Source: Thalassotalea nanhaiensis | GTDB taxonomy: Bacteria > Pseudomonadota > Gammaproteobacteria > Enterobacterales > Alteromonadaceae | DNA: 64,000 nt | NCBI RefSeq assembly: GCF_031583575.1 | Contig: NZ_CP134146.1 | Span: forward strand, 2,852,001-2,916,000 | Direction: 5' to 3' | Shown: positions 1-64,000 of the stretch, one piece after another | How the letters are laid out: every line of letters begins with the position of its first letter | Position numbering within the stretch: the stretch's first letter is position 1 | Position numbers and translations under genes: made by a program | The notes under the pieces: model-generated | The model's database searches: none | What the model saw: only the letters and a program-made list of their open reading frames with translations | Told to the model about the DNA's origin: nothing

Positions 1-101
1 ATATTAATTTCAGCAACCATGAAAGTATTGTTGTTAGATTAAAATGTTTCAAAATTAATACGTAAACATCACTTCATTTATAAAAACAAGAGTATTGTTT
101 T

Positions 102-1376
102 ATGTTTAACTTTTCTTTTTTTACCCATTGGCAACAGCGTTACAATATTACAATTTTGTGTACGGTTGCGTTATTTATTTGCTTTATCGACAGGGTTAAT
201 ATTTCTGTCGCTATACTGCCGATGCAAGCTGAATTTGGTTGGAATGATACGGTAAAAGGCATGGTTTTAGCCTCATTCTTTATTGGCTATATGCTGATGC
301 AAATTGTTGGCGGAGTGTTAGCAAGTAAGTTTGGTGGCAAAGTAGTTCTTGGCAGCGCCGTGATCTTTTGGTCGATCTTCACAATATTAACGCCGATCTT
401 AGCAATGGCGTCATTACCTATGCTAATACTAGGGCGAATATTGCTTGGGCTAGGAGAAGGCGCCAGCGTACCGTCAGCATATTCTTTATTTAAACATTGG
501 GTACCAAAATCTGAGCAAGCAAGAACAATAACTATCTTTTCCAGTGGTGCGCCGTTAGGCACTATTGTAGGTCTTGTCGCCTCCGGCTGGATTATTAACC
601 ATTATGATTGGGCCATGGTATTTTATATTTTTGGTTCGTTAGGCTTTATCTGGATTATATTTTGGCTATTATTCGCCTATTCAAAACCCAAAGATAATCC
701 TAATATCTGCCAACAAGAACTCGCGTTAATTTATTCAGAAAAAGAAGAAATTAAACAGCATGAGCCTGTGCCATGGAAACAGTTTTTCAACAAAGCTCCA
801 GTACTAGCATTATTTTATACCGCATTTACCACACAATGGACGCTGTATTTATTTCTTGCTTGGTTACCAAGCTATTTTGCCGATGTTCATGGTTTTAGCA
901 TTACCCAAGCCGGCCTTTCGTCAGCGGCGCCTTGGTTAACCATGATAATTATGATGAATGTTGCAGGTATCGTTTCTGACAAACTTATTAAATCAGGAAA
1001 GTCAGCCGGTTTTACGCGCAAGCTAGTTCAAAGTATCGGCTTATTTGGCTCGGCTTTATTTTTATTTTTGTCGCTGTATGTTACTGAGCCAATGATGGCC
1101 GTTATTTGTACCTGTGGCGCTCTTGGAGCATTATCCTTTTGTTATTCAGGATACACGGTTAATCCCATGGACATTGCTCCAAAACACTCAGAATCATTGT
1201 TTGGTGTGGTAAATACTGCAGCGACCTTACCAGGTATATTGGCAGTTGCAGTTACGGGCTGGCTAGTTGATGTAACCAATAGTTATAATTCGGCGTTTAT
1301 TCTAGCCGCGGTGATCAGTATTAGTGGTGCCTTAGTGTTTATTAAGTACGGTACGGGTAAAAAGATAATCGATTAA
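102..1376 (+). CDS. MFS transporter, anion:cation symporter (ACS) type
   Basis: The 424-residue protein is hydrophobic throughout and fits the 12-helix major facilitator fold. Near residue 30 it has the DRVN motif after helix 1, and around residues 112-133 it has a stretch of the form R-x3-G-x-GEG-x3-P ending in W-x-P, both typical of the anion:cation symporter family, whose members import organic anions such as hexuronates, phthalate and related acids. The ATG is preceded by a weak AAGAG at 88-92. It is transcribed alone and converges on the OprB-type porin gene, with a shared terminator between them. An inner-membrane importer beside an outer-membrane porin and catabolic genes suggests uptake of the substrate degraded by this region. 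The substrate itself is not readable from sequence. Family assignment is firm; role is inferred. Confidence 0.88.
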   Translation: MFNFSFFTHWQQRYNITILCTVALFICFIDRVNISVAILPMQAEFGWNDTVKGMVLASFFIGYMLMQIVGGVLASKFGGKVVLGSAVIFWSIFTILTPILAMASLPMLILGRILLGLGEGASVPSAYSLFKHWVPKSEQARTITIFSSGAPLGTIVGLVASGWIINHYDWAMVFYIFGSLGFIWIIFWLLFAYSKPKDNPNICQQELALIYSEKEEIKQHEPVPWKQFFNKAPVLALFYTAFTTQWTLYLFLAWLPSYFADVHGFSITQAGLSSAAPWLTMIIMMNVAGIVSDKLIKSGKSAGFTRKLVQSIGLFGSALFLFLSLYVTEPMMAVICTCGALGALSFCYSGYTVNPMDIAPKHSESLFGVVNTAATLPGILAVAVTGWLVDVTNSYNSAFILAAVISISGALVFIKYGTGKKIID

Positions 1377-1413
1377 GTGTATTGTTAGAAAATAGACTTT
1401 ATTCAAAACAAAA

Positions 1414-1439
1414 AAATGCCGGTATAAAAACCGGCATTT
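1414..1439. terminator. Bidirectional terminator between convergent genes
   Basis: A perfect 9-bp stem (AAATGCCGG/CCGGCATTT) with an 8-nt loop lies between the ends of the MFS gene and the porin gene. A-rich sequence on its left gives a T run for the minus strand. Confidence 0.85.
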
Positions 1440-1463
1440 AATTTCGTCTCATACCCAGTTAGG

Positions 1464-2765
1464 CTAAAGCGTGATACGAAACCTTACACTTGCGACAAAC
1501 GCACTGTCATCTTCAGCGTTAGTGTGTGGATCAATAATGTATTGAAAGTTTGGTGTTATTTGTACGGTTTCAGCCAACTGAAAACGGTAAAATGTTTCAA
1601 AGGTGGTGGTATATTCATTAGCGGCAAAACCGACATCGTATAACGGCTCGATGATTTTACCGTGATTTATCGCCATACCAAATAAATCAGAACGATCTTC
1701 AAAATACTTAATAAAACCAATATTTACTTCCTGCTCATACAATTGCACATCATTTGCTGAGTCTGCATCAGAGAAACCTAACTGGCTAAATATCATCCAT
1801 TCCATGTTCCAGGTCCAGTTAAAGCCAAATACTACACCGTACGAGTCAGAGTCTGCCCCCTTTACTTTACGTTCATCGACTTGCCATAAAGTTACATGAA
1901 AGTTTTTAAAATATCGGTCATTTCGTGTTGGTGACCAACCAAATTCAGCATATTTATAAAGCTCGTCAGTGCCCTCTTCAAAAAACTCTAAATCATCAGT
2001 CGCGACACCATTGGCATCATTAACACCACCTAACACATAATAAGAGTCATTTAACCAGCCACCAATACCAACGCCCCAACTCCAGTCTGGCGCTGCAATA
2101 CTCATATTAATCAGGTTATCCAGGTTAGAAAATCCGGTCCAAGGAGATGCGTAGCCTAAAACATTATGATAATCATTCGGGTCATAACGACCAATAACCA
2201 TACCACCATTTCCATCAAATAACGCTTGTGTCCACTTCACATCACCAATGATGTCTTTACTGTCGTTAAATAACATCGCTGTTTGGCTTAAATAACCAAA
2301 ACCACCGCCTAATGACGCGGGAGCTGTATCTCCATAGTCATGCCTGTGATCAAGACTAAATACAAAAGCCCCAGGGTTTTTACCGCCTCGATCGACAAGC
2401 TCCCATTTACCAGTAAACCTTAAAATACCAGAGCCCGCAGTATTGGCATTAATATCTGGCTCAACGACTTCTTGCATCATACTGGTATAAGCAATACCAA
2501 ACTGCAAACCGGTATCTTTGTACAACTGAGATTTCCATGCGCGTAGATCTTCTGTTGCTTGATCTAAAATAGGCATACGAATAAGTGGGTATTTATCTTT
2601 ATTATCTTCTTCTAATTGGGCAGAAGACTCCCCTGGTGCACCATAGCCTTCATCATCGTCATATGGTTTTTCTTTGGTTGACGCATCTTTAGCGTAAACA
2701 CCAGGTGACAATGTTAAAGCCAAAGCCAGAACAATTAAGTTAAATAATATAGAGATGTGTTTCAT
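1464..2765 (-). CDS. OprB-type (carbohydrate-selective family) outer-membrane porin
   Basis: The 433-residue protein starts with a signal peptide ending near residue 25 (cleavage after VYA), followed by a charged, acidic linker. The body has many Trp/Tyr/Gly-rich alternating strands, a HRHDYGD motif near one third of its length and an ASPWTGFSNL motif, matching carbohydrate-porin (OprB) family proteins. The last residue pattern (RFRITL) fits an outer-membrane barrel terminus. A second family member lies at 18188-19402 and shares these motifs (HRHAYTDEAP, ASPWTDFSNL). No sugar-catabolic gene is in view, so passage of another small polar solute is plausible. The start is supported by AAGGGA upstream. 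Weak inverted arms (CTTCCT/AGGAAG) at 2852-2876 lie in the upstream gap. Confidence 0.85.
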   Translation of the reverse strand: MKHISILFNLIVLALALTLSPGVYAKDASTKEKPYDDDEGYGAPGESSAQLEEDNKDKYPLIRMPILDQATEDLRAWKSQLYKDTGLQFGIAYTSMMQEVVEPDINANTAGSGILRFTGKWELVDRGGKNPGAFVFSLDHRHDYGDTAPASLGGGFGYLSQTAMLFNDSKDIIGDVKWTQALFDGNGGMVIGRYDPNDYHNVLGYASPWTGFSNLDNLINMSIAAPDWSWGVGIGGWLNDSYYVLGGVNDANGVATDDLEFFEEGTDELYKYAEFGWSPTRNDRYFKNFHVTLWQVDERKVKGADSDSYGVVFGFNWTWNMEWMIFSQLGFSDADSANDVQLYEQEVNIGFIKYFEDRSDLFGMAINHGKIIEPLYDVGFAANEYTTTFETFYRFQLAETVQITPNFQYIIDPHTNAEDDSAFVASVRFRITL

Positions 2766-2935
2766 TGGATTCCCTTGAACAGCAGCGATTAATATTTTTT
2801 TGCCGAGCTAAGGAAAGAGGTAAATTAACGTTTATTTTTTACTTATAACTCCTTCCTTAACTATAAGCCTAGGAAGAAGTTTAGATTTTTCAAATAAATA
2901 ACAAAGTTTTTGTTTTATATAATTATTTTGTCAGC

Positions 2936-3967
2936 CTAAATTTGGCTTTTAAGATCTGCTCTAAATTCTCGTGGGGTTTGGCCGCTATGAGCCTTGAAAG
3001 AGCGAGTAAAGTTGCTGTTTTCAGAAAAACAAAGTTTTTCAGCGACTTCAACCAGCTTCAGGTCTAAGTTTGATAAATACTCTTTTGCTAATGTCATGCG
3101 AGCATTTTCAGAAATATCGCGATAGTTCAAACCAAACTGTTTAATTTTTTGACTTAAACTACGGGTACTCATGCCAAGCTCTCTGGCAATGGCCTCTTTT
3201 GAAAATACCCCTTTTTTCATTAATTCTAATATATTGGAATATATACGCGTAGGTAATTCAAAGTACTCAAAGCGCTGTTCGTATTCATCAACTAACTGTT
3301 GGTTTAATCGATAAAGCTGCGGATCATAGCCCACTTGTTCAATGTCTAATTGACCGGTGGTTAGATAAAAGCCGCTGTCTTCACAATCAAACTCAACTTC
3401 AGTGTTAAACACTCGGTTTATTTCTTCTACATACTTTTGCTCTGGTTTTGCAATACTTAAACACACCTTGTGAAAAATAAATTCATTACTGACACTGAAT
3501 TTTAAATGCGCATACATATTGCACACCCAGGCAAGCTGCATTTTAGCTTCATCCAGTTTATGGTGACGAGATCTCGCGCCAACAAACCAACAGTCATCCG
3601 ACTTTTTTAAATACACTTCAGCACCGGTACTAATCATTGAATAGTGCTTGATCAGTAATTCGATATTTTCTCGGACGGTTTCACAGGAGTAACATAACGG
3701 GCCCAATGCATTAAACGTGACTGGGCGGTAGTTATTAACTAGATTTAATACTAAAAAAGGCTTTTTATTATTATTTAACAATAACGCTAAAATAGGAAGA
3801 AATGAGCTACCTTTTACTCGACCACATTGGGCGAGTAGGTCTTGGCTGTCGATAATTTCCATGTACTGTCGTAAAGACTCAACACTTTCTCCAGAGTCTT
3901 CTAACGTTTGAATCAGCATATGTAACAGTGAACGGATCACTGAATGTTGATAGTCGAGTATTTCCAC
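2936..3967 (-). CDS. AraC-family transcriptional regulator with Arabinose_bd-type N-terminus
   Basis: The 343-residue protein has a mixed alpha/beta N-terminal half like the ligand-sensing domain of OruR-type AraC regulators and a C-terminal double helix-turn-helix (about residues 240-335). The second helix-turn-helix is clear: LVEVAEKLCFSENSNFTRSF followed by the conserved GQTPREF turn. The gene starts with GTG, preceded by AAGGAAGG. It is divergent from another AraC-type gene at 4073 and lies directly upstream of the porin gene at 2765. That position suggests control of the porin or the nearby catabolic genes. The effector is unknown. It is a candidate reader of the shared motif at 15309, 18071 and 19491, but nothing in the sequence proves this. 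Confidence 0.88.
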   Translation of the reverse strand: MEILDYQHSVIRSLLHMLIQTLEDSGESVESLRQYMEIIDSQDLLAQCGRVKGSSFLPILALLLNNNKKPFLVLNLVNNYRPVTFNALGPLCYSCETVRENIELLIKHYSMISTGAEVYLKKSDDCWFVGARSRHHKLDEAKMQLAWVCNMYAHLKFSVSNEFIFHKVCLSIAKPEQKYVEEINRVFNTEVEFDCEDSGFYLTTGQLDIEQVGYDPQLYRLNQQLVDEYEQRFEYFELPTRIYSNILELMKKGVFSKEAIARELGMSTRSLSQKIKQFGLNYRDISENARMTLAKEYLSNLDLKLVEVAEKLCFSENSNFTRSFKAHSGQTPREFRADLKSQI

Positions 3968-4072
3968 CTTGCCTTCCTTATAAGAGTCAGCATAAAATAT
4001 TGAATCTGCTAATATTTACTTAGCTAAAACTTAATTATCAATCAAAACCATTTAATTGCAAAGCTATAATAT

Positions 4073-5122
4073 ATGAAACTTGAAGTTGCTGGCCATACAA
4101 AACGTTATCTTTTTATTTTAGAAGCATTTAAAAAGATATATTCTGAACAAGTAAACTTAAACGATGACATTTCTTCTTTGTTAGACAGTTATATACATGC
4201 TGACGATTTAAGTGTTAGTGGCCGCAAATACATCAAAAGCATTATTCAAAAATGGGGGGAAACTAATCTTCAATTTCCGATCCAATTAAATTTTGCCAAA
4301 CCTATTAACCCAGCTTTATTTGGTATTTTTGGTTTAACGGTAAGCTCAGCAACTACGCTGCGCTGCTTTTTTGAATTTTGGGCTGAGTTTTCTCGTATTT
4401 TATTTATTTTTAACACCGCATCATTTGAAGAAACAGATGAATATGGCGTGTTAACTTTTATCCCTGATAAAGACGTAATTGAAGATAATATTCATTATCA
4501 AACGATTCAAGGCGGCATTTCGGCAAGCTTGTCAAATTTACGCACTGTGGCCCATAAGGACTTTAGTCCTGACAAAATTATAGTGCCGGAAGGAATTGAA
4601 AAAAGAACTCAGGAAAAACTTGCCAAGCTTGCTGGTTGTGTTGTAGAAACAACCATAGAGAACAAAGGCCAAATACTGATCAACAAACAACGCTTAACGA
4701 TGCTTTTACCTGCAGGTGATAGTCATTGTAATTTGGCTTATTATCAATTGGCTTCGAAACGACTCATTGAAATAGCTCCAGACAATATGATGTTAAAAGT
4801 TAGGTCTTGGTTTATAGATACCGTATTAAGTAACAACATCGACAATAGCGATATCAGTAAAGATTTAGGTTTGAGTCTAGACTTTATTAATTTGAAGTTA
4901 AATGAACAGAACACAGATCTAAACGCTATTAAAAATAAAGTCTTACCCGTATTAGCAAGACACTTACTACAACAACCAGGAGTGCAAATTAAGCAGATAG
5001 CATTTAAACTTGGCTATACCAGCTCAAGCTCATTTAATAAGGCCTACAATCGTTGGACAGGTAACTCACCAGCAGATTATCGAAAGTCGTATTTAGAGCG
5101 GATTAATAATTTAAAGTTTTAA
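4073..5122 (+). CDS. AraC-family transcriptional regulator, divergent partner
   Basis: This 349-residue protein ends in an AraC-type DNA-binding region: IKQIAFKLGYTSSSSFNKAY followed by the TGNSPADYR turn, near residues 300-340. The first helix-turn-helix (about 262-285) is more degenerate. The N-terminal half resembles the sensing domain of the neighbouring AraC protein in layout, but identity looks low. The two start codons are about 105 bp apart on opposite strands, so they probably share a control region at 3968-4072. The ATG has no strong ribosome binding site. A TATAAT at 4065-4070 sits only 2 nt before the ATG, too close for a normal leader. The gene ends before a good terminator at 5149. 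Family is sure; ligand and targets are unknown. Confidence 0.85.
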   Translation: MKLEVAGHTKRYLFILEAFKKIYSEQVNLNDDISSLLDSYIHADDLSVSGRKYIKSIIQKWGETNLQFPIQLNFAKPINPALFGIFGLTVSSATTLRCFFEFWAEFSRILFIFNTASFEETDEYGVLTFIPDKDVIEDNIHYQTIQGGISASLSNLRTVAHKDFSPDKIIVPEGIEKRTQEKLAKLAGCVVETTIENKGQILINKQRLTMLLPAGDSHCNLAYYQLASKRLIEIAPDNMMLKVRSWFIDTVLSNNIDNSDISKDLGLSLDFINLKLNEQNTDLNAIKNKVLPVLARHLLQQPGVQIKQIAFKLGYTSSSSFNKAYNRWTGNSPADYRKSYLERINNLKF

Positions 5123-5148
5123 TACTACACAGCTACTTCTTAGATCAA

Positions 5149-5174
5149 AAAAACCGCTATGTTTAGCGGTTTTT
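5149..5174. terminator. Bidirectional terminator
   Basis: A perfect 11-bp stem (AAAAACCGCTA/TAGCGGTTTTT) with loop TGTT serves the AraC gene on the plus strand and the outer-membrane protein gene on the minus strand. Confidence 0.88.
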
Positions 5175-5200
5175 ATTTTCAGCGGAGATTATTTAATTAG

Positions 5201-6037
5201 TTATTTAAACCAGTTTGCCATAACGTTTTCGACCACTGGCGACACATTAAAGCTGATCATCCATTCAGGTCCAAAGTCATCTGGCTTTTCAACATAATAG
5301 TTAATTTCCATACCAAGTTTCCACGGCCTAGTACCAAACATAACGGTCTTACCAAATGAGAAGTTAAGCGGAATTGTCCACTCCTCTGCTTTATGATCAT
5401 AACTTATAGTTGGTGAAGTACCGTAATTCCAACCTCCACCAGGAAGCATAACATAAAAGAATTGCGATGAAGTAATGCTGATATCAATATCACCGGCCAC
5501 ATCCCATTGGTGGTTTGGAAACATACCTATAATGCCATCTTTAGATATTTGTCCCCATAAAAATTCAGGTCCTAATGTTGTTGCTTCGCCGCCACCGACT
5601 TTGTCATCACCAGTTGGTAAAGAGGTAAATATCCCAACCGCCATTAACTCTCCGGGGTTATCTTTAGGTGGCGCAAAGGCATAAGCAACATCCATTGAAA
5701 TATCCCCTAACCCAGACTCATCGTTCCAAGGTGTAGAGATATGCATTGGAATGGCTGGTCGCCAAATAATTTTAGTACCGTCATCACGCGGAAAAGGTAA
5801 TGAGGGTTGAAACAGTATCATTTGCCCATCTTGGTCGTCAGCGCCAGGAATATCACCTTCATAAGTGCGATGTTGAAATTTAAAATTTAACGAAGCATAG
5901 GCAGTATTAGGGTTTGCTAATTCTTTTGCGGCTTTATCTGCGGCATTTTCTTCAGCAGACAGCGCAGAAAATGACATTGAAGCAAGTAAAGCGAGCGCAA
6001 GTTTAGTCATACTTTTGCGTTGAAAAGATTGAGGCAT
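5201..6037 (-). CDS. Outer-membrane protein of the phenol meta-pathway/'neuromedin U' type
   Basis: The 278-residue protein begins with a signal peptide (cleavage near ALSAEE, about residue 28). It continues with the stretch LANPNTAYASLNFKFQHRTY and several amphipathic Gly/Pro-rich strands, including SGLGDISMDVAYAF and LPTGDDKVGGGEATTLGPEF. This pattern is typical of predicted barrel proteins annotated as phenol-degradation (meta-pathway) transporters or, misleadingly, neuromedin U. They are thought to sit in the outer membrane, and the transported molecule is unknown. A strong AGGAG lies 8 nt before the ATG. It is transcribed alone on the minus strand, between the AraC and LysR genes. Its place beside porins and CoA-thioester genes fits uptake of a hydrophobic or aromatic compound, which is an inference. 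Confidence 0.72.
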   Translation of the reverse strand: MPQSFQRKSMTKLALALLASMSFSALSAEENAADKAAKELANPNTAYASLNFKFQHRTYEGDIPGADDQDGQMILFQPSLPFPRDDGTKIIWRPAIPMHISTPWNDESGLGDISMDVAYAFAPPKDNPGELMAVGIFTSLPTGDDKVGGGEATTLGPEFLWGQISKDGIIGMFPNHQWDVAGDIDISITSSQFFYVMLPGGGWNYGTSPTISYDHKAEEWTIPLNFSFGKTVMFGTRPWKLGMEINYYVEKPDDFGPEWMISFNVSPVVENVMANWFK

Positions 6038-6078
6038 ATAATTTTCTCCTGGAACTATAATTCTTATTAGTAATTTTT

Positions 6079-6240
6079 ATACCAACTGAAATGAATATGT
6101 TATCTACTTTTGGCTGAGGGAAAATGAATAAATACAAGGCATAAAATTAAATATCTAGTTTTTCTACATATTAATTTTATAACACAGTAGTTATTTATTT
6201 TAACCAACCAAAATGATTAGATATTCATTTCATTTGGTAT
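6079..6240. repeat. MITE-like element with imperfect terminal inverted repeats
   Basis: The 366-bp gap 6038-6403 holds a 162-bp unit. It starts ATACCAACTGAAATGAATAT and ends with the inverse of ATACCAAATGAAATGAATAT, a match of 19 of 20 bases. Inner parts of the arms also pair loosely (around TTTTGGCTG and CCAACCAAAA). There is no reading frame inside. The size, AT-rich core and terminal repeats fit a non-autonomous transposable element. No target duplication could be fixed with certainty. The remainder of the gap shows nothing further. Confidence 0.6.
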
Positions 6241-6403
6241 CATTACTTTATGTATAGCAGAGATAATTAAAATGGGTAGTTTGAAGTGGTGTTTTTTTTT
6301 TGTAAGTATTTAATAAATAAATCAATGAGATAAATAACTCCTTGTATCTTAATTAGATACAAGGTGGACTAGATATTGCTAAACATTGGTAACGATTACG
6401 ACT

Positions 6404-7354
6404 CTAAACTGTGTTACCGTACATTTTCTGGAAACCAGGAATTCGAGTTTCCCAAATAGGTGTTTTATCACCAATTACTTCTTTTAGTGTTTTGATAAAT
6501 AGTCTTGTTTTCAGTGGTGAATCCCTGTGAGGATATACCGCATAAAATGTCCCGTAATCAGTCAAGTTTATATGCGTCATAATAGGTACAAGCTTGCCTT
6601 CTAAAACCTCATTTTCAATCATCTGGGCCGTGGTTACAGCAAACATTCTTCCTGCTAAAGCAGTATTGATTAGCATTTCCACTTCATTTACTTTGTAAGT
6701 CGGGTTTAACTGTATAAATGCTTCGTTTCCTGAACTTTCACGGTACTTGATTTTATCAATCAATAACCCCTTAGATGAATAAACAACCGCAGGCAGGCTC
6801 TCAAGTTTTGGTATCGTGTTGGGTTTCCCATATTTATCAATAAAAGCCGGTGCAGCAACGACCAAGAGTCGGTTTCTGGCTATTTGTTTGGCAATTAGGT
6901 TGGACTCTTTCGGTTCACCAATACGAAAACCTATATCAAAGCCTTCACCAACTAAATCGACAACTCTGTCTTCCAAAAGTAGCTCAACACGAATATCAGG
7001 ATACCGTTCCTGAAACTTTAAAATAGCATACTGTACATACTGACGACCAAACAATGTAGAGCTGGCAATTTTTAGCTCCCCTCTAGGTTCATTATGATAA
7101 TTTTCAGCCAATCGTTTTGAATTATTGAGTAAATCTCGTAATTGTTTTGCTTGATTTACCATTTCAACGCCAGCTGCAGTTAAAGATAGTGATCGTGTAG
7201 TTCGATTCAATAAATGAACGCTAAGCTCTTGTTCAAGCTTACCTATTTGTTTTGAAATAGCAGATCTATTGACATTTCTATGCTCTGACACCTTTGTAAA
7301 ACTACCTAACTCAGCGACTTCAAGTAAAAGTAGTAATCGACTTGCAAGATCCAT
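6404..7354 (-). CDS. LysR-family transcriptional regulator
   Basis: The chosen ATG (316 residues) has GAGG five bases upstream; an in-frame GTG six bases earlier would overlap that site. Residues 1-60 form the LysR winged helix-turn-helix (pattern VAELGSFTKVSEHRNVNRSA followed by ISKQIGKLEQEL and LLNRTTRSLSLT). Residues about 88-295 form the periplasmic-binding-protein-like effector domain, including GELKIASS and GFDIGFRIGEP. The GFDIGFRIG type of motif is common in the large group of LysR proteins near oxidoreductases and crotonase-type genes. It is divergent from the enoyl-CoA hydratase gene, with palindromes between them that probably are its operators. It most likely controls that gene and itself. 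The effector is unknown. Confidence 0.93.
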   Translation of the reverse strand: MDLASRLLLLLEVAELGSFTKVSEHRNVNRSAISKQIGKLEQELSVHLLNRTTRSLSLTAAGVEMVNQAKQLRDLLNNSKRLAENYHNEPRGELKIASSTLFGRQYVQYAILKFQERYPDIRVELLLEDRVVDLVGEGFDIGFRIGEPKESNLIAKQIARNRLLVVAAPAFIDKYGKPNTIPKLESLPAVVYSSKGLLIDKIKYRESSGNEAFIQLNPTYKVNEVEMLINTALAGRMFAVTTAQMIENEVLEGKLVPIMTHINLTDYGTFYAVYPHRDSPLKTRLFIKTLKEVIGDKTPIWETRIPGFQKMYGNTV

Positions 7355-7365
7355 AAACACCTCAT

Positions 7366-7480
7366 TGTTTCCCTTATGGAAACAGTATAGTTCATTTTAG
7401 CTTGTTTTTAGACACCATATTTAAGATTAATATTGTTTCATAAATTCGAATCGAGACAAATATTGTCTCTGTACAGACAA
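7366..7480. promoter_or_regulatory. Operator region between LysR and enoyl-CoA hydratase genes
   Basis: The 142-bp divergent gap has three inverted repeats. At 7366-7384 TGTTTCC pairs with GGAAACA. At 7453-7469 GAGACAA pairs with TTGTCTC across 3 nt. At 7463-7480 TTGTCT pairs with AGACAA. The last two share a half-site, giving three AGACAA-type half-sites in 28 bp just before the hydratase ribosome binding site (AAAAGGA, 7485-7491). This layout fits LysR recognition and activation sites. Confidence 0.65.
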
Positions 7481-7496
7481 CCTTAAAAGGAACATT

Positions 7497-8312
7497 ATGA
7501 TGAAAAAATTAACGATAACCCAAGACGCTGGCGTGGCTACGGTTTTAATTAAAAATCCTCCAGTGAATATTTTGACTATTGACTTAATTAATGAGCTGAA
7601 TGCATTTATTCTTTCATTAAAGGATAACCGAGAAACAAAAGCTGTTGTTTTTAAATCGTTCCATGAAGCTTTTTTTATAGCTCACTTAGATCTTAATGTT
7701 ATTAACGGCACTCAAGGCGGACAAGCAGCTTCAATTGAGTTCAACCATATGATAGCCAACATTAAAGCAATGAAACAGCTCTCTATTGCTGTCGTTGATG
7801 GTGTGGCGCGTGGTGGTGGTAATGAATTTGTTATGGCATGTGATTTAGCATACGGGACAGAAAATTCAGCTTTCGCCCAGCCAGAGTTATACATCAACAT
7901 TCCAACAGGTGGACAAGGGGCGGTTCAGTTTGCTCGACGTTTAGGAAAAGGTAAAACACTTCAGGCATTACTATCTGGTGCTGACTTTAGCGCACAACAG
8001 GCCGAAAAATTAAATATCATTACTCAGTTTATTCCTAAAGCAGAGCTTGATGCATTTTTAGCGCAATTTCTTTCAATTGTCGCTGGTTGGGAAGTTCGTG
8101 ACATTGTGATGTACAAAGAAATTATAACGGCTTCAATAATAGACGAGGATGTGGGTTCTGAACTTGAGCTACGTTACTTTCTAGAGCGAGCAAAAGAAGA
8201 GAAAACTCAAACAATTATTGCTGCATTTCTTAAATATGGAGGGCAAACAGAAAGGGAAGCCGATGACATTCAAGGGATATTTATCGACACTGCAGCAGAG
8301 CTTTCAAGTTAA
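7497..8312 (+). CDS. Enoyl-CoA hydratase/isomerase (crotonase) family protein
   Basis: The 271-residue protein has the crotonase fold: the VARGGGNEFVMACD segment and the AFAQPELYINIPTGGQG segment hold both glutamates used by true hydratases (E110 and E130 here). The oxyanion-hole region around SFHEAFFIAHLDL departs from the usual SGKAFCAGADL form, so activity on a different acyl group or a different reaction is possible. It is a single gene after the LysR operator region and ends in a strong terminator at 8325-8360. The start may be either of two consecutive ATG codons (7497 or 7500). It is convergent with the dehydrogenase operon, so it is not co-transcribed with it, though the reactions could be linked (dehydrogenation, then hydration). 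Substrate unknown. Confidence 0.85.
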   Translation: MMKKLTITQDAGVATVLIKNPPVNILTIDLINELNAFILSLKDNRETKAVVFKSFHEAFFIAHLDLNVINGTQGGQAASIEFNHMIANIKAMKQLSIAVVDGVARGGGNEFVMACDLAYGTENSAFAQPELYINIPTGGQGAVQFARRLGKGKTLQALLSGADFSAQQAEKLNIITQFIPKAELDAFLAQFLSIVAGWEVRDIVMYKEIITASIIDEDVGSELELRYFLERAKEEKTQTIIAAFLKYGGQTEREADDIQGIFIDTAAELSS

Positions 8313-8324
8313 TATTAAACTAAA

Positions 8325-8360
8325 AAAGCACTTGATTAATTGCATAATCAAGTGCTTTTA
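8325..8360. terminator. Bidirectional terminator
   Basis: A perfect 15-bp stem (AAAAGCACTTGATTA with its complement) and 6-nt loop, ending in a T run on both strands, separates the hydratase from the convergent dehydrogenase gene. Confidence 0.9.
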
Positions 8361-8377
8361 ATAATTAAGACATTTTA

Positions 8378-9553
8378 TTAATATGACTTAGGCAATCCCA
8401 ACACATGTTCACCCAAATAGTTTAATGTCATTTGTTGAGTTACCGGCGCTAAACGGAATAACTGACATTCTCTAAACCAACGCTCTACATGATATTCACG
8501 AGCAAAACCACAACCACCCAGCGTTTGCATGGCATGGTGTGTAGCTTCTAGTGCCGATTCTGCGGCAAGCCATTTCGCCATGTTGGCAACATCGCCCACT
8601 TCTTTATCTGACTTACCTTCATCATATAATGTAGCCGCTTTTAACACTTGCCCCCAGGCAGCCTCTACTTTTGCGTAAGCAGCAGCTAATGGGTGTTGTA
8701 CCGCTTGGTGAGCACCAATTGGTTGACCAAATACATTACGCTCTTTGGCATACTCAATAGCGTGTTCAAGAGCAAGTTTTGCCGTGCCACAGGCGCCAGA
8801 GGCGATTAAAATACGTTCAGGGTTAAGCGTACCTAATAATTGATAAAAACCTTTGCCTTCTTCACCAAGCAAACAATCTTTTGATACACGGACATTATCA
8901 AAGAATACCTGGAACGACTTATAATAATGATAACCGTGCTTATCAATTGGTGTGTAGCTAATGCCTTCTGCTGGCAGGTCTACTAAGAATAATGAAATAC
9001 CGGCAGCTTTATTTTTCACGTCTTCTTTCTTGGTTGTGCGAGCAACAATAAGAACAGCATCGGTATTGTCAATATTGGTAATAAACCATTTACCGCCGTT
9101 AATGATGTAATCGTCACCATCTTTTTTGGCAAATGTTTCAATGTTTAATGAGTTAGTACCTGCATTTGGCTCAGAAAGGGCAAATGCACAGGTTTTCTCG
9201 CCAGCGGCAAATGCTGGTAAGTATTTTTCTTTTTGACTGTCATTAGCATGATGGGCAACAGATAAGTTACCTAGCAAGCCAAACAAATAGCCTAGAGCCG
9301 GTCCGCCACCACCGCCGCCACGACATAATGCTTCCATCGCTAAAGCAACATCGGTTAAACCAGCATCGGCACCGCCCCACTTTTCAGCGAGTGGCAAACC
9401 AAAGAAACCTAGTGAACCGATTTCGTCCATAAATTCTTGTGGATATTGTTTATTTTCATCCATTTCGCGCCAGTATTCTGGGTCATACTTTTTAGCAAGA
9501 TCAGCGGCCATATCGGCGATCATTTGCTGTTCCATGGTTAAATCAAAATTCAT
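8378..9553 (-). CDS. Acyl-CoA dehydrogenase lacking the C-terminal EGT glutamate
   Basis: The 391-residue protein has the usual dehydrogenase layout: N-terminal helical domain, FAD-binding middle part (CAFALSEPNAGTNSL, KWFITN), and C-terminal helical domain with KERNVFGQPIG. The C-terminal motif that normally gives the catalytic base (YEGT-x-E-I-Q) is replaced by RLAPVTQQM, so that glutamate is missing. A glutamate, E246 in TLNPERILIA, sits where isovaleryl-CoA and long-chain dehydrogenases keep theirs, so the enzyme is probably active. A run of six glycines occurs at about residues 79-84. The gene is 23 bp downstream of the next dehydrogenase gene and surely co-transcribed. The pair may form a heteromer or act in series. 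The acyl substrate is unknown. Confidence 0.87.
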   Translation of the reverse strand: MNFDLTMEQQMIADMAADLAKKYDPEYWREMDENKQYPQEFMDEIGSLGFFGLPLAEKWGGADAGLTDVALAMEALCRGGGGGGPALGYLFGLLGNLSVAHHANDSQKEKYLPAFAAGEKTCAFALSEPNAGTNSLNIETFAKKDGDDYIINGGKWFITNIDNTDAVLIVARTTKKEDVKNKAAGISLFLVDLPAEGISYTPIDKHGYHYYKSFQVFFDNVRVSKDCLLGEEGKGFYQLLGTLNPERILIASGACGTAKLALEHAIEYAKERNVFGQPIGAHQAVQHPLAAAYAKVEAAWGQVLKAATLYDEGKSDKEVGDVANMAKWLAAESALEATHHAMQTLGGCGFAREYHVERWFRECQLFRLAPVTQQMTLNYLGEHVLGLPKSY

Positions 9554-9576
9554 AATATTATTCCTATCAACTTAAC

Positions 9577-10728
9577 CTAAAAGGCATTTAAACCAGTGAT
9601 GGCACGGCCAATCATTAGCTTTTGAATTTCGTTAGTTCCTTCAGTGACTCGGAACACTTTTGCTGCACGTGCCATATATTCAACCGGGAATTCGCGCGTA
9701 ACACCATTACCACCATGGATCTTTGTGGCTTCATCAACAACTTCACAGGCTAGGTCAGTACAGAACCATTTCGCCATAGCAGCATCAATATCTGAGCGTT
9801 TCTTCTGATCGATTGAACTTAACGCTTTAAATGCCATAAGTTTACCCGCTTCTATTTGGGTAGCCATGGTTGCTAATTTTTCTTGGACAATTTGTTTTGC
9901 CGCAATTGGCTTGCCAAATTGCACACGATCAAGAGAATACTGTACGGCTTCATCAAACGCTGCTTGCGCAATACCCATGGCCATTAAGCCAACGATTGGA
10001 CGAGACGATTGCAAAAGTGTTAACAACATCTTCATGCCTTGGCCTGGCGCTGCCACCATATTCTCTTTTGGCACACGACAATTATCAAAAAATACTTGTG
10101 CAGTTGATTGGCTGTTTAACGCAGTTTTATCAATGTTAGTAGTTTCATAGCCGTGCTCTTCACGATCAACTAAAAATACTGCAAGACCTGTTTCATCACC
10201 TTCAGTAACGTTTACCAATACATACATAAAGTCTGAGTAATCACCCGATGATATCCACATTTTTTCGCCGTTGATAATAAAGTGATCATCACCGTCTGGT
10301 TTAGCACGACATGTAGCCGAAGAAATATCAGAGCCAGTGCCAGGTTCAGAGATAGCAACCGAAGCAATCAGTTCACAATTAATGAACCCTTCAAGGTATT
10401 TGCTGCGAAGTGGTTCTGGTGTACCTGAAACCATTTTTCCTGAGGCAAAGTAAATTAATGTAGTTATCGCAATGTCTGGAGATACTTTGGCTAATTCATG
10501 CATCATTAAACCAAGGGTAACAGCGTCCATATCAAAGCCGCCAAGCTCTTCTGGTAAGAAACCGTTCACTACGCCAAATGGAGCAAGCTTTGCTTGAATT
10601 TCTTTAGCTAATGGTGTTGGAATATATTTGTCGCGATATTCATCGGCGATAGGCTTTATTTCTGCCTGTAAAAATTTCTTAAAACTATCTACGGCGATAG
10701 TTTGCATTTCGTCTAAAGAAAAATCCAT
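9577..10728 (-). CDS. Acyl-CoA dehydrogenase with canonical C-terminal glutamate
   Basis: The 383-residue protein has all core acyl-CoA dehydrogenase motifs: VAISEPGTGSD, the INGEKMWISSGDYSD flavin-binding strand, VQFGKPIAAKQ, and KIHGGNGVTREFPVE. The catalytic base is predicted to be E363 in VTEGTNEIQK, the position used by short- and medium-chain enzymes. At the alternative position (SSRPIVG) it has no glutamate, the reverse of its neighbour. AGAGG lies just before the ATG. It is first of a two-gene unit with the dehydrogenase at 8378-9553. Upstream are a 56-bp inverted repeat and the amidohydrolase gene. It probably oxidises a branched or cyclic acyl-CoA, which is inference from context only. 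Confidence 0.9.
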   Translation of the reverse strand: MDFSLDEMQTIAVDSFKKFLQAEIKPIADEYRDKYIPTPLAKEIQAKLAPFGVVNGFLPEELGGFDMDAVTLGLMMHELAKVSPDIAITTLIYFASGKMVSGTPEPLRSKYLEGFINCELIASVAISEPGTGSDISSATCRAKPDGDDHFIINGEKMWISSGDYSDFMYVLVNVTEGDETGLAVFLVDREEHGYETTNIDKTALNSQSTAQVFFDNCRVPKENMVAAPGQGMKMLLTLLQSSRPIVGLMAMGIAQAAFDEAVQYSLDRVQFGKPIAAKQIVQEKLATMATQIEAGKLMAFKALSSIDQKKRSDIDAAMAKWFCTDLACEVVDEATKIHGGNGVTREFPVEYMARAAKVFRVTEGTNEIQKLMIGRAITGLNAF

Positions 10729-10816
10729 AGTTGCCTCTAACTTGGGGGGCTGATTATTTTTAGGAATAATTAATCAGGTGTAAATTTATGACCTTGATAA
10801 TACCTCGTTAACATTG

Positions 10817-10872
10817 AATAGGCTTATCAATACGAGCATAGCAATTGCGTGCTATTTATAGATAAGCCTATT
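10817..10872. other. Large inverted repeat (hairpin) between amidohydrolase and dehydrogenase genes
   Basis: The 56-bp element has perfect 12-bp outer arms (AATAGGCTTATC and complement) and a near-perfect inner core around GCAATTGC. It lies downstream of the amidohydrolase gene and about 90 bp before the dehydrogenase start. It has no T run, so it may be a processing or pausing structure or a mobile palindromic repeat rather than a classical terminator. Confidence 0.6.
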
Positions 10873-10896
10873 TTCCCTATTAGCTAAACGATAGCT

Positions 10897-12252
10897 TTAT
10901 AAAGTATTTTTATGAAATTTACCGTCTTTCATAATCACCAGTATAGTCTTAATATCTTCGGTACTTGCATCCCACCAACCTGCGTCGGCGCCCACTAATG
11001 AGATATCTTCTAATGGATTACCATCAATAAGTAAGATGTCGGCTAATGCACCTTCTTCAATAACACCAAGTTTGCCATAAGGATTACGCTTACCAGAGAG
11101 GGCAACAAATTCTGCAGAAACTGAGGTTGCGCGTTTTAGCGTGTCAAAGTTGCCGAATAACTCAGCGCCCCAATAAAGTTCATAGCGGCGTTGTTTGATA
11201 TGACTCGACGGTGGACCAAATGCATCTACGGCAAATGGGATTTTAGGCTGATACTTTTTAATTAACGGTACTAAATTTGCCATGTCCTTTTGTGCATTAA
11301 CAATTTTATCAATGTTCACTTGTTGCAGACCTGGCAATTCAGTTAATCTAGGCGATGTAGCATTAAACTGTGTTGCTAGAAATGCGCCCTTTTCAACCAA
11401 TTTTTTCATGCCTCTTTCTTTGATCATCAAGCCATGTTCTACTCCCATTACGCCAGAATCCAGCGCACGTGAAATGGCAGCATCGGTAAGTAAGTGAGCG
11501 GTTACATAAGTACCCCAATCTTTGGCAGCATTTACTGCAGCCAATTGCTCTTCTGGTTGAAATTGTAATGAATCAAGCGGATCAAAATCAGAGCCTGCAC
11601 CACCGCTTGCCATGATTTTTATTTGCGTAGCACCTTGGCGTAAGTTTTCACGAACCGCACGATAAATTTCAGCTTTACCATCAACCACTTTGCCCATCTT
11701 TAATCGATGCCCTGCATCTACATGGCCGGTACTCGCATGCGGTTCAGCAGGAGTTCTAAAATCGCCATGACCAGAAGTTTGCGATATAAATGCGCCAGAT
11801 GGATAAATGCGCGGCCCTGGAACAAGCCCTTGATCAATAAGCCTTTTTAATGCAAATGTATGGCCACCTGCATCGCGAACAGTAGTAAAGCCATCGTCTA
11901 TAAAAGTCTTTGCGGTTAATGTTGAGCGAATTGCGTTTTCTTCGGGGCTTACATAGCCGTGAATTTTACTTAGGGCAGTCGTTATGGCCAAATGAGCATG
12001 TACATCAATCATGCCTGGCATTAGCGTTTTATTACTGCCATCGATGATCACCGCATCTTGTGCAACAACTATCTTATCTTTGCTTATTTTGGTTATTTCA
12101 TTATCAACTACTAATACGTGATGGTTTTGTTTTAGCTGCTCATTTTTTCCATCAAAAATATTTACGTTTTTAAACAGTACTTGGCTGGCAAAAGCATTGG
12201 TCGTGAAAGCGACAGCTGCTATTGCGAGTGATTTAATTAAGTGGTTTTTCAT
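10897..12252 (-). CDS. Secreted metal-dependent amidohydrolase
   Basis: The 451-residue protein has a signal peptide (cleavage near residue 23, FAS) and the amidohydrolase layout: an N-terminal beta-sandwich, the metal site HAH at residues 85-87 in MPGMIDVHAHLA, a lysine in IKIMASGGAGSDFD that would be carboxylated, then YVTAHLLTD and GVEHGLM histidines and FAVDAFGP near the C-terminal barrel end. It ends with the typical LADILLIDGNPL strand. It resembles imidazolonepropionase-like and Xaa-Pro or arginine carboxypeptidase-like amidohydrolases. It would act in the periplasm. A terminator separates it from the oxygenase operon, but it is on the same strand. It might free an acid or amine from an amide or lactone before import, which is speculative. 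Confidence 0.85.
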   Translation of the reverse strand: MKNHLIKSLAIAAVAFTTNAFASQVLFKNVNIFDGKNEQLKQNHHVLVVDNEITKISKDKIVVAQDAVIIDGSNKTLMPGMIDVHAHLAITTALSKIHGYVSPEENAIRSTLTAKTFIDDGFTTVRDAGGHTFALKRLIDQGLVPGPRIYPSGAFISQTSGHGDFRTPAEPHASTGHVDAGHRLKMGKVVDGKAEIYRAVRENLRQGATQIKIMASGGAGSDFDPLDSLQFQPEEQLAAVNAAKDWGTYVTAHLLTDAAISRALDSGVMGVEHGLMIKERGMKKLVEKGAFLATQFNATSPRLTELPGLQQVNIDKIVNAQKDMANLVPLIKKYQPKIPFAVDAFGPPSSHIKQRRYELYWGAELFGNFDTLKRATSVSAEFVALSGKRNPYGKLGVIEEGALADILLIDGNPLEDISLVGADAGWWDASTEDIKTILVIMKDGKFHKNTL

Positions 12253-12316
12253 TATTATTCTTCTTATTTTGTTGTGTTCTATTAATTAAAAAATAAAATT
12301 ATGCTGCTAAAAGCAG

Positions 12317-12347
12317 AAAAACCTTAGGGCAAAGCACTAAGGTTTTT
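12317..12347 (-). terminator. Terminator of the oxygenase operon
   Basis: An 11-bp stem (AAAAACCTTAG/CTAAGGTTTTT) with a 9-nt loop lies 16 bp after the PaaC-like stop codon. T runs occur on both sides. It limits read-through into the amidohydrolase gene. Confidence 0.82.
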
Positions 12348-12362
12348 TTTACTGCTAATCGA

Positions 12363-13217
12363 TTAATCGTAATCGAATGCGATGGTTTCTGGTTTGTCCC
12401 ATAAATCGATTTCATCTTGAACCGAAATTGATAATGGACGACGTGCTAGAATTGCACCTTCATTAGTTGGTACTACGTACTCCCATAATGCTGCAGGCAT
12501 TTCTGAACCTTCAACACGACGACGGCGATTGTTACGCTCGCTTGGGTTTACGCTATCAACTAGTGCTTCAATTTTTTGCTCAGTAATATCCAGTACTTTA
12601 GCAAGTTTAGCGCTCGCTTCTTTGATAAACATTTCACGAGCATCACTTACTGACTGGCTACGAACACCAGATTCAAGTAAAGGACATTCGCTTGAAGCTT
12701 TATCTGTACCAAACCAAGCAATTGCAGCGCCTAAACGAGCTGGAAGCGCATTAATCGCTTCGTTTTTCTCTTCTTCAGTGAACAGAGTGAACCAACCATC
12801 TGAGTTTAAACGATGAAAGTAACACTCTTTACCAAATGCAGTCATCATTGAAGCAATATCTGCATGGTTGCCATCTTTAAACGTCGCCATTAAGCGCCAT
12901 ACAGCAAGTTCAGCTAGGTACGTTGTTAAAATATAATCACCGTAGCTTTGTGGTGGGTTATCTAACATGTCCATGTTGTGAACATCTACTGCTTTACGAC
13001 CAAATTCAATTTGAAAATCAGGTAAGTTATTTTCTTCTTCTAAATAACGGAAGATTGCACGGGTATGCCCCCATGTATCTTGTGACATAGCACCAAGTGC
13101 GGTTGCATCTTGTAAGTTGCGGCTATTCATCAAGCTTCTTGTGTACCAGTGACCTAGTACCCACTCCGTATCGGCGATACAAAGTAATTCTGCCATTAAG
13201 TTATTATCTATTTTCAT
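12363..13217 (-). CDS. PaaC-like structural subunit of a multicomponent oxygenase
   Basis: The chosen ATG (284 residues) has AAAGG eight bases upstream. The protein has the all-helical PaaA/PaaC fold: the N-terminal helix LCIADTEWVLGHWY, then SQDTWGHTRAIF, then the GKECYFHRLNSDGWF helix near residue 130, matching the PaaC pattern of KEARYHLRFS-type sequence. In phenylacetyl-CoA epoxidase PaaC is the non-catalytic partner that pairs with PaaA. It is last in the five-gene run. The region after residue 215 (SVNPSERNNRRRRVEGSEMP) and the C-terminal tail are unlike the standard PaaC, so this is a diverged relative. It most likely forms the oxygenase core with the PaaA-like protein. Confidence 0.83.
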   Translation of the reverse strand: MKIDNNLMAELLCIADTEWVLGHWYTRSLMNSRNLQDATALGAMSQDTWGHTRAIFRYLEEENNLPDFQIEFGRKAVDVHNMDMLDNPPQSYGDYILTTYLAELAVWRLMATFKDGNHADIASMMTAFGKECYFHRLNSDGWFTLFTEEEKNEAINALPARLGAAIAWFGTDKASSECPLLESGVRSQSVSDAREMFIKEASAKLAKVLDITEQKIEALVDSVNPSERNNRRRRVEGSEMPAALWEYVVPTNEGAILARRPLSISVQDEIDLWDKPETIAFDYD

Positions 13218-13309
13218 TTCTTTCACCTTTCTATCTGCTCTGCTGTTAGCTCTATTTATGCTTTCGCAGAGCCTATATAAATTGTTTATTAGTTATTAAT
13301 GCAACAGCC

Positions 13310-13519
13310 TTATTCAGGCATTTTGTGTTGCCATTTCATCCAACCAAATGTTTGCTTACAACCGTTACACTTAAATAGAATTTCTGACACTGTGCCACCA
13401 AACGGACTGGCAACTTGAGTATCGGTAGACTTACACCATGGACACTCAACAGTTTGATCGTATTCATCTTTAAATACTTTCTGCTCTCTATCAGTTTTAG
13501 GGTTATGTTTATTCGTCAT
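13310..13519 (-). CDS. Zinc-ribbon protein matching the C-terminal domain of PaaD
   Basis: This 69-residue protein has two CxxC knuckles, CPWCKSTDTQVASPFGGTVS and CNGCKQTF, spaced as in a zinc ribbon. The same pattern, with S-x-FG between the knuckles, forms the C-terminal part of PaaD of the phenylacetate pathway. Here it is a free gene whose ATG overlaps the PaaB-like stop codon by one base (TAATG), so it is translationally coupled. The DUF59 half of PaaD is encoded separately at 13797. It is probably a maturation or assembly factor for the oxygenase; its exact action is also unknown in the classical system. Confidence 0.82.
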   Translation of the reverse strand: MTNKHNPKTDREQKVFKDEYDQTVECPWCKSTDTQVASPFGGTVSEILFKCNGCKQTFGWMKWQHKMPE

Positions 13520-13752
13520 TATGCAAAACCGATTGGTGTATCTTCTTTACCAATAATGCCCAAGATGTGATCTTGGCGAACACAGCATAGTTCTACCCAT
13601 GGCTTCTCTGAGTAAGTCATGTACGCTTGCGCTCTAGCTAAATCTTCGTTCAGCGCGTAAATACAACCTAAATGGCTTAATTCTTTGTCTATTTTTTCGC
13701 GACCAAATACTTCGTAAACTTTGGCATCCGCTTTATGATCAAGCTTGCTCAT
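13519..13752 (-). CDS. PaaB-like subunit of a multicomponent oxygenase
   Basis: The 77-residue protein matches PaaB in size and pattern: VYEVFGREKIDKELSHLGCI at the start, an alanine-rich helix with alternating charges, then the strand VELCCVRQDHILGI. PaaB in the classical complex bridges two PaaAC dimers and is needed for activity. AGAGAGAAG before the ATG serves as ribosome binding site. It sits between the two PaaD-like parts, an order (A, D-part, B, ribbon, C) unlike the usual A-B-C-D-E. The strong match in this context supports a complete oxygenase complex. Confidence 0.82.
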   Translation of the reverse strand: MSKLDHKADAKVYEVFGREKIDKELSHLGCIYALNEDLARAQAYMTYSEKPWVELCCVRQDHILGIIGKEDTPIGFA

Positions 13753-13796
13753 ATTTTATATCTTCTCTCTTTTAGCCATTGCTGACTGTAATTCAT

Positions 13797-14132
13797 TTAA
13801 ATAACGTAACCGTGACGGGCTGCTCTTTCGCGAGCTTCCTCGGTGATGTGTGTACGGTCCCATTGATGGCCCCATTCAACTTTCACTTTCACTTTTTCAA
13901 CGCCGTCTAAAGCGCCGACACGTTTTCTAATATCAGCCATCATTAGCTCTAATGCTGGACAGCCTATACAAGGTAAAACCAATCCAACATAAATGCCGTT
14001 ATCAACCGTTGCCTCTACACGCTTGACCATCCCCATATCGAGGATATTCACGCCCATGTGAGGATCAATGACTTCTTTTAACGTGGCATTAATTTGTTGT
14101 AATTGCTCGTTTACCAAAATGATGCACCCCAT
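13797..14132 (-). CDS. DUF59/MIP18-type protein matching the N-terminal domain of PaaD
   Basis: The 111-residue protein has the DUF59 core: VIDPHMGVNILDMGMVKRVE, then VLPCIGCPALELM with the conserved cysteine, then VKVKVEWGHQWDRTHITEEA. The tail (THITEEARERAARHGYVI) matches the segment that in PaaD leads into the zinc ribbon, but the protein stops there. The ribbon is supplied by the gene at 13310. The start overlaps the PaaA-like gene end by 22 bp (ATG) or 7 bp if a TTG at 14117 is used. Proteins of this family act in iron-sulfur or metal-centre assembly. The role here, maturation of the diiron oxygenase, is inferred. Confidence 0.83.
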   Translation of the reverse strand: MGCIILVNEQLQQINATLKEVIDPHMGVNILDMGMVKRVEATVDNGIYVGLVLPCIGCPALELMMADIRKRVGALDGVEKVKVKVEWGHQWDRTHITEEARERAARHGYVI

Positions 14133-15082
14133 TCTTCACGTTGTAGACGCTCATAAATAGCTGGACGCATGCGGCCACCTTTTTTCATGTTGCCAACAAC
14201 ATCAGACCATTCACACTTTTCCCAAATCCAATCGCCAGTTTCACGATCCCAAGTCATTGGGTATGGAAGGTCTAATACGTATTTACCTTCATCTTCATCA
14301 AAGTGCGCAGGTACTTCACAGCCAATTCGCTTAGCTAAGTTACATGCAGACTGTAACCATTTATCACGCATTTCATCGTTTGACCATTTACGTACGCCGT
14401 AAATCAATTGGTCCATTTTGCCTTTCATGGCATCAGGACGGCCGTACCAGAACACACCATGTGGGAATACCCAATCAACAGCTTCTTGCACCATGGCGCG
14501 AGTTTCTTCGTTGTAGTTCCAGTAGAACTCCATCCAGTAAGAACCGTGACGCATGTGGAATGCTTCTTCAAAGTTTACTTTTTTCAATGCACGACGGTAT
14601 GGGGCAAATGAACAGTGTAATTCGATATCCCATGTAGTGTAACGACCAGCTCTGTCTAGGAATGCTTGTGCTACGACAAAGTAAATATAATTTTTAATTT
14701 CAAACTCAAGAACCGGCATTGACCAGAACTTTTCAGGTGGACGCTCAAATGCTTCTTTGTGCATATCTACACCGAAGCGTTCCCACAACATGCCTTGCTG
14801 ATGGGCATGACCAACTTCATCTTGAATAGAGCCAGAAATTGCCATTTTAGCGCCTAAATCAGGAGCATTTACATAACCCGTTTGTGCCCAGGTAAGTACA
14901 GTTACTTCGCCTGCTGCAGCTATCTCTAGGGTATTTTCTAATACTTTACGGTAACGAGGGGTTAACTCGTCAACGTTTTCAATTAATTCACCTGACTTGA
15001 TTCGGTCAAGTAATGCTTGTTCAGCAGGATCATCGGCAACCATTTCTGGTTTAGCCATTGGTCGGATAACTGTTGATTCCAT
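14111..15082 (-). CDS. PaaA-like catalytic diiron subunit of a multicomponent oxygenase
   Basis: The ATG chosen (323 residues) follows GGAGCAACAG, a good ribosome binding site; an in-frame TTG 12 bp earlier overlaps it. The protein has the PaaA/PaaC ferritin-like fold with plausible diiron ligands: E59 in AAAGEVTVL, E89 and H92 in QDEVGHAH, and E173 and H176 in NFEEAFHMRHG. PaaA uses this centre to epoxidise the ring of phenylacetyl-CoA. The C-terminal third (GETGDWIWEKCEWSD type sequence, many Trp) differs from usual PaaA, and overall divergence is clear. It heads an operon A, D-part, B, ribbon, C. No reductase gene (PaaE) is in the window. The likely reaction is oxygenation of a CoA thioester; the substrate is not known. 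Confidence 0.85.
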   Translation of the reverse strand: MESTVIRPMAKPEMVADDPAEQALLDRIKSGELIENVDELTPRYRKVLENTLEIAAAGEVTVLTWAQTGYVNAPDLGAKMAISGSIQDEVGHAHQQGMLWERFGVDMHKEAFERPPEKFWSMPVLEFEIKNYIYFVVAQAFLDRAGRYTTWDIELHCSFAPYRRALKKVNFEEAFHMRHGSYWMEFYWNYNEETRAMVQEAVDWVFPHGVFWYGRPDAMKGKMDQLIYGVRKWSNDEMRDKWLQSACNLAKRIGCEVPAHFDEDEGKYVLDLPYPMTWDRETGDWIWEKCEWSDVVGNMKKGGRMRPAIYERLQREEWGASFW

Positions 15083-15308
15083 CTGTTGCTCCAATTTATA
15101 AGGATATTTATTATCTTGGTTTTCGTTTAATTATTTCTAATCAAACTTCATGGCTATAAAATTAGCAGCCATTCCCCTTGATTTCGAATAATTTCAGCGT
15201 TGTTATCAGCAGTAAATACAGACTCAAGAATTACAGGTAACACATTGTTTTTAAATGATATAATTCAAGAAAAATCTTGGAGAACTGAAATTATCAGAAG
15301 AATTTAAC

Positions 15309-15322
15309 TTGTCATTTTGAGC
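15309..15322 (-). promoter_or_regulatory. Putative operator upstream of the oxygenase operon
   Basis: On the minus strand the site reads GCTCAAAATGACAA, identical to a site upstream of the second porin (19491) and matching 11 of 14 bases at 18071 upstream of an acyl-CoA dehydrogenase. It lies 227 bp before the PaaA-like start. It is the only distinctive element found in the 15083-15525 gap, which has no credible gene. Confidence 0.5.
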
Positions 15323-15525
15323 GTAAGAGATTTCATAAATACGAATGAAACCTTATTTTTATTGTGGAATTGAATTAATTTTAAATAATGTCTCTTTATT
15401 AAGTTTAGCCTTTTGCTGAAGAAATACACCATATCTAGGCTTATCTGAATGCATTATTCACCTAAACCTTTACAAATCTATTGCCATCCTTGGCGATTTG
15501 CATTGATTAGTCCCTGAATCAAAAA

Positions 15526-15555
15526 AAGCCTGAATATTCGCGTATATTCAGGCTT
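15526..15555 (-). terminator. Terminator of the YeiH-type gene
   Basis: A perfect 12-bp stem (AAGCCTGAATAT and complement) with a 6-nt loop is followed by a T run on the minus strand, about 25 bp after the stop codon. Confidence 0.88.
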
Positions 15556-15580
15556 AGTAAGTGGGGGTGGTAGTTTTAAA

Positions 15581-16612
15581 TTATGCGAATAAGTAGATGC
15601 CCACTAATATTAATACCGCAAATAAAATCGTTTCAGCAGTTATCAACACAACGGGTTTCCAACCTACAGATACTATCTGCTTTAATGACGTTTTCACACC
15701 AATGGCGGCAATAGATACTACCAAACACCAGCTAGACAGCGTTTTTATGACAGATGCCACTTCTACCGGAATAAAGCCAATATTATTTAATAACGCCAGC
15801 ACGAAAAAGCCAATTAAGAATGTTGGAATAAATGTAGATACCCCACCTTCCATCTTGCTGTCTCGTTCTTTAAAGGCAAAGAAGATGATCATTACAATTG
15901 GCAGTAACAGCGCAACTCGTAATAGTTTTATGTAAGTGGCAATATCTCCGGCCTCTGGTGATATTGAATAACCTGCTCCCACAACTTGTGCTACATCATG
16001 AATAGAGCCGCCAATAAATACACCGGCTAAATCATCGGGTAAACCCAAGTAAGAAACAATAAGTGGGTACACCACCATAGCGATGGTGCTTAGGGTCGTA
16101 ACGCCAATAACCGTTAAGGCAAAGAATTTTTCTTCATATTCTTTTTTCGGTAATACCGTAGAAATAGCAGCGGCGGCTGAAACGCCACATACCGCAACAG
16201 AGCCAGCTGACAACACTCCAAATACTTTCGATAATCCAAGTACTCTAGAAAACATAACGCCAAACGCGATCATAATTGCCATGGACACAATGACGATCAT
16301 CGGGGGGGTGATACCTAGCGACACGATATCAGAAAAAGCAATACGTACACCTAATAGAGCAACGGCAAAGCGAAGTACTGCACGGGATGAAAAGTTAACC
16401 CCGGCTTGATGTTTTGGTGACTCATATAAAAAATGTAATGCCAACCCCAGCAATAAAGCAAACAGCATCACTGGTGCATCATAGCGAGTGGCAAGAGCAC
16501 CTGAAGCAATCGCAATGATCACACTGATAGCAACACCGGAGTAATGCGTTTTGCATGTAGTTAAAAAATTGCTGAGCATGCCTGTTGGCTGCGCCTTAGT
16601 TTCGGCTGTCAT
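15581..16612 (-). CDS. YeiH/UPF0324-family putative sulfate or sulfite exporter
   Basis: The 343-residue protein is an integral membrane protein with about 9-10 helices. It has the family's hallmark SAGSVAVCGVSAAAAIS in the middle, then the GGSIHDVAQVVGAGYSIS motif and GVKTSLKQI near the end. UPF0324 members such as YeiH are putative sulfate exporters, and relatives (SuyZ/TauZ type) occur in organosulfonate pathways. AAGGGA precedes the ATG. It is a single gene with its own terminator. In the upstream gap a 6-bp inverted repeat (TACCAA/TTGGTA, 16642-16663) may be an operator. Its presence next to catabolic genes could mean a sulfur-containing substrate, but this is a guess because the genes are not in one operon. 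Confidence 0.87.
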   Translation of the reverse strand: MTAETKAQPTGMLSNFLTTCKTHYSGVAISVIIAIASGALATRYDAPVMLFALLLGLALHFLYESPKHQAGVNFSSRAVLRFAVALLGVRIAFSDIVSLGITPPMIVIVSMAIMIAFGVMFSRVLGLSKVFGVLSAGSVAVCGVSAAAAISTVLPKKEYEEKFFALTVIGVTTLSTIAMVVYPLIVSYLGLPDDLAGVFIGGSIHDVAQVVGAGYSISPEAGDIATYIKLLRVALLLPIVMIIFFAFKERDSKMEGGVSTFIPTFLIGFFVLALLNNIGFIPVEVASVIKTLSSWCLVVSIAAIGVKTSLKQIVSVGWKPVVLITAETILFAVLILVGIYLFA

Positions 16613-16756
16613 TCTTTTTCCCTTGAAATACTGTCTATAAATACCAAATTGATAACATTGGTAAAAGACATTCTATTTATCATTATGCGTGAAACAGTAC
16701 TTAATTTCTTGTGGTTTTATATTATCGATAACTGCAAATCTGTTTCTTAAAACAAT

Positions 16757-16810
16757 AAAGGGGTCAGCGATATTTAACTTTTAATAAATTAAATATCGCT
16801 GACCCCCTTT
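16757..16810. repeat. Long inverted repeat, possible REP-type element acting as terminator
   Basis: A 54-bp unit has 20-bp arms, AAAGGGGTCAGCGATATTTA on the left, paired with the complement on the right with one extra C. It lies 21 bp after the stop of the dehydrogenase gene on the minus strand and probably terminates it. The GGGGTCAGCGATATTT type of arm resembles repetitive palindromes linked to REP-associated transposases in gammaproteobacteria (recalled resemblance, not checked). Confidence 0.55.
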
Positions 16811-16830
16811 AAATAAAAGAGATTGCTAAG

Positions 16831-17979
16831 CTAGCTTAAAAGGTCTCTGGCAATGATAACTTTTTGAATTTCGCTGGTACCTTCATATATTGAAGTAATA
16901 CGAACATCACGAGCCATACGCTCTAATGGGTACTCTTTAATGTAACCAGCGCCACCCATTAATTGCAGTGCGTCATAACAAGCTTTGTTGGCTTTTTCTG
17001 CAGCAAACAGTTTCGCCATAGAAGCTGCTGTACCAAATGCACCACCTTGCTCTTTAATGTGTGCAGCTTGCATAAGTAACAAACGGGCCGCTTCCATATT
17101 GGTATAGTTTTCTGCAAGCATCCATTGTAAACCTTGGAAGTTACTAATTGGTTGATCAAACTGCTTACGCTCTTTGGTGTATTCTTTAGCGTAATCTAGT
17201 GCAGCTAAACCAATACCTAAGGCTAATGAGCCAATACCAATACGACCGCCAGCTAATTCACCAACAGCAACACCAAAACCTTTATTTTCAGTGCCCATTA
17301 ATGCACTTGCCGGTACTCGACAATTATCAAAATGCACTTCGTTAGTAGGAGATGCTTTTTGCCCCATTTTATCTTCACATTTACCAATGGTCATGCCAGG
17401 CGTGCCTGCTTCTACGATAAAGCATGAGATGCCCTTACCTTTTCGAGCTTCACTATCAGTAACGGCCCAAACTACAAATACACCAGCAAATTCACCGCTG
17501 GTAATAAACAGTTTAGAACCATTTAAAATGTAGTCATCACCATCTTTAACTGCTGTGGTTTTCATACCAGCAGGATCAGAGCCAGCACTTGTTTCAGTTA
17601 AACAAAAACCACCAGCTAAGTATTCACCAGAACAAATTTTAGGAAGATATTTTTGCTTTTGCTCTTCGTTACCAACCGCTTGAATAACCTCGGCAACCAT
17701 ATTGGTTACTGAAGTTGTCACGGCAGTTGACGCACACGCTCTGGCAATTTCAGTAATCGCTAAAGAAAAGGCAACAACACCTGCTTCAACGCCGCCATAC
17801 TCGGCTTTAATATTTAATCCCATTAAACCAAGCTCAGCTAACTGGCTGATATTGTTCTTAAAGGATTCTTGGTCGCCTGTTTCATCCAAGTGGGCAGCAT
17901 TAGGCGCTAATTCAGATTCAGCAAATTTCTTTACCATATCCTGAATCATCATTTGTTCTTCAGTTAAAGAGATGTTCAT
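16831..17979 (-). CDS. Acyl-CoA dehydrogenase (short/medium-chain type)
   Basis: The ATG chosen gives 382 residues starting MNISLTEEQ; GGAA lies upstream and earlier in-frame codons are unlikely. The protein has FCLTETSAGSDPAGM, KLFITSGEFAGVF, KERKQFDQPISNFQ and LMGGAGYIKEYPLE motifs, and the catalytic glutamate E366 in IYEGTSEIQ. It ends typically with IARDLL. It is a standard butyryl-CoA-like dehydrogenase and is much closer to textbook enzymes than the pair at 8378-10728. It is transcribed alone. A degenerate copy of the 14-bp motif lies at 18071, so it may belong to the same regulon as the oxygenase. Fatty or branched acyl-CoA is the probable substrate. Confidence 0.92.
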   Translation of the reverse strand: MNISLTEEQMMIQDMVKKFAESELAPNAAHLDETGDQESFKNNISQLAELGLMGLNIKAEYGGVEAGVVAFSLAITEIARACASTAVTTSVTNMVAEVIQAVGNEEQKQKYLPKICSGEYLAGGFCLTETSAGSDPAGMKTTAVKDGDDYILNGSKLFITSGEFAGVFVVWAVTDSEARKGKGISCFIVEAGTPGMTIGKCEDKMGQKASPTNEVHFDNCRVPASALMGTENKGFGVAVGELAGGRIGIGSLALGIGLAALDYAKEYTKERKQFDQPISNFQGLQWMLAENYTNMEAARLLLMQAAHIKEQGGAFGTAASMAKLFAAEKANKACYDALQLMGGAGYIKEYPLERMARDVRITSIYEGTSEIQKVIIARDLLS

Positions 17980-18070
17980 AATAATTCCACATTTATTGTT
18001 TATGACGCAAAGATACACCGATTAGTTAAGATAAACTAGATGCAGATCCTCCTAGCGTATTCATTATAAT

Positions 18071-18084
18071 TTGTATTGTTGAGC
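18071..18084 (-). promoter_or_regulatory. Degenerate copy of the shared operator motif
   Basis: The minus strand reads GCTCAACAATACAA, matching 11 of 14 bases of the motif at 15309 and 19491. It lies 92 bp before the dehydrogenase start. On its own it would be a chance match; the location is what makes it notable. Confidence 0.35.
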
Positions 18085-18112
18085 AAAGTGTATTGTATTT
18101 TAGACAAAAAAA

Positions 18113-18141
18113 AAGGTCATAACGGGTAAAGTTATGACCTT
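18113..18141 (-). terminator. Terminator of the second porin gene
   Basis: A perfect 11-bp stem (AAGGTCATAAC and complement) with a 7-nt loop is followed on the minus strand by a nine-base T run. Confidence 0.88.
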
Positions 18142-18187
18142 AATCTATTTATTGATTAACATTATATTGATAATCAGCTAAGCAAAA

Positions 18188-19402
18188 CTATAAAATTATG
18201 CGAGCTCGTAGACCAATTATCACTTGATCTTCTTCATTACTAATAGCGCCATTACGCACGTACTGTACATCAGGGATCAACTGTAAGTAATCGGTTACCG
18301 GTATTTTGTAGTAGACCTGACCAATGTATTGATTTTGATCGGTACCAAACGCTTCTTTATTAACTTTACCCCAGTTGGCAGCAACACCTAACGTGTCACC
18401 CTCTTTAAGTAAACCATAATAACCAGTACCAATAACTAAAGATTGCTCTAGCATTGGCGCGCTACCTTCGGATACACCACCACGAATAAATGGCATCCAT
18501 TTACCCATCATGAAACTTGCTGAAAAGTTAACACCTTCACTATCATCACCAGAGGCATTGTTATCATGACGTGTACCGCCATCTTGATGCCAATAAGTAA
18601 CGTGCACATTATCTAGGTAAATACGACTTTTTCCTGCGCCGGTATAACCAAGTTCAATTGACTTATGATGCTTTTCATCGTTTAAAAACTTATCAACATT
18701 TTCGCTCATCTCGTCCATATCAGACATACCTGACGCGTCTGCTATACCACCAAGTACGTAAACGTTATCAGTGATCATATGCGCAGCTGCCATACCAAAT
18801 GCAGCATCATCTGGTAGTGCCATTGTGCCGCTACCTGTTGAGAACACTAAGTTAGAAAAATCTGTCCATGGAGACGCTTGAGCGTAGGCATCAAGGTAAT
18901 CAGTAATATCCATAAAACCAGCCCAAACTACGGTATTGCCGTCATTAAAGTTTTGACGCCAGTAAAGGTTAGTTACACGAGCACCTTGATCGTTAAATGC
19001 CGCGCCAGACAAGCTCGACATACCGATATTATTAATACCGTACATTTTAGGAGCTTCGTCGGTGTAAGCGTGACGATGTTCAATTTTAAAGTTTAATGAA
19101 CCGTTTTCTGTAGCAGCCCATGACCCCATAAGACGAAAAACGCCTGATGCAGCTGAATCATCAGTACCTTCCATAGTATCACCTGATGTAATACCAAAGG
19201 CGTTATAGTCGGCTGATAAGCTTAAACCATAGTCTTTTTCAAGACGCTCTTTTACCGATATGCGTGGAGCATGTTTGTTATCTTCAATAACATGCTCGGT
19301 AGAGTCTGGTGAACCAACTTTTTGGCCATCTTCTGCAAATGCTAACGGGCTAATTGCTAATGATATTGCTAGTGCAACTGCACTTTTCATTTTTACTGAC
19401 AT
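18188..19402 (-). CDS. OprB-type outer-membrane porin, second copy
   Basis: The start chosen (404 residues, MSVKMKSAV) follows CAGGT seven bases upstream. A signal peptide ends near LAFA (about residue 25). The mature part has barrel-type strands, a HRHAYTDEAP motif and QASPWTDFSNLVF, shared with the porin at 1464-2765, and ends with GLRARIIL. The two are paralogues, though divergent in loops. The leader holds a 35-nt hairpin (19425-19459) and the 14-bp motif at 19491-19504 lies 89 bp upstream, so this porin is probably co-regulated with the oxygenase operon. It would let the substrate or a related solute cross the outer membrane. The family name implies sugars, but no sugar genes are here. 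Confidence 0.85.
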   Translation of the reverse strand: MSVKMKSAVALAISLAISPLAFAEDGQKVGSPDSTEHVIEDNKHAPRISVKERLEKDYGLSLSADYNAFGITSGDTMEGTDDSAASGVFRLMGSWAATENGSLNFKIEHRHAYTDEAPKMYGINNIGMSSLSGAAFNDQGARVTNLYWRQNFNDGNTVVWAGFMDITDYLDAYAQASPWTDFSNLVFSTGSGTMALPDDAAFGMAAAHMITDNVYVLGGIADASGMSDMDEMSENVDKFLNDEKHHKSIELGYTGAGKSRIYLDNVHVTYWHQDGGTRHDNNASGDDSEGVNFSASFMMGKWMPFIRGGVSEGSAPMLEQSLVIGTGYYGLLKEGDTLGVAANWGKVNKEAFGTDQNQYIGQVYYKIPVTDYLQLIPDVQYVRNGAISNEEDQVIIGLRARIIL

Positions 19403-19424
19403 AAATATTACCTGCATATAATGA

Positions 19425-19459
19425 CGCAATGCTCTTTTAATAAGAGTTTGCTAATTGCG
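19425..19459 (-). promoter_or_regulatory. Stem-loop in the leader of the second porin gene
   Basis: Outer arms CGCAAT/ATTGCG enclose a perfect inner hairpin (CTCTT/AAGAG, 19432-19446). The structure ends 23 bp before the start codon, next to the ribosome binding site, and might tune translation or be an sRNA target. Confidence 0.45.
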
Positions 19460-19490
19460 CGCTATATTAAGTAGATATGTAAATATCAGA

Positions 19491-19504
19491 TTGTCATTTT
19501 GAGC
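19491..19504 (-). promoter_or_regulatory. Putative operator upstream of the second porin
   Basis: The minus strand reads GCTCAAAATGACAA, identical over 14 bases to the site at 15309. The rest of the gap to 19849 shows no gene or clear element. Confidence 0.5.
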
Positions 19505-19849
19505 AGGGATATTCACTGAAAACAATATGTTACATGGCAGTACAGATTCACCTAACTTATTGCAAATAATGTAGTAATAAGTAGCCAAAAAACAGTGTTG
19601 ATTGCTAGCACCTCTAACTTGTAATCAAAAAATCCCCCTGAGAGTCAAGTAACTTGCTTAAATTGAACGGTAGAAAAACATAAATAAAATCAGAATCATT
19701 TATATTTTAACGATAATACATAGACTTACAGCTACGTTGAGATAAAATTCGATTTAACTATTATTCACAAACTTCATAAGTCGTATTTTATATAATCGCG
19801 TGAGTTGAGTTTTATTGCCGGGCTATGCCCTACCTATTGTGAGGTTGTT

Positions 19850-22800
19850 TTGAAAAATACATTTAATTATGCCGTGTTCGCCAGTCTATTAGCAGTGTTT
19901 TTGCCCTGTTCTTCAGCAGTTGCGCTAACAATTAAAAACCAAAATGTTCATGCAACAAATAGCGAAGATGTAAAACACATAGAATCAAAAACATCACACC
20001 AAAATAAAAAGCGCAATGTTGAAGATCTTTATGCGGTTATTTTAAAAGCACCTTCATTGGCTGCTTACCATGCTAAATCTGTAAGTACGCAAACAACTCA
20101 AGCAAAAGCGACTCAAACTCAAGCTGTAAGAAAAACATTAAATGTAAAATCACAAGCAAGTAAAAATTACATTGCCAACCTTAAACAAAAACAACATGAA
20201 GTTTTAGCCCAAATAAGTACTAAAAGTCGCCGAACAATAACACCTGAACTAAGCATGCAAGTTTCGGTTAATGCCGTGACGGCACGTTTAACTGCTGCTG
20301 ACGTGACGGCCTTAAGAGCGCTTGCAGATGTAAAAACGGTACAAAAAATAAAACCTCATAAACTATCGACCAACGCCGGCCCTCAACATATTAATGCACC
20401 GCAAGTGTGGCAAGGGACAGCTAGTCATGGCGCCTTTAAAGGTGAAGGCGTTATCGTTGGTATTATTGATACAGGTGTATCCGCGAGTCACCCTTCTTTT
20501 TCGGCTGTAGGAGACGATGAATACCAACACATAAACCCGCTTGGTAAAGACGTGTACCTTGGTGATTGTGCTTTATCTGAGTACCAACATTATTGTAACG
20601 ACAAACTTATAGGTATCTGGAGTCACCCTGAAATTACTAATTACGCTACGTATGCTGGCGATGATCCTATTGGTCTGGATGTTCAAGGTCATGGTAGCCA
20701 CGTTGCCAGTACTGTTGGCGGCAATATAGTAAAAGATGTTCCAGTTTATAATGTGATTGGTGATATAAGTGAACAACAATTTAGCCAAATCAGCGGTGTC
20801 GCACCACACGCCAATATAGTGTCTTATCAAGTATGTGATTTAGATGGTTGTTGGCCTGACATAACCGCATTAGCCGTAGAGCATGCTATAGCCAATGGAA
20901 TTGACGTTATTAATTACTCTATTGGCGGTGAAGCAATAAGCCCTTGGTACAGCCTGGATGCTTTAGCTATGTTAAGTGCCAGAGAAGCAGGCATTCATGT
21001 TGCAACATCAGCCGGTAATATGGGCCCTGAAGAAAGCACCCTTGTTTCTCCTGGAAATGCGCCATGGTTAACTTCAGTTGCGGCCATAACTCATGGCAGA
21101 ACATTTACACAAAAAACGTTAACCGTATCAGGCAGTGATGCAAGTTTTGAAACGATTTATGGTTTCTCTGCAAGCAGCGCCGTTTCTGGTCAATTAGTTG
21201 ATGGTAATGAATTTAATAATGGTGATTGTTTACGTCCATTTGATGAGAACGTATTAACCGACAAAATCGTTATCTGTCGCAGAGGTGACATTCCAAGAGT
21301 TGAAAAAGGCAATTACGCACTTACAGGCAATGCTAAAGGCATGATACTGGTAAACTCTATCAACGAAGGCGATCAATTAAATATTGATTTTCATGTTTTA
21401 CCTAGTATCCATGTCAGTTATACCGATGGCCAAGCATTGATTAACTTGTTAGCTGCGCATAGCAATATTGACGTTAATATTAGTGACAGTTCAATGTACT
21501 TAGATCCTCAACAAGAAAACATAATTGCACCGTTTAGCTCGCGCGGCCCCGAACCTGTGTTCAACCAATACTTGGCCCCTCATGTTTCTGCTCCGGGAGT
21601 GAGTATTTATGCGGCGAATGCAACCTATAAGCCACATTTTTACGGCTCGGTGCAACAACCTGAATATATTTTCATGGATGGTACATCAATGGCAAGCCCT
21701 CACGTTGCAGGCGCTTTAGCTCTAATTGCTGGTTTAAAACCTGAATGGTCACCAAGTGAAGCTCAGTCGGCACTGATGTTAACGGCTAATAGTGTTACTC
21801 GTGATAATGAAGGAAATATCAACTCTTACTTTGACGCAGGTGCCGGCTCGATAAAAATAGACCAAGCACTTAACTCGAGTTTAGTAATGGATGAAAGCGT
21901 TGAAAACTTTGTCAATGCAGACCCGAATACAGGAGGCGATCCTCAACGGCTTAATTTACCTGCTTTACTGGGAAATGACTGCATGATTCAATGTAGCTGG
22001 CAGCGCACTTTTAAAGCCACAACTACCGGCTCTTGGAGTATACAAACCAATGCTGAAACAGCAATGGATATCACCGTTACGCCTAGCCAGTTTAGCTTGG
22101 CAGAAGGTGATGAAATTACCTTAACCATAGAAACAAAAATAAATGAACATTATACTGGTGGTTACATTTCATCAGCCATTGAATTTGCCAATAATGATGT
22201 TAATTACTCTGCCCCTACACTACCTATTATTGCGTCTTTTAAACGTGGTAAATTCCCAAAAGACATAGAGATCACTGCTAACTCGAATAAGGGCTCCGCA
22301 TCAATTAAAGGCGTAGTCACTGTCGCCACAAATAACGTGGTAGCAACAGCCTACGACCTTACAAAAGTTGAATCCCTAGAATTTAACCTACTAAGAGACG
22401 ATAGCGATAACACTAATTACCCATACAATATTTTCAATGATGATGAGTCATATTTTGCCCAAGCGTTCAAGGTAGACCTTGATACCCGCTATATTGAGGT
22501 CAGGATTTTAAATACCACATCGCCGGATCTTGATTTATATATTGGTAGTGATTGGAATTACAATGGTCGCCCTGATAATAGTTATGAAATGTCTAGCCTG
22601 ATCTGTGAATCGGCAACGGCGACCGCTTTTGAGAAATGTGTTATTGAGTTCCCTAAAATTGGTAATTATTTTATCGCAGTACATAACTATGGCGATTACC
22701 AGTCGCCTTCAAATACCGTTGATCTTGTAGAACTTGAAATCATTAAAGTTGGTGCTGCAGATGGCGATGTTTCAGCCCAATTTAACAGTGCTCCTAAACA

Positions 22801-23689
22801 TCAGGAAGACATTAATTTCTCAATAGCATGGGATAGCGACTTACAACATAATCAGCAATATATAACCGCTATTGATTTAGGTACCAGTGCTGAAAACCCA
22901 AGTGATATAGGTTTTATGCCAATTAGAATTAATCGTTCTGATAAATCACTTTCTCTTGCCAGCACTAAAAGCCAGTTATTGATTGGCGATATAATCGAAC
23001 TGGAGATTTATATTGATGCTAATAACAGCGAACATGATAAAAGCTATGAAATTACGCTACCGTTAGAGCAACAGTTAGCGATAAATAACAGCAGTGAGGA
23101 ATACACCGTAACCGATACTGGCGCTAAATTCACAGTTGCTATGCCAGTGAATGCCGAAGCGAAGCAGTTAACAGTGGCGTTGGATAGTTCAGGTTTAGCG
23201 CAAGCGACATCTCTTATGCTAGGTATAGATTACACCTTATCGACAAATGGCCTAGAATTTGAAGTCTCTGAGTCATTTAATTCAATTGATTTAATAGGAA
23301 TACCCACAGCCCTAATCAATGACAAAGCAGCGTTAACAATCAACGTTAATGAAGGTGAAACTGTTAGTATTTCTGGGGAAAACAGCATTAATCCGAATGT
23401 GGACGATGCTTTAGCTTACATGTGGAGACAGTTGTCAGGGGTTGATTTATCTCTTTCAGCAACACAAGGTTCAGAACTTACCTTTACCGCGCCACAAGTG
23501 GCAGAGGACGTTACTGTTACAGTAGAGCTGCAAGTGACAAGTGCAGGTCAATCTTCCACAGCAAATGCCACCTTCAATATCATTAACGTGAAGGAAAATA
23601 GTGGCAGCGGAGGTGGCTCGACAAACTACACAATCATGCTTTTACTACTTCTAACGGTTGTTTGTAGAGTAAAGAAGGTAACTATATAG
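19850..23689 (+). CDS. Secreted subtilisin-like (S8) serine peptidase with GlyGly-CTERM-like tail
   Basis: A TTG start is preferred: GAGG lies 5 nt upstream and the protein (1279 residues) then begins with a clean signal peptide ending near SSAVA. An I9-type propeptide follows (about 60-180). The catalytic triad is D207 (GIIDTGV), H281 (GHGSHVAS) and S613 (DGTSMASPHVAG). A PA domain is inserted between H and S (about 430-540), and a conserved domain with a CMIQCSWQRTF cysteine pair follows the catalytic domain, as in the other large subtilases here. Later parts resemble pre-peptidase and PKD-type domains (YMWRQLSGVDLSLSA). The end, SGSGGGS plus a hydrophobic stretch and RVKK, is a GlyGly-CTERM-like sorting tail. 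It is monocistronic and probably secreted by type II secretion. Confidence 0.92.
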   Translation: MKNTFNYAVFASLLAVFLPCSSAVALTIKNQNVHATNSEDVKHIESKTSHQNKKRNVEDLYAVILKAPSLAAYHAKSVSTQTTQAKATQTQAVRKTLNVKSQASKNYIANLKQKQHEVLAQISTKSRRTITPELSMQVSVNAVTARLTAADVTALRALADVKTVQKIKPHKLSTNAGPQHINAPQVWQGTASHGAFKGEGVIVGIIDTGVSASHPSFSAVGDDEYQHINPLGKDVYLGDCALSEYQHYCNDKLIGIWSHPEITNYATYAGDDPIGLDVQGHGSHVASTVGGNIVKDVPVYNVIGDISEQQFSQISGVAPHANIVSYQVCDLDGCWPDITALAVEHAIANGIDVINYSIGGEAISPWYSLDALAMLSAREAGIHVATSAGNMGPEESTLVSPGNAPWLTSVAAITHGRTFTQKTLTVSGSDASFETIYGFSASSAVSGQLVDGNEFNNGDCLRPFDENVLTDKIVICRRGDIPRVEKGNYALTGNAKGMILVNSINEGDQLNIDFHVLPSIHVSYTDGQALINLLAAHSNIDVNISDSSMYLDPQQENIIAPFSSRGPEPVFNQYLAPHVSAPGVSIYAANATYKPHFYGSVQQPEYIFMDGTSMASPHVAGALALIAGLKPEWSPSEAQSALMLTANSVTRDNEGNINSYFDAGAGSIKIDQALNSSLVMDESVENFVNADPNTGGDPQRLNLPALLGNDCMIQCSWQRTFKATTTGSWSIQTNAETAMDITVTPSQFSLAEGDEITLTIETKINEHYTGGYISSAIEFANNDVNYSAPTLPIIASFKRGKFPKDIEITANSNKGSASIKGVVTVATNNVVATAYDLTKVESLEFNLLRDDSDNTNYPYNIFNDDESYFAQAFKVDLDTRYIEVRILNTTSPDLDLYIGSDWNYNGRPDNSYEMSSLICESATATAFEKCVIEFPKIGNYFIAVHNYGDYQSPSNTVDLVELEIIKVGAADGDVSAQFNSAPKHQEDINFSIAWDSDLQHNQQYITAIDLGTSAENPSDIGFMPIRINRSDKSLSLASTKSQLLIGDIIELEIYIDANNSEHDKSYEITLPLEQQLAINNSSEEYTVTDTGAKFTVAMPVNAEAKQLTVALDSSGLAQATSLMLGIDYTLSTNGLEFEVSESFNSIDLIGIPTALINDKAALTINVNEGETVSISGENSINPNVDDALAYMWRQLSGVDLSLSATQGSELTFTAPQVAEDVTVTVELQVTSAGQSSTANATFNIINVKENSGSGGGSTNYTIMLLLLLTVVCRVKKVTI

Positions 23690-24181
23690 AGTAGAACGAT
23701 CACTGTTATCCCCTTTTAAAGCCACTGTAACCGATCAAAGATTCTGACTTTGGTCGGCTTTGTGCTAACAGCGAGAGCAGAGAAAATACGCCGTCATCCT
23801 CGTGGACTCGTGCATGGATGCACGTAGTTAGAACAATGCAGGAGCAATTGTCGAGCCAAAGCGACATCGGGGACCTCATTAAGCGTATCGTGGCTATAAA
23901 AGTTTCGACTTCCTGAACTTGTTTCAGGATCTATTGAACGTCTCAAAAGTGCTATAAGCGGAAGTAGAGCATTTGAAAAATCAATTCAGTTTATGTCATA
24001 TGTCAGAAATAAAACAATTTCAATTTCAATTTCAATTTCAATTTCAATTTCAAAAATAACACCAATATATCTGTACTAAAAGCTTCTTGATATTGCCTAT
24101 CCATAAAACTGTTCGTTCAGTATTTGCTGAATTTTTAATACTAAATTACTAATGCTCGGCAACTTAATATACACAAACAAC
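23690..24181. other. Intergenic region with hairpins and a microsatellite, no gene
   Basis: Between the subtilase and padR lies about 560 bp without a credible gene. It holds a perfect hairpin at 23809-23824 (CGTGCAT/ATGCACG) and another at 23911-23929 (TCCTGAA/TTCAGGA), plus the hexamer array described separately. The palindromic, less AT-rich 23700-23960 part looks unlike the flanking DNA and may be a decayed repeat element. No T-rich terminator was recognised after the subtilase. Confidence 0.5.
24015..24053. repeat. Tandem hexamer array (CAATTT, 6.5 copies)
   Basis: Six exact CAATTT units and a final CAA form a 39-bp microsatellite about 200 bp before padR. Such arrays change copy number by slippage, but here it lies outside any gene and beyond the usual promoter distance. 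Confidence 0.95.
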
Positions 24182-24217
24182 TAGTATCAACCTAACAGTA
24201 GTGTTAAGTTAATACTA
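24182..24217. promoter_or_regulatory. Palindromic operator upstream of padR
   Basis: A 36-bp inverted repeat, 16-base arms with 14 pairs matching (left TAGTATCAACCTAACA) and a GTAG spacer, ends 38 bp before the padR start. Size, symmetry and place fit autoregulation by the PadR dimer. Confidence 0.65.
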
Positions 24218-24255
24218 CTGACGAGTAATTATCAATTGTATAAGGCGTTTAACTT

Positions 24256-24621
24256 GTGATAAAAGCTAGTGAAGAAACACTGCAACATGTTAAGAAATTT
24301 CAGAAGGAACTTAACACAGGCACTGTAGCTCTGGTGTTATTGAGCATACTCAAACGTGCAAAGAAGCCACTCTATGGCTATGAGATCAGCAAATTATTAG
24401 ATAACACACATGGTGAAAAACAAAGCGCCATTTATCCTGTGTTGCGTAGCCTCTCAGAAAAAGGCTTGCTTAATAGTAAAGTAAAACCCTCAGATAGTGG
24501 TCCTCCTAGAAAATATTTTACTATTTCGACGTTGGGTAAAGCAGTATTGAAAGAATGGGTTGCGATATGGAAAGAAAAACAAAGTCTTGTTGATCAGATT
24601 TTAGGAGAACCTCATGAATAA
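24256..24621 (+). CDS. PadR-family transcriptional regulator
   Basis: The 121-residue protein starts at GTG with AAGGCG upstream. It has the PadR winged helix: ALVLLSILKRAKKPLYGYEI, then SAIYPVLRSLSEKGLL, then SGPPRKYFTISTLGKAVLKE, followed by a C-terminal helix for dimerisation. PadR proteins repress genes for membrane or stress functions and release DNA on binding small molecules. It overlaps the next gene by 8 bp and heads a three-gene unit with a HAAS-sensor protein and a CPBP protease. PadR followed by a HAAS-domain protein is a common pairing in bacteria. A 36-bp palindrome upstream is a likely operator. Confidence 0.93.
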   Translation: MIKASEETLQHVKKFQKELNTGTVALVLLSILKRAKKPLYGYEISKLLDNTHGEKQSAIYPVLRSLSEKGLLNSKVKPSDSGPPRKYFTISTLGKAVLKEWVAIWKEKQSLVDQILGEPHE

Positions 24622-25507
24622 AGAACAAATAGAAGTTCAAATTAGAGTATATTTACAACAGTTAGCTACACTGCTGAAAGGACAAAGTAAGGCCCTCGTT
24701 CAGGATGCTTTATTTGATGCAGAAGATCATATTCGTTCAGCTTTAACTGAAAAAGGAAATTTTGCATTTGATAAAATCGTCGATGATTGGGGGACGCCAC
24801 AAGAGGTAGCAAGCCAATATATTGATATGGAGTCGACAGTACAGTTTGCACTCTATGGTGAATCATCCACTGCGCAAAAAAAATCAGTATTACAATGGCT
24901 GCTGTCAGCATTTTCAGACGTGGCATCTTACCGTTCTCTTATATACATTTCGCTTGCAATGCCGCTATCGCTATTTTATGCCTTTTGGTTAGTGTTAGGA
25001 ATAAGCAGTGCAATTGCTACAGTGGTATTAATTGGTTTCCCAGTCTTTTTGATATTTATGCGTTCTGTGCCCTATCTTGCATTGTTTGAAGGACGTTTAA
25101 TAGAATTTTTCCTTAAAGAGCGAATGCCAAGAAGACCGTCGAGATTGTCGATGAAAAAACATCAGTCAAAGGTAAGTGTCATTACCTTAATAAAAATGCA
25201 GGTCGTCGACCTCAATATCTTACGTACAATTTTGTACCTATTTGCGCTTTTACCGCTTTCAGTTGTGTACCTCACTAGTGCTTTAATTCCTATCATTTTT
25301 TCAATAAGTTTAATTTTGTCACCGATCATCGATCCTTTACTGAGTATGGCTTACCCACAATTCAGCATCGACATAAATTGGTACTGGCTTCCTTTGTCCC
25401 TGCCTGTTGGTCTAAGTGTGTTAGCTTTGTCATTTCATTGGATCAAATGGGTGACCCAAAAACATGCGAATTTGGCAAAACATCTATTAATAGCAAGCCA
25501 AGAGTAA
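24614..25507 (+). CDS. HAAS-domain membrane protein with putative sensor region
   Basis: The 297-residue protein has an N-terminal helical HAAS-type domain (residues 1-75; LLKGQSKALVQDALFDAEDH, DDWGTPQEVASQYI) and then about four to five membrane helices resembling the 'putative sensor' domain: LVLGISSAIATVVLIGFPVF, then a cytosolic ELRMPRRPSR-like basic part (FLKERMPRRPSR), then two more hydrophobic pairs. It starts 8 bp inside padR and is translationally coupled. With PadR it may form a signalling pair in which the membrane protein modulates the repressor or the downstream protease. The exact action is unknown. Confidence 0.82.
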   Translation: MNKEQIEVQIRVYLQQLATLLKGQSKALVQDALFDAEDHIRSALTEKGNFAFDKIVDDWGTPQEVASQYIDMESTVQFALYGESSTAQKKSVLQWLLSAFSDVASYRSLIYISLAMPLSLFYAFWLVLGISSAIATVVLIGFPVFLIFMRSVPYLALFEGRLIEFFLKERMPRRPSRLSMKKHQSKVSVITLIKMQVVDLNILRTILYLFALLPLSVVYLTSALIPIIFSISLILSPIIDPLLSMAYPQFSIDINWYWLPLSLPVGLSVLALSFHWIKWVTQKHANLAKHLLIASQE

Positions 25508-25513
25508 GACGAT

Positions 25514-26512
25514 TTGAAAAACCTACTAGAACATATTAGCCGTTACCCATTAGTTTGGTTTTTATTGATTAACTTTGTAATTACATGGTGTGTGTGGCTT
25601 TTAGTGCCAACTTTCATGGGTAGTGACTGGACGCAGCAAAAGTTGATGGTTGCAGCTGGATTCGGTCCAGCTCCAGCCGCACTTATTATTACTTATGCGC
25701 AAGGCCATACTATTACAATAAACTCTAACCGATGGCGAGGATGGTTTTTTGCTGTGTTTGTTTTATTGTTCGGATTGAATGCTAGCTCAGTCCTTTATGG
25801 TGACGGTATCACTGCTGACATATTTGCTAAGGCTCATCCTTCTGATATTAGTTTGACTACATTGATAGTTTTGTTTTTATCTAGCGGAATTTGTGCTTTT
25901 GTCACAGCGTCGTTGGTATGTAATTCATCAAAAAATCTTAACTCTTTGGTGACTTGGCCAGCCAATAAATATTATTTACTAGTTGCCCTCTTATTACCTA
26001 CACTTTGGTGTGCCCTTGGCCTTGCAACTAACATTGTGACCGACACACCAGTTGTATGGTTCAGCAATGATGATTTAGAGACATTAGTTTGGCTGGGTTA
26101 CATTGTTCGTTCGTTCCTATTCACACTGTTAGTTGTCGCTATAGGTGAAGAAGCGGGCTGGCGTGGTTGGATGCTTCCTCATTTACAGCAACGATTTAGT
26201 CCATTAATGAGTACCGTCATTATAGGAGTCTGCTGGGGACTTTGGCATTGGCCACTTTATATGATTGGACAGTATCCCGATGAGCCAGTAATGGTTTTTG
26301 CTAAAGTTGGCGTGTGCATTATGCTTGGCGTGTTCTTTACCTGGTTGTACAACAGAAGTGGTGGAAATTTGTTACTGATGGTATTGCTTCATACCGCTCT
26401 AAATAATACAAATAGAATTATTCCAATGACCGAAAACGCTGGCTTATATTTATTATTAATATTTGTTGCCATGATTTACTTAGATAAAATGTGGAAAAAA
26501 CGACCGGATTAA
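25514..26512 (+). CDS. CPBP-family intramembrane metalloprotease (CAAX protease-like)
   Basis: The 332-residue protein starts at TTG just after the previous stop. It is a multi-pass membrane protein with the CPBP (Abi/Rce1-like) motifs: GEEAGWRGWMLP giving EExxxR, CWGLWHWPLY giving the W-x-x-WH motif, and LLHTALNN giving the third conserved histidine. All expected catalytic residues are present. Such proteins cleave prenylated or other membrane peptides, or act in bacteriocin self-immunity. It is third of the padR unit. Its substrate is unknown; no bacteriocin gene is seen nearby. Confidence 0.9.
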   Translation: MKNLLEHISRYPLVWFLLINFVITWCVWLLVPTFMGSDWTQQKLMVAAGFGPAPAALIITYAQGHTITINSNRWRGWFFAVFVLLFGLNASSVLYGDGITADIFAKAHPSDISLTTLIVLFLSSGICAFVTASLVCNSSKNLNSLVTWPANKYYLLVALLLPTLWCALGLATNIVTDTPVVWFSNDDLETLVWLGYIVRSFLFTLLVVAIGEEAGWRGWMLPHLQQRFSPLMSTVIIGVCWGLWHWPLYMIGQYPDEPVMVFAKVGVCIMLGVFFTWLYNRSGGNLLLMVLLHTALNNTNRIIPMTENAGLYLLLIFVAMIYLDKMWKKRPD

Positions 26513-26653
26513 GGTTACATTTCAAGGAACCTTGCTCATTTAGGCAAACTTCATATGGCTGTGAAATTTACCTAAACGCCACCGGAAGACTCCGAATCTT
26601 TCAGTTCGCTATGTTATGTCTTAGATTCACTCGACAGCTGAATTTAAACGAGC

Positions 26654-26669
26654 GGCTCTTTTAAGAGCC
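26654..26669 (+). terminator. Weak hairpin after the CPBP gene
   Basis: GGCTCTT pairs with AAGAGCC over a TT loop, followed by only TTT. It is 140 bp after the stop codon, so it may or may not terminate the padR unit. Confidence 0.35.
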
Positions 26670-26704
26670 TTTGAAGATGGTGTTACATATATTAGTAGAT
26701 GACT

Positions 26705-27259
26705 CTAAAATGTATAGTGTACTTCTAATTCAACCGATTGCATTTTAACATAATCCAAGTCAAATTCTTCGGCTCCTATTCTAAAGCCTAAGCTTTTAGT
26801 TACAATTACTTCTAAAGCAATCCCCGCGTACATCTTTTGGCCACTTCCTCCTTGAAGATCACTAAATTTAGTTAAGCCTGAATGGTTACTATTCCACCAA
26901 AAGCTACCGATTTTACCAACTAAATTTAGTTGTGAGGTTGAAATGAATGTTGGTACCCACGTTAAAGTAACAGAGGAAAGCTCATCATTAAAATTGTGAT
27001 CATGCTTTGATACATCCCAACTCCCATGATATTTTAATCCGCCCTCAAAACGCATCCATTCTGGGTAAGATTTATTATGGTAGCCAACAAAAAGACTTCC
27101 TGAGAGTTTATTGTCATCGTAATTAAAAGTTTGAGTTGCAGTCTCCCCTTCTCTCTCAAACTCTGTCCGCCCTAACCCTGCTCCGATATAGAAGTCAGCA
27201 TTAACAGTAGACGAAAACAATGAAAGTAAAATAAAAGTAGGTAGGTATTTTGATATCAT
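26705..27259 (-). CDS. Small outer-membrane beta-barrel protein
   Basis: The ATG used (184 residues) follows AAGGAT. The protein has a signal peptide cleaved near VNA (about residue 23). It continues with alternating strands (DFYIGAGLGRTEF, LSGSLFVGYHNK, FRIGAEEFDLDYVKM) and ends with VELEVHYTF, whose final phenylalanine is the outer-membrane barrel signal. The layout fits the eight-stranded OmpX/OmpA-like barrel family. It is transcribed alone, and no partner gene suggests a role. Probably a structural or adhesion-type outer-membrane protein; function unknown. Confidence 0.78.
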   Translation of the reverse strand: MISKYLPTFILLSLFSSTVNADFYIGAGLGRTEFEREGETATQTFNYDDNKLSGSLFVGYHNKSYPEWMRFEGGLKYHGSWDVSKHDHNFNDELSSVTLTWVPTFISTSQLNLVGKIGSFWWNSNHSGLTKFSDLQGGSGQKMYAGIALEVIVTKSLGFRIGAEEFDLDYVKMQSVELEVHYTF

Positions 27260-27369
27260 TTTCAATCCTTGAAGTTATTTATGTTTCCGATTATAAATAC
27301 GTAGATACATTAACCTTTTCAGCAACTTACATCAAGATTAAAATAAACTAAACCGTTTGTACAAATAAA

Positions 27370-27389
27370 AAACCGCCTTACGGCGGTTT
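27370..27389 (-). terminator. Terminator of the receptor-protease-Calx operon
   Basis: AAACCGCC and GGCGGTTT form a perfect 8-bp stem with TTAC loop and a T run on the minus strand, 26 bp after the Calx-beta gene stop. Confidence 0.9.
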
Positions 27390-27415
27390 CTAACAGGGTT
27401 ATAAAAACGTAAAGA

Positions 27416-29878
27416 TTAACGGTACTTACGTCTATAACCAGTATATGCCATTAGCAATAGGGCTAAAAACCCTAATGAACCACCAGTCGATTCTTCTTCA
27501 CGCTCAACAGCAGGTAATAAATTCACCGACACAACTTTGGCACCACTTAATTTATTACTGCTTAGTTCAACTGTAAAATTCAGCGCTTCGCTTGCATCAG
27601 CTACTCTGATTTTCTTAACTGTGATAGTTTTTTCAGTTTCCCCGGCCGCAAACATTACGCTGGCATTCGTTGCTACATAATGTGTTCCAGCAATTGCAGT
27701 GCCGTCAACGGTTTTGTAATTTACCAGAATTTCACCTTTGCTAGCGTCATCTCGAGTAAGCTTAATTGAAATATTTGATGCGTTATGATCAACATCCAGG
27801 CTCTCTGTAGCTACAGCTACAACACCTGTTGCCTGATCATCATCGCCAATGGTCACTTGCACGGTTTGAACATCGCCACTAACCTCTGTATCTAACTGGA
27901 TAGAAAAGGTGCGGTCAGTCAGATTAGGATAGTTGTCACTGATCAATGTTACAGAAATAACTTTTTCAGTTTCACCTTCAGCAAATACAACATGGCCATC
28001 AGTGCCTTCGAAATCACTTTCGGACTTAGCACTACCGTCAATCAATGAATACTTGATCATTTGGCTGCCTTCAAAATCACCACTACGCAGTAATTTTATT
28101 TCAGCAACTCCTGCAGATTCATCAACGATAACGGCACTTTGAGCGAAATTGAATGTACCAGGTTTAGCAGAATCATTGTCTTGAATGATCAATTGAGCCG
28201 TAGTGGTTCCAACAACATTTAAACGCTTAGGAAAATTAAGTGATAAGTCAATAATTGCACTTTCACGGTATACGTCATTATCTTTAATTCGAATTTCGAC
28301 TATCGCTTCACTTTCACCGGGAGCAAACTCTGCGCGTTTAAATTCAGGAATAAAATCGACCTTCTCAACCGCTGAATTGACATCACCTTTAGTGATGATC
28401 GCAACTTCAACACTAGCTTGTTCTGTCAAATCACCTTCTCGTATTAAAGTTACAATACCGTTATTAGCTTCACTAGTAATATAAACAACAGATTTAAATT
28501 TCACATCAGCTGTCGCTACCGGTGCATTTGCGTTATCAGCAATAGATGGCAACATTTCCAGTAATGCTCGACGGTTATTATTTTTCTCATCACCACATAC
28601 ATCACCTTTATAGCTTATGTCAGGTGATGACACTAAAGGTAAAGGCAGTGTTTCAACATCATTTGCGTCATAACGCACATTAAATAACGTTGCGTGACCG
28701 CCACACTTGCTGGCGTAGGCATAATCGGTTACGCCACCGTAATCTGTGCGTCTGTTTGCAGGCAACATAAGATTATTTTCATAATTTGAACGTGTTGGAC
28801 GTACAAAGTTGTGGGCAAAAAACCAGCGAGAAATCGAAAGGTTTCGACACTGATGTCTTACCCCACTTACCAAAGAACCATAAACCACATCATCACGGTC
28901 TTCTTCATCAATAAAGTGAACTTTTTCACCGATATCATCGATGGTAAATTCATTACGTGCGGTACCACATAACCAGCTAACACTGCTATTGACTAACATA
29001 GAGGTATAATCGGCACCAAAATCTTTAATGTACTCACGCATGGTTTCAGCACCATCTAAATCGCCATACATCCAGCTAAAGCCATTAGCAAGGTAAGTAT
29101 CTTTTACTTTGCTTTCATCTTCAAAAAAACGCCCGTCTTGACGTTCAATAAATAACGGATTTAAGTAATATCCTGAGCCACTGTTGTCTAAGATATCTTG
29201 CATTTGATAATGAAAGTATAAAATCGATGCGCGAGTTCCCAAGCGCTTGTATCGACCTTCTAGCGTGATGGTATGCGCATAACCTACATCGAGCACTGTA
29301 CTATTGTCTTTCGTGGCGATAGTTGGCAGTTCGCCCTCAATTAATATTTCGCCTTTTTTCGGATGTAAGAACGCCGAGTTAAACCACGCAGAACCCCCGA
29401 GCTCTGCAGTAGCCATAACGGTAAAAGACTCATGACCATTGGTGACATCACCAAACCAGCTATTAGCCGAGCCTTTAATCAAGCGTAACCAATCACCGTT
29501 ACTGTTTTCACCATAAAGGTGTAATAAACCGTAGTGATATTCAATACGAGTATTAAATTCAAAGGCTACATCATCAACGCTGAAGGTTAAACTACCCGCA
29601 CCTTGGGCCACATGGTCAGTGAAAAATTGCCCGGTAAGATCAAGCAGTTCAAACGCTGCAGTAGTGTTTTCCGTTTGTTCACCCTCTGCTTGCTCCAAAG
29701 GTGATTGCATATCACCTTGAAAAGATGAAAAATTATCAACTTCAGAATGACCTAAATCAGAATATTCAAAAGCAGGACTAATAATGTCATCGCTCTGTTC
29801 AGTTTCTGCCAATACAATATTTGGTTGATAGGCCAGCAATACTGATAAAGCAACGGCAGTTAAATTTGTGTATTTCAT
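27416..29878 (-). CDS. Secreted Calx-beta protein with unknown N-terminal domain and GlyGly-CTERM
   Basis: The 820-residue protein has a signal peptide (cleavage near VLAET, residue 24). Residues 60-440 form an unrecognised globular domain containing several cysteines, with HQCRNLSISRWFFAH and KCGGHATLFNVRYD segments. Then come three Calx-beta repeats (about 455-780), each with the PGE(S/T)-x-V-x-I pattern and DND or DDQ ends. The C-terminus (EESTGGSLGFLALLL, then YRRKYR) is a GlyGly-CTERM sorting tail. AGGAG lies before the ATG. It is last in an operon after the 2164-residue subtilase and a TonB receptor, and a terminator follows. Calx-beta domains bind calcium and mediate adhesion. The N-terminal domain's Cys and His residues could make it a papain- or transglutaminase-like enzyme, but this is uncertain. 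Confidence 0.8.
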   Translation of the reverse strand: MKYTNLTAVALSVLLAYQPNIVLAETEQSDDIISPAFEYSDLGHSEVDNFSSFQGDMQSPLEQAEGEQTENTTAAFELLDLTGQFFTDHVAQGAGSLTFSVDDVAFEFNTRIEYHYGLLHLYGENSNGDWLRLIKGSANSWFGDVTNGHESFTVMATAELGGSAWFNSAFLHPKKGEILIEGELPTIATKDNSTVLDVGYAHTITLEGRYKRLGTRASILYFHYQMQDILDNSGSGYYLNPLFIERQDGRFFEDESKVKDTYLANGFSWMYGDLDGAETMREYIKDFGADYTSMLVNSSVSWLCGTARNEFTIDDIGEKVHFIDEEDRDDVVYGSLVSGVRHQCRNLSISRWFFAHNFVRPTRSNYENNLMLPANRRTDYGGVTDYAYASKCGGHATLFNVRYDANDVETLPLPLVSSPDISYKGDVCGDEKNNNRRALLEMLPSIADNANAPVATADVKFKSVVYITSEANNGIVTLIREGDLTEQASVEVAIITKGDVNSAVEKVDFIPEFKRAEFAPGESEAIVEIRIKDNDVYRESAIIDLSLNFPKRLNVVGTTTAQLIIQDNDSAKPGTFNFAQSAVIVDESAGVAEIKLLRSGDFEGSQMIKYSLIDGSAKSESDFEGTDGHVVFAEGETEKVISVTLISDNYPNLTDRTFSIQLDTEVSGDVQTVQVTIGDDDQATGVVAVATESLDVDHNASNISIKLTRDDASKGEILVNYKTVDGTAIAGTHYVATNASVMFAAGETEKTITVKKIRVADASEALNFTVELSSNKLSGAKVVSVNLLPAVEREEESTGGSLGFLALLLMAYTGYRRKYR

Positions 29879-29892
29879 ATTATTCTCCTAGA

Positions 29893-29916
29893 TGGGCAAC
29901 CTGTTAAGGTTGCCCA
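29893..29916 (-). other. Intercistronic hairpin between subtilase and Calx-beta genes
   Basis: A perfect 10-bp stem (TGGGCAACCT and complement) with loop GTTA lies between the subtilase stop and the ribosome binding site of the next gene. No T run follows, so it may be a processing or pausing element that sets the ratio of the two products. Confidence 0.7.
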
Positions 29917-29922
29917 ATAGCT

Positions 29923-32900
29923 TTAGCCGTTAACTTTGCGAAATTTGAAGCCTGAAAAACAAGCCAACATTAATAAGAACAATCCAAAGCTACCACCAGA
30001 AGAACCATCATCACTTTCTGCTTCAACAACTTCTTCAGCATTTGCTTCTTCATCAGTATCGTTAACAGTGCTACATGCAGAACCACTGAAGCCTGCTGAT
30101 GCTAGCACCTGTACTTCAATGTTTTTTCTAGCAACATCAGTTTCATTGTTGTTATCGCTAACTTCAATTGTCACAGTTGTATCACCAGTAAAGCTACAAT
30201 TTGCATCGATGGTTAACTGTGCGCCAGGCTCATTACCATTCACAAACACATTTAAATTATCGCTATAAGCATTCACTGTATTGGCTGTTAAGTTAGAGTC
30301 AGCATAATAAACAGGTACAGTTACTGATTTACCCTGCTCAACAATCACCTTGCTAAAATTGCCAATAGTAATTTGGCTCGGTACCGATATTGTATGAGTA
30401 GCTTCTTGTACATCGGCATCAACACTCTTAATGATTTCAATGTCTAGCTCTTGGCCTGAACTTTGATCGTCAACTCTAAGCCAGAATGAGAAATTTGAAG
30501 CACTATAGTCTGGGCCGTAATAGTCATAACAAACCACTAAATCGTCATGCAATACTTCTTCAATATTGTTGTGAGCAAAAAACTCGCGGCGAGGAGGCTT
30601 AATTAAACCAAAGAACCATCTGTCAGACTCAAGGCCTTGGAAACCAACAGTATCTTGTCTTCCCCAGCCTTCATCAGGTGCCATCATGTCAAGATTGTCA
30701 TAGGCATAGATAATTTCGAAAGCGCCAGGGTAGTTAACATTTTTAAGGTCAAACCAAGCTTGGAAGTCCATGCTATCATCAAGACGCTCACCAGCATTTA
30801 CAGAATGAACATTGTCCCACTCAACTAATGTTTTCCACTCAACGCCGTCAGCAAACAATGACATAGTCATACCTTCAACATTGTTAACACTCTCGCCAAT
30901 AGTTAAATCACGTGAGCCCTTTAACGTTACTGTTTGGTCGTACTTAACGCCTTTACGCATTAATGGTGCAATTAAGATCTCATTTTGTGGCCAAATATTA
31001 GGTCCAAAGAACTTAGTCTCTTGACGGTGCCCCATACCTGCAGAAATATAACCACGTGGCGACACTTTAAACTCGGTATGACTACGTGGACCGCCATATA
31101 AGTTCATGTCAAAACCGTAGCTACCAAACGAGTACAAGCGCTCTAAATCAAAGTAGGTATCTTCATCAGTCATAGTTCTAGCGTAAGCTGGGTTTAGTTT
31201 TACTAAATCTACATAACCACCATTTGAGCTCGAACCATCATAATAATTACCTACCGCAGGAGTACGACACATAGGGTTGTAGTTATGCGTATTATCAAGC
31301 ACATATGGATGACTGGCATTTTTAGGATCTTCTGGGTCTATATTAGTACTCATAATGTAACCTTTACCCAAACGATGCGTATTAGGTTGGTACATACTTA
31401 ACTTAACGCCAGATGCATTTTCCAGTTCTTCGTAGCCGGTAACAAAACGAGGGTCACCACTGATTGCGCCACGAACATAACTTACCCCTTCAGGTAAATT
31501 AACAGTGAATTCAACCGGACGGTTATAGCCTGAATGGTTAGCAGCAACATCAACGTCTACTCTTACATAAGCGCCCGGCGATGCCATGTCACGAGAGAAT
31601 TCAAGTTCAATCGGGTTAGCGTGACGGTATAAACGAATTGGCACGGTGCCCATATCAGCAGCAATTGCATGTTCGTTAGAGAACAATTCAGCAACTGCAT
31701 AACTAGCTTCATTTTCTTTCATCGGCACACTGTAAACCAGATCCATCTGCAATAAATCTTGCGCAGGGTTTACTGTCATAGGAGCATCTAAAATAATGTG
31801 TGAAGACTCTTGATCCGCAACAAGTGACACTGCGTAATCGTAAGTATCAAGGATCCATTCGCCAGCACGAGATTCAGTATCATTAGTGTTTTGCAACAAA
31901 ATCCAATACTTACCCGGTTGAGGGTCCATTACATAACACTTGTTTACTAACTTTTCAGCCTGTGAAACACACGTTCCTTCAAACAAAAAGTTTAGCTCAC
32001 CAGGAGCAACAATATCTCTACCAACAACCATCATTAGCGTACCTGAATGGGCTTGCAATTCTGGTAATGCATTAGCATTAGTCTCAACTTTACGTAAAGT
32101 ATCAACTGCAAGCATTTTAGTTCCTTCAGGTACATCAACCCATAGTACTTTTGCCGACGGTTCTTTATGAGCAGTAGCAAAGTCAAAGCTTAAACGCGAT
32201 TGGTCAATCGGCAATTCAACACGACCAATCCAAGTTTGACCATAGCCTTGTGATGAGTCTAGTTCAACAACACCTGAAGAAGACTTAACAAGGTTACCCT
32301 CACTATCTTGATCAATATATTGCACATTATTTTGATGATAAACCCTTGCACTAAGAGTATCTGTAGACATTGCCGGACGGCTTAAGTCAATTGGCGAACG
32401 ACCAGTATCTGCATTTACATTGGCTTCAACAAGCGTTGGCAGGTAATCAGAGTTTAACGAAACACCTACAGGTAAACGAAGCTCTGGAATACTTGGATCG
32501 TTAGCAGTAATGCTTACTTCGCCACCAGTATAACCTGTGCCGTTGATAATATTTTCATATTGATCCTGAGCAACACTGCGGTCAATTTTTGCAGTAAACA
32601 TTACTGTAACTGACTCACCTACAGCAAGAGTAAAGCTATCAACTGATGATTTAATCGAAACCGCAGCTTCAAATTGATCAATATTAACGTTATAAGTCCC
32701 AGCTTTTTTCGCTTTGAATGTTCTTAACCAAGTACAAGTCTCTGGACAGCTGCCATCAAATAAGTAAGGCATATTTAATTGACGAACATCACCGCCTTCA
32801 TTCGGGCTAGCCGCTAGCATGTTCTCAAGAGTTTCATCTAATACTAAACCAGTATTAATTGCAGCTTTTAAATCGATTAAACCAGTACCTACATGCCAAG

Positions 32901-35900
32901 AATTAACATTTACTACTTCTTGGTATATAGCTTGTTCAATCATAACTAGCTCACCATCTTCGTAGATAAGTTCGCCGTTTTCATCTGTTGCTGGAATTAG
33001 CATTGAGATTTTACGATGATCAGGATTATCGGCATCATAATACTCTTCAGTGATATAACGCGTAGTATAACGAACTGGCGATGCTGTCATTGTCATTGCA
33101 GATTCACGCTCTGACTCGCTCCAGTTAGGACGTAGCTGTTTAAACAGTGCCATAGAGCCCGCAACCACAGGAGTTGCCATAGAGGTTCCGTTACTAAATG
33201 CAAAGTCAGCTGAATTCCAACCTTTATCAAGCACAGTATTATCAGACCATGCTGCATAAATATGAACACCAGGGGCCATTACTTGCACCGGCATTATATC
33301 TTCTACGTAATAGTGAGGACCCTTTGACGTAAAGTTCGCTAACGTATGATCGATATTGTCACTATCTTCCTGTGCTTTAACAATCTCCACAAAATCAGAG
33401 TTGATTGAAAGTTTTCGTTCACGCTTTAACTCCGCCAGGCTTGATGGCGTATTTAAAGGAGCAGCAGGATCAATACTACTAAAGAATGGTGAAAAGTCTT
33501 TCAGCCAAGATTCATTACGTACGTTTACAAACGGAATGTCTGCCGGGAAGTTGTATAAACTACCGTAAGTAGGATCATCATTGTAAACTACAATAGAGGC
33601 ATTGAGATCGGCGCGAGTATCACCTCGTCCAGCTTTTAACGCATCACGTTTGGCAACTTCAACTACATTTTCAGCTTTTTGTTGAAAATCTATGTTATTA
33701 CCGTTACCACGAGCACAAAATACAATAGCATTATCAAAATTAAATGGTTTAGTGATATCGTTAGGATCACGCCACTCTTCAAGGTTTTCACAATACTTAT
33801 CACCTTCGAACACGCGCATTTCTGGTGCTTGACCATTCGCCGTAGCTTGAATTGATGATTGCCCTGAAACTTCAGCAGTAGTCGATTGATAAATCGGTGC
33901 TTTATAGTCAGTGATCACCGGACGTGAACTTACTACACCAAATGAATTTGTTACGGCACCAGGCCCTGTACTGTTGCCATAACGAGCATCATAATTTTCA
34001 TAATCACGATCGGCAGGAGCACGCACACGACACTGACCTAAGGTAGGCTGATCAATAGTAGAGTTTTCACCGTCACCATCTCTATCTTCTGGTACACAAT
34101 TCTCTTCTTCAGAATCTTTACATGTATCACCATCATGATAAACAATGGTGTATTTGTTATTCCAAGTTAAGCCGTTATTAAATTCTGTTTCCATATACGG
34201 CTCAACACCGTATGCACAAACAATACCTTTAGAGTTACCTAATCGACCACGATAATTTGGATGTACATCATCGTATTCAAGTTCAGGACAGTAAAAACGT
34301 TGGGCCCGTTTTTGTTCAAGAGGTGATGGTTCACCCGTATTCGGCGAAACAATATCCGTTAACGTTGGGAAAATAGCGTCGTCATTTGCTAAACAAATTG
34401 ACTCACGCGTGGTGTAGTTTTTAGGAACATCGCGGTTAATATCCAAACAGCCCCAATCTCTACCAGAACCTGCCTCTTCCTGACTTACCCATTCAGTACC
34501 AATTAAACAGTTTGATGGATCGTGTTGATCGCCAATGTCTACATTACCAAAACTGTCACACTGCTTAGTATCAGGGTCACGAAATTCATCTTCGCTACAT
34601 TCAAGATAACAAAGGTCATCTTCGAGCATTTCAAAGCCAGCCTTACAAACAAGCCCTTCTGTACAGTCATCTTCAACACAGGCTCCCATATATTCAGCAA
34701 GAACTGCATCACCATCAAAATGATCCCCAGAAATATTAAACCAGCGGTTCGATAGTGTTAATGGATAATCTACGCCATCAATACTAGCATTCAAATCTGC
34801 GCCAGTTGACATATTTTCGGCATTTGTTCGGCTTTCGCGACGGTTAGTTTGAGTAGCACCTACAGTTAAAATCCATGGTGCTGAGTTTTTCACAGTTCCA
34901 GCATAACCTGAGTTACCCGCTGATACGGCAATATGCATCCCTGATTCACGTGCAGATAAAAACGCTTGACCAATAGGGTGTTCCCAGGCATTAAATGGGC
35001 TACCACCTAATGACCAGTTTAGTGAGTCAACACCATCTTCAATGGCGTCTTCAAGCGCTTCAATCATTACATCACCCAAACAGCCGGCATAACCAGAGTT
35101 CGAGTTAGCAGAAATACAAACTTGATACATGATCACATTGGCACGCGGTGCTACACCACTAATATCACCAATTGGTTCACGGCTGGCTTCAACGCCAGGG
35201 CCGTCAATTTCACGATATAAATGTTTTACGTCTTTAATGGCGTTACCAGCAGCAGTACCTGCGGTGTGCGAACCATGTCCGGCATGATCTTCACCAACTG
35301 GAGGAACAGCATATAATCGACCATTTTCCTGATGCAAGTCATTAGCAGTTAAACCTTTTTCGAACATCTTATCGATAAGGGCAGTTTTTGAATATTGATC
35401 GGTAATACGATTGTATGAACGCACACCAATCAACTTGTCGTTACACATATGTTCAAAGCCGCGCTTTAAACAATCACCTACATAATTACCGTCACCAAAC
35501 GGGTTGATATGATCGTATAGATCATCCGTTACCCAAGTAATGTTGCTATCATCGGTATAAGTGCTATTACCACCAAAATCGTGGAAAGACGGATGATCGG
35601 AATTAATACCGGTATCTGCTACACCAACAATGATGCCTTCACCTTTGGCACCTAAATCCCAAAAGTGATGTGAATTGATAATGTCGTGCGCACCTGCCAC
35701 TTCATTTTTCGCATCTACCAAAGTTTGTATAGAATAGCTTTCTACACGGTGAATGCTTTTAACGGCAGTTAGTTCAGCAAGCTTAATCGCCTGCTCTTGC
35801 GTCATAGCCGTGGTAAAAGCATTTACGGCAACATCATATTGAGTTATTGCCGAAATATTAAAGCCAAAATTGTTTGCTTCACTAATAAAGAACTCTTGCT

Positions 35901-36417
35901 GTTGGGCAAGGTACTCTTTGTACTTAACAACACGGTTTTTATAATCACGGCTCGCTTTTACCTGTTTAAGGTTAACTTCACGCTCTTGGCCAGTTGAGTT
36001 GATATCACTAGCAACACTTTCTTGAGCAACGGTACGTAAATGCGTAGCGTCTAAACCGTTAAGACCACCAGTGTATTGCGCTACAGGGCGATCTTGCAAA
36101 GTAACAAAATATTCTTGAATGCCTTCAATGTTATCTTCAGGAGTAAACTTAACGCGTTGCGTTAATTGTTGATTCACACCATTAACCATTGGCATACCGT
36201 TAATACGGTTTACTTCGGCAAATTTAGATTCTGTCGAACCAGTAAGCTCGTAATTTTCAAAACTGCGAGCTGCTTTTAATGTATCTGGTAATTCTGACAA
36301 GCTAATATCTGGTAATGATATTTTATTATCAATTTCGGGTAAGGTTAACGCTGCAGCTGCCACACTACCCATATATAGGGTAGAGAATGTAGCTAAAGCT
36401 AATTGTTTAATTTTCAC
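29923..36417 (-). CDS. Giant secreted subtilisin-like (S8) peptidase with cysteine-rich insertion
   Basis: A GTG start (2164 residues, VKIKQLALA) is preferred: GAGAGG lies 8 nt before it and the signal peptide then ends near VAAAA. A propeptide follows (about 70-230). The triad is D268 (GVADTGIN), H381 (GHGSHTAG) and S1079 (NGTSMATPVVAG). Between H and S a PA-type region is interrupted by a cysteine-rich insertion of about 280 residues (about 565-850), with some sixteen cysteines. The CPETCTWLRTF pair after the catalytic domain is shared with the other large subtilases. Further down are several beta-sandwich regions. The end GGSFGLFLLMLACFSG with KFRKVNG is GlyGly-CTERM. It is 81 bp after the receptor gene and co-transcribed with it and the Calx-beta gene. 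It probably degrades extracellular protein. Confidence 0.92.
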   Translation of the reverse strand: MKIKQLALATFSTLYMGSVAAAALTLPEIDNKISLPDISLSELPDTLKAARSFENYELTGSTESKFAEVNRINGMPMVNGVNQQLTQRVKFTPEDNIEGIQEYFVTLQDRPVAQYTGGLNGLDATHLRTVAQESVASDINSTGQEREVNLKQVKASRDYKNRVVKYKEYLAQQQEFFISEANNFGFNISAITQYDVAVNAFTTAMTQEQAIKLAELTAVKSIHRVESYSIQTLVDAKNEVAGAHDIINSHHFWDLGAKGEGIIVGVADTGINSDHPSFHDFGGNSTYTDDSNITWVTDDLYDHINPFGDGNYVGDCLKRGFEHMCNDKLIGVRSYNRITDQYSKTALIDKMFEKGLTANDLHQENGRLYAVPPVGEDHAGHGSHTAGTAAGNAIKDVKHLYREIDGPGVEASREPIGDISGVAPRANVIMYQVCISANSNSGYAGCLGDVMIEALEDAIEDGVDSLNWSLGGSPFNAWEHPIGQAFLSARESGMHIAVSAGNSGYAGTVKNSAPWILTVGATQTNRRESRTNAENMSTGADLNASIDGVDYPLTLSNRWFNISGDHFDGDAVLAEYMGACVEDDCTEGLVCKAGFEMLEDDLCYLECSEDEFRDPDTKQCDSFGNVDIGDQHDPSNCLIGTEWVSQEEAGSGRDWGCLDINRDVPKNYTTRESICLANDDAIFPTLTDIVSPNTGEPSPLEQKRAQRFYCPELEYDDVHPNYRGRLGNSKGIVCAYGVEPYMETEFNNGLTWNNKYTIVYHDGDTCKDSEEENCVPEDRDGDGENSTIDQPTLGQCRVRAPADRDYENYDARYGNSTGPGAVTNSFGVVSSRPVITDYKAPIYQSTTAEVSGQSSIQATANGQAPEMRVFEGDKYCENLEEWRDPNDITKPFNFDNAIVFCARGNGNNIDFQQKAENVVEVAKRDALKAGRGDTRADLNASIVVYNDDPTYGSLYNFPADIPFVNVRNESWLKDFSPFFSSIDPAAPLNTPSSLAELKRERKLSINSDFVEIVKAQEDSDNIDHTLANFTSKGPHYYVEDIMPVQVMAPGVHIYAAWSDNTVLDKGWNSADFAFSNGTSMATPVVAGSMALFKQLRPNWSESERESAMTMTASPVRYTTRYITEEYYDADNPDHRKISMLIPATDENGELIYEDGELVMIEQAIYQEVVNVNSWHVGTGLIDLKAAINTGLVLDETLENMLAASPNEGGDVRQLNMPYLFDGSCPETCTWLRTFKAKKAGTYNVNIDQFEAAVSIKSSVDSFTLAVGESVTVMFTAKIDRSVAQDQYENIINGTGYTGGEVSITANDPSIPELRLPVGVSLNSDYLPTLVEANVNADTGRSPIDLSRPAMSTDTLSARVYHQNNVQYIDQDSEGNLVKSSSGVVELDSSQGYGQTWIGRVELPIDQSRLSFDFATAHKEPSAKVLWVDVPEGTKMLAVDTLRKVETNANALPELQAHSGTLMMVVGRDIVAPGELNFLFEGTCVSQAEKLVNKCYVMDPQPGKYWILLQNTNDTESRAGEWILDTYDYAVSLVADQESSHIILDAPMTVNPAQDLLQMDLVYSVPMKENEASYAVAELFSNEHAIAADMGTVPIRLYRHANPIELEFSRDMASPGAYVRVDVDVAANHSGYNRPVEFTVNLPEGVSYVRGAISGDPRFVTGYEELENASGVKLSMYQPNTHRLGKGYIMSTNIDPEDPKNASHPYVLDNTHNYNPMCRTPAVGNYYDGSSSNGGYVDLVKLNPAYARTMTDEDTYFDLERLYSFGSYGFDMNLYGGPRSHTEFKVSPRGYISAGMGHRQETKFFGPNIWPQNEILIAPLMRKGVKYDQTVTLKGSRDLTIGESVNNVEGMTMSLFADGVEWKTLVEWDNVHSVNAGERLDDSMDFQAWFDLKNVNYPGAFEIIYAYDNLDMMAPDEGWGRQDTVGFQGLESDRWFFGLIKPPRREFFAHNNIEEVLHDDLVVCYDYYGPDYSASNFSFWLRVDDQSSGQELDIEIIKSVDADVQEATHTISVPSQITIGNFSKVIVEQGKSVTVPVYYADSNLTANTVNAYSDNLNVFVNGNEPGAQLTIDANCSFTGDTTVTIEVSDNNNETDVARKNIEVQVLASAGFSGSACSTVNDTDEEANAEEVVEAESDDGSSGGSFGLFLLMLACFSGFKFRKVNG

Positions 36418-36498
36418 CTTTAAGACCTCTCTTTTTAGAACTGCCCGTAGGCAATTCAAATTTAAATTTATTAACGTTAATTACTTTGAAGCTCATAC

Positions 36499-39400
36499 TT
36501 AGAAATTATGCTCAAAGCCTAAATAAAACTCTCGACCAATAGCTGAACCTGCATAAGCGCCTATGTTGTACCAAGGCCACTCGTGCGCAAGGAAGGTATC
36601 GTCTTTCGGCGCTTGTTCATCAAAAACATTATTCACGGTAAAGTTGACGCGAGTGTCCCCTTCGTTAAAGGTATAACCAAGAACTAAGTTTGCGGTGATG
36701 TATGGGTCTAAACGCTTTTGCGACGTTTTCTTTTCAGCGTTTTCAATTGGCTCACCATCGCTGTCTACCGGGTTTTCATCTTCATCAAGTACGTAATCAA
36801 TTTCTTTGCCGGTATCTTTATCAAACAGTGCATCATTACCATCATCGTTTTGTACAGGTTGTGGACGACGAGGGCCTAAGCCACTCTTGTAACGAACACT
36901 CATCGAAGCTGACAAGCCTTCGTAATACCAACCTAAGGTACCAATAACAGTATCAATAGCTTCTGGGTTACCGATTAAGTCATGCAATTCTGTTGGTGGT
37001 GTACCATCACCTTCAATGGTGTCACGTTGCGTACTAATAATTCCGGTATGGGCTAAACTAAAATTGAAAATCCCCATATCGTTGCTTTCAAGGGTGTATT
37101 TAATTTTTGTATCTGTACCCGTTTGGCGATGCATCGCTAAGTTAAATGGTGTGGTATTTACACTTTCAAGGGTGCTTTGCGCTAATTCTGAATCGCCACC
37201 ATCTTTACGCACGATTAATTGATTAACCTTGTCACAACCGAACGTAACACCATCGCTAACTTCATCTTCATAAGCACAAACAAACTCATCAAATAAGATG
37301 CCGTTTAAACTCGCTTGCTGTATTTGGTTATTGATTTCGGTATCGTAATAATCGAAAGTCAAAGATAAGTTATTAATTGGCTCCCAAACAAAACCGATAC
37401 CGTAAGAGTCACCCGTTTCATTTTTCAGATCTGAAGCTGGTAATTTATTGGCTTTAAATACTGAAGAGAACGTGCGACAGGCATTTTGATAAACACCGGC
37501 GTTAGGGCCATTTGAAAACTCTTCTGGAGAAACGCCTTCTGGTGCCCAAATTTGATCGTAACAACCTAACCAGTCAGTACCACCACTGTAGAATGAGCTT
37601 TCAGTGTATATTGCTTGTAAATCAGGGGCTCTAAATATACCTGAATATGAAGCACGTATTAATAAGTCATCGGTAGGACGATATTCAAGGCTGATTGCAG
37701 GCGTTACGTCACTATTTATCGGCCCCGTTGCATGATATTCATCATAACGAAGCGCAGTTGTAGCTGTTAAGCCTTCAAGTAGAGGGATTTTAAGCTCAAG
37801 ACCTGCTGAATAACGATCACGTTCGCCTTCACCACCAAAGCCGGCAAAATTCCACCAACCTTCACCTGGCTCAGCCGTCATTTTGTCATCCGCAATGTAC
37901 TCAAAACCTTCATTCATGTACTCAAGTACGGCTGCAAATTGGAGAGTGCCCGCTGGTAATTCGTATAAATCACCAGAAACAACCCCTGTTAGCATGTGAG
38001 AATATGTTTCATTTTTCTCTTTTGCTCGGCCAAACAAGTCGTCGATAGCTTGAGTTGATAACGGTTCAAAAACATCAATAAGTGAGTTGCCGTCGTAAAC
38101 AGGAGAGCCTAAGAAGGTAATTTCATCATCATTAGCATCAAGGACTTTTTCGCCTAGGAAATATTTTTCGACCATCGCGTGATCAGCAAGAGTACGCGCG
38201 GTATCCATTTGATATTCACTTTGGGTGTAACTTACTTCCCAGTTGTAATCATCAAGAACATAACCTTTGGCACCTATTGAAAAGCTATAGGCTTGTTCGT
38301 CAAAGGTAGTCGCTGTATTACCTATTTCTTCAGAGCCCATAAGACGCTGGTGAGTGTACATGCCATGCTCATAACCAAACATATTACCTGGTAATAAAAT
38401 GGTGTTGTCGCCACTGCCTAATTCGAATATAGGCGCAGGAGAGTTTGGATCTTGTACTAAGCCCTGAACACTGGTGAAACCACGATCATTATCGGCTTTA
38501 ATGTTGGTAAAAATTAAATCAGCGAAAATTTCAAGATCTGAATTTAATTCAAAATTACTCGATACCATGGCAGAAATCTTTTCCTGACCATTACGTATGG
38601 TGCTGCGTTTACCTTTATCGAAACCACAATAGCTGCCATATGAACCTGGAATAGTGCTTTCTTCATCACGATCTCGGTAGGCGTATTCCATACCTGGAAT
38701 CGCATCACAAGCTTCTTTGCCTGGATCTAAGTAAGTATCAGGCTGTTGATGTTCTGGTAAGTTGTTAAAAAAGGCATCGTAACCACGAGCAGCAATAGCA
38801 TTTACTTTCATTGCGCCACGGCTCATTACCGGAGTACCGTATGGGTAATCCATATCTGATGGACCATAAATGGTATCAGAATCTGCGTACTCTAGAACGG
38901 TTGTTACATTACCATTGTCAAAATCAAAGCCTTTTACTACATTGAAGCGGCTTGAATCGCCATCAATATTATCTGGTGTACCTACAGTGCCACCTACAGA
39001 AAAGCCTTCAAAATCTTTCTTTAATATAACGTTGATAACTGCAGCGGCTGCGTCAGAACCGTAAATTGCCGACGCACCAGTAGAAACTACTTCAATTCTC
39101 TCAACTGCGGCCATTGGTACAGAGTTTACGTTTACTACTGTTGCACTTGAGTTATAAGCGGCAGGGTAGTTCGCAATACGACGTCCATTTACCAATACCA
39201 ACGTATATTGCGGGCCTAAACCACGAAAGTTTAATACCTTAGCATTTGGAGTGAAGCCATTTGAATTTTCATCAGCGGTAACAGAACCGGTATTTTGTGA
39301 TAAGTTTTGCAACGCATCGTAAACGGTCATGTTACCCGCTTTGAGCATGTCATCAGCGCTGATAACTTCAACCGGTAATGGACCTTCTAAGGTTGTTTGG

Positions 39401-39618
39401 TTAATACGAGAACCAGTGACTTGAAATACCTCAATGTCTTCATCATTTTCAGATGACTCTTCAATCAAGTCTTGGTCAACTTGATCTACTTCAACCTGCT
39501 CTTCCTGGTCATTAACGCTTTGTTCAGCTTCTGCTCTGGCAACCTGGCTCAGTAGCAGTGATGAAGTTAACAACGACAGGCTCATGGCCTTGGTTAACTT
39601 ATTTAAGCTTAATTTCAT
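36499..39618 (-). CDS. TonB-dependent outer-membrane receptor
   Basis: The 1039-residue protein has a signal peptide (cleavage near ARA), an acidic linker and a TonB-type box (DIEVFQVTGSRI). The plug domain follows (about 60-200) with LNFRGLGPQYTLVLVNGRR and STGASAIYGSDAAAAVINVI, a signature of the large carbohydrate, peptide or siderophore receptor group of Alteromonadales. The barrel ends with GREFYLGFEHNF, the terminal phenylalanine being the assembly signal. It heads an operon with a giant subtilase and a Calx-beta protein. This linkage suggests uptake of peptides released by the protease, an inference. No TonB-ExbBD gene is in the window. Its leader has a possible stem-loop (39658-39704). 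Confidence 0.93.
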   Translation of the reverse strand: MKLSLNKLTKAMSLSLLTSSLLLSQVARAEAEQSVNDQEEQVEVDQVDQDLIEESSENDEDIEVFQVTGSRINQTTLEGPLPVEVISADDMLKAGNMTVYDALQNLSQNTGSVTADENSNGFTPNAKVLNFRGLGPQYTLVLVNGRRIANYPAAYNSSATVVNVNSVPMAAVERIEVVSTGASAIYGSDAAAAVINVILKKDFEGFSVGGTVGTPDNIDGDSSRFNVVKGFDFDNGNVTTVLEYADSDTIYGPSDMDYPYGTPVMSRGAMKVNAIAARGYDAFFNNLPEHQQPDTYLDPGKEACDAIPGMEYAYRDRDEESTIPGSYGSYCGFDKGKRSTIRNGQEKISAMVSSNFELNSDLEIFADLIFTNIKADNDRGFTSVQGLVQDPNSPAPIFELGSGDNTILLPGNMFGYEHGMYTHQRLMGSEEIGNTATTFDEQAYSFSIGAKGYVLDDYNWEVSYTQSEYQMDTARTLADHAMVEKYFLGEKVLDANDDEITFLGSPVYDGNSLIDVFEPLSTQAIDDLFGRAKEKNETYSHMLTGVVSGDLYELPAGTLQFAAVLEYMNEGFEYIADDKMTAEPGEGWWNFAGFGGEGERDRYSAGLELKIPLLEGLTATTALRYDEYHATGPINSDVTPAISLEYRPTDDLLIRASYSGIFRAPDLQAIYTESSFYSGGTDWLGCYDQIWAPEGVSPEEFSNGPNAGVYQNACRTFSSVFKANKLPASDLKNETGDSYGIGFVWEPINNLSLTFDYYDTEINNQIQQASLNGILFDEFVCAYEDEVSDGVTFGCDKVNQLIVRKDGGDSELAQSTLESVNTTPFNLAMHRQTGTDTKIKYTLESNDMGIFNFSLAHTGIISTQRDTIEGDGTPPTELHDLIGNPEAIDTVIGTLGWYYEGLSASMSVRYKSGLGPRRPQPVQNDDGNDALFDKDTGKEIDYVLDEDENPVDSDGEPIENAEKKTSQKRLDPYITANLVLGYTFNEGDTRVNFTVNNVFDEQAPKDDTFLAHEWPWYNIGAYAGSAIGREFYLGFEHNF

Positions 39619-39657
39619 AATGTTAGCCTATACAGTAGTTATAATAATTAACTTTTG

Positions 39658-39704
39658 CTCTGCAGCCCTTAGCTAACGGGAATAAGCTCTAAAAAACTGC
39701 AGAG
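39658..39704 (-). promoter_or_regulatory. Structured leader upstream of TonB receptor
   Basis: Outer arms CTCTGCAG and CTGCAGAG (perfect 8 bp) enclose a smaller palindrome (CCCTTAG/CTAACGGG). The structure lies 40-86 bp before the receptor ATG. Within the 312-bp gap to 39930 the only other features are the terminator below and one TTGTTAAC site near 39761. Confidence 0.4.
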
Positions 39705-39889
39705 AATAAAATTGCAGCTCTAATCTAATGTAATTAACTGTAGAAATATGTGAAAAAAGGTTAACAACACTAAGGCGAGGGTTTTAAGGAAAATTTGATG
39801 AAAACTAGCCGTTTACAAGCTGTTTTATTTAGGTAATTTAAATGTTAAAAGGCTCGAGGAAAACGCAGAAATTAGGCAAAATAAGAAAA

Positions 39890-39910
39890 GACAGTGTTAA
39901 CAACACTGCC
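39890..39910 (-). terminator. Terminator of the Ig/RCC1 lipoprotein gene
   Basis: GACAGTGTT and AACACTGCC form a stem with AAC loop. T-rich sequence follows on the minus strand, 20 bp after the stop. Confidence 0.75.
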
Positions 39911-39930
39911 TTTTTATTTTAATTATTAAA

Positions 39931-42651
39931 TCAGTTATTTGTTGGTACTACCACGTCACCAACAAAGCTGCCATCTCTTGCTTCACAATAAGCGCCAGAA
40001 ACCGTAAACGCACAAGCGCTATTCGAGTTCATTTCAAGCTCAGTTATAGCATGGTCGCTATTCACATCCATATTGTAATGATGTTCGTCACAATTCCACA
40101 CATAAGCATCTACAGGGAATGTTTCTGGATTTGCTACCAAAGCAGACTCACTCGCCAATTCAGCCTTACAGAACATGGTCGTATTACACTGAACAAACTC
40201 ACCATCTACATTATTGTCAACAAAACAAACTGATTGATTTTTATGAGCTACAGCAACAATCGAAGCAGGTGAATTTAATTGTGGAATTTCAATAGGATCA
40301 TCAACTAACTCTCTGGTGTGCAATTCTTCATTAAAGACTTCAGGTGTAATTGAATTTGGATTTAACTCAACAGGAATAACATTACCTTCACCGTCTTGGC
40401 TAAATGTTAAATCTAACAAGACAGTACTTGCGTCTGTTGGATCATAAATATCACCATAAACGTATTTCTCAGCAATGTTATTAACATTATCACTAGGACT
40501 ATAGCCATAACAATAAGCACCAGTTTCATCTGTTAAACACACGTTTTTTCCGGTAAAAGACACATCGCTAATAGAGCTACTTTGATGATCAATTTCATGA
40601 ATTAAACGCTCAGTTGCCCCCCAACATTGAAAACGTTCGGTATCTTCAACGCAAAATATACTCGCTGTATTGTAGAGCTTTTTCGGTTGGTTAAAGGTCG
40701 TTGCATTAACATCAGCATTGATGTTGTATTGATTCCCCCCCCAACAAACAACATCGCCATCAGCGATAACACAAACACTATCTGCCAGCACTGACATGTC
40801 AGTAATATTATCTAGGTTGTCTGGTTGTTCAGTTATCATTAGTCCGTCAGAGAAACCTCCGTCAAAGCAATGAACACCAGCATCATCAAGAAAACAAATA
40901 GAACTACTACCACCTTGTATATCAGAAGGGTTTATCGCATAAGCGGGTAAACCAACACCATATTTATTTTCAAATTCAAGTCCTACATCGCCACCAAAAC
41001 AATACACTTTGTTGTTAGTTAACACACAACTAGTTTGCCCCACCGCAACTATACTTGATGTAGTTATGGTATCAGCATTAAAGTTAAACTGCTTATTAGC
41101 AAATGTCGTAGGCTTTGCCCACTCACCATTGTTTAAACAAAGCAGCTCATCATTTAACGCATCACCAACACATATTTCGCCAAAATTTGCTCTAGGCGCA
41201 GGTTTAACAAATTCAAATTTATGGTAGACAGCCGGGTTAGGGTCATCTGCATTAGTAAGGCCATCACCGTCGATGTCTAATTCATTTGGATCTTCATCAG
41301 CTAGACCATCGTTGTCTGTATCTTTTTGCCAATCAGGATTATTCGGGAAAGCATCTTCGAAATCGGATACGCCATCGTTATCGCTGTCATTATTGCGCAA
41401 TTGTAACTCTTCAATAAGTGCTTTTGCTTTGGTTGCTAATGCATCACGTATCGCTACATCAATATCATCTGCAAAGAAATCACTCATTGCAATTGCTAAA
41501 TCAACCTGCTGCTCATTTGTAACAGCTAGCTTTGCTTGATCTAGGAATATTTTTAACGAAGATTTGTTCAAATCACTTAGTAACACACCAGATGTTTCGG
41601 CGCTGTCTTTAACCAATTTTTGCACTAAATGACTAAAAGGCGTAATCATCACATCAGCTTGTTCAAGACTAGTATCAACATCTAACATGCTGGTACCCAT
41701 TAACTTAATCGGTAGAGCCTGAAAATCATCATCGTCTCTAGAAACATCATCAGCGTTTATACCAGCACCGGTTCCCAATTCAGCGACAAGATTGGCATGA
41801 ACCAATTTACTTACATCTGCCTCACTTACGACAATCGAAAAGCTACCCTCTTCACCGGCAATGGCTGACGAAATATCTGAAGGTTCATTATCGTCATGGT
41901 TTAAGTCATTATTAAAATCAATAAATACATTTGCACCACTGATGTAACCATCAATCACTTTACCATTTACAATAAAGTCACCTGGAGCAATGACTTGCGA
42001 GTCGGTTACCGTGATAGTGATTGTATGCGAAATAGCAGTAAAACCATTGTCAGCATTAATAGTTACTGTATATGTTCCTGCATCTTCACTTGTTGGGGTA
42101 CCACTTAATTGACCGGTTGCAGAATTTAACGATAACCAGCCTGGTAAATTATCACTACTAAACACATCTTCATTGCCAGCGCCAGTAATGGTAGGCGTAA
42201 ACGAATACGCTTGTTCTTCTGCAACACTGTCGTTATTTAGCCCTGATAGATTAAACACATCATTAACGCTAATAGAAAATGATGTTAATGAGGTACTTTT
42301 AGCACCATCGGAAACTGAAATGGTTATATCTGTATATTCACCAGCATGGCTATAATTTGGAGTACCTGATAACTCACCTGTCGAGCTATTTATATTTAAC
42401 CAACTTGGCTTATTAGTCACCGAAAAAGACAAACTATCATTTTCAGCATCGCTCGCTGAAGGAGTAAAACTGTATGCTTGATTTTCATCGATTGCGGTAA
42501 TTGGTGTACCTGAAATGGTTGGAGCACTATTCGTTGGAAGTGGAGGATTAGGTTTATCGCTACCACCGCCGCCACCGCCGCCACAAGCTGTAACTCCAAG
42601 CGTAGTAAATAACACTACCGCTAGTTGAGATCTTCTAAAATTGCTTAACAT
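39931..42651 (-). CDS. Poly-Gly lipoprotein with Ig-like domains, calcium repeats and RCC1-like propeller
   Basis: The 906-residue protein has a lipoprotein signal (LGVTAC), the cysteine followed by seven glycines. Two putative cadherin/Ig-like domains follow (about 40-215; ENQAYSFTPSASDAENDSL), then a KVIDGYISGANVFIDFNNDL domain resembling Cna-B/transthyretin-like carboxypeptidase domains. A calcium-binding repeat run (DSDNDGVSDFEDAFPNNPD, DTDNDGLADE, DIDGDGLTNADD) is near 415-470. The second half repeats a cysteine-pair motif, such as NKVYCFGGD and DVVCWGGN, spaced as in RCC1 propeller blades. It is divergent from a close paralogue at 43040. It is probably anchored in the outer membrane and exposed, for binding or adhesion; the ligand is unknown. 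Confidence 0.85.
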   Translation of the reverse strand: MLSNFRRSQLAVVLFTTLGVTACGGGGGGGSDKPNPPLPTNSAPTISGTPITAIDENQAYSFTPSASDAENDSLSFSVTNKPSWLNINSSTGELSGTPNYSHAGEYTDITISVSDGAKSTSLTSFSISVNDVFNLSGLNNDSVAEEQAYSFTPTITGAGNEDVFSSDNLPGWLSLNSATGQLSGTPTSEDAGTYTVTINADNGFTAISHTITITVTDSQVIAPGDFIVNGKVIDGYISGANVFIDFNNDLNHDDNEPSDISSAIAGEEGSFSIVVSEADVSKLVHANLVAELGTGAGINADDVSRDDDDFQALPIKLMGTSMLDVDTSLEQADVMITPFSHLVQKLVKDSAETSGVLLSDLNKSSLKIFLDQAKLAVTNEQQVDLAIAMSDFFADDIDVAIRDALATKAKALIEELQLRNNDSDNDGVSDFEDAFPNNPDWQKDTDNDGLADEDPNELDIDGDGLTNADDPNPAVYHKFEFVKPAPRANFGEICVGDALNDELLCLNNGEWAKPTTFANKQFNFNADTITTSSIVAVGQTSCVLTNNKVYCFGGDVGLEFENKYGVGLPAYAINPSDIQGGSSSICFLDDAGVHCFDGGFSDGLMITEQPDNLDNITDMSVLADSVCVIADGDVVCWGGNQYNINADVNATTFNQPKKLYNTASIFCVEDTERFQCWGATERLIHEIDHQSSSISDVSFTGKNVCLTDETGAYCYGYSPSDNVNNIAEKYVYGDIYDPTDASTVLLDLTFSQDGEGNVIPVELNPNSITPEVFNEELHTRELVDDPIEIPQLNSPASIVAVAHKNQSVCFVDNNVDGEFVQCNTTMFCKAELASESALVANPETFPVDAYVWNCDEHHYNMDVNSDHAITELEMNSNSACAFTVSGAYCEARDGSFVGDVVVPTNN

Positions 42652-42769
42652 AAATTGTTCCTAGGATTATCACTCATTTAGCCAATAGTGATTTCTGCGA
42701 AAAAACATGAAAATACGGCTAAATAAAATTTTTAGTGACCTTAATCTAATAAACTCACGCCGGAAATTT

Positions 42770-42787
42770 TGTTAAAAGTTGTTAAAT
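42770..42787. promoter_or_regulatory. Tandem TTGTTAAA operator candidate between divergent lipoproteins
   Basis: Two exact TTGTTAAA units start 10 bp apart, one helical turn. The same arrangement occurs upstream of the protease operon (61370, 61497). A degenerate pair (GTTAACA, TTTAACA, also 10 bp apart) lies at 42914-42930, beside an AACATATATGTT palindrome at 42927-42938. The 388-bp gap 42652-43039 is otherwise featureless and must hold both promoters. Confidence 0.5.
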
Positions 42788-43039
42788 GCAATTTCACTGA
42801 ACTTACAGACAAAAATAATTACTTGCCTGATCCTTGTGTACAAGCCAGTTATTTACAACATTCATACCCACACAAAACATTTTATTTACACGATATTTTT
42901 GAAACAAGAATTGGTTAACAGTTTTTAACATATATGTTCATTGCGATAACTTAATCTGAATGTTGAGAAATTTTATAAACAACATGTTATTGCCTTATGA
43001 ATGGAGGTGATAAATGGATATTTAAAGGTGATAATCAAC

Positions 43040-46000
43040 ATGAGTAAGACGATGAATAAATCATATTTAGCTCTTCTTGTTGCTACTACATTGGGCTTAA
43101 CAGCTTGTGGTGGCGGAGGCGGTGGTGGCGGAACGAAAGTAGAAACCCCTAATACAGCGCCTACAATTTCAGGAACGCCAACGGTTTCAGTTAATGAGAA
43201 CCAAGCTTACAGTTTCACTCCATCAGCAAGTGATAGCAATAATGATTCTTTAACATTTTCAATTACCAACAAACCAAACTGGGCTTCATTTGATACCTCA
43301 ACGGGTGCATTAACCGGTACTCCTGATTATGACGCAGCTGATATCTATGCAGCTGTTAGCATCAGCGTTTCTGATGGTAAAGATAGTGTAAACCTTGCCC
43401 CATTTGATATTAATGTTATCAATGTAAACCGAGCGCCTATCATCGAAGCAATTGAAGACCAAAGTGTGTCTGAAACGTCTGAATTTTCGTATTCATTAAG
43501 TGCAAGCGATGCCGATCAGCAAGACCTTACATTTACTGTAGAAAATGCACCAACATGGTTAACGTTAAATACCGACACCAATGTATTATCCGGCACGCCA
43601 ACATTAAGCGATGCAGGTACAAATGTAGTAACAGTTAGCGTATCTGATGGTGAAACTACAACATCGAAAGATTTCAATTTAAGTATTCTCAATTCTGTCC
43701 AAGTCAGTGGTAAAGTCATCGATGGCTATATCAGTGGTGCTGACGTTTATTTAGATTTAAACAACGATGGTATCCGCAATACCAATGAAGAATTTGTTAC
43801 CACTGACACTAATGGCTCGTACTCGTTTGTCGTTAAAGGGGAAAACCTAAACGTTCTGCAAACTAAATTTTTACGTGCTTATGTTGGGAATGGTGCAAGT
43901 GATGCAAGTCGACCAGAACTTGATTTTGCCGTTAACCCTGTAACGTTTTCATACGCTCCTATGGCAAATATAGACAGTAGTACTGACGCCGTTGTGGCAA
44001 ATATTACGCCGTTCACTCACAGTGTTAGTGAAGAAGTAGCAGCAGCAATTACAAGTGATGCAACGTTAGCAGAGATTCAAGCAGCACTAACGAGTGCTGA
44101 AACAAAGATTTTATCTGAGCTATTGTCCGCGTTGAGCATTGATGATACTCATCAAGACATTACACAGATTAAAGCTGCGTTATTATCTGATTTTATTGCT
44201 TCAGGACTTAGCAGTGAAATTGTCGATGCGATGATTGCTAAAGCCAAAGACATGACAAATTTGGCAATGGCGATGCAATCTTCTATTGATACTGATGAAG
44301 ATGGCTTTTCAGATTTATATGAAACTTACTTTGGCTCAGATCCACAAAATAATGCGAGTACGCCTAATGATTTAGACGGCGACGGTCACACTAATGATGA
44401 AGAAATTGCGGCAGGCTCAGATCCTCAAGATCCACTATCAACCCTCGACGACCTCGATGGCGATGGATACTCTAATGCTGAAGAAGAATTTTATGGTACA
44501 GATCCAAGAGATAAAAACTCTAACCCGGGCGACTTAGACGCTGACGGTGTGCCTAACGGTGGTGATGCATTCCCGAACGATGCCAACGAACACTCCGACA
44601 TTGATGGTGACGGTATAGGTGACAATGCTGATTTAGACCGAGACGGTAACGGATTTAATGATGCTGACGAAACAAAAATTATAGCCGGACGTAACTTTAA
44701 ATGTGCTATTAACCTTGATAAAACCGTTAGTTGTGATCTTACTAGTGACTCTACTTTCGCACAAAACGACATTCCTGCAGAGTTAGCTAATGTTGAATTG
44801 TTAGCCGCTGGTGGTGCACACGTTTGTGCAGTTTCAAGTGACGCTAATGATACTGCTATTTGCTGGGGTGACAATCAATACAAACAACTTGATGTTACAC
44901 CAGCTGGTGGCAAGATTGTACAGCTTGTTTTAGGCGATAATTACACCTGTACCGTAGCTGAAGATGGTGATGAATTAAAGGGCTATACCGTTCAATGTTT
45001 TGGTGCTTTAACGAATCGAGAAGGCGATTTTGAAGAAAGAAATGGTAGCTTTGCCTTAGTTGCAGGTGGTCCAAACCATATTTGTGCAAATTCAACTGTG
45101 GTTGAAAATGGCATAGCCCGTGGTGTTCCTTACTGTCTTGCTAATGATGAAGGCGTAGTTTTAGAGACCTCTTCTGCAGGATATGGTAATAATACTCTTC
45201 AAGTAACAGGCTTTTCTTTAGGGAAAGATTTTACTTGTACTTATACTAATGAACAATCATCAACCTGTATTGGCAGCTTAACAACGCTTGCAATTGATGG
45301 TGTGGTACTAACTCAGGTAAGTGCAGGCGATACTCACGTATGTGCTATTGAAATGGTAGATGAATTAACTAATCAGGTTCATTGTTGGGGTGATAACACA
45401 TTTGGTCAGTTAGAAATTGGTAGCGTATTAGATGGCCAAAGTATTGATCGTATTCATGCCTCAGGTAACACTACTTGTGCATTTGTTAAAGATAATGCAC
45501 AAGACCCTATTTGTTGGGGTGCTAGCACTGAATTTAACGCAACGTCCATTGATTATCCGGTTAGCTATATGACTGGTGGCGATTTGTTCAAGTGTGCAGT
45601 ACTAAGCGATGGCAGTGAAATTTGTGATGGTACAATCGATGCTGATACCAATGATGATGGCGTTACCGACCTATTTGACGGAAGCGACTTTATTCCAGCA
45701 CCGAATGCACAAGTACCTGGTTATTCTATTTGTATGGGTGTTAAAGCGACAGATAAACTTGCCTGTTTAACTCCTGCAGGACTTGAATACTCTACTGTTA
45801 TGATAAAAGGTGAAACGAAACAATTAAGCGCCAACGCGATTGTTGATAATGGTTTAACTGGCATGGGTGATCAAGGTGGTATCTGTGTTCTTGATAATGG
45901 TGAAGTAAATTGTGTTAGCGGTATTATGGCTAGCGACACACCGTATACAAGTTCAAACCCAGTGGAGATGGGCGTTGGCAAATTTACGGTATGTTTTATT

Positions 46001-46804
46001 GATGACGAAGGTTTGCAATGTATTAATAAGCATACACAAATCAGCTCAAGCTTGGTTGACAACATGCCTGATTTTTCTGAAGCGGTAGGATTTAAAAGCT
46101 TACAGGTTCATCAAGATACAACCCAAGAATATGCTTGTGTTGCTGCTGGATATGTAAACTCTCAAGATAAGGTTTACTATAAAGCACAGTGTTGGGGTTC
46201 TGCTGAGCAAGGGCAACTTGAAGCAAGAACAAATTCACTTTCTAAAGGCTTTCAACGATTTGAGCTAAATAGTGTTAATGCGTGTTTGATTGCTTCTTCT
46301 CTTATTGAGTGTTGGGGTAATACTGAAAACGGTATTGGAAGTATCAATACTGCAACTATTGAACAACAAGAACTGGGCATTAATACTTACAATCCAATCA
46401 ACGCTGAAGAAGTCATGGTTGATGATGAACTTAAAACCATTAATGTAAAAGTAAGTGATGTATCATTAAACTTTAAGACACTATGTTATATCAGTGACTC
46501 AGGGTTAAACTGTGTGGGTACTGATCCTGCCCTGCCTGCATCGACGTTACCAAGTAATATTGAAATTGGTGGTGCCGATACATGTCTTGTCGATGGTATC
46601 AATGTTCTCGTTGATAATGATGCGACTATGGGCGGAACTAACATTGAATGTAGTAATAGCGATTTTGGTGCTATCACGAATATCTTTGATGTTGACGCAA
46701 GCGCTATAGCGACATGTGTTTTTACCGACGATAAAACAGTGTGTAAAAGTACAGTCCCTAATTATGAGTTTGATGGCGAAGTAAGCGCTCCAATTGAACC
46801 GTAA
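43040..46804 (+). CDS. Poly-Gly lipoprotein paralogue with Ig-like domains, calcium repeats and RCC1-like propeller
   Basis: The ATG chosen (1254 residues, MSKTMNK) follows AAAGGTG; an ATG 39 bp earlier in frame adds an unlikely prefix. The lipobox is LGLTAC with the cysteine followed by eight glycines. Domain order matches the divergent paralogue: two Ig/cadherin-like domains, a KVIDGYISGADVYLDLNNDG domain, then longer calcium-binding repeats (about six DxDxDG loops, roughly residues 410-545) and a cysteine-paired RCC1-like propeller with HVCAIE..HCWGDN type blades. It is longer than the paralogue by about 350 residues, mainly more repeats and blades. It is likely on the outer membrane surface. 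Inverted duplication of one gene is inferred from this match. Confidence 0.85.
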   Translation: MSKTMNKSYLALLVATTLGLTACGGGGGGGGTKVETPNTAPTISGTPTVSVNENQAYSFTPSASDSNNDSLTFSITNKPNWASFDTSTGALTGTPDYDAADIYAAVSISVSDGKDSVNLAPFDINVINVNRAPIIEAIEDQSVSETSEFSYSLSASDADQQDLTFTVENAPTWLTLNTDTNVLSGTPTLSDAGTNVVTVSVSDGETTTSKDFNLSILNSVQVSGKVIDGYISGADVYLDLNNDGIRNTNEEFVTTDTNGSYSFVVKGENLNVLQTKFLRAYVGNGASDASRPELDFAVNPVTFSYAPMANIDSSTDAVVANITPFTHSVSEEVAAAITSDATLAEIQAALTSAETKILSELLSALSIDDTHQDITQIKAALLSDFIASGLSSEIVDAMIAKAKDMTNLAMAMQSSIDTDEDGFSDLYETYFGSDPQNNASTPNDLDGDGHTNDEEIAAGSDPQDPLSTLDDLDGDGYSNAEEEFYGTDPRDKNSNPGDLDADGVPNGGDAFPNDANEHSDIDGDGIGDNADLDRDGNGFNDADETKIIAGRNFKCAINLDKTVSCDLTSDSTFAQNDIPAELANVELLAAGGAHVCAVSSDANDTAICWGDNQYKQLDVTPAGGKIVQLVLGDNYTCTVAEDGDELKGYTVQCFGALTNREGDFEERNGSFALVAGGPNHICANSTVVENGIARGVPYCLANDEGVVLETSSAGYGNNTLQVTGFSLGKDFTCTYTNEQSSTCIGSLTTLAIDGVVLTQVSAGDTHVCAIEMVDELTNQVHCWGDNTFGQLEIGSVLDGQSIDRIHASGNTTCAFVKDNAQDPICWGASTEFNATSIDYPVSYMTGGDLFKCAVLSDGSEICDGTIDADTNDDGVTDLFDGSDFIPAPNAQVPGYSICMGVKATDKLACLTPAGLEYSTVMIKGETKQLSANAIVDNGLTGMGDQGGICVLDNGEVNCVSGIMASDTPYTSSNPVEMGVGKFTVCFIDDEGLQCINKHTQISSSLVDNMPDFSEAVGFKSLQVHQDTTQEYACVAAGYVNSQDKVYYKAQCWGSAEQGQLEARTNSLSKGFQRFELNSVNACLIASSLIECWGNTENGIGSINTATIEQQELGINTYNPINAEEVMVDDELKTINVKVSDVSLNFKTLCYISDSGLNCVGTDPALPASTLPSNIEIGGADTCLVDGINVLVDNDATMGGTNIECSNSDFGAITNIFDVDASAIATCVFTDDKTVCKSTVPNYEFDGEVSAPIEP

Positions 46805-46823
46805 TATAGAATGCTAAAACGAT

Positions 46824-46853
46824 AAAAATGCCAGCATCAACGCTGGCATTTTT
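46824..46853 (+). terminator. Terminator of the second lipoprotein gene
   Basis: A perfect 12-bp stem (AAAAATGCCAGC and complement) with 6-nt loop and T run lies 20 bp after the stop. Confidence 0.9.
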
Positions 46854-47235
46854 GTATCTAAAACCATTCAGCGTTACAAAACTTTCTAAACCTAGTTCCT
46901 ATTGGATACTTGGTTAGATGCATATGCTGTACTTCCTTAAACCAACACAGATAAATGTCAACATTCTTTACAGATGTTGATTTATATAAAGTTAAGTGGT
47001 TGATTTTATTCTGGTGGAATGTTTATTGCTAATAAACATGGATCGGCCCCGCAGTGGGAAGTCAATGGATGGCTGATGGACTGACGGACCTTTCTCTGAA
47101 CCTCTTTTCTGATGGACGGATTCGCCGAACGATGCTAAATGATTATGATTATAAAATCGCTTCATTTTGCATGTTCTAGATGGTTCCTGTTAATACTTGC
47201 CATAAACTCAATACCAAAAAATGGAACAATATATT
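46854..47235. other. Intergenic gap without recognised feature
   Basis: About 380 bp with no gene, repeat or clear operator. A stretch near 47040-47130 is richer in GC and repeats GATGGAC loosely, but no structure can be supported. Confidence 0.5.
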
Positions 47236-47733
47236 ATGAAATCAATTAACTCAGTTGTTAAAAGCGTTATTGCATGTACATTCTTAATCGCTAGTTCGTC
47301 AGCATTTGCCAAAATGCACGTTCAAAACTTCGACCTTTTCAACTTACCGTTACCTAATGGTGTTTGCACGACACCAGATGCCTGGTTTACCTCTGGTAAC
47401 TTACAAATAATGATTCATATAAGAGAGGATGGTAATGGAGGTATGCATTACACCTTTAGGGAGCAACTTAAGGGGGTTGCGATAATCGATTCAAATGGAG
47501 ATACCTACCGAATGACTGGAAACGTGCATGAATTTGGCCCATGGGAAACATCTGTACAAGAAAACTCTGGAGGCAACACTATTATCCACGACTCTTGGAA
47601 TATGCGGATTACGCCGACAAAAGGTAGCGATGGTAAGGCATTTTGGTTGAAAGGACGTCTACAAATAGTCATAGATAGTGAAGGAAACGTAAATGTGATC
47701 AAAAACCAAATAGATGAAGAATGTGTAGACTAA
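47236..47733 (+). CDS. Small secreted protein of unknown function
   Basis: The ATG used (165 residues, MKSINSVVKS) has TGGAA nearby; an ATG five codons upstream lacks one. A clean signal peptide is cleaved near AFAK. The mature protein is about 140 residues, apparently all beta (LQIMIHIREDGNGGMHYTFR, LKGRLQIVIDSEGNVNVIKN) with only two cysteines, one near the start and one near the end (CTTPDAW, EECVD), which may pair. No family was recognised. It is a single gene converging on the protease operon, with a shared terminator. Function unknown. Confidence 0.7.
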   Translation: MKSINSVVKSVIACTFLIASSSAFAKMHVQNFDLFNLPLPNGVCTTPDAWFTSGNLQIMIHIREDGNGGMHYTFREQLKGVAIIDSNGDTYRMTGNVHEFGPWETSVQENSGGNTIIHDSWNMRITPTKGSDGKAFWLKGRLQIVIDSEGNVNVIKNQIDEECVD

Positions 47734-47794
47734 TCTCACTCGTTTGTTTGGACGGTGTTTTATAAGGATTATTGAATAAGAAATTATGTTTAAA

Positions 47795-47826
47795 AAAGGG
47801 GTTGTCTTAATTAAGACAACCCCTTT
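47795..47826. terminator. Bidirectional terminator
   Basis: A perfect 32-bp palindrome (left half AAAGGGGTTGTCTTAA), flanked by A and T runs, ends both the small secreted protein gene and the convergent receptor operon. Confidence 0.9.
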
Positions 47827-47850
47827 GTTATTACGTGTAAAATCTAAACG

Positions 47851-50800
47851 TTAGAACTTTGCCATTAATGACAATTCTACATATCTCGGTATGGTAGTAC
47901 TTGATACTAAGCCATAATCAGGATTAATTTTACCGGTGCGACGGTTGCCATCAAAACCATCAAAAATCTCACCAGTTTCATTGTATTGAGTCGTAGTGAT
48001 TTCGTTAAACACGTTATATACCTGCAGTTGTGCTACGGTTTCAAACCCGTAAAAGTCGGTTGCATAACGTAGATTCATATCAACAATAAAGGTATTTGGT
48101 GTACGACCTCTAGAACCACGAGGACTTGGCACTGAAATATAATCAGGATTTTCCGCATCTTCACTTTCAGGATCTTCTTCTAAACAATAGAACGAAAACG
48201 ATCCATATTGTGAAGCATACTCATCGGTTGGATGATAGCCTAAACAGTTGTTAGGTCGACCCGTTTGCCAAGTAGCATTAAAGCCCACTGTTAGTTCGTC
48301 GGTAATCGCATAAGCACCATTAACTTTCAATGTATGGCGACGATCATTAGCAAGATCACCATTAGAAAAGTCCATTAAACCTGGCTGGTCAAAACTTTGA
48401 GTGATACCAGAGTCGGTTTGTTCAATGTCTGAGTTTACAAGACCTTCACTGTTACCCCAGGTGTGGCCCCAAGTATAACTGGCAGAAATACTGTAATCGT
48501 CCTGCCATTTTCGTTCAACGGTTAAATCCCATTGTAAATGAGTACGTTCAGCTTCAGGGAAGCCTAGGTATTCTGATGGAATTGTCCATTGTTGAAATGC
48601 TAACGGCCCGTTTTCGCCATTACCGTTAAAGTCGGTAGTGTCATCAGGATCTGCCCAAAAAGTAAGGTCTGAGCCCGGGTTGGTTAACACATAATAATTA
48701 AAGCCAGTACACGACGTACAATCAATGCCCTGCTCTTTTAGATAATCATCAAAGCCTTTATCTACTGCAACATCTTCAATGGTTTCACCAAGCCAACGAT
48801 ACGTTCCTCGTATGCCCCAAACAAAGTCGCCAAACGTTTGTTGAAACGACAACATAACTTCTTCTTGGTACATAGGTTCAATGCTGCTATCGACTAATTG
48901 TCGAGTATCTTGCAACGTACCATCAGCAAACGTAGAGATGTTATTAATGTCCAGAGTTTCACCATCTATGCCATTAAATAACTCATTGTAAATCACATCT
49001 ATATTGTAAGAGAGTTGCTGATTAAGCTCAGAGCCAGCTAAACGAATATTGGTATTCGTTGCCACCGGCAAATAAAAGCGCCCATAACTAGCACTAAGCT
49101 TTGATTCGCCATCGCCAAACATATCCCAGGCAAACCCTAAACGCGGCGCTATCTGACCATCCATTTCAATATAGTCTTCACCAGCGCCATTTTTGTTGGT
49201 GAATTCATCATATCTAAGGCCAAGGTTTAACACGATGTTATCGGTAATTTGCCATTCGTCTTGCACGTATAAGGCAAAACTTTCGGTATCAAAACTGCCT
49301 TTATTGGTCATAGTACTGGCAAAAGCATATTCACTATCTAAGTAGGTTAATTCCCCGCCTTCAAAGTACGTCATTAAATTGTCTGTTTCGAAGGTGAAGC
49401 CATAAGAGCCGTTACCCGAAAAATATCTATCTTCTTTAGCGTTTAGTTTCTCAATATCGATACCAAACCTGAAGGTATGATCAAGATAGTAATAATCAAA
49501 GTCAGCACGGAACTGATCGCGTTTATCTTCTTGTATACCAATTGTAGATATTGCCGGGCCAGAAATAATTAAACCTGTGCGGGTATCAACAATTTGTGTT
49601 TCACCATTATGACTTACAGGTGACCAGCCACTACTGTGTTCATTATGACCAAACATGATGCTTGCTTGTAAGTCATCTGTGATTGGACCGGTATATTGAA
49701 TTGAGAAGTTTTTACCACCCGCTTCTGTTTCATAAACATTATTATATGAGCCTTGAGTTGGATGAACTACGCGACCATTATCAATAGAATCACTGGTATT
49801 ATCAAAATAGTACTGGCCCTTTACCTTATTGTGCAAATCATAAGGGGAACGAGTAATTTCGTAAGCCCGATCATCAGAAAACGCGGTAATTGCGATAATG
49901 TGTTCATTAGTAATATACCAATCGAGTTTACCACCCCAAAAGGCATCATCGGTTTCACGCTCTGAATAGTTCCAAATGCTGGCCGACTCTTGAGTAACCA
50001 TTCTAGGATTGTAAATGGCGTAATAAAACAAGCTATCATCAATAATAGAGCCACTCGCCCATAAGCTTACTTCAGTGGTTTCATAGGTGCGGGCATGGTT
50101 AATACGATAATATTCGGTGCCATAGTACTCTTGCCCTTCTTCAGTACGCATAACATCAGGACGTTTTTCTCGTAAACTGTCCGGTTCGTGAGTAACACTT
50201 ATGCCATATTCAGATTCATTGGCACCACTTTTAGTCGTGGCATTGATAACCCCGACTGCTCGGCCAAACTCTGCAGAAAAGCCACCAGTTTTTACTTCAA
50301 AACTTTGGTACATTTCCCAAGGGACATTACTAAAGCCTAGGCCATTACGAACATTTGTTACGTTCAAGCCATTAATGTAATAAGCATTTTCAGCAACTGA
50401 TGAACCACCAAAAGAAACCAAATCACCAAAACCTGAGTCACCTTTGGTTGTACCTGGAGCCAATAAAGCTACCGCCGACATGCTCTTAGGTACAGGGATA
50501 CGCTCTAAATCGAGGCTGGTTACAACAATACCTGAGCTTGATGATGTTGTATCGATAGGAGCGATAGAAGATGCTCTTACTTCGATAGTTTCCATCCCCT
50601 CAACATTCATGGCTAAATTAACCAGTGTTTTACCACCAATTGATACTTTAGCATTCTCTTGTTCAGCTACCATATAACCATCTTTGGTGGCATAAATATT
50701 ATAGGTACCGGTTGGTAATAGAGGGAAACGATAATGACCATTTTCATCTGAGTTTATCGTTCTTGATAAACCCGTTTGAGTATTAATAATGGTGATTTCT

Positions 50801-50955
50801 ACACCTGCTACCGCCACTTCGCCTTGCGCAATTGTTTTACCTGAGATATGGCCGGTTGTATTGTCAGCGTATACATTTGCTGACGTTAATGCCGATAACA
50901 ACGTTGCGGCAAGTAAAGATTTTTTAAACCTTTTATTTATTAATTTATTTTTCAT
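47851..50955 (-). CDS. Oar-like TonB-dependent receptor with carboxypeptidase-regulatory domain
   Basis: The 1034-residue protein has a signal peptide (cleavage near VYADN), then an N-terminal carboxypeptidase-regulatory-like domain (about 33-120; VAGVEITIINTQTGLSRTIN, GHYRFPLLPTGTYNIYATKD), a plug domain (VVTSLDLERIPVPKSMSA, FSAEFGRAVGVINATTKSG) and a large barrel ending in ELSLMAKF. This order is that of Oar-like receptors, found with secreted proteases in marine and Myxobacteria-type bacteria. CAGGT precedes the ATG and the gene lies 24 bp after the M36 peptidase gene, so it is third of an operon. It probably takes up peptides made by the two proteases; direct evidence is lacking. Confidence 0.93.
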   Translation of the reverse strand: MKNKLINKRFKKSLLAATLLSALTSANVYADNTTGHISGKTIAQGEVAVAGVEITIINTQTGLSRTINSDENGHYRFPLLPTGTYNIYATKDGYMVAEQENAKVSIGGKTLVNLAMNVEGMETIEVRASSIAPIDTTSSSSGIVVTSLDLERIPVPKSMSAVALLAPGTTKGDSGFGDLVSFGGSSVAENAYYINGLNVTNVRNGLGFSNVPWEMYQSFEVKTGGFSAEFGRAVGVINATTKSGANESEYGISVTHEPDSLREKRPDVMRTEEGQEYYGTEYYRINHARTYETTEVSLWASGSIIDDSLFYYAIYNPRMVTQESASIWNYSERETDDAFWGGKLDWYITNEHIIAITAFSDDRAYEITRSPYDLHNKVKGQYYFDNTSDSIDNGRVVHPTQGSYNNVYETEAGGKNFSIQYTGPITDDLQASIMFGHNEHSSGWSPVSHNGETQIVDTRTGLIISGPAISTIGIQEDKRDQFRADFDYYYLDHTFRFGIDIEKLNAKEDRYFSGNGSYGFTFETDNLMTYFEGGELTYLDSEYAFASTMTNKGSFDTESFALYVQDEWQITDNIVLNLGLRYDEFTNKNGAGEDYIEMDGQIAPRLGFAWDMFGDGESKLSASYGRFYLPVATNTNIRLAGSELNQQLSYNIDVIYNELFNGIDGETLDINNISTFADGTLQDTRQLVDSSIEPMYQEEVMLSFQQTFGDFVWGIRGTYRWLGETIEDVAVDKGFDDYLKEQGIDCTSCTGFNYYVLTNPGSDLTFWADPDDTTDFNGNGENGPLAFQQWTIPSEYLGFPEAERTHLQWDLTVERKWQDDYSISASYTWGHTWGNSEGLVNSDIEQTDSGITQSFDQPGLMDFSNGDLANDRRHTLKVNGAYAITDELTVGFNATWQTGRPNNCLGYHPTDEYASQYGSFSFYCLEEDPESEDAENPDYISVPSPRGSRGRTPNTFIVDMNLRYATDFYGFETVAQLQVYNVFNEITTTQYNETGEIFDGFDGNRRTGKINPDYGLVSSTTIPRYVELSLMAKF

Positions 50956-50979
50956 AATTTTACCTGAAATACCCGCAGC

Positions 50980-53900
50980 TTAATGTTTATTAGGAATGCT
51001 TAATGTTGAACTTCTCCGAAGTACCAACACCAAAGAAAATAAGGCTAACAACCAGCCGAAACTACCGCCTTTTGAAACGTTAGACTTGTAAGGATCAATA
51101 GTGACTGTATAAACAGAGGTTGTTTTATACTCACCATCAACAGCTGTCATTTCGAATGAGACTTGCGTGGTTGCATCAACTGAAGGTGCAATAAAATGAA
51201 TTGTATTAGATTTTTTACCGTCAAACTCAATCGCACTGCCTTCGATTTGGTTCCAATCGAATTGTAAAGTATCACCATCTAAATCATCGGTAATCGCAAC
51301 AATTGACACTAGTTCGCCTTCCATTACGGTGATTTCATCGCCTTGCGATGTTGGCGCAACATTGACATCAAGTAGTATCAATTCCACTCGCTCAGTTTTG
51401 CTGTTACCAGATGAATCTGTTGCTGTAACTTCAAAAATTAATAAAGAATTTTGGGCAATGATTGGCGCACTAAAGCTTAAGTTTGCATCGTTAGTTTCAG
51501 ATAAAGTAGCCGTTGGACCACTGATCTGCTGCCAAGAAAACGTAACCGCTTCGTTGTCGTACTCAAGTGCCGATGCAGTTAAATTAATAACGGTTTGCTT
51601 ACCAGATGAGTCTTTTTCAGTCGCTTTAACAAACTTGTTGGTAACAATCATAGGAATGCGATTACCACATGCTTCATGACGTTCACCAACGGCAACAGAA
51701 AATGCCGGTTTAACTGTATTAAAAAATTCAAAGTCATCGATAAACCAGCCAGCAGTAGGTTGCTGTTCATCAGTACCTATAGCAAAACGTACTTGTACGT
51801 TCTTACCGTTTAACTGGCCTTCAGGAATAATAATTACAACTTTTTCACCTTTAGGGTTTGACGGCCCTACATAGGCTTGACGGTGGCCAAGAGGATTTTG
51901 AGCTCTTGCTTTAACTTCTGAGAACGTGCCATGAACTACCCCTGAATATGGTGCGCTCATGTGGGCATTAAAGGCCATTACATCTTGCCATTGTCCACCA
52001 TCAACACTTAATTCAATAACACCACCATCCCAAAACTCATCAATCCAAGGCGAATCTTCCAACGCACCTGCTGGACGATACTGACCAGACTCAAAATCAA
52101 AAATATGGAAAAACTCAAAGCTGAAGTCACCGCTTTCTGATACTTCAACTTTAGGCGATGTCAGGTAAGTTAATACTCTTGTAGGGCTTGCTGCTCCCCA
52201 CCACATTTGACCTTGGCGAAGGTCAAGAATGTCTGAGCCATACTTGTTATCAAGGAGCCACGGGTAAACAGCAATACCATAAGACTCTTCAGTCACGTTA
52301 TCAGCAAAGGTATTCCAATCATTTGTGGTGGCAATATTATTTTCAAAGCGAGTGATAGATTCTTGGTTGGCAATAATGTCGGTTTGAGATGTTGTCCAAG
52401 CACTACCTGCAGGAGGAATAAGTGCTGACGTTTCATCATTCTCAAATTCGATATCAAAGCGCACGGTAGATAACGGCTGAGCACTGTGTAAGGTGATTTC
52501 AAACGGTACGGTTTTGATTTCACCATAGTTTCCAGCAAAATCAATGTTAATAACATTATCAGCTAGAACAACACCGTCTTGGCTTATCGTAACATCATCA
52601 ATGGTTTGAATAATGGCACGGGTTCCAGTAAATGCTTGTGTACTTAAATCTTTCAAATGTAAAACTATTTGCATGGTTTCACCAACATCAAGAGATTCAT
52701 CAAGATCACAGTAAGCACCAAACTCATTTATAAACTGATAATCAGCAGTTACATTAACAACTGAAAAGGCTGGGTACTGAGTAGCAAAACTCTCTACAAC
52801 TTGTTCGAACAAGGCATCATCGCGCTCTGGTGAAATAGCACCTAAACCAAAACCTCTGCGTGCAAATGCTTCAAGCATAATTTTAAAATCTTGCTCGTCT
52901 GTTGCGGCAGTAACGGCTAATAACGCATCACGAGCTTCAGTGAATGTTGGCCAATAATTGGTCACTTTTAAGCTGGCAACCAAGTATTCCTGCATACGTT
53001 TTTCAACCATATCAAACGTTAAGTCTGTACGGTTGTTATGTAGTGCAATATAAACATTCCACAAAGCTGCAGCCCAAACTTCACCGGCATTGTGCACTTC
53101 ATTATTTGGAATATATTGAGCCTGATGATAAGCACCTACACCTGGTGGTGTTTCTGCACTAAAGGCAATATGCCCTAACGTCAGTGGGTTAACGTTCATA
53201 TCTGTGCTGTATGGGAAACGACGAATCCCTTCTTTAAAGGCAATATTACCAACTAGGTTTCGGCCTACAAATGTAGACATTGGGAAGTCGCCTTGGAACA
53301 TTTCGTTACCCAAAATGTTTCGATCAGATTCTTTAAGTTGCAACATCATCGCGACAAAATCGCTCCAACCTTCACCTAAAGAAGCTCCTTGCCATTGCAT
53401 TAAGCCCCAACCGTTATGAATTAATCGGTTCGTTAAAAAGTGAGCCCACTCGTGTGCAACAATTCCTGCATCAAATGCACTGTGGTTTTGATCGGTTTTT
53501 ACCACAACGTCAAAGGTAACATCCTGTTCGGCATCAAGAGAAGCTAGGATGTTTTCAGCATTTTCATACGATAAAAACACCCCAGGAATATCAACATCAG
53601 AGCCATCATCATTTGGCCCTAACCCCATATTAATGGTGCCACCAATTTGACCTTCTGAGTTTTCTTCCCCTTGCTTAACATGGTTAAAGACAAAGTAACC
53701 AACAGCGCCTGCACTTTGAGCATTCAATGCTTTATTTAAAAAGCTACACTTACCACGTTTTATTACCGCGATTTTTCCGGCAATCTGTTCTGGATTGATC
53801 ACTGGTTCACATAAGTCATTTGACTCGCCGTCACCATCAAAGGCATAGGCTAATTGATTTTCGACAGTGGTTGTTTCAGGATCATCTTTCATTTCAAATG

Positions 53901-55455
53901 TACTTGGCCCAAATACAGAACGACCAAATCTATCAGGAGAAAAAACATCGTCTTCAGTTTCTTGTCCCAACAACCCTCTTACATCAAACAGCAGTTCATA
54001 CAATCCCCAGGTATACATGCGCATAACCGGTGTTTGACCATCAGGAGGTGTCATCATTGAAGCATTATTTGAACCGTTAAAGTCAACTCGAGCTTCAATG
54101 GCATCGTTGCCTAATCCACCTCTGCCGTAATTATCCTGCTGGGCATTACCAGCTTGTTCATTAAAACCCGCGTCATACAAATAATCATGCATGTAGTTGG
54201 TCACATAAAACATTTGCGTCATTGCAGCACGAACATTTTTAGGATCTGAGGCAGGCAAATTGTATTCATAAGGATAATCAAACGTTCCGGCTGAAGAGGT
54301 GGTTAAGTAAAAATCACGTTGTACTTCACCTTCTTCTGCAACATCAAAACCTTCAGGCGCTTCAATATCTGCCATAACCAATGCATTATTACCAAATGCA
54401 TCAACTTGATTTGGTGCTAACCAAGGATCGTTAGTACTTATTCCGGCATTTTCGATAGTGACAAATTGATCATCAACAAGGTGATCTTGATAATTGCCAA
54501 AAAACTCTGGATCAAGTCCATTAGGATATGGTGAAATTTCTATACTGGTTGGCGTATCAAATGGTTTGTATGGTGACTTATCGTCTGCGTAAACTTTATA
54601 ACGATAGGCATGATTTGCCTGCAAACTTCCACTATGAAGGACTCGCAAGTCGCGTGCAGAGATAATATAGCCCTGCGTATTACTTTGCTGTGTTGTTGAA
54701 TCAATGGTTGTTACATTAACCATATAAGCGGCTTCTACGCCCCTTTCCATTGGGTAATACACAAACGTTGCAGCAGCGTTTTCAATGGCCCATGATTTAC
54801 CGTCAACAAAATCAGGTTGTGCACTTACAGTAAAAGTATCAAAACCATTTTCTGTTTCAACACTAACTAGATCACTGGCACTCACATCGACATTACTGGC
54901 GCGATAAGCTGAGATGATCGCACTTTTCGAAGATTGATTAAAAATAGAATTTTGTTGCTGCGATGAACCACTTATTGCAGCAAAAGTACCAGAACTGGCT
55001 ACTGCTGATAAACTTTGATCCATGATGATATTGATTTCACTACCAATGACATCAACACCATTAACTTGCTGCTTATATTTCACAATAACCGGACCATTGC
55101 CAGTATCGTGAACATGAGCAATGACGGCTTGGCTTGCACCATTGTCGATATAACCATGCTGACTGGCAATATTGTCAAAATAGCTGGAGCCAGCTCTTTG
55201 AATTTGAGACTTTTTATCCGCGATAAAATTTAAATTGGCGCGTTTTAGTTGCTGTGGTTTGAACCACTGAAATGTTGTGTTACCTTGCTCATTAACCTGG
55301 TTTTTCATCTGATGAGATGCAGAAACCGATTTATTCAAAGCGGATGAAGATGCAAGCGCATCGTTGTTAAACGTGTGTTGTACCGTTGCAGCAAGTGCAT
55401 TAACAGACAAAGCACTTGTTATCGCCAACACTAAGTTTAGTTTTTTATTTAACAT
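50980..55455 (-). CDS. Secreted M36 (fungalysin-type) metallopeptidase with PA and PKD-like domains
   Basis: The ATG chosen (1491 residues, MLNKKLN) follows GGAAAG; a TTG 12 bp earlier overlaps this site. After a signal peptide (near NALAA) comes an FTP-type propeptide region (about 60-170). The M36 domain carries HEWAH (H668, E669, H672) in VAHEWAHFLTNRLIHNG and the third-ligand segment LGEGWSDF. A PA domain (IAGKIAVIKRGKCSFLNKAL) is inserted before the zinc site. Two PKD-like domains (VTFSWQQISGPTATLS, LQFDWNQIEGSAIEF) precede the tail SKGGSFGWLLALFSLVLVLR, a GlyGly-CTERM. It lies 73 bp after the 1915-residue subtilase gene, with a hairpin between them, and 24 bp before the receptor gene. 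It probably breaks down extracellular protein. Confidence 0.93.
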   Translation of the reverse strand: MLNKKLNLVLAITSALSVNALAATVQHTFNNDALASSSALNKSVSASHQMKNQVNEQGNTTFQWFKPQQLKRANLNFIADKKSQIQRAGSSYFDNIASQHGYIDNGASQAVIAHVHDTGNGPVIVKYKQQVNGVDVIGSEINIIMDQSLSAVASSGTFAAISGSSQQQNSIFNQSSKSAIISAYRASNVDVSASDLVSVETENGFDTFTVSAQPDFVDGKSWAIENAAATFVYYPMERGVEAAYMVNVTTIDSTTQQSNTQGYIISARDLRVLHSGSLQANHAYRYKVYADDKSPYKPFDTPTSIEISPYPNGLDPEFFGNYQDHLVDDQFVTIENAGISTNDPWLAPNQVDAFGNNALVMADIEAPEGFDVAEEGEVQRDFYLTTSSAGTFDYPYEYNLPASDPKNVRAAMTQMFYVTNYMHDYLYDAGFNEQAGNAQQDNYGRGGLGNDAIEARVDFNGSNNASMMTPPDGQTPVMRMYTWGLYELLFDVRGLLGQETEDDVFSPDRFGRSVFGPSTFEMKDDPETTTVENQLAYAFDGDGESNDLCEPVINPEQIAGKIAVIKRGKCSFLNKALNAQSAGAVGYFVFNHVKQGEENSEGQIGGTINMGLGPNDDGSDVDIPGVFLSYENAENILASLDAEQDVTFDVVVKTDQNHSAFDAGIVAHEWAHFLTNRLIHNGWGLMQWQGASLGEGWSDFVAMMLQLKESDRNILGNEMFQGDFPMSTFVGRNLVGNIAFKEGIRRFPYSTDMNVNPLTLGHIAFSAETPPGVGAYHQAQYIPNNEVHNAGEVWAAALWNVYIALHNNRTDLTFDMVEKRMQEYLVASLKVTNYWPTFTEARDALLAVTAATDEQDFKIMLEAFARRGFGLGAISPERDDALFEQVVESFATQYPAFSVVNVTADYQFINEFGAYCDLDESLDVGETMQIVLHLKDLSTQAFTGTRAIIQTIDDVTISQDGVVLADNVINIDFAGNYGEIKTVPFEITLHSAQPLSTVRFDIEFENDETSALIPPAGSAWTTSQTDIIANQESITRFENNIATTNDWNTFADNVTEESYGIAVYPWLLDNKYGSDILDLRQGQMWWGAASPTRVLTYLTSPKVEVSESGDFSFEFFHIFDFESGQYRPAGALEDSPWIDEFWDGGVIELSVDGGQWQDVMAFNAHMSAPYSGVVHGTFSEVKARAQNPLGHRQAYVGPSNPKGEKVVIIIPEGQLNGKNVQVRFAIGTDEQQPTAGWFIDDFEFFNTVKPAFSVAVGERHEACGNRIPMIVTNKFVKATEKDSSGKQTVINLTASALEYDNEAVTFSWQQISGPTATLSETNDANLSFSAPIIAQNSLLIFEVTATDSSGNSKTERVELILLDVNVAPTSQGDEITVMEGELVSIVAITDDLDGDTLQFDWNQIEGSAIEFDGKKSNTIHFIAPSVDATTQVSFEMTAVDGEYKTTSVYTVTIDPYKSNVSKGGSFGWLLALFSLVLVLRRSSTLSIPNKH

Positions 55456-55495
55456 AAATCTTTCCAATTCTTACTTTTAGTAAAAAATTTTTTCG

Positions 55496-55518
55496 AGCCT
55501 GTCGCAAAGCAACAGGCT
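55496..55518 (-). terminator. Intercistronic hairpin, possible attenuator, between the two protease genes
   Basis: AGCCTGT pairs with ACAGGCT over 9 nt. On the minus strand it is followed by six A and then a run of T, so partial termination between the subtilase and M36 genes is possible. It may reduce downstream expression rather than end the operon. Confidence 0.55.
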
Positions 55519-55528
55519 TGAAAATTTA

Positions 55529-58500
55529 TTATTTTTGTATTGTTTTGCGGCTAACTGCACACAGAGTTATTAGCATTAATAGCCAATATGCTGCGCCACC
55601 TTCAGGATCGCCTTTAGCTTTTTCATCTTCAGGTGCTTGAGTTACTTCAACAGTAAAGGATTTACTTACCTCAACCGTGCCGTCAGATACCACTAACGTG
55701 TAGGTATGAGTCCCTGCACTGAGGTTTGATAGATTTAATGAAGGGTTATGGATTTGCGCTTCATCTAAATGCTCGCCCTGCCAGGTATAAATTAACTCGT
55801 CATTATCTTTGTCTTTGGTATAGGTAACTATTTGCACAAACTCATCTGACATAATGGCAAAGTGGTCATTTTCAAAAGAAATCTCTGGGGCGTCATTAAC
55901 GTTCAGTACTTCGATATTGAACACGGCAGATACGAAGTCCTGTGCATTATCTTTATTCGTTAATGTTAATGTGACCGGAACTGGTGATTTAGTGAAATAA
56001 TCGGTTGTTGCAACAATAGTGAGCAATAACTGGTTGTTGGCCAACGTATGATCAATAGTAATGTTTTGATCTGCAATATCGATGTCAACTAACAGGTTAT
56101 TATTTGCTACTGCAATAGGAACAAATTTAGCACCACTGTCTTCAGTAACAGATACTGTACTTAAACTTTCTAATGTTAAAAGCGTACCGACTTGAATGTC
56201 CGTTTGGTTACTGAACTCTAAACCAGAAGACACATTTTTCACTTTAACTGATAACAACTCGCCAACTTGCGCATCACTGCTAACCTTTACTTTAAAGTCA
56301 ATGCGACTTGCTGCCGATTCAGGGCCTATGTAATCAAAACAAACAACTTTATCATTCTTAATTGCAGAGAATATTTCCACTTTGTCGTTTGCTTTCATAG
56401 AGTTGAAATACTCGGCGCCATGGTACAAGCCGCCGTAGGTATTTTTATAACCTTCAGATCCTATTAACCCGACATTGGCACTGTATAAAGCATCGTTGAA
56501 TAACATTCCGCCATTAAAAGACCTTTCAGTATCATCAAATAGTGCTCGGCTAATATCATCGTAAGCAATCACAACTTCGTAAGCACCAGCAGTATTTTTA
56601 GCTTCACCGGTTTCCATGAATATTTGGAAGTCGTAGTTATCATTTCCATAATGATCCAACTCTGACGAATGGCTAGGCTCTGAGCCATTTAAGTAGCCAA
56701 TATTTCCGGTATTGGTTGTACATTGAGTAACTTGCTCATCAAAACTGTTGGTACCGATAGCTTGGTTTTCACATACTTGTTTCCACGCGGTTTGTGCGTT
56801 GTCGTAATTGATCACAACTTTACTACCAAGAGTGGCAACGCTGATCCCTGATTTTGGCTTATCGGCGCTCGCTTCAGGTCGAAATGGCACAATAAATTGC
56901 TGACCAAATCCTTGTGCTCGCCAAAGAGGCGCTACAGCATCCACTAATTGAGAGCCGTTAAGACCACCATGATAGGCAAAATCAAGCGCACGGCTTTCAT
57001 TTGGTAATCCCGTACCAAGAGGGTTGGCAGAGGCAAAATGGTGCAAGCCAATAAAACCATTACCAAACAGGTACATATAACGGCTTTGTGAGTAATCACT
57101 ATTGCCAAAGAATGTGATCCATGGTGATTCTATATCTTGACCTTTGAACAATTCGGCAATATCAATAACTACATGTTCACGGTCTATGTATTGTTGGCCG
57201 TTATCGTCTTGTGAAGCCATCCAGTTGAATGGTCCCCACTGGTCATGATGAACACGTGCAGCCCATTCACGATCGCTTTCAACACTACCATCTTCATTTA
57301 ATCGTCTTGGGTTTGACATAATGGTTTTACCCATTGGCGACAGTAAATAGTCTTTAGGCTCAGCCGCAGTATCTCGCATTGCGCTGCCAGTGATAGGTGT
57401 TAAATCTAAATCCAGGAAGGTGCCAGACGTTTGATCTTGGTAATTAGGAGTACGACATAGAGCATCATCTGCATTAGTGGTGACAGCGTATTCGCGTGCT
57501 AATTTTGCCGCACTGCGCATGCTACCTTGAACACGCAAATTACCATCTTGTACAAACGGAGTTAGGTCAACGTAGTCATTATCAGCAACAGTAATACTAT
57601 TGTTCACAATCTCTAAATTTGATGGCAATTCAGCCTGTAAATTAAAGTTGCGCGTAGCTGGCGACATATTTTCATTAAACACTAACGCCATATTAATGGT
57701 GGCACCTGGGATTACGTCTTCAGGCTTTGACATTAAAACAACATTGGCAGCATCGCTTACACGGTTGATGTCAAGGTTAACGGTTTTAAAATTATCTACG
57801 GCAGTAAATGCGGTATAAACATTTTGACCAGCGTTAAGATCCAGATCCCAATGTACCGTTACCTTTTTAGTGCTTTCATTTGCAGTTAAATGAATATTTT
57901 CAGCAACAGTGTCTGAAACAACACCAGTAAAAGTCGAAACGGTGGTGGTTAACTCATCAGTCCAAAACTCGGTATAAGTAGGATCTGAAGAAATACTCCA
58001 CTGATAGATAACCCAATAATCATCTTCTATAGGGTCAGTAATAGAGCAAAAGTTATTTGATCCAATGGTCGAGCCATTCGTTGAAAACGCTGAAGAAAAG
58101 TCAGAAATACATAATATTTCTTCTCTAAAATCAACATAACGGTTTTTGTTTAAGTCTCGGCCAATAGCAACTTTTAGTGCCGTTTTACGGTTGTTATCTA
58201 AGAATTTTCTGTTGGCTACCTTACCAGCCTCGGCAATAATTCTTTTACTGCCAGGCGCAACTCGTACCCATTCAACATAAGCTGTTTGGTTACTAATTTG
58301 TGCTTCAACATCAAAGATTGGGTCAACACAATATTGTGAATAAAACAGATAACAACTCATGTCATCCCAACCAGATATAGGTTTTAACACCGTTTCTACA
58401 GCATCAACAATGTTTGGCTGGTAAACGGTAAATTCAGGTGTGTTCACATCGTCAGTAGTGAAATTGGCAAGTACAGCAGAGCCTTGGTTCATATCGGTAC

Positions 58501-61276
58501 TAACAAAGTGCATATCATTAGTAATATCAAGTTTTGTACCAACAACAACAGGCCAATGTGCTTCTGGGATACTTCTGTCTGTAGCAGAAAAAATTATATC
58601 TCCAGACGTTACAGACTCTTCATTATTTTTAATATCGCTGTCATTTTCATTATATTCATTGTACCAATTGCTGTACGTCCACCCTTCTCTGAAAGTTTCT
58701 TCAGTAACATTAAAGTTAATAGTAATCGTTTGGGTTTCACCTTTTTTCAGGGTAAATTGCGAAGGTGATATGGTGATATCAGCAGACGCGTAATCCATAT
58801 ACGTTTCAACTAACCAAGTTGCATCACGAGTTGCTTCAACAACACGGGTGATGGTACACGATGAGTAACATTGACGTTCAAGTACCCCTGGCAAGTTTAG
58901 CTCTGAAATATTGTTTAACGCAGGATCGGCACTTTGATAGTTTGCTACCGACTCATGCATGATCAAGCCAGTATTGATGGCTCGTTCAACATTCATTAAA
59001 CCACTTCCCATGGTGTAAGCGTCAGGTACTCGCTCTACCTCATCATTAGAATGAACAGCAGGCTTTGCTGTCATGGTGATAGCAGAAATAACTTGAGATG
59101 GAGACCAGTCGGGGTGAGCTTGTTTTACCAAGACTGCAGAGCCTGATACTACAGCAGTGGCAATTGAACTACCGGTTTTTGTTAACCAATCAGACGCTAT
59201 ACCATATTCATTATATGGTCGCTGATCTGCCGATGCAGCTAATACATTAACGCCAGGAGCGACAACAGATGGCAACAGATGTTCGCCATTGACACCCGAA
59301 CCAGGACCATAGCCTGTGGCATTGTCATACATGTAACCAAGTAAAGATGCATATCTAAACTCAACTATCGGGCGGATCATTGTTTCAATTTGTGCGCCGA
59401 GTTGGTTCGATTTAACGACCCATTGGTAGAAAGTATTAGACTGTTCTGTTTCAAGAACCGAAGTCATTGCAAACGTAGCTGGAAAATTACCGTCATAATT
59501 TAAGGTGATATTAGGCGACACGTAAGAAGTGGCTACCATTATCATACCGCCAGCACCTGCAGCTTTTACCTGGTCGGCCATGTGCTGGTAAGTTTGTGCG
59601 ACACTACTATTGTTTGTATAGGAAATATTCCCTTCAACATCGACAAGACAAACAGCAATGTCAGATGGAGAAAAGGTATTTTCAGGAATGCTGGTACACG
59701 CTTTAAGTTCAGCAAGTTGCTTAACTGAATACGCAGTTGTATCTACGACGGTTTCAGCAGCAACCGGATGCCCAAGAAAGCCGTCTCCCGAGTAACCTGT
59801 ATACGCCGCATATTCGTTGATAGGTGTTAATGTACTGCCTTCTTGACGCTTCGGGCGACTTTCTTCATCGCCACCTGAAATTTCATTGATTGCTGCATAG
59901 GTTGTATATGACTCAGACTTATCGGTGACACCAACACTCAGTAACCAAGGAGATGCGTGATCGGCTGAGCCAATTTCATTACTCGCCACACCAACAGCCG
60001 TTACTACTACAATTCCTGCCTGATGAGCATTTAAAAATGCCATCTCAACCGCGTCTAAGTATGGGTTAAGACTAGAGCCATTAACTTCAGCCATTGAGAA
60101 GTTAATCACATCGACTTCGTCTGAAATAGCATCATCTATCGCTTTTAAAACGGCCTCGTCGGCACAACTTGTGTCGTTTCCAAGTGCATCACAAACCTGG
60201 TAGGAAATTATTTGCGCATGTGGAGCAATACCAGAAACATCATAAGACGTTACTGCGACAGGAGTACCATCGTGTTGCCATTCTTTATAACTTGGAAAAT
60301 GGCGAGCAACGCCTTCGATACCATTACCAGCAGCAACGCTGGCAACGTGTGAGCCATGGCCATTATAATCTTCACCATTTATATGCTGAAATTCATCTGA
60401 CTCGTTAATGTTATATGTAACATTCGGAATGATCACATCATCAGGGTAAGAACGGATTCCGATCAACTTATTATTACAGCGCTGGTCACCATTATCAGCA
60501 CAGTCACCTATAAATTCAGAAACTTGCGGAAAGGTATAGCCGTTCACTGTATTATCATCGGCAAATGATACGTGGTCACTGTTGATGCCCGTATCCAAAA
60601 TACCGATAATCATGCCTTCGCCGCGATAAGATTTACTGCCTAAACTGGTTTCTCCAGCCCAAACAGCTTCAGTGCCTGCATCTTTTGGCAAACTAAAGGA
60701 CTGCAATTTTGAATAGCCTAAACGGGCTACCGCTTTTACATCATTTAACTGCGATATTTGTTGAGCCGTTTGTTGGTCAACTTTAATGGTAAAACCGTTT
60801 AGGGCTTGAGTGTAATTAAAACGAGGCTTTACATTTATGTTTAACGCAGCAAGTTTGTTAACAAGGGAATGCTGTTTGCTAAGTAAATGTGCTTGATAAT
60901 CATGCACCGTACTGAACTTCTGTTTAAGCTCTTCAGGATTATTCGTTTGTTGAAATGCATTTAAACTAGCGGAACGATTAAATTCAAATTCGTTATATGC
61001 TGTTGCTGAGTCCTCAGGTAAAAGCACTACGTAAGTATGTTCACCGCTAAGGTTAGGATCGAATGAAAATTTGATTTTCTTTTGAGCTGATAACTTGTGA
61101 TTGAAAGAACCTGCTGGCAACGATGTTGCAGCTTCTTTTAACATTTGTTGACTAACAATAGCCTGATTGCTTACCTGAGAAAGCGGCGAACTTATTTCAC
61201 CATTTGTTGCAGCTGTGGCCACACCAACAGAATAAGCAGTCACCAACATTGAACTTATAAAACGTTTAACTTCCAA
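55529..61276 (-). CDS. Giant secreted subtilisin-like (S8) peptidase with altered serine motif
   Basis: The TTG start (1915 residues, MEVKRFISS) has AAGGGG six bases upstream; no ATG fits as well. A signal peptide ends near VATAA. An I9-type propeptide follows (about 55-195). The triad is D228 (GILDTGIN), H307 (GHGSHVAS) and S704 in GSSIATAVVSG, where GTSMASP is the norm, so threonine, methionine and proline are all changed. A PA-type domain is inserted before the serine part. The CYSSCTI cysteine pair is shared with its relatives. Several beta-sandwich regions and a PKD-like domain precede the tail GDPEGGAAYWLLMLITLCAV, a GlyGly-CTERM-like signal. It heads an operon with the M36 peptidase and Oar-like receptor. 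Two direct repeats of TTGTTAAA lie upstream. Confidence 0.9.
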   Translation of the reverse strand: MEVKRFISSMLVTAYSVGVATAATNGEISSPLSQVSNQAIVSQQMLKEAATSLPAGSFNHKLSAQKKIKFSFDPNLSGEHTYVVLLPEDSATAYNEFEFNRSASLNAFQQTNNPEELKQKFSTVHDYQAHLLSKQHSLVNKLAALNINVKPRFNYTQALNGFTIKVDQQTAQQISQLNDVKAVARLGYSKLQSFSLPKDAGTEAVWAGETSLGSKSYRGEGMIIGILDTGINSDHVSFADDNTVNGYTFPQVSEFIGDCADNGDQRCNNKLIGIRSYPDDVIIPNVTYNINESDEFQHINGEDYNGHGSHVASVAAGNGIEGVARHFPSYKEWQHDGTPVAVTSYDVSGIAPHAQIISYQVCDALGNDTSCADEAVLKAIDDAISDEVDVINFSMAEVNGSSLNPYLDAVEMAFLNAHQAGIVVVTAVGVASNEIGSADHASPWLLSVGVTDKSESYTTYAAINEISGGDEESRPKRQEGSTLTPINEYAAYTGYSGDGFLGHPVAAETVVDTTAYSVKQLAELKACTSIPENTFSPSDIAVCLVDVEGNISYTNNSSVAQTYQHMADQVKAAGAGGMIMVATSYVSPNITLNYDGNFPATFAMTSVLETEQSNTFYQWVVKSNQLGAQIETMIRPIVEFRYASLLGYMYDNATGYGPGSGVNGEHLLPSVVAPGVNVLAASADQRPYNEYGIASDWLTKTGSSIATAVVSGSAVLVKQAHPDWSPSQVISAITMTAKPAVHSNDEVERVPDAYTMGSGLMNVERAINTGLIMHESVANYQSADPALNNISELNLPGVLERQCYSSCTITRVVEATRDATWLVETYMDYASADITISPSQFTLKKGETQTITINFNVTEETFREGWTYSNWYNEYNENDSDIKNNEESVTSGDIIFSATDRSIPEAHWPVVVGTKLDITNDMHFVSTDMNQGSAVLANFTTDDVNTPEFTVYQPNIVDAVETVLKPISGWDDMSCYLFYSQYCVDPIFDVEAQISNQTAYVEWVRVAPGSKRIIAEAGKVANRKFLDNNRKTALKVAIGRDLNKNRYVDFREEILCISDFSSAFSTNGSTIGSNNFCSITDPIEDDYWVIYQWSISSDPTYTEFWTDELTTTVSTFTGVVSDTVAENIHLTANESTKKVTVHWDLDLNAGQNVYTAFTAVDNFKTVNLDINRVSDAANVVLMSKPEDVIPGATINMALVFNENMSPATRNFNLQAELPSNLEIVNNSITVADNDYVDLTPFVQDGNLRVQGSMRSAAKLAREYAVTTNADDALCRTPNYQDQTSGTFLDLDLTPITGSAMRDTAAEPKDYLLSPMGKTIMSNPRRLNEDGSVESDREWAARVHHDQWGPFNWMASQDDNGQQYIDREHVVIDIAELFKGQDIESPWITFFGNSDYSQSRYMYLFGNGFIGLHHFASANPLGTGLPNESRALDFAYHGGLNGSQLVDAVAPLWRAQGFGQQFIVPFRPEASADKPKSGISVATLGSKVVINYDNAQTAWKQVCENQAIGTNSFDEQVTQCTTNTGNIGYLNGSEPSHSSELDHYGNDNYDFQIFMETGEAKNTAGAYEVVIAYDDISRALFDDTERSFNGGMLFNDALYSANVGLIGSEGYKNTYGGLYHGAEYFNSMKANDKVEIFSAIKNDKVVCFDYIGPESAASRIDFKVKVSSDAQVGELLSVKVKNVSSGLEFSNQTDIQVGTLLTLESLSTVSVTEDSGAKFVPIAVANNNLLVDIDIADQNITIDHTLANNQLLLTIVATTDYFTKSPVPVTLTLTNKDNAQDFVSAVFNIEVLNVNDAPEISFENDHFAIMSDEFVQIVTYTKDKDNDELIYTWQGEHLDEAQIHNPSLNLSNLSAGTHTYTLVVSDGTVEVSKSFTVEVTQAPEDEKAKGDPEGGAAYWLLMLITLCAVSRKTIQK

Positions 61277-61369
61277 GAAATTCCCCTTAAATTTAATGAG
61301 TTAGGGTAAAGTGCCGTAATCGGCTTATAATAATTTTCCCATGATTATCTTTTAGTGAAGGCGACGGGG

Positions 61370-61388
61370 TTGTTAAAAAATGTTAAAC
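61370..61388. promoter_or_regulatory. Tandem TGTTAAA operator candidate, first copy
   Basis: TGTTAAA occurs at 61371 and 61381, a 10-bp period. It lies 94-112 bp upstream of the subtilase start in the 469-bp gap to the divergent lipoprotein. Confidence 0.5.
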
Positions 61389-61496
61389 AGCTTGCTGTTA
61401 ATTTGAGAAGTTAAAGTTAACGGCTCAAGTTAAGCTATAAGTTACAAGTCATTGAGGGGATTATTAGACGGTAATTATTTTAGTTTCGTAAATCAT

Positions 61497-61514
61497 TTGT
61501 TAAAAATTGTTAAA
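61497..61514. promoter_or_regulatory. Tandem TTGTTAAA operator candidate, second copy
   Basis: Two exact TTGTTAAA units at 61497 and 61507, again one helical turn apart and identical in layout to 42770-42787. The gap 61277-61745 has no gene besides these sites and the palindrome below. Confidence 0.5.
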
Positions 61515-61567
61515 ACACAACCCCACCACACACACATACAAAACCGCAACAAACACAACTAAGCACC

Positions 61568-61593
61568 TGTTAAATAAGGGATTTTATTTAACA
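61568..61593. promoter_or_regulatory. Inverted TGTTAAATAA repeat
   Basis: TGTTAAATAA and its exact complement are 6 nt apart, about 150 bp upstream of the lipoprotein gene at 61746. The TGTTAAA core is that of the tandem sites, so the same regulator may bind here in inverted form. Confidence 0.5.
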
Positions 61594-61745
61594 CACCATT
61601 TAATCCGACGATTTATCTTTGATGCTATCAACAGCAGTAAATTTGAGATGGTGTTAGTTTAAATTTGCAAATTAAATCTTCAGTCAAGCTCGACGTTGAT
61701 GGCTAAAAATTAAGATTTATGAATCAAATTAAGAAGAGAACTAAG

Positions 61746-64000
61746 ATGAACAATAAAGCATTCATGTTATGTAGCGTCTTGTTACTTTCTGCCTGTGGTG
61801 GCGGTGGTGGCGGTGGCGGTACAGAGAAAAAAATAACTCAACCTCCAACAAATCCACCAACGGTTTCTATTACTGCAGTGACTTCTGCACCAGAACAAAC
61901 TGAAGTGGTGCTAACACCAAGCATTAGTTTTGATAGTTCAACGTTAAAGTCAGCACTATGGTCACAAGTGTCTGGCCCAACCGTTGACGTCGTCACTGGT
62001 GAAAATCAACAAGCCAGTTTTTTAGCTCCTGTTGTTAAAGTACAAGATGGTGAGCAAACGTTAGAGTTTTCTTTAACCGTTACCGATAATAATGACTTAA
62101 CTACAACAGAAAGCGTAGCTGTTACGGTACAGCCGATTAACACTAACCCGGTAATAACAACAGCAAACATTGAAGCCATCGCCGAGCAAAGCTCTTATAC
62201 TTTTGCAGTAGAAGCTACTGATAATGACGGTAGCATTGCAAGTTTTTCTTGGACAACAGAAAATCAAGACGTTGTTATAAGCGATGCTGACAAAGTGAAT
62301 GCTAGCTTTACAGCGCCGCAAATAGAAACGTCTGTTGTCATTGATTTTACTTTAACGGTAATCGATGACGAAAACGGTGAAACCTCAAAACTTATTTCGG
62401 TTCCAGTAAACCCTGTGGTAAGCGGTATGTTAGTTGGAACTGAGTTTAACCCGGTTAACACTAACTCCACACCGATAGAAGAGCGCGATGTGGTGATATA
62501 TGACTTGGTGTCAAATCAGATCCTTGGTAGCACTAAACCAAACACTGACGGTAGCTATTCAGTTATGCTGCAAGATAGCGCCTCTTTATTAAATGGCATC
62601 AAAGTAAGCGCTACCAAAGACGTTATTATAGAGTCCAGTGAAACTCCAGGTGAATTTTTCACCAGTAAAGAAACTGAGCTTGAAGCAATATGCTATAGCG
62701 AAGAGCGACACAGTTGTAATGCTACGCCGATATCTTTTTTAGTAGCTCGAGTACTTGATTTTAAAGAAGACATATCAACTCGTAGTCAAGCCAAAGAATA
62801 CCTTGAGCAAGCTCTTAATATTAATTTATCAACCGACCCATTTCTTGATACCGCTAATAACAACGGTATTGATATTAATGTTATACAAACAGCATTATTG
62901 TCGAGTGAATTAACTTACACAGGTTGGGCAAATAGTGTGTTGGGCTTTATTGAAGGGTCTACAGAAGATGTAGCAACCATGGCAACTTATTTTACAAATA
63001 TTGATGCGGCACGTTTAGGCGTAATTATTACCTCAAACTCTGCTACTTTAATTGAAAATGCCTTTGATATTGTCGATTTTACCGCAACTGCCAATTTGTT
63101 TGGCGAACTTCCCGATGGCAATTCTGGCATTTACAATTACCAATGGGAATTGCCTCAAGGCCATGACATTACCGTAGAAAATGACGACACTACATCAAAG
63201 CTGTTACGAGTTAAGTTACCTGATGTTGAACAAGACACGCCTTTAACCTTCATGGTAACAGTTACAAATGACGACTTCGTTGCAAGCAATGAGATCACGT
63301 TAACGGTAAAACCTGTTGAAACTGTAGATAACACAATACCAAAAATTGAGACCTTAAAGGATGCGATATTTGAGTCAAATAGCGATATTGTAATAACCGC
63401 CAGCGCATCAGATGGCCAAGATTTCGCTTCGCAGCTTAGTGTTAGCTGGCAGCAACTTTCAGGACCAAATGTAACTCTAGAGTCTACAAACAATTTTACG
63501 TTAAGCTTTAAAACACCAGAGGTGCTTGCTGAAGCCGAAAAATTAGTTTTTGAGATCACAGTAATAGACTCAAACTTTGGAGCTGCGACAGACACTGTCG
63601 ATGTTTATGTAACTAAAGTTATTGAGTTATCTGCATTCAGCTTAAATGACACAGGGGTTACTGACTGTGGAAATTATGCATTCGATGGCGGCGCACATAA
63701 TAACAATGTTAATTGTTTAGCACCCGTAGGCTCTGAGCCATTGCCAAATAATCAAGACGCCCATTTTGGTCGTGATGTTGATAACAATGATGATACGGAT
63801 GGTGTTGCAGGATTTAACTATTCTAAAATAGCTGCAGATGGCACAGTACTAAGTAATGACGCAACCGAGTGGTCTTGTGTGCTTGATAATGTAACTGGTT
63901 TAATGTGGGAACGTAAAACAAGTGCAAAAGATATTCATGGTATTGACACCGTATTCTTCTATTTTGATACCGATTACTCTAAAAATGGTGGTCGACCTGG
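61746..64000 (+). CDS. Poly-Gly lipoprotein with PKD-like domains, cut at the window end
   Basis: The frame is open from the ATG (AAGAAGAG upstream) to the end of the window, over 751 residues, without a stop. The signal MNNKAFMLCSVLLLSAC is a lipobox, and eight glycines follow the cysteine. PKD or REJ-like regions (LWSQVSGPTVDVV, LSVSWQQLSGPNVTLES) alternate with beta-rich domains. Near the window end, EWSCVLDNVTGLMWERKTS is the hallmark start of a DUF1566 (Lcl C-terminal type) domain. It is divergent from the protease operon over a 469-bp gap with shared operator-like repeats. It is probably a surface-exposed lipoprotein related in design to the two at 39931 and 43040. The C-terminus is missing, so length and final domains are unknown. 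Confidence 0.85.
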   Translation, partial: MNNKAFMLCSVLLLSACGGGGGGGGTEKKITQPPTNPPTVSITAVTSAPEQTEVVLTPSISFDSSTLKSALWSQVSGPTVDVVTGENQQASFLAPVVKVQDGEQTLEFSLTVTDNNDLTTTESVAVTVQPINTNPVITTANIEAIAEQSSYTFAVEATDNDGSIASFSWTTENQDVVISDADKVNASFTAPQIETSVVIDFTLTVIDDENGETSKLISVPVNPVVSGMLVGTEFNPVNTNSTPIEERDVVIYDLVSNQILGSTKPNTDGSYSVMLQDSASLLNGIKVSATKDVIIESSETPGEFFTSKETELEAICYSEERHSCNATPISFLVARVLDFKEDISTRSQAKEYLEQALNINLSTDPFLDTANNNGIDINVIQTALLSSELTYTGWANSVLGFIEGSTEDVATMATYFTNIDAARLGVIITSNSATLIENAFDIVDFTATANLFGELPDGNSGIYNYQWELPQGHDITVENDDTTSKLLRVKLPDVEQDTPLTFMVTVTNDDFVASNEITLTVKPVETVDNTIPKIETLKDAIFESNSDIVITASASDGQDFASQLSVSWQQLSGPNVTLESTNNFTLSFKTPEVLAEAEKLVFEITVIDSNFGAATDTVDVYVTKVIELSAFSLNDTGVTDCGNYAFDGGAHNNNVNCLAPVGSEPLPNNQDAHFGRDVDNNDDTDGVAGFNYSKIAADGTVLSNDATEWSCVLDNVTGLMWERKTSAKDIHGIDTVFFYFDTDYSKNGGRP

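Follow-up and report, generated by a model that had tools for sequence, protein, structure and literature searches.

A PaaABCD-like diiron oxygenase outside the PaaA clade, encoded in a conserved island of Thalassotalea nanhaiensis

The 64,000-nucleotide stretch of Thalassotalea nanhaiensis DNA analysed here (the window) encodes a PaaABCD-like diiron oxygenase that, by the available sequence-level tests, is supported as something other than a phenylacetyl-CoA epoxidase. We propose, with moderate confidence, that it is a ferredoxin-driven acyl-CoA oxygenase whose thioester substrate would derive from a 2-oxo acid, would not be, or not mainly be, phenylacetyl-CoA, and would pass on to MaoC-type and acyl-CoA dehydrogenase (ACAD) steps.

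The oxygenase gene set

Five genuine open reading frames on one strand (12363-15082, minus strand) encode the A, D1, B, D2 and C components of a PaaA/PaaC-type diiron oxygenase; genes for an amidohydrolase and two ACADs come next (Table 1). A and C both exceed the PF05138 cut-off of 28.5 bits, and a profile search of the genome returned these two proteins as the sole PF05138 matches, with no second pair; a second, standard paa operon elsewhere in the genome was rejected on this basis. D1 begins with a TTG codon (an alternative ATG lies at 14132), while B has no Pfam match, is 74-100% identical across the four other congeneric clusters, and has its stop overlapped by the start of D2. These reading frames and their Pfam and TIGR02157 matches bear out the full A, B, C and split-D set claimed in an earlier note on this DNA, as does the retention in A of all six iron-ligand positions (E59, E89, H92, D143, E173 and H176), which the note had also read from the sequence. 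The ligand positions follow those given for PaaA in the accessible text of PMC4498308 and are complete in 90 of 91 alignment rows, L031 carrying Gln at one of them. An AlphaFold model of A, with a mean pLDDT of 89.2, found its best matches in PaaA crystal chains, with TM-scores by query length of 0.77-0.80 at 19-20% identity.

Table 1. Features of the oxygenase locus and its surroundings in the window
Feature	Position	Strand	Profile match or motif	Congeneric clusters
MFS transporter, probable organic-anion importer	102..1376	+	PF07690 214 bits	4/5
OprB-like porin 1	1464..2765	-	PF04966 40.6 bits	5/5
AraC-family regulator 1, Arabinose_bd type	2936..3967	-	PF12833 + PF12625	5/5
AraC-family regulator 2	4073..5122	+	PF12833	5/5
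ACAD2, acyl-CoA dehydrogenase	8378..9553	-	PF00441 125.2 bits	5/5
ACAD1, acyl-CoA dehydrogenase	9577..10728	-	PF00441 158.8 bits	5/5
Amidohydrolase, probable signal peptide by eye	10897..12252	-	PF01979 101.4 bits	
C, PaaC-like structural subunit, 287 aa	12363..13226	-	PF05138 57.6 bits	
D2, C-terminal half of split PaaD, zinc ribbon	13310..13519	-	PF23451 63.1 bits	
B, PaaB-like bridging subunit, 77 aa	13519..13752	-	TIGR02157 22.3 bits, weak	
D1, N-terminal half of split PaaD, FeS_assembly_P type	13797..14117	-	PF01883 61.7 bits	5/5
A, PaaA-like catalytic diiron subunit, 323 aa	14111..15082	-	PF05138 115.9 bits	
YeiH/PF03601-family membrane transporter	15581..16612	-	PF03601 228.3 bits	5/5
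ACAD3, acyl-CoA dehydrogenase, third in the conserved block	16831..18018	-	YEGT motif	5/5
OprB-like porin 2	18188..19429	-	PF04966 59.8 bits	5/5

Separation from PaaA

None of the window subunits reached the NCBIfam equivalog cut-offs for PaaA, PaaB, PaaC or PaaD: A scored 93.1 bits against 280 (TIGR02156), B 22.3 against 85.45 (TIGR02157), C 29.2 against 133.35 (TIGR02158), and D1 and D2 scored 59 and 39 against 108 with the PaaD model. The two PaaD halves match the NCBIfam entries paad_haloarch and paae_haloarch, likewise below cut-off (61.9 of 180 and 35.1 of 100). In control scans with TIGR02156, all three PaaA proteins scanned from the tree gave 515-534 bits, and all seven scanned members of the window's clade gave 77-140.

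Phylogenetic analysis placed A within a 56-row side of the tree, separated by a branch with 100/100 support from 35 PaaA rows, of which three were scored with TIGR02156 and the remainder named from their tree placement; midpoint rooting served for drawing only. The earlier note had set one alternative against its own reading, namely A inside the PaaA clade with a standard paa operon elsewhere; this was checked, and A lies outside.

The lysine bridge (E49 and K68 of E. coli PaaA) occurs in 35/35 PaaA and in 0/56 members of the window's clade, and window A carries A66, S85 and L125 where PaaA has E49, K68 and F108. Phe108 is found in 34 of 35 PaaA and in all 19 thermophile or haloarchaeal rows, and is replaced in all 23 rows of the genus and its marine relatives, by Leu in the former (5/5) and Met in the latter (18/18). 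A divergent PaaA was rejected on the TIGR02156 scores, the tree and these residues together. The absent bridge, which lies near the diiron site, could also be taken to indicate a desaturase- or dehydrogenase-like diiron enzyme, or lost activity; we consider this very unlikely, as the six iron ligands are intact in 23/23 genus and marine rows and A remains 89-100% identical among congeners, whereas the porins (51-95%) and a neighbouring subtilisin (51-66%) vary more.

BoxB, the diiron benzoyl-CoA epoxidase, acts on a CoA thioester, as proposed for the window enzyme, and its reductase does not co-purify with it, according to the accessible text of PMC4498308. Unlike the window enzyme, it is a single larger subunit, and its fold matches A distantly (TM 0.48-0.55, ranks 22-31), below the PaaA and PaaC chains. 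BoxB was rejected as an identity for A: TIGR02156 and TIGR02158 are the only NCBIfam models matching A, with no BoxB model among them, and BoxB folds rank lower. No relatives of the oxygenase were found among viral contigs.

Comparison with PaaABCE and its haloarchaeal relatives

The window system resembles E. coli 1,2-phenylacetyl-CoA epoxidase (PaaABCE with PaaD) in its A-D subunits, ferritin-like fold, six iron-ligand positions and operon organization, but differs in lacking PaaE, in splitting PaaD into two genes with the order A-D1-B-D2-C, in the missing lysine bridge and replaced Phe108, and in a genome without PaaK, PaaG or PaaZ above cut-off. With the haloarchaeal and Thermus 'PaaABCD' it forms one wide clade: A is 35-39% identical, and split D, absence of PaaE and absence of the lysine bridge are common to both. 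The earlier note's view of a distinct PaaABCD-like oxygenase stands in that A is outside the PaaA clade; the split D and missing PaaE, however, belong to the wide clade, haloarchaea and Thermus included. Unlike the window branch, the haloarchaeal and Thermus proteins keep Phe108, and their neighbours include genes for enoyl-CoA hydratases and for ABC importers of the branched-chain-amino-acid type, together with a CoA ligase or an aldehyde dehydrogenase, where the window branch has AraC regulators, ACADs, MaoC and a molybdoenzyme.

Phenylacetate genes and the reductase

A full-length PaaE adjoins all 20 PaaA loci examined and none of 85 loci of the oxygenase's clade (the 80 best among 290 genome hits, and five plasmid loci); six of the 85 contain short partial PaaE matches, and in 71 the sequence reaches 4 kb or more to either side of A. 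PaaE was also absent from all nine stretches of the genus island. Searches of five genomes, the window's included, returned no PaaK, PaaZ or PaaG above cut-off, with weaker family-level matches present and with cut-offs strict enough that PaaG passes in 0/14 control genomes. The clade placement and the missing phenylacetate genes give sequence-level support to the earlier note's exclusion of phenylacetate catabolism, as the lack of an adjoining PaaE does to its suggestion of a reductase supplied from elsewhere. Its statement that PaaE, PaaG, PaaZ and PaaK are missing holds for PaaE at the locus and, above cut-off, for the other three, including in the genome search for paaG that it had recommended; it does not extend to an orphan PaaE homologue elsewhere in the genome.

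This orphan (G000:C1:346430-347497) is full length, scores 386.5 bits with TIGR02160 (cut-off 420.8), and is 55-56% identical to the PaaE of two paa loci from the same family. It might be a relic of a lost phenylacetate operon that now serves the new oxygenase as reductase. We find this improbable: the orphan is intact in just two of the five oxygenase-bearing congeners (G576 has a 97-residue match with an internal stop, and G525 and G418 have none at E 1e-20), and A lacks the lysine bridge present in 35/35 PaaA, of which the 20 examined for PaaE have it.

A candidate ferredoxin donor

A [2Fe-2S] ferredoxin gene (G000:C1:2820930-2821241) lies outside the window, about 45 kb left of A, beside gltX at the island's left end. 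Its orthologues (62-100% identity) occur in 5/5 oxygenase-positive congeners and 0/10 negative ones (Fisher p 0.0003; 0.0008 leaving out two incomplete negatives). On a tree built from gltX alone, a gene next to the island, and covering 14 of the 15 genomes, the oxygenase positives do not form one clade and require at least three changes. Because most of the island is common to the positives, its other genes would be expected to co-occur too; only G418, in which the ferredoxin is located apart from the island, separates them. Weaker ferredoxin relatives are found in one negative genome (38%) and, as a second relative (33-36%), in the positives G000, G525, G576 and G590.

Other clade members also have a ferredoxin gene beside the oxygenase. 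In 24 of 25 haloarchaeal loci a [2Fe-2S] ferredoxin gene precedes A by no more than 2 kb, and in 3 of the 18 marine loci one immediately follows C; the island ferredoxin is a relative of the latter. These patterns make the island ferredoxin the likeliest electron donor of the oxygenase, although it could serve another enzyme.

The conserved island and the proposed route

The conserved-neighbourhood analysis that the earlier note had called for found the block in five of the 15 genomes compared within the genus, the window's own included, so its retention is not a matter of chance. The island extends about 30 kb left of the window and encodes an indolepyruvate:ferredoxin-oxidoreductase (IOR) homologue, two MaoC-like proteins, a molybdoenzyme and a D-amino acid dehydrogenase homologue. 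The porins and organic-anion importer noted earlier also recur (Table 1); the latter, an MFS protein below the TIGR00893 and TIGR00894 cut-offs, has a homologue beside 8/18 marine relatives, and AraC regulator 1 has one at 15/18. The YeiH-family transporter scores 135.1 bits with TIGR00698, under the cut-off of 232.6.

ACAD1 has the usual Glu in its C-terminal TEGT motif. ACAD2 lacks that Glu and has one in an NPER motif instead, at the position of the catalytic base in isovaleryl- and long-chain-type enzymes; on account of this residue, the idea of ACAD2 as an inactive partner to ACAD1 was dropped. The ACAD pair that the earlier note saw following the oxygenase is constant among congeners, but the amidohydrolase is at the oxygenase in only 2/5 congeneric clusters and near 6/18 marine relatives, counts that weaken its case as a fixed part of the pathway. 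A link may persist through a 44-45% identical homologue a few kilobases past the island edge, beyond gltX, in G000, G525 and G576.

Two substrate classes were considered as bare possibilities. The YeiH family, a bisC-family enzyme and a weak similarity of the ACADs to 3-sulfinopropanoyl-CoA desulfinase might fit an organosulfur compound, and a thiolase beside 12/18 and a ChsH2-like OB protein beside 10/18 marine relatives might fit a sterol- or isoprenoid-like side chain.

The fused IOR homologue, found in 5/5 congeneric islands (1541 bits with NF009589 in G000), admits a rival account in which the enzyme epoxidizes phenylacetyl-CoA, or hydroxyphenyl- or indolyl-acetyl-CoA, after all. The IOR homologue would make the arylacetyl-CoA from arylpyruvate, rendering PaaK dispensable, and MaoC and crotonase-fold proteins would replace PaaG and PaaZ. 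The two MaoC-like proteins, the D-amino acid dehydrogenase homologue, and the Phe108 of haloarchaeal clade members, to which the NCBIfam names come partly close, speak for this account, but the loss of Phe108 throughout the genus and its marine relatives, the large phylogenetic distance from PaaA and the failure of PaaG, PaaZ and PaaK to pass their strict cut-offs in five genomes make it rather unlikely.

In the oxygenase route that we favour, A, B and C would assemble into a PaaABC-like complex; A would carry the diiron site and act as the acyl-CoA oxygenase, and D1 and D2 would together make up the maturation factor PaaD, each contributing one half. Electrons would come from a small free [2Fe-2S] ferredoxin in place of the flavin/[2Fe-2S] reductase PaaE, with either a shared ferredoxin reductase or the IOR homologue reducing the ferredoxin. 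The acyl-CoA, not or not mainly phenylacetyl-CoA, would probably be made by the IOR homologue from a 2-oxo acid (with a D-amino acid or a 2-hydroxy acid as its precursor) or else arise by CoA transfer. Once oxygenated, the thioester would proceed to the MaoC-like hydratases and ACADs. No IOR turned up within 10 kb of any of the 18 marine relatives, which means that the 2-oxo-acid step is not constant in the clade.

The accessible text of PMC7793797 describes a comparable arrangement in oestrogen degradation, where an EdcC-type IOR in an aerobic cluster with ACAD and MaoC genes is proposed to convert a 2-oxo acid to a CoA thioester. The island shares this aerobic catabolic combination of an IOR-family protein, ACADs and MaoC; in contrast, that text names no PaaA-like oxygenase, and we noticed no ring-cleaving dioxygenase here.

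Implications

The presence of PaaA and PaaC in a genome has been put forward as a marker of phenylacetate degradation (PMC13186573, accessible text). The window branch holds both PaaA/PaaC domains without the phenylacetate pathway, so such marker calls would be wrong for this branch. A role in electron transfer has been suggested for the lysine bridge (PMC4498308, accessible text), and the shared absence of bridge and PaaE offers a direct test of its function. The island points to an unassigned catabolic route among marine gammaproteobacteria, Halieaceae/Luminiphilus included. A literature search of titles and abstract openings, largely outside subscription journals, found no paper treating the clade as a non-phenylacetate oxygenase.

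More tentatively, PaaA-like oxygenases may fall into two lines. One would combine the lysine bridge with a dedicated PaaE; the other, spanning Bacteria and Archaea, would have lost or never had both and would be driven by a free [2Fe-2S] ferredoxin. The marine branch of the latter would act on an undescribed acyl-CoA from a 2-oxo acid, the island 2-oxoacid:ferredoxin oxidoreductase possibly reducing the ferredoxin. In that case, thioester synthesis by the 2-oxoacid:ferredoxin oxidoreductase would also power thioester oxygenation.

A diiron oxygenase separate from PaaA

The window encodes a PaaABCD-like diiron oxygenase whose PaaD is split into two halves, D1 and D2. Domain analysis matched A and C to PaaA_PaaC (Pfam), D1 to FeS_assembly_P and D2 to Zn_ribbon_PaaD, with B matched weakly in an NCBIfam profile comparison, and none of the five proteins reached the NCBIfam cut-off of the corresponding Paa subunit. 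The modelled structure of A (alignment input of 28 sequences, from the window and clade loci; mean pLDDT 89.2) is nearest in fold to PaaA of phenylacetyl-CoA monooxygenase. A search at E 1e-5 gave matches to A in 23 genomes of the class (369 searched) and 21 of the family (395 searched); outside the genus, every match was 20-29% identical.

Phylogenetic analysis placed A outside the PaaA clade, in keeping with the earlier note's view that the system does not match phenylacetate catabolism. In a 91-row tree, a 100/100 branch parts A and 55 other rows (hereafter the clade) from 35 PaaA rows, three of which were scored with the PaaA model and the remainder named from tree position; long branches meet here, so the inner order is unsure. 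The PaaA model (TIGR02156) gave 515-534 bits for PaaA of three gammaproteobacteria versus 77-140 bits for all seven clade members scanned (Thermus 110, a haloarchaeon 140, Agrobacterium 115, Bradyrhizobium 124, Mycobacterium 90, HTCC2080 77, Thermogemmatispora 112).

Residue positions were mapped onto the rows through an alignment. All six iron-ligand positions, as named in PMC4498308, are kept in A, and the single exception over the 91 rows is Gln at the E155 position in locus L031. Both lysine-bridge residues are present in 35/35 PaaA rows versus 0/56 clade rows. For E. coli PaaA, a structure with both of these residues replaced (E49Q K68Q) is available as 4ii4. The position of Phe108, which orients the phenylacetyl group, holds Leu in all five rows of the genus, Met in all 18 marine relatives (A 56-65% identical) and Phe in 19/19 thermophile or haloarchaeal rows. 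Judged from sequence, this loss of Phe108 makes phenylacetyl itself a less likely acyl group.

Coordinates of the features discussed (window positions unless a contig or locus is named)
Feature	Position	Strand	Remarks
A, D1, B, D2, C	15082 down to 12363	minus	closely packed; A/D1 and B/D2 overlapping
Amidohydrolase, then two acyl-CoA dehydrogenases	3' of C	minus	
ACAD2	8378-9553		
Protease	19805-23689		S8 subtilase (by eye)
Protease	29923-36459		S8 subtilase (Pfam)
Protease	50980-55467		M36
Protease	55529-61276		S8 subtilase (Pfam)
TonB-type receptor	36499-39618		
TonB-type receptor	47851-50955		
bisC-family molybdoenzyme	L177:13190-15544		left of window
Second amidohydrolase, G000	L212:14373-15767		
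Second amidohydrolase, G525	L216:979-2313		
Second amidohydrolase, G576	L215:17782-18999		
Ferredoxin	G000:C1:2820930-2821241		left end of island
Orphan PaaE homologue	G000:C1:346430-347497		L159:8389-9516

A conserved island around the oxygenase

Examination of the DNA to the left (G000:C1:2802000-2853500) revealed that the pathway genes run on beyond the window, forming an island shared by the five oxygenase-bearing genomes of the genus (the window's own, G000, with G525, G576, G590 and G418). Families in this left part were assigned by profile scans of the G000 copies, and the remaining congeners were compared by BLAST. All five islands carry a fused indolepyruvate:ferredoxin oxidoreductase (IOR) homologue of ~1160 aa, a YjgF/RidA-like protein recognised weakly (under the Pfam cut-off), an FMN-dependent 2-hydroxyacid dehydrogenase homologue, a metallo-beta-lactamase-fold protein, two MaoC-like proteins, a membrane protein without family assignment and a bisC-family molybdoenzyme (926.7 bits versus a cut-off of 1017.55); in four we also noted a family III CoA-transferase. 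Further left, G000, G590 and G418 show a PRK09061-type, D-aminoacylase-like amidohydrolase together with a homologue of D-amino acid dehydrogenase. These three genomes also have an M19 dipeptidase, as does G576, where the stretch between was fetched in part; none of the three genes was found in the fetched stretches of G525.

Within the window, both porins, both AraC regulators, three acyl-CoA dehydrogenases (ACAD1-3), the five oxygenase genes and a YeiH-family protein recur in all five genomes, the MFS transporter and a 278-aa outer-membrane protein in four, and the enoyl-CoA hydratase and LysR genes in two. The amidohydrolase that the earlier note had described after the oxygenase is indeed there, but it is not a constant companion, being present at this place in 2/5 congeners and near the oxygenase in 6/18 marine relatives. 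A second amidohydrolase, 44-45% identical, lies beyond gltX in three of the four stretches compared (G000, G525 and G576), and in the fourth, G590, the match is cut off by the stretch edge. In the ACAD2 copies aligned, the usual Glu of the C-terminal motif is absent (RLAPVTQQM) and a Glu stands in an NPER motif instead. The window also holds four very large protease genes accompanied by TonB-type receptors.

Near the oxygenase of the 18 marine relatives we found MaoC1 (17), AraC (15), thiolase (12), the bisC-family enzyme (11), a ChsH2-like OB protein (10), MFS (8), 2-hydroxyacid dehydrogenase (7), ACAD2 (4) and ACAD1 (3); IOR was found within 10 kb in none.

Candidate redox partners

Full-length PaaE adjoins the oxygenase in all 20 PaaA control loci fetched (of 39) and in none of 85 clade loci, comprising the best 80 of 290 genome loci and 5 of 197 plasmid records; 71 of the 85 extend at least 4 kb either side of A, and six contain partial PaaE matches of 64-111 residues. 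Split PaaD and missing PaaE are common to the wide clade, as far as examined, and because NCBIfam models of haloarchaeal PaaD and PaaE also exist, the kind is already known. These haloarchaeal models match the two D halves of the window. Our literature search found no account of the window's branch, its island or the ferredoxin link described below.

Two side observations concern clade loci. On two Agrobacterium plasmids typed as conjugative (L027, L028), a 37-38% identical oxygenase cluster and trb conjugation genes are a few kb apart. In six Bradyrhizobium loci (L078-L082, L084), a YeiH/PF03601 homologue (31-34% identity) lies within ~4 kb before the oxygenase, as a YeiH-family gene does in the window; these clusters otherwise differ.

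The earlier note had also read the window's system as lacking a reductase and paaG, paaK and paaZ. At the cut-offs, PaaK, PaaZ and PaaG indeed had no match in the five genomes; these cut-offs are strict (PaaG passes in 0/14 control genomes), and many weaker family-level matches were present. PaaE likewise had no match above its cut-off. The plain reading of "no reductase" is weakened by a full-length orphan PaaE homologue in G000 (386.5 bits versus a cut-off of 420.8), standing alone amid polyamine- and amino-acid-oxidation genes (named by eye). G590 has a 73% identical copy and G576 a 97-residue match containing a stop; G525 and G418 gave none at E 1e-20. The orphan shares 55-56% identity with the PaaE of two paa loci of the family and so appears to be either a relic or a shared reductase.

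Ferredoxins offer another candidate. In 24 clade loci, all haloarchaeal (all 23 haloarchaeal genome loci and a Haloterrigena plasmid; absent at L031), the 2 kb preceding A hold a [2Fe-2S] ferredoxin gene, which is divergent from A in 23. A different [2Fe-2S] ferredoxin directly follows C in L071, L072 and L073. Four of the five congeners have a relative of this second one next to gltX (named by eye), where the island ends on the left; in G418 that relative lies elsewhere, beside ATP synthase genes (by eye). Across the genus, an orthologue (62-100% identity) occurs in 5/5 genomes with the oxygenase and 0/10 without, one of which carries a 38% relative (Fisher p 0.0003; 0.0008 leaving out two incomplete assemblies, 78% and 87%, among the ten). 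The five positives do not group together in a tree of gltX, a single gene next to the island, built for 14 of the 15 genomes; this implies at least three changes. This co-occurrence, with few independent events behind it, is the best evidence on the putative redox partner.

Proposed pathway

Judged by gene neighbourhoods, the core that travels with the window's branch is the oxygenase with MaoC and AraC, and the predicted making and use of the CoA thioester varies across the branch, through a ligase, a CoA-transferase or, in the window's genus, IOR. IOR-family enzymes convert a 2-oxo acid to acyl-CoA, as proposed for EdcC (PMC7793797). The homologues of amidase, D-amino acid dehydrogenase and hydroxyacid dehydrogenase would be consistent with supply of such a 2-oxo acid. 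IOR itself converts arylpyruvates to arylacetyl-CoA, and an aromatic acyl group on the oxygenase substrate is possible.
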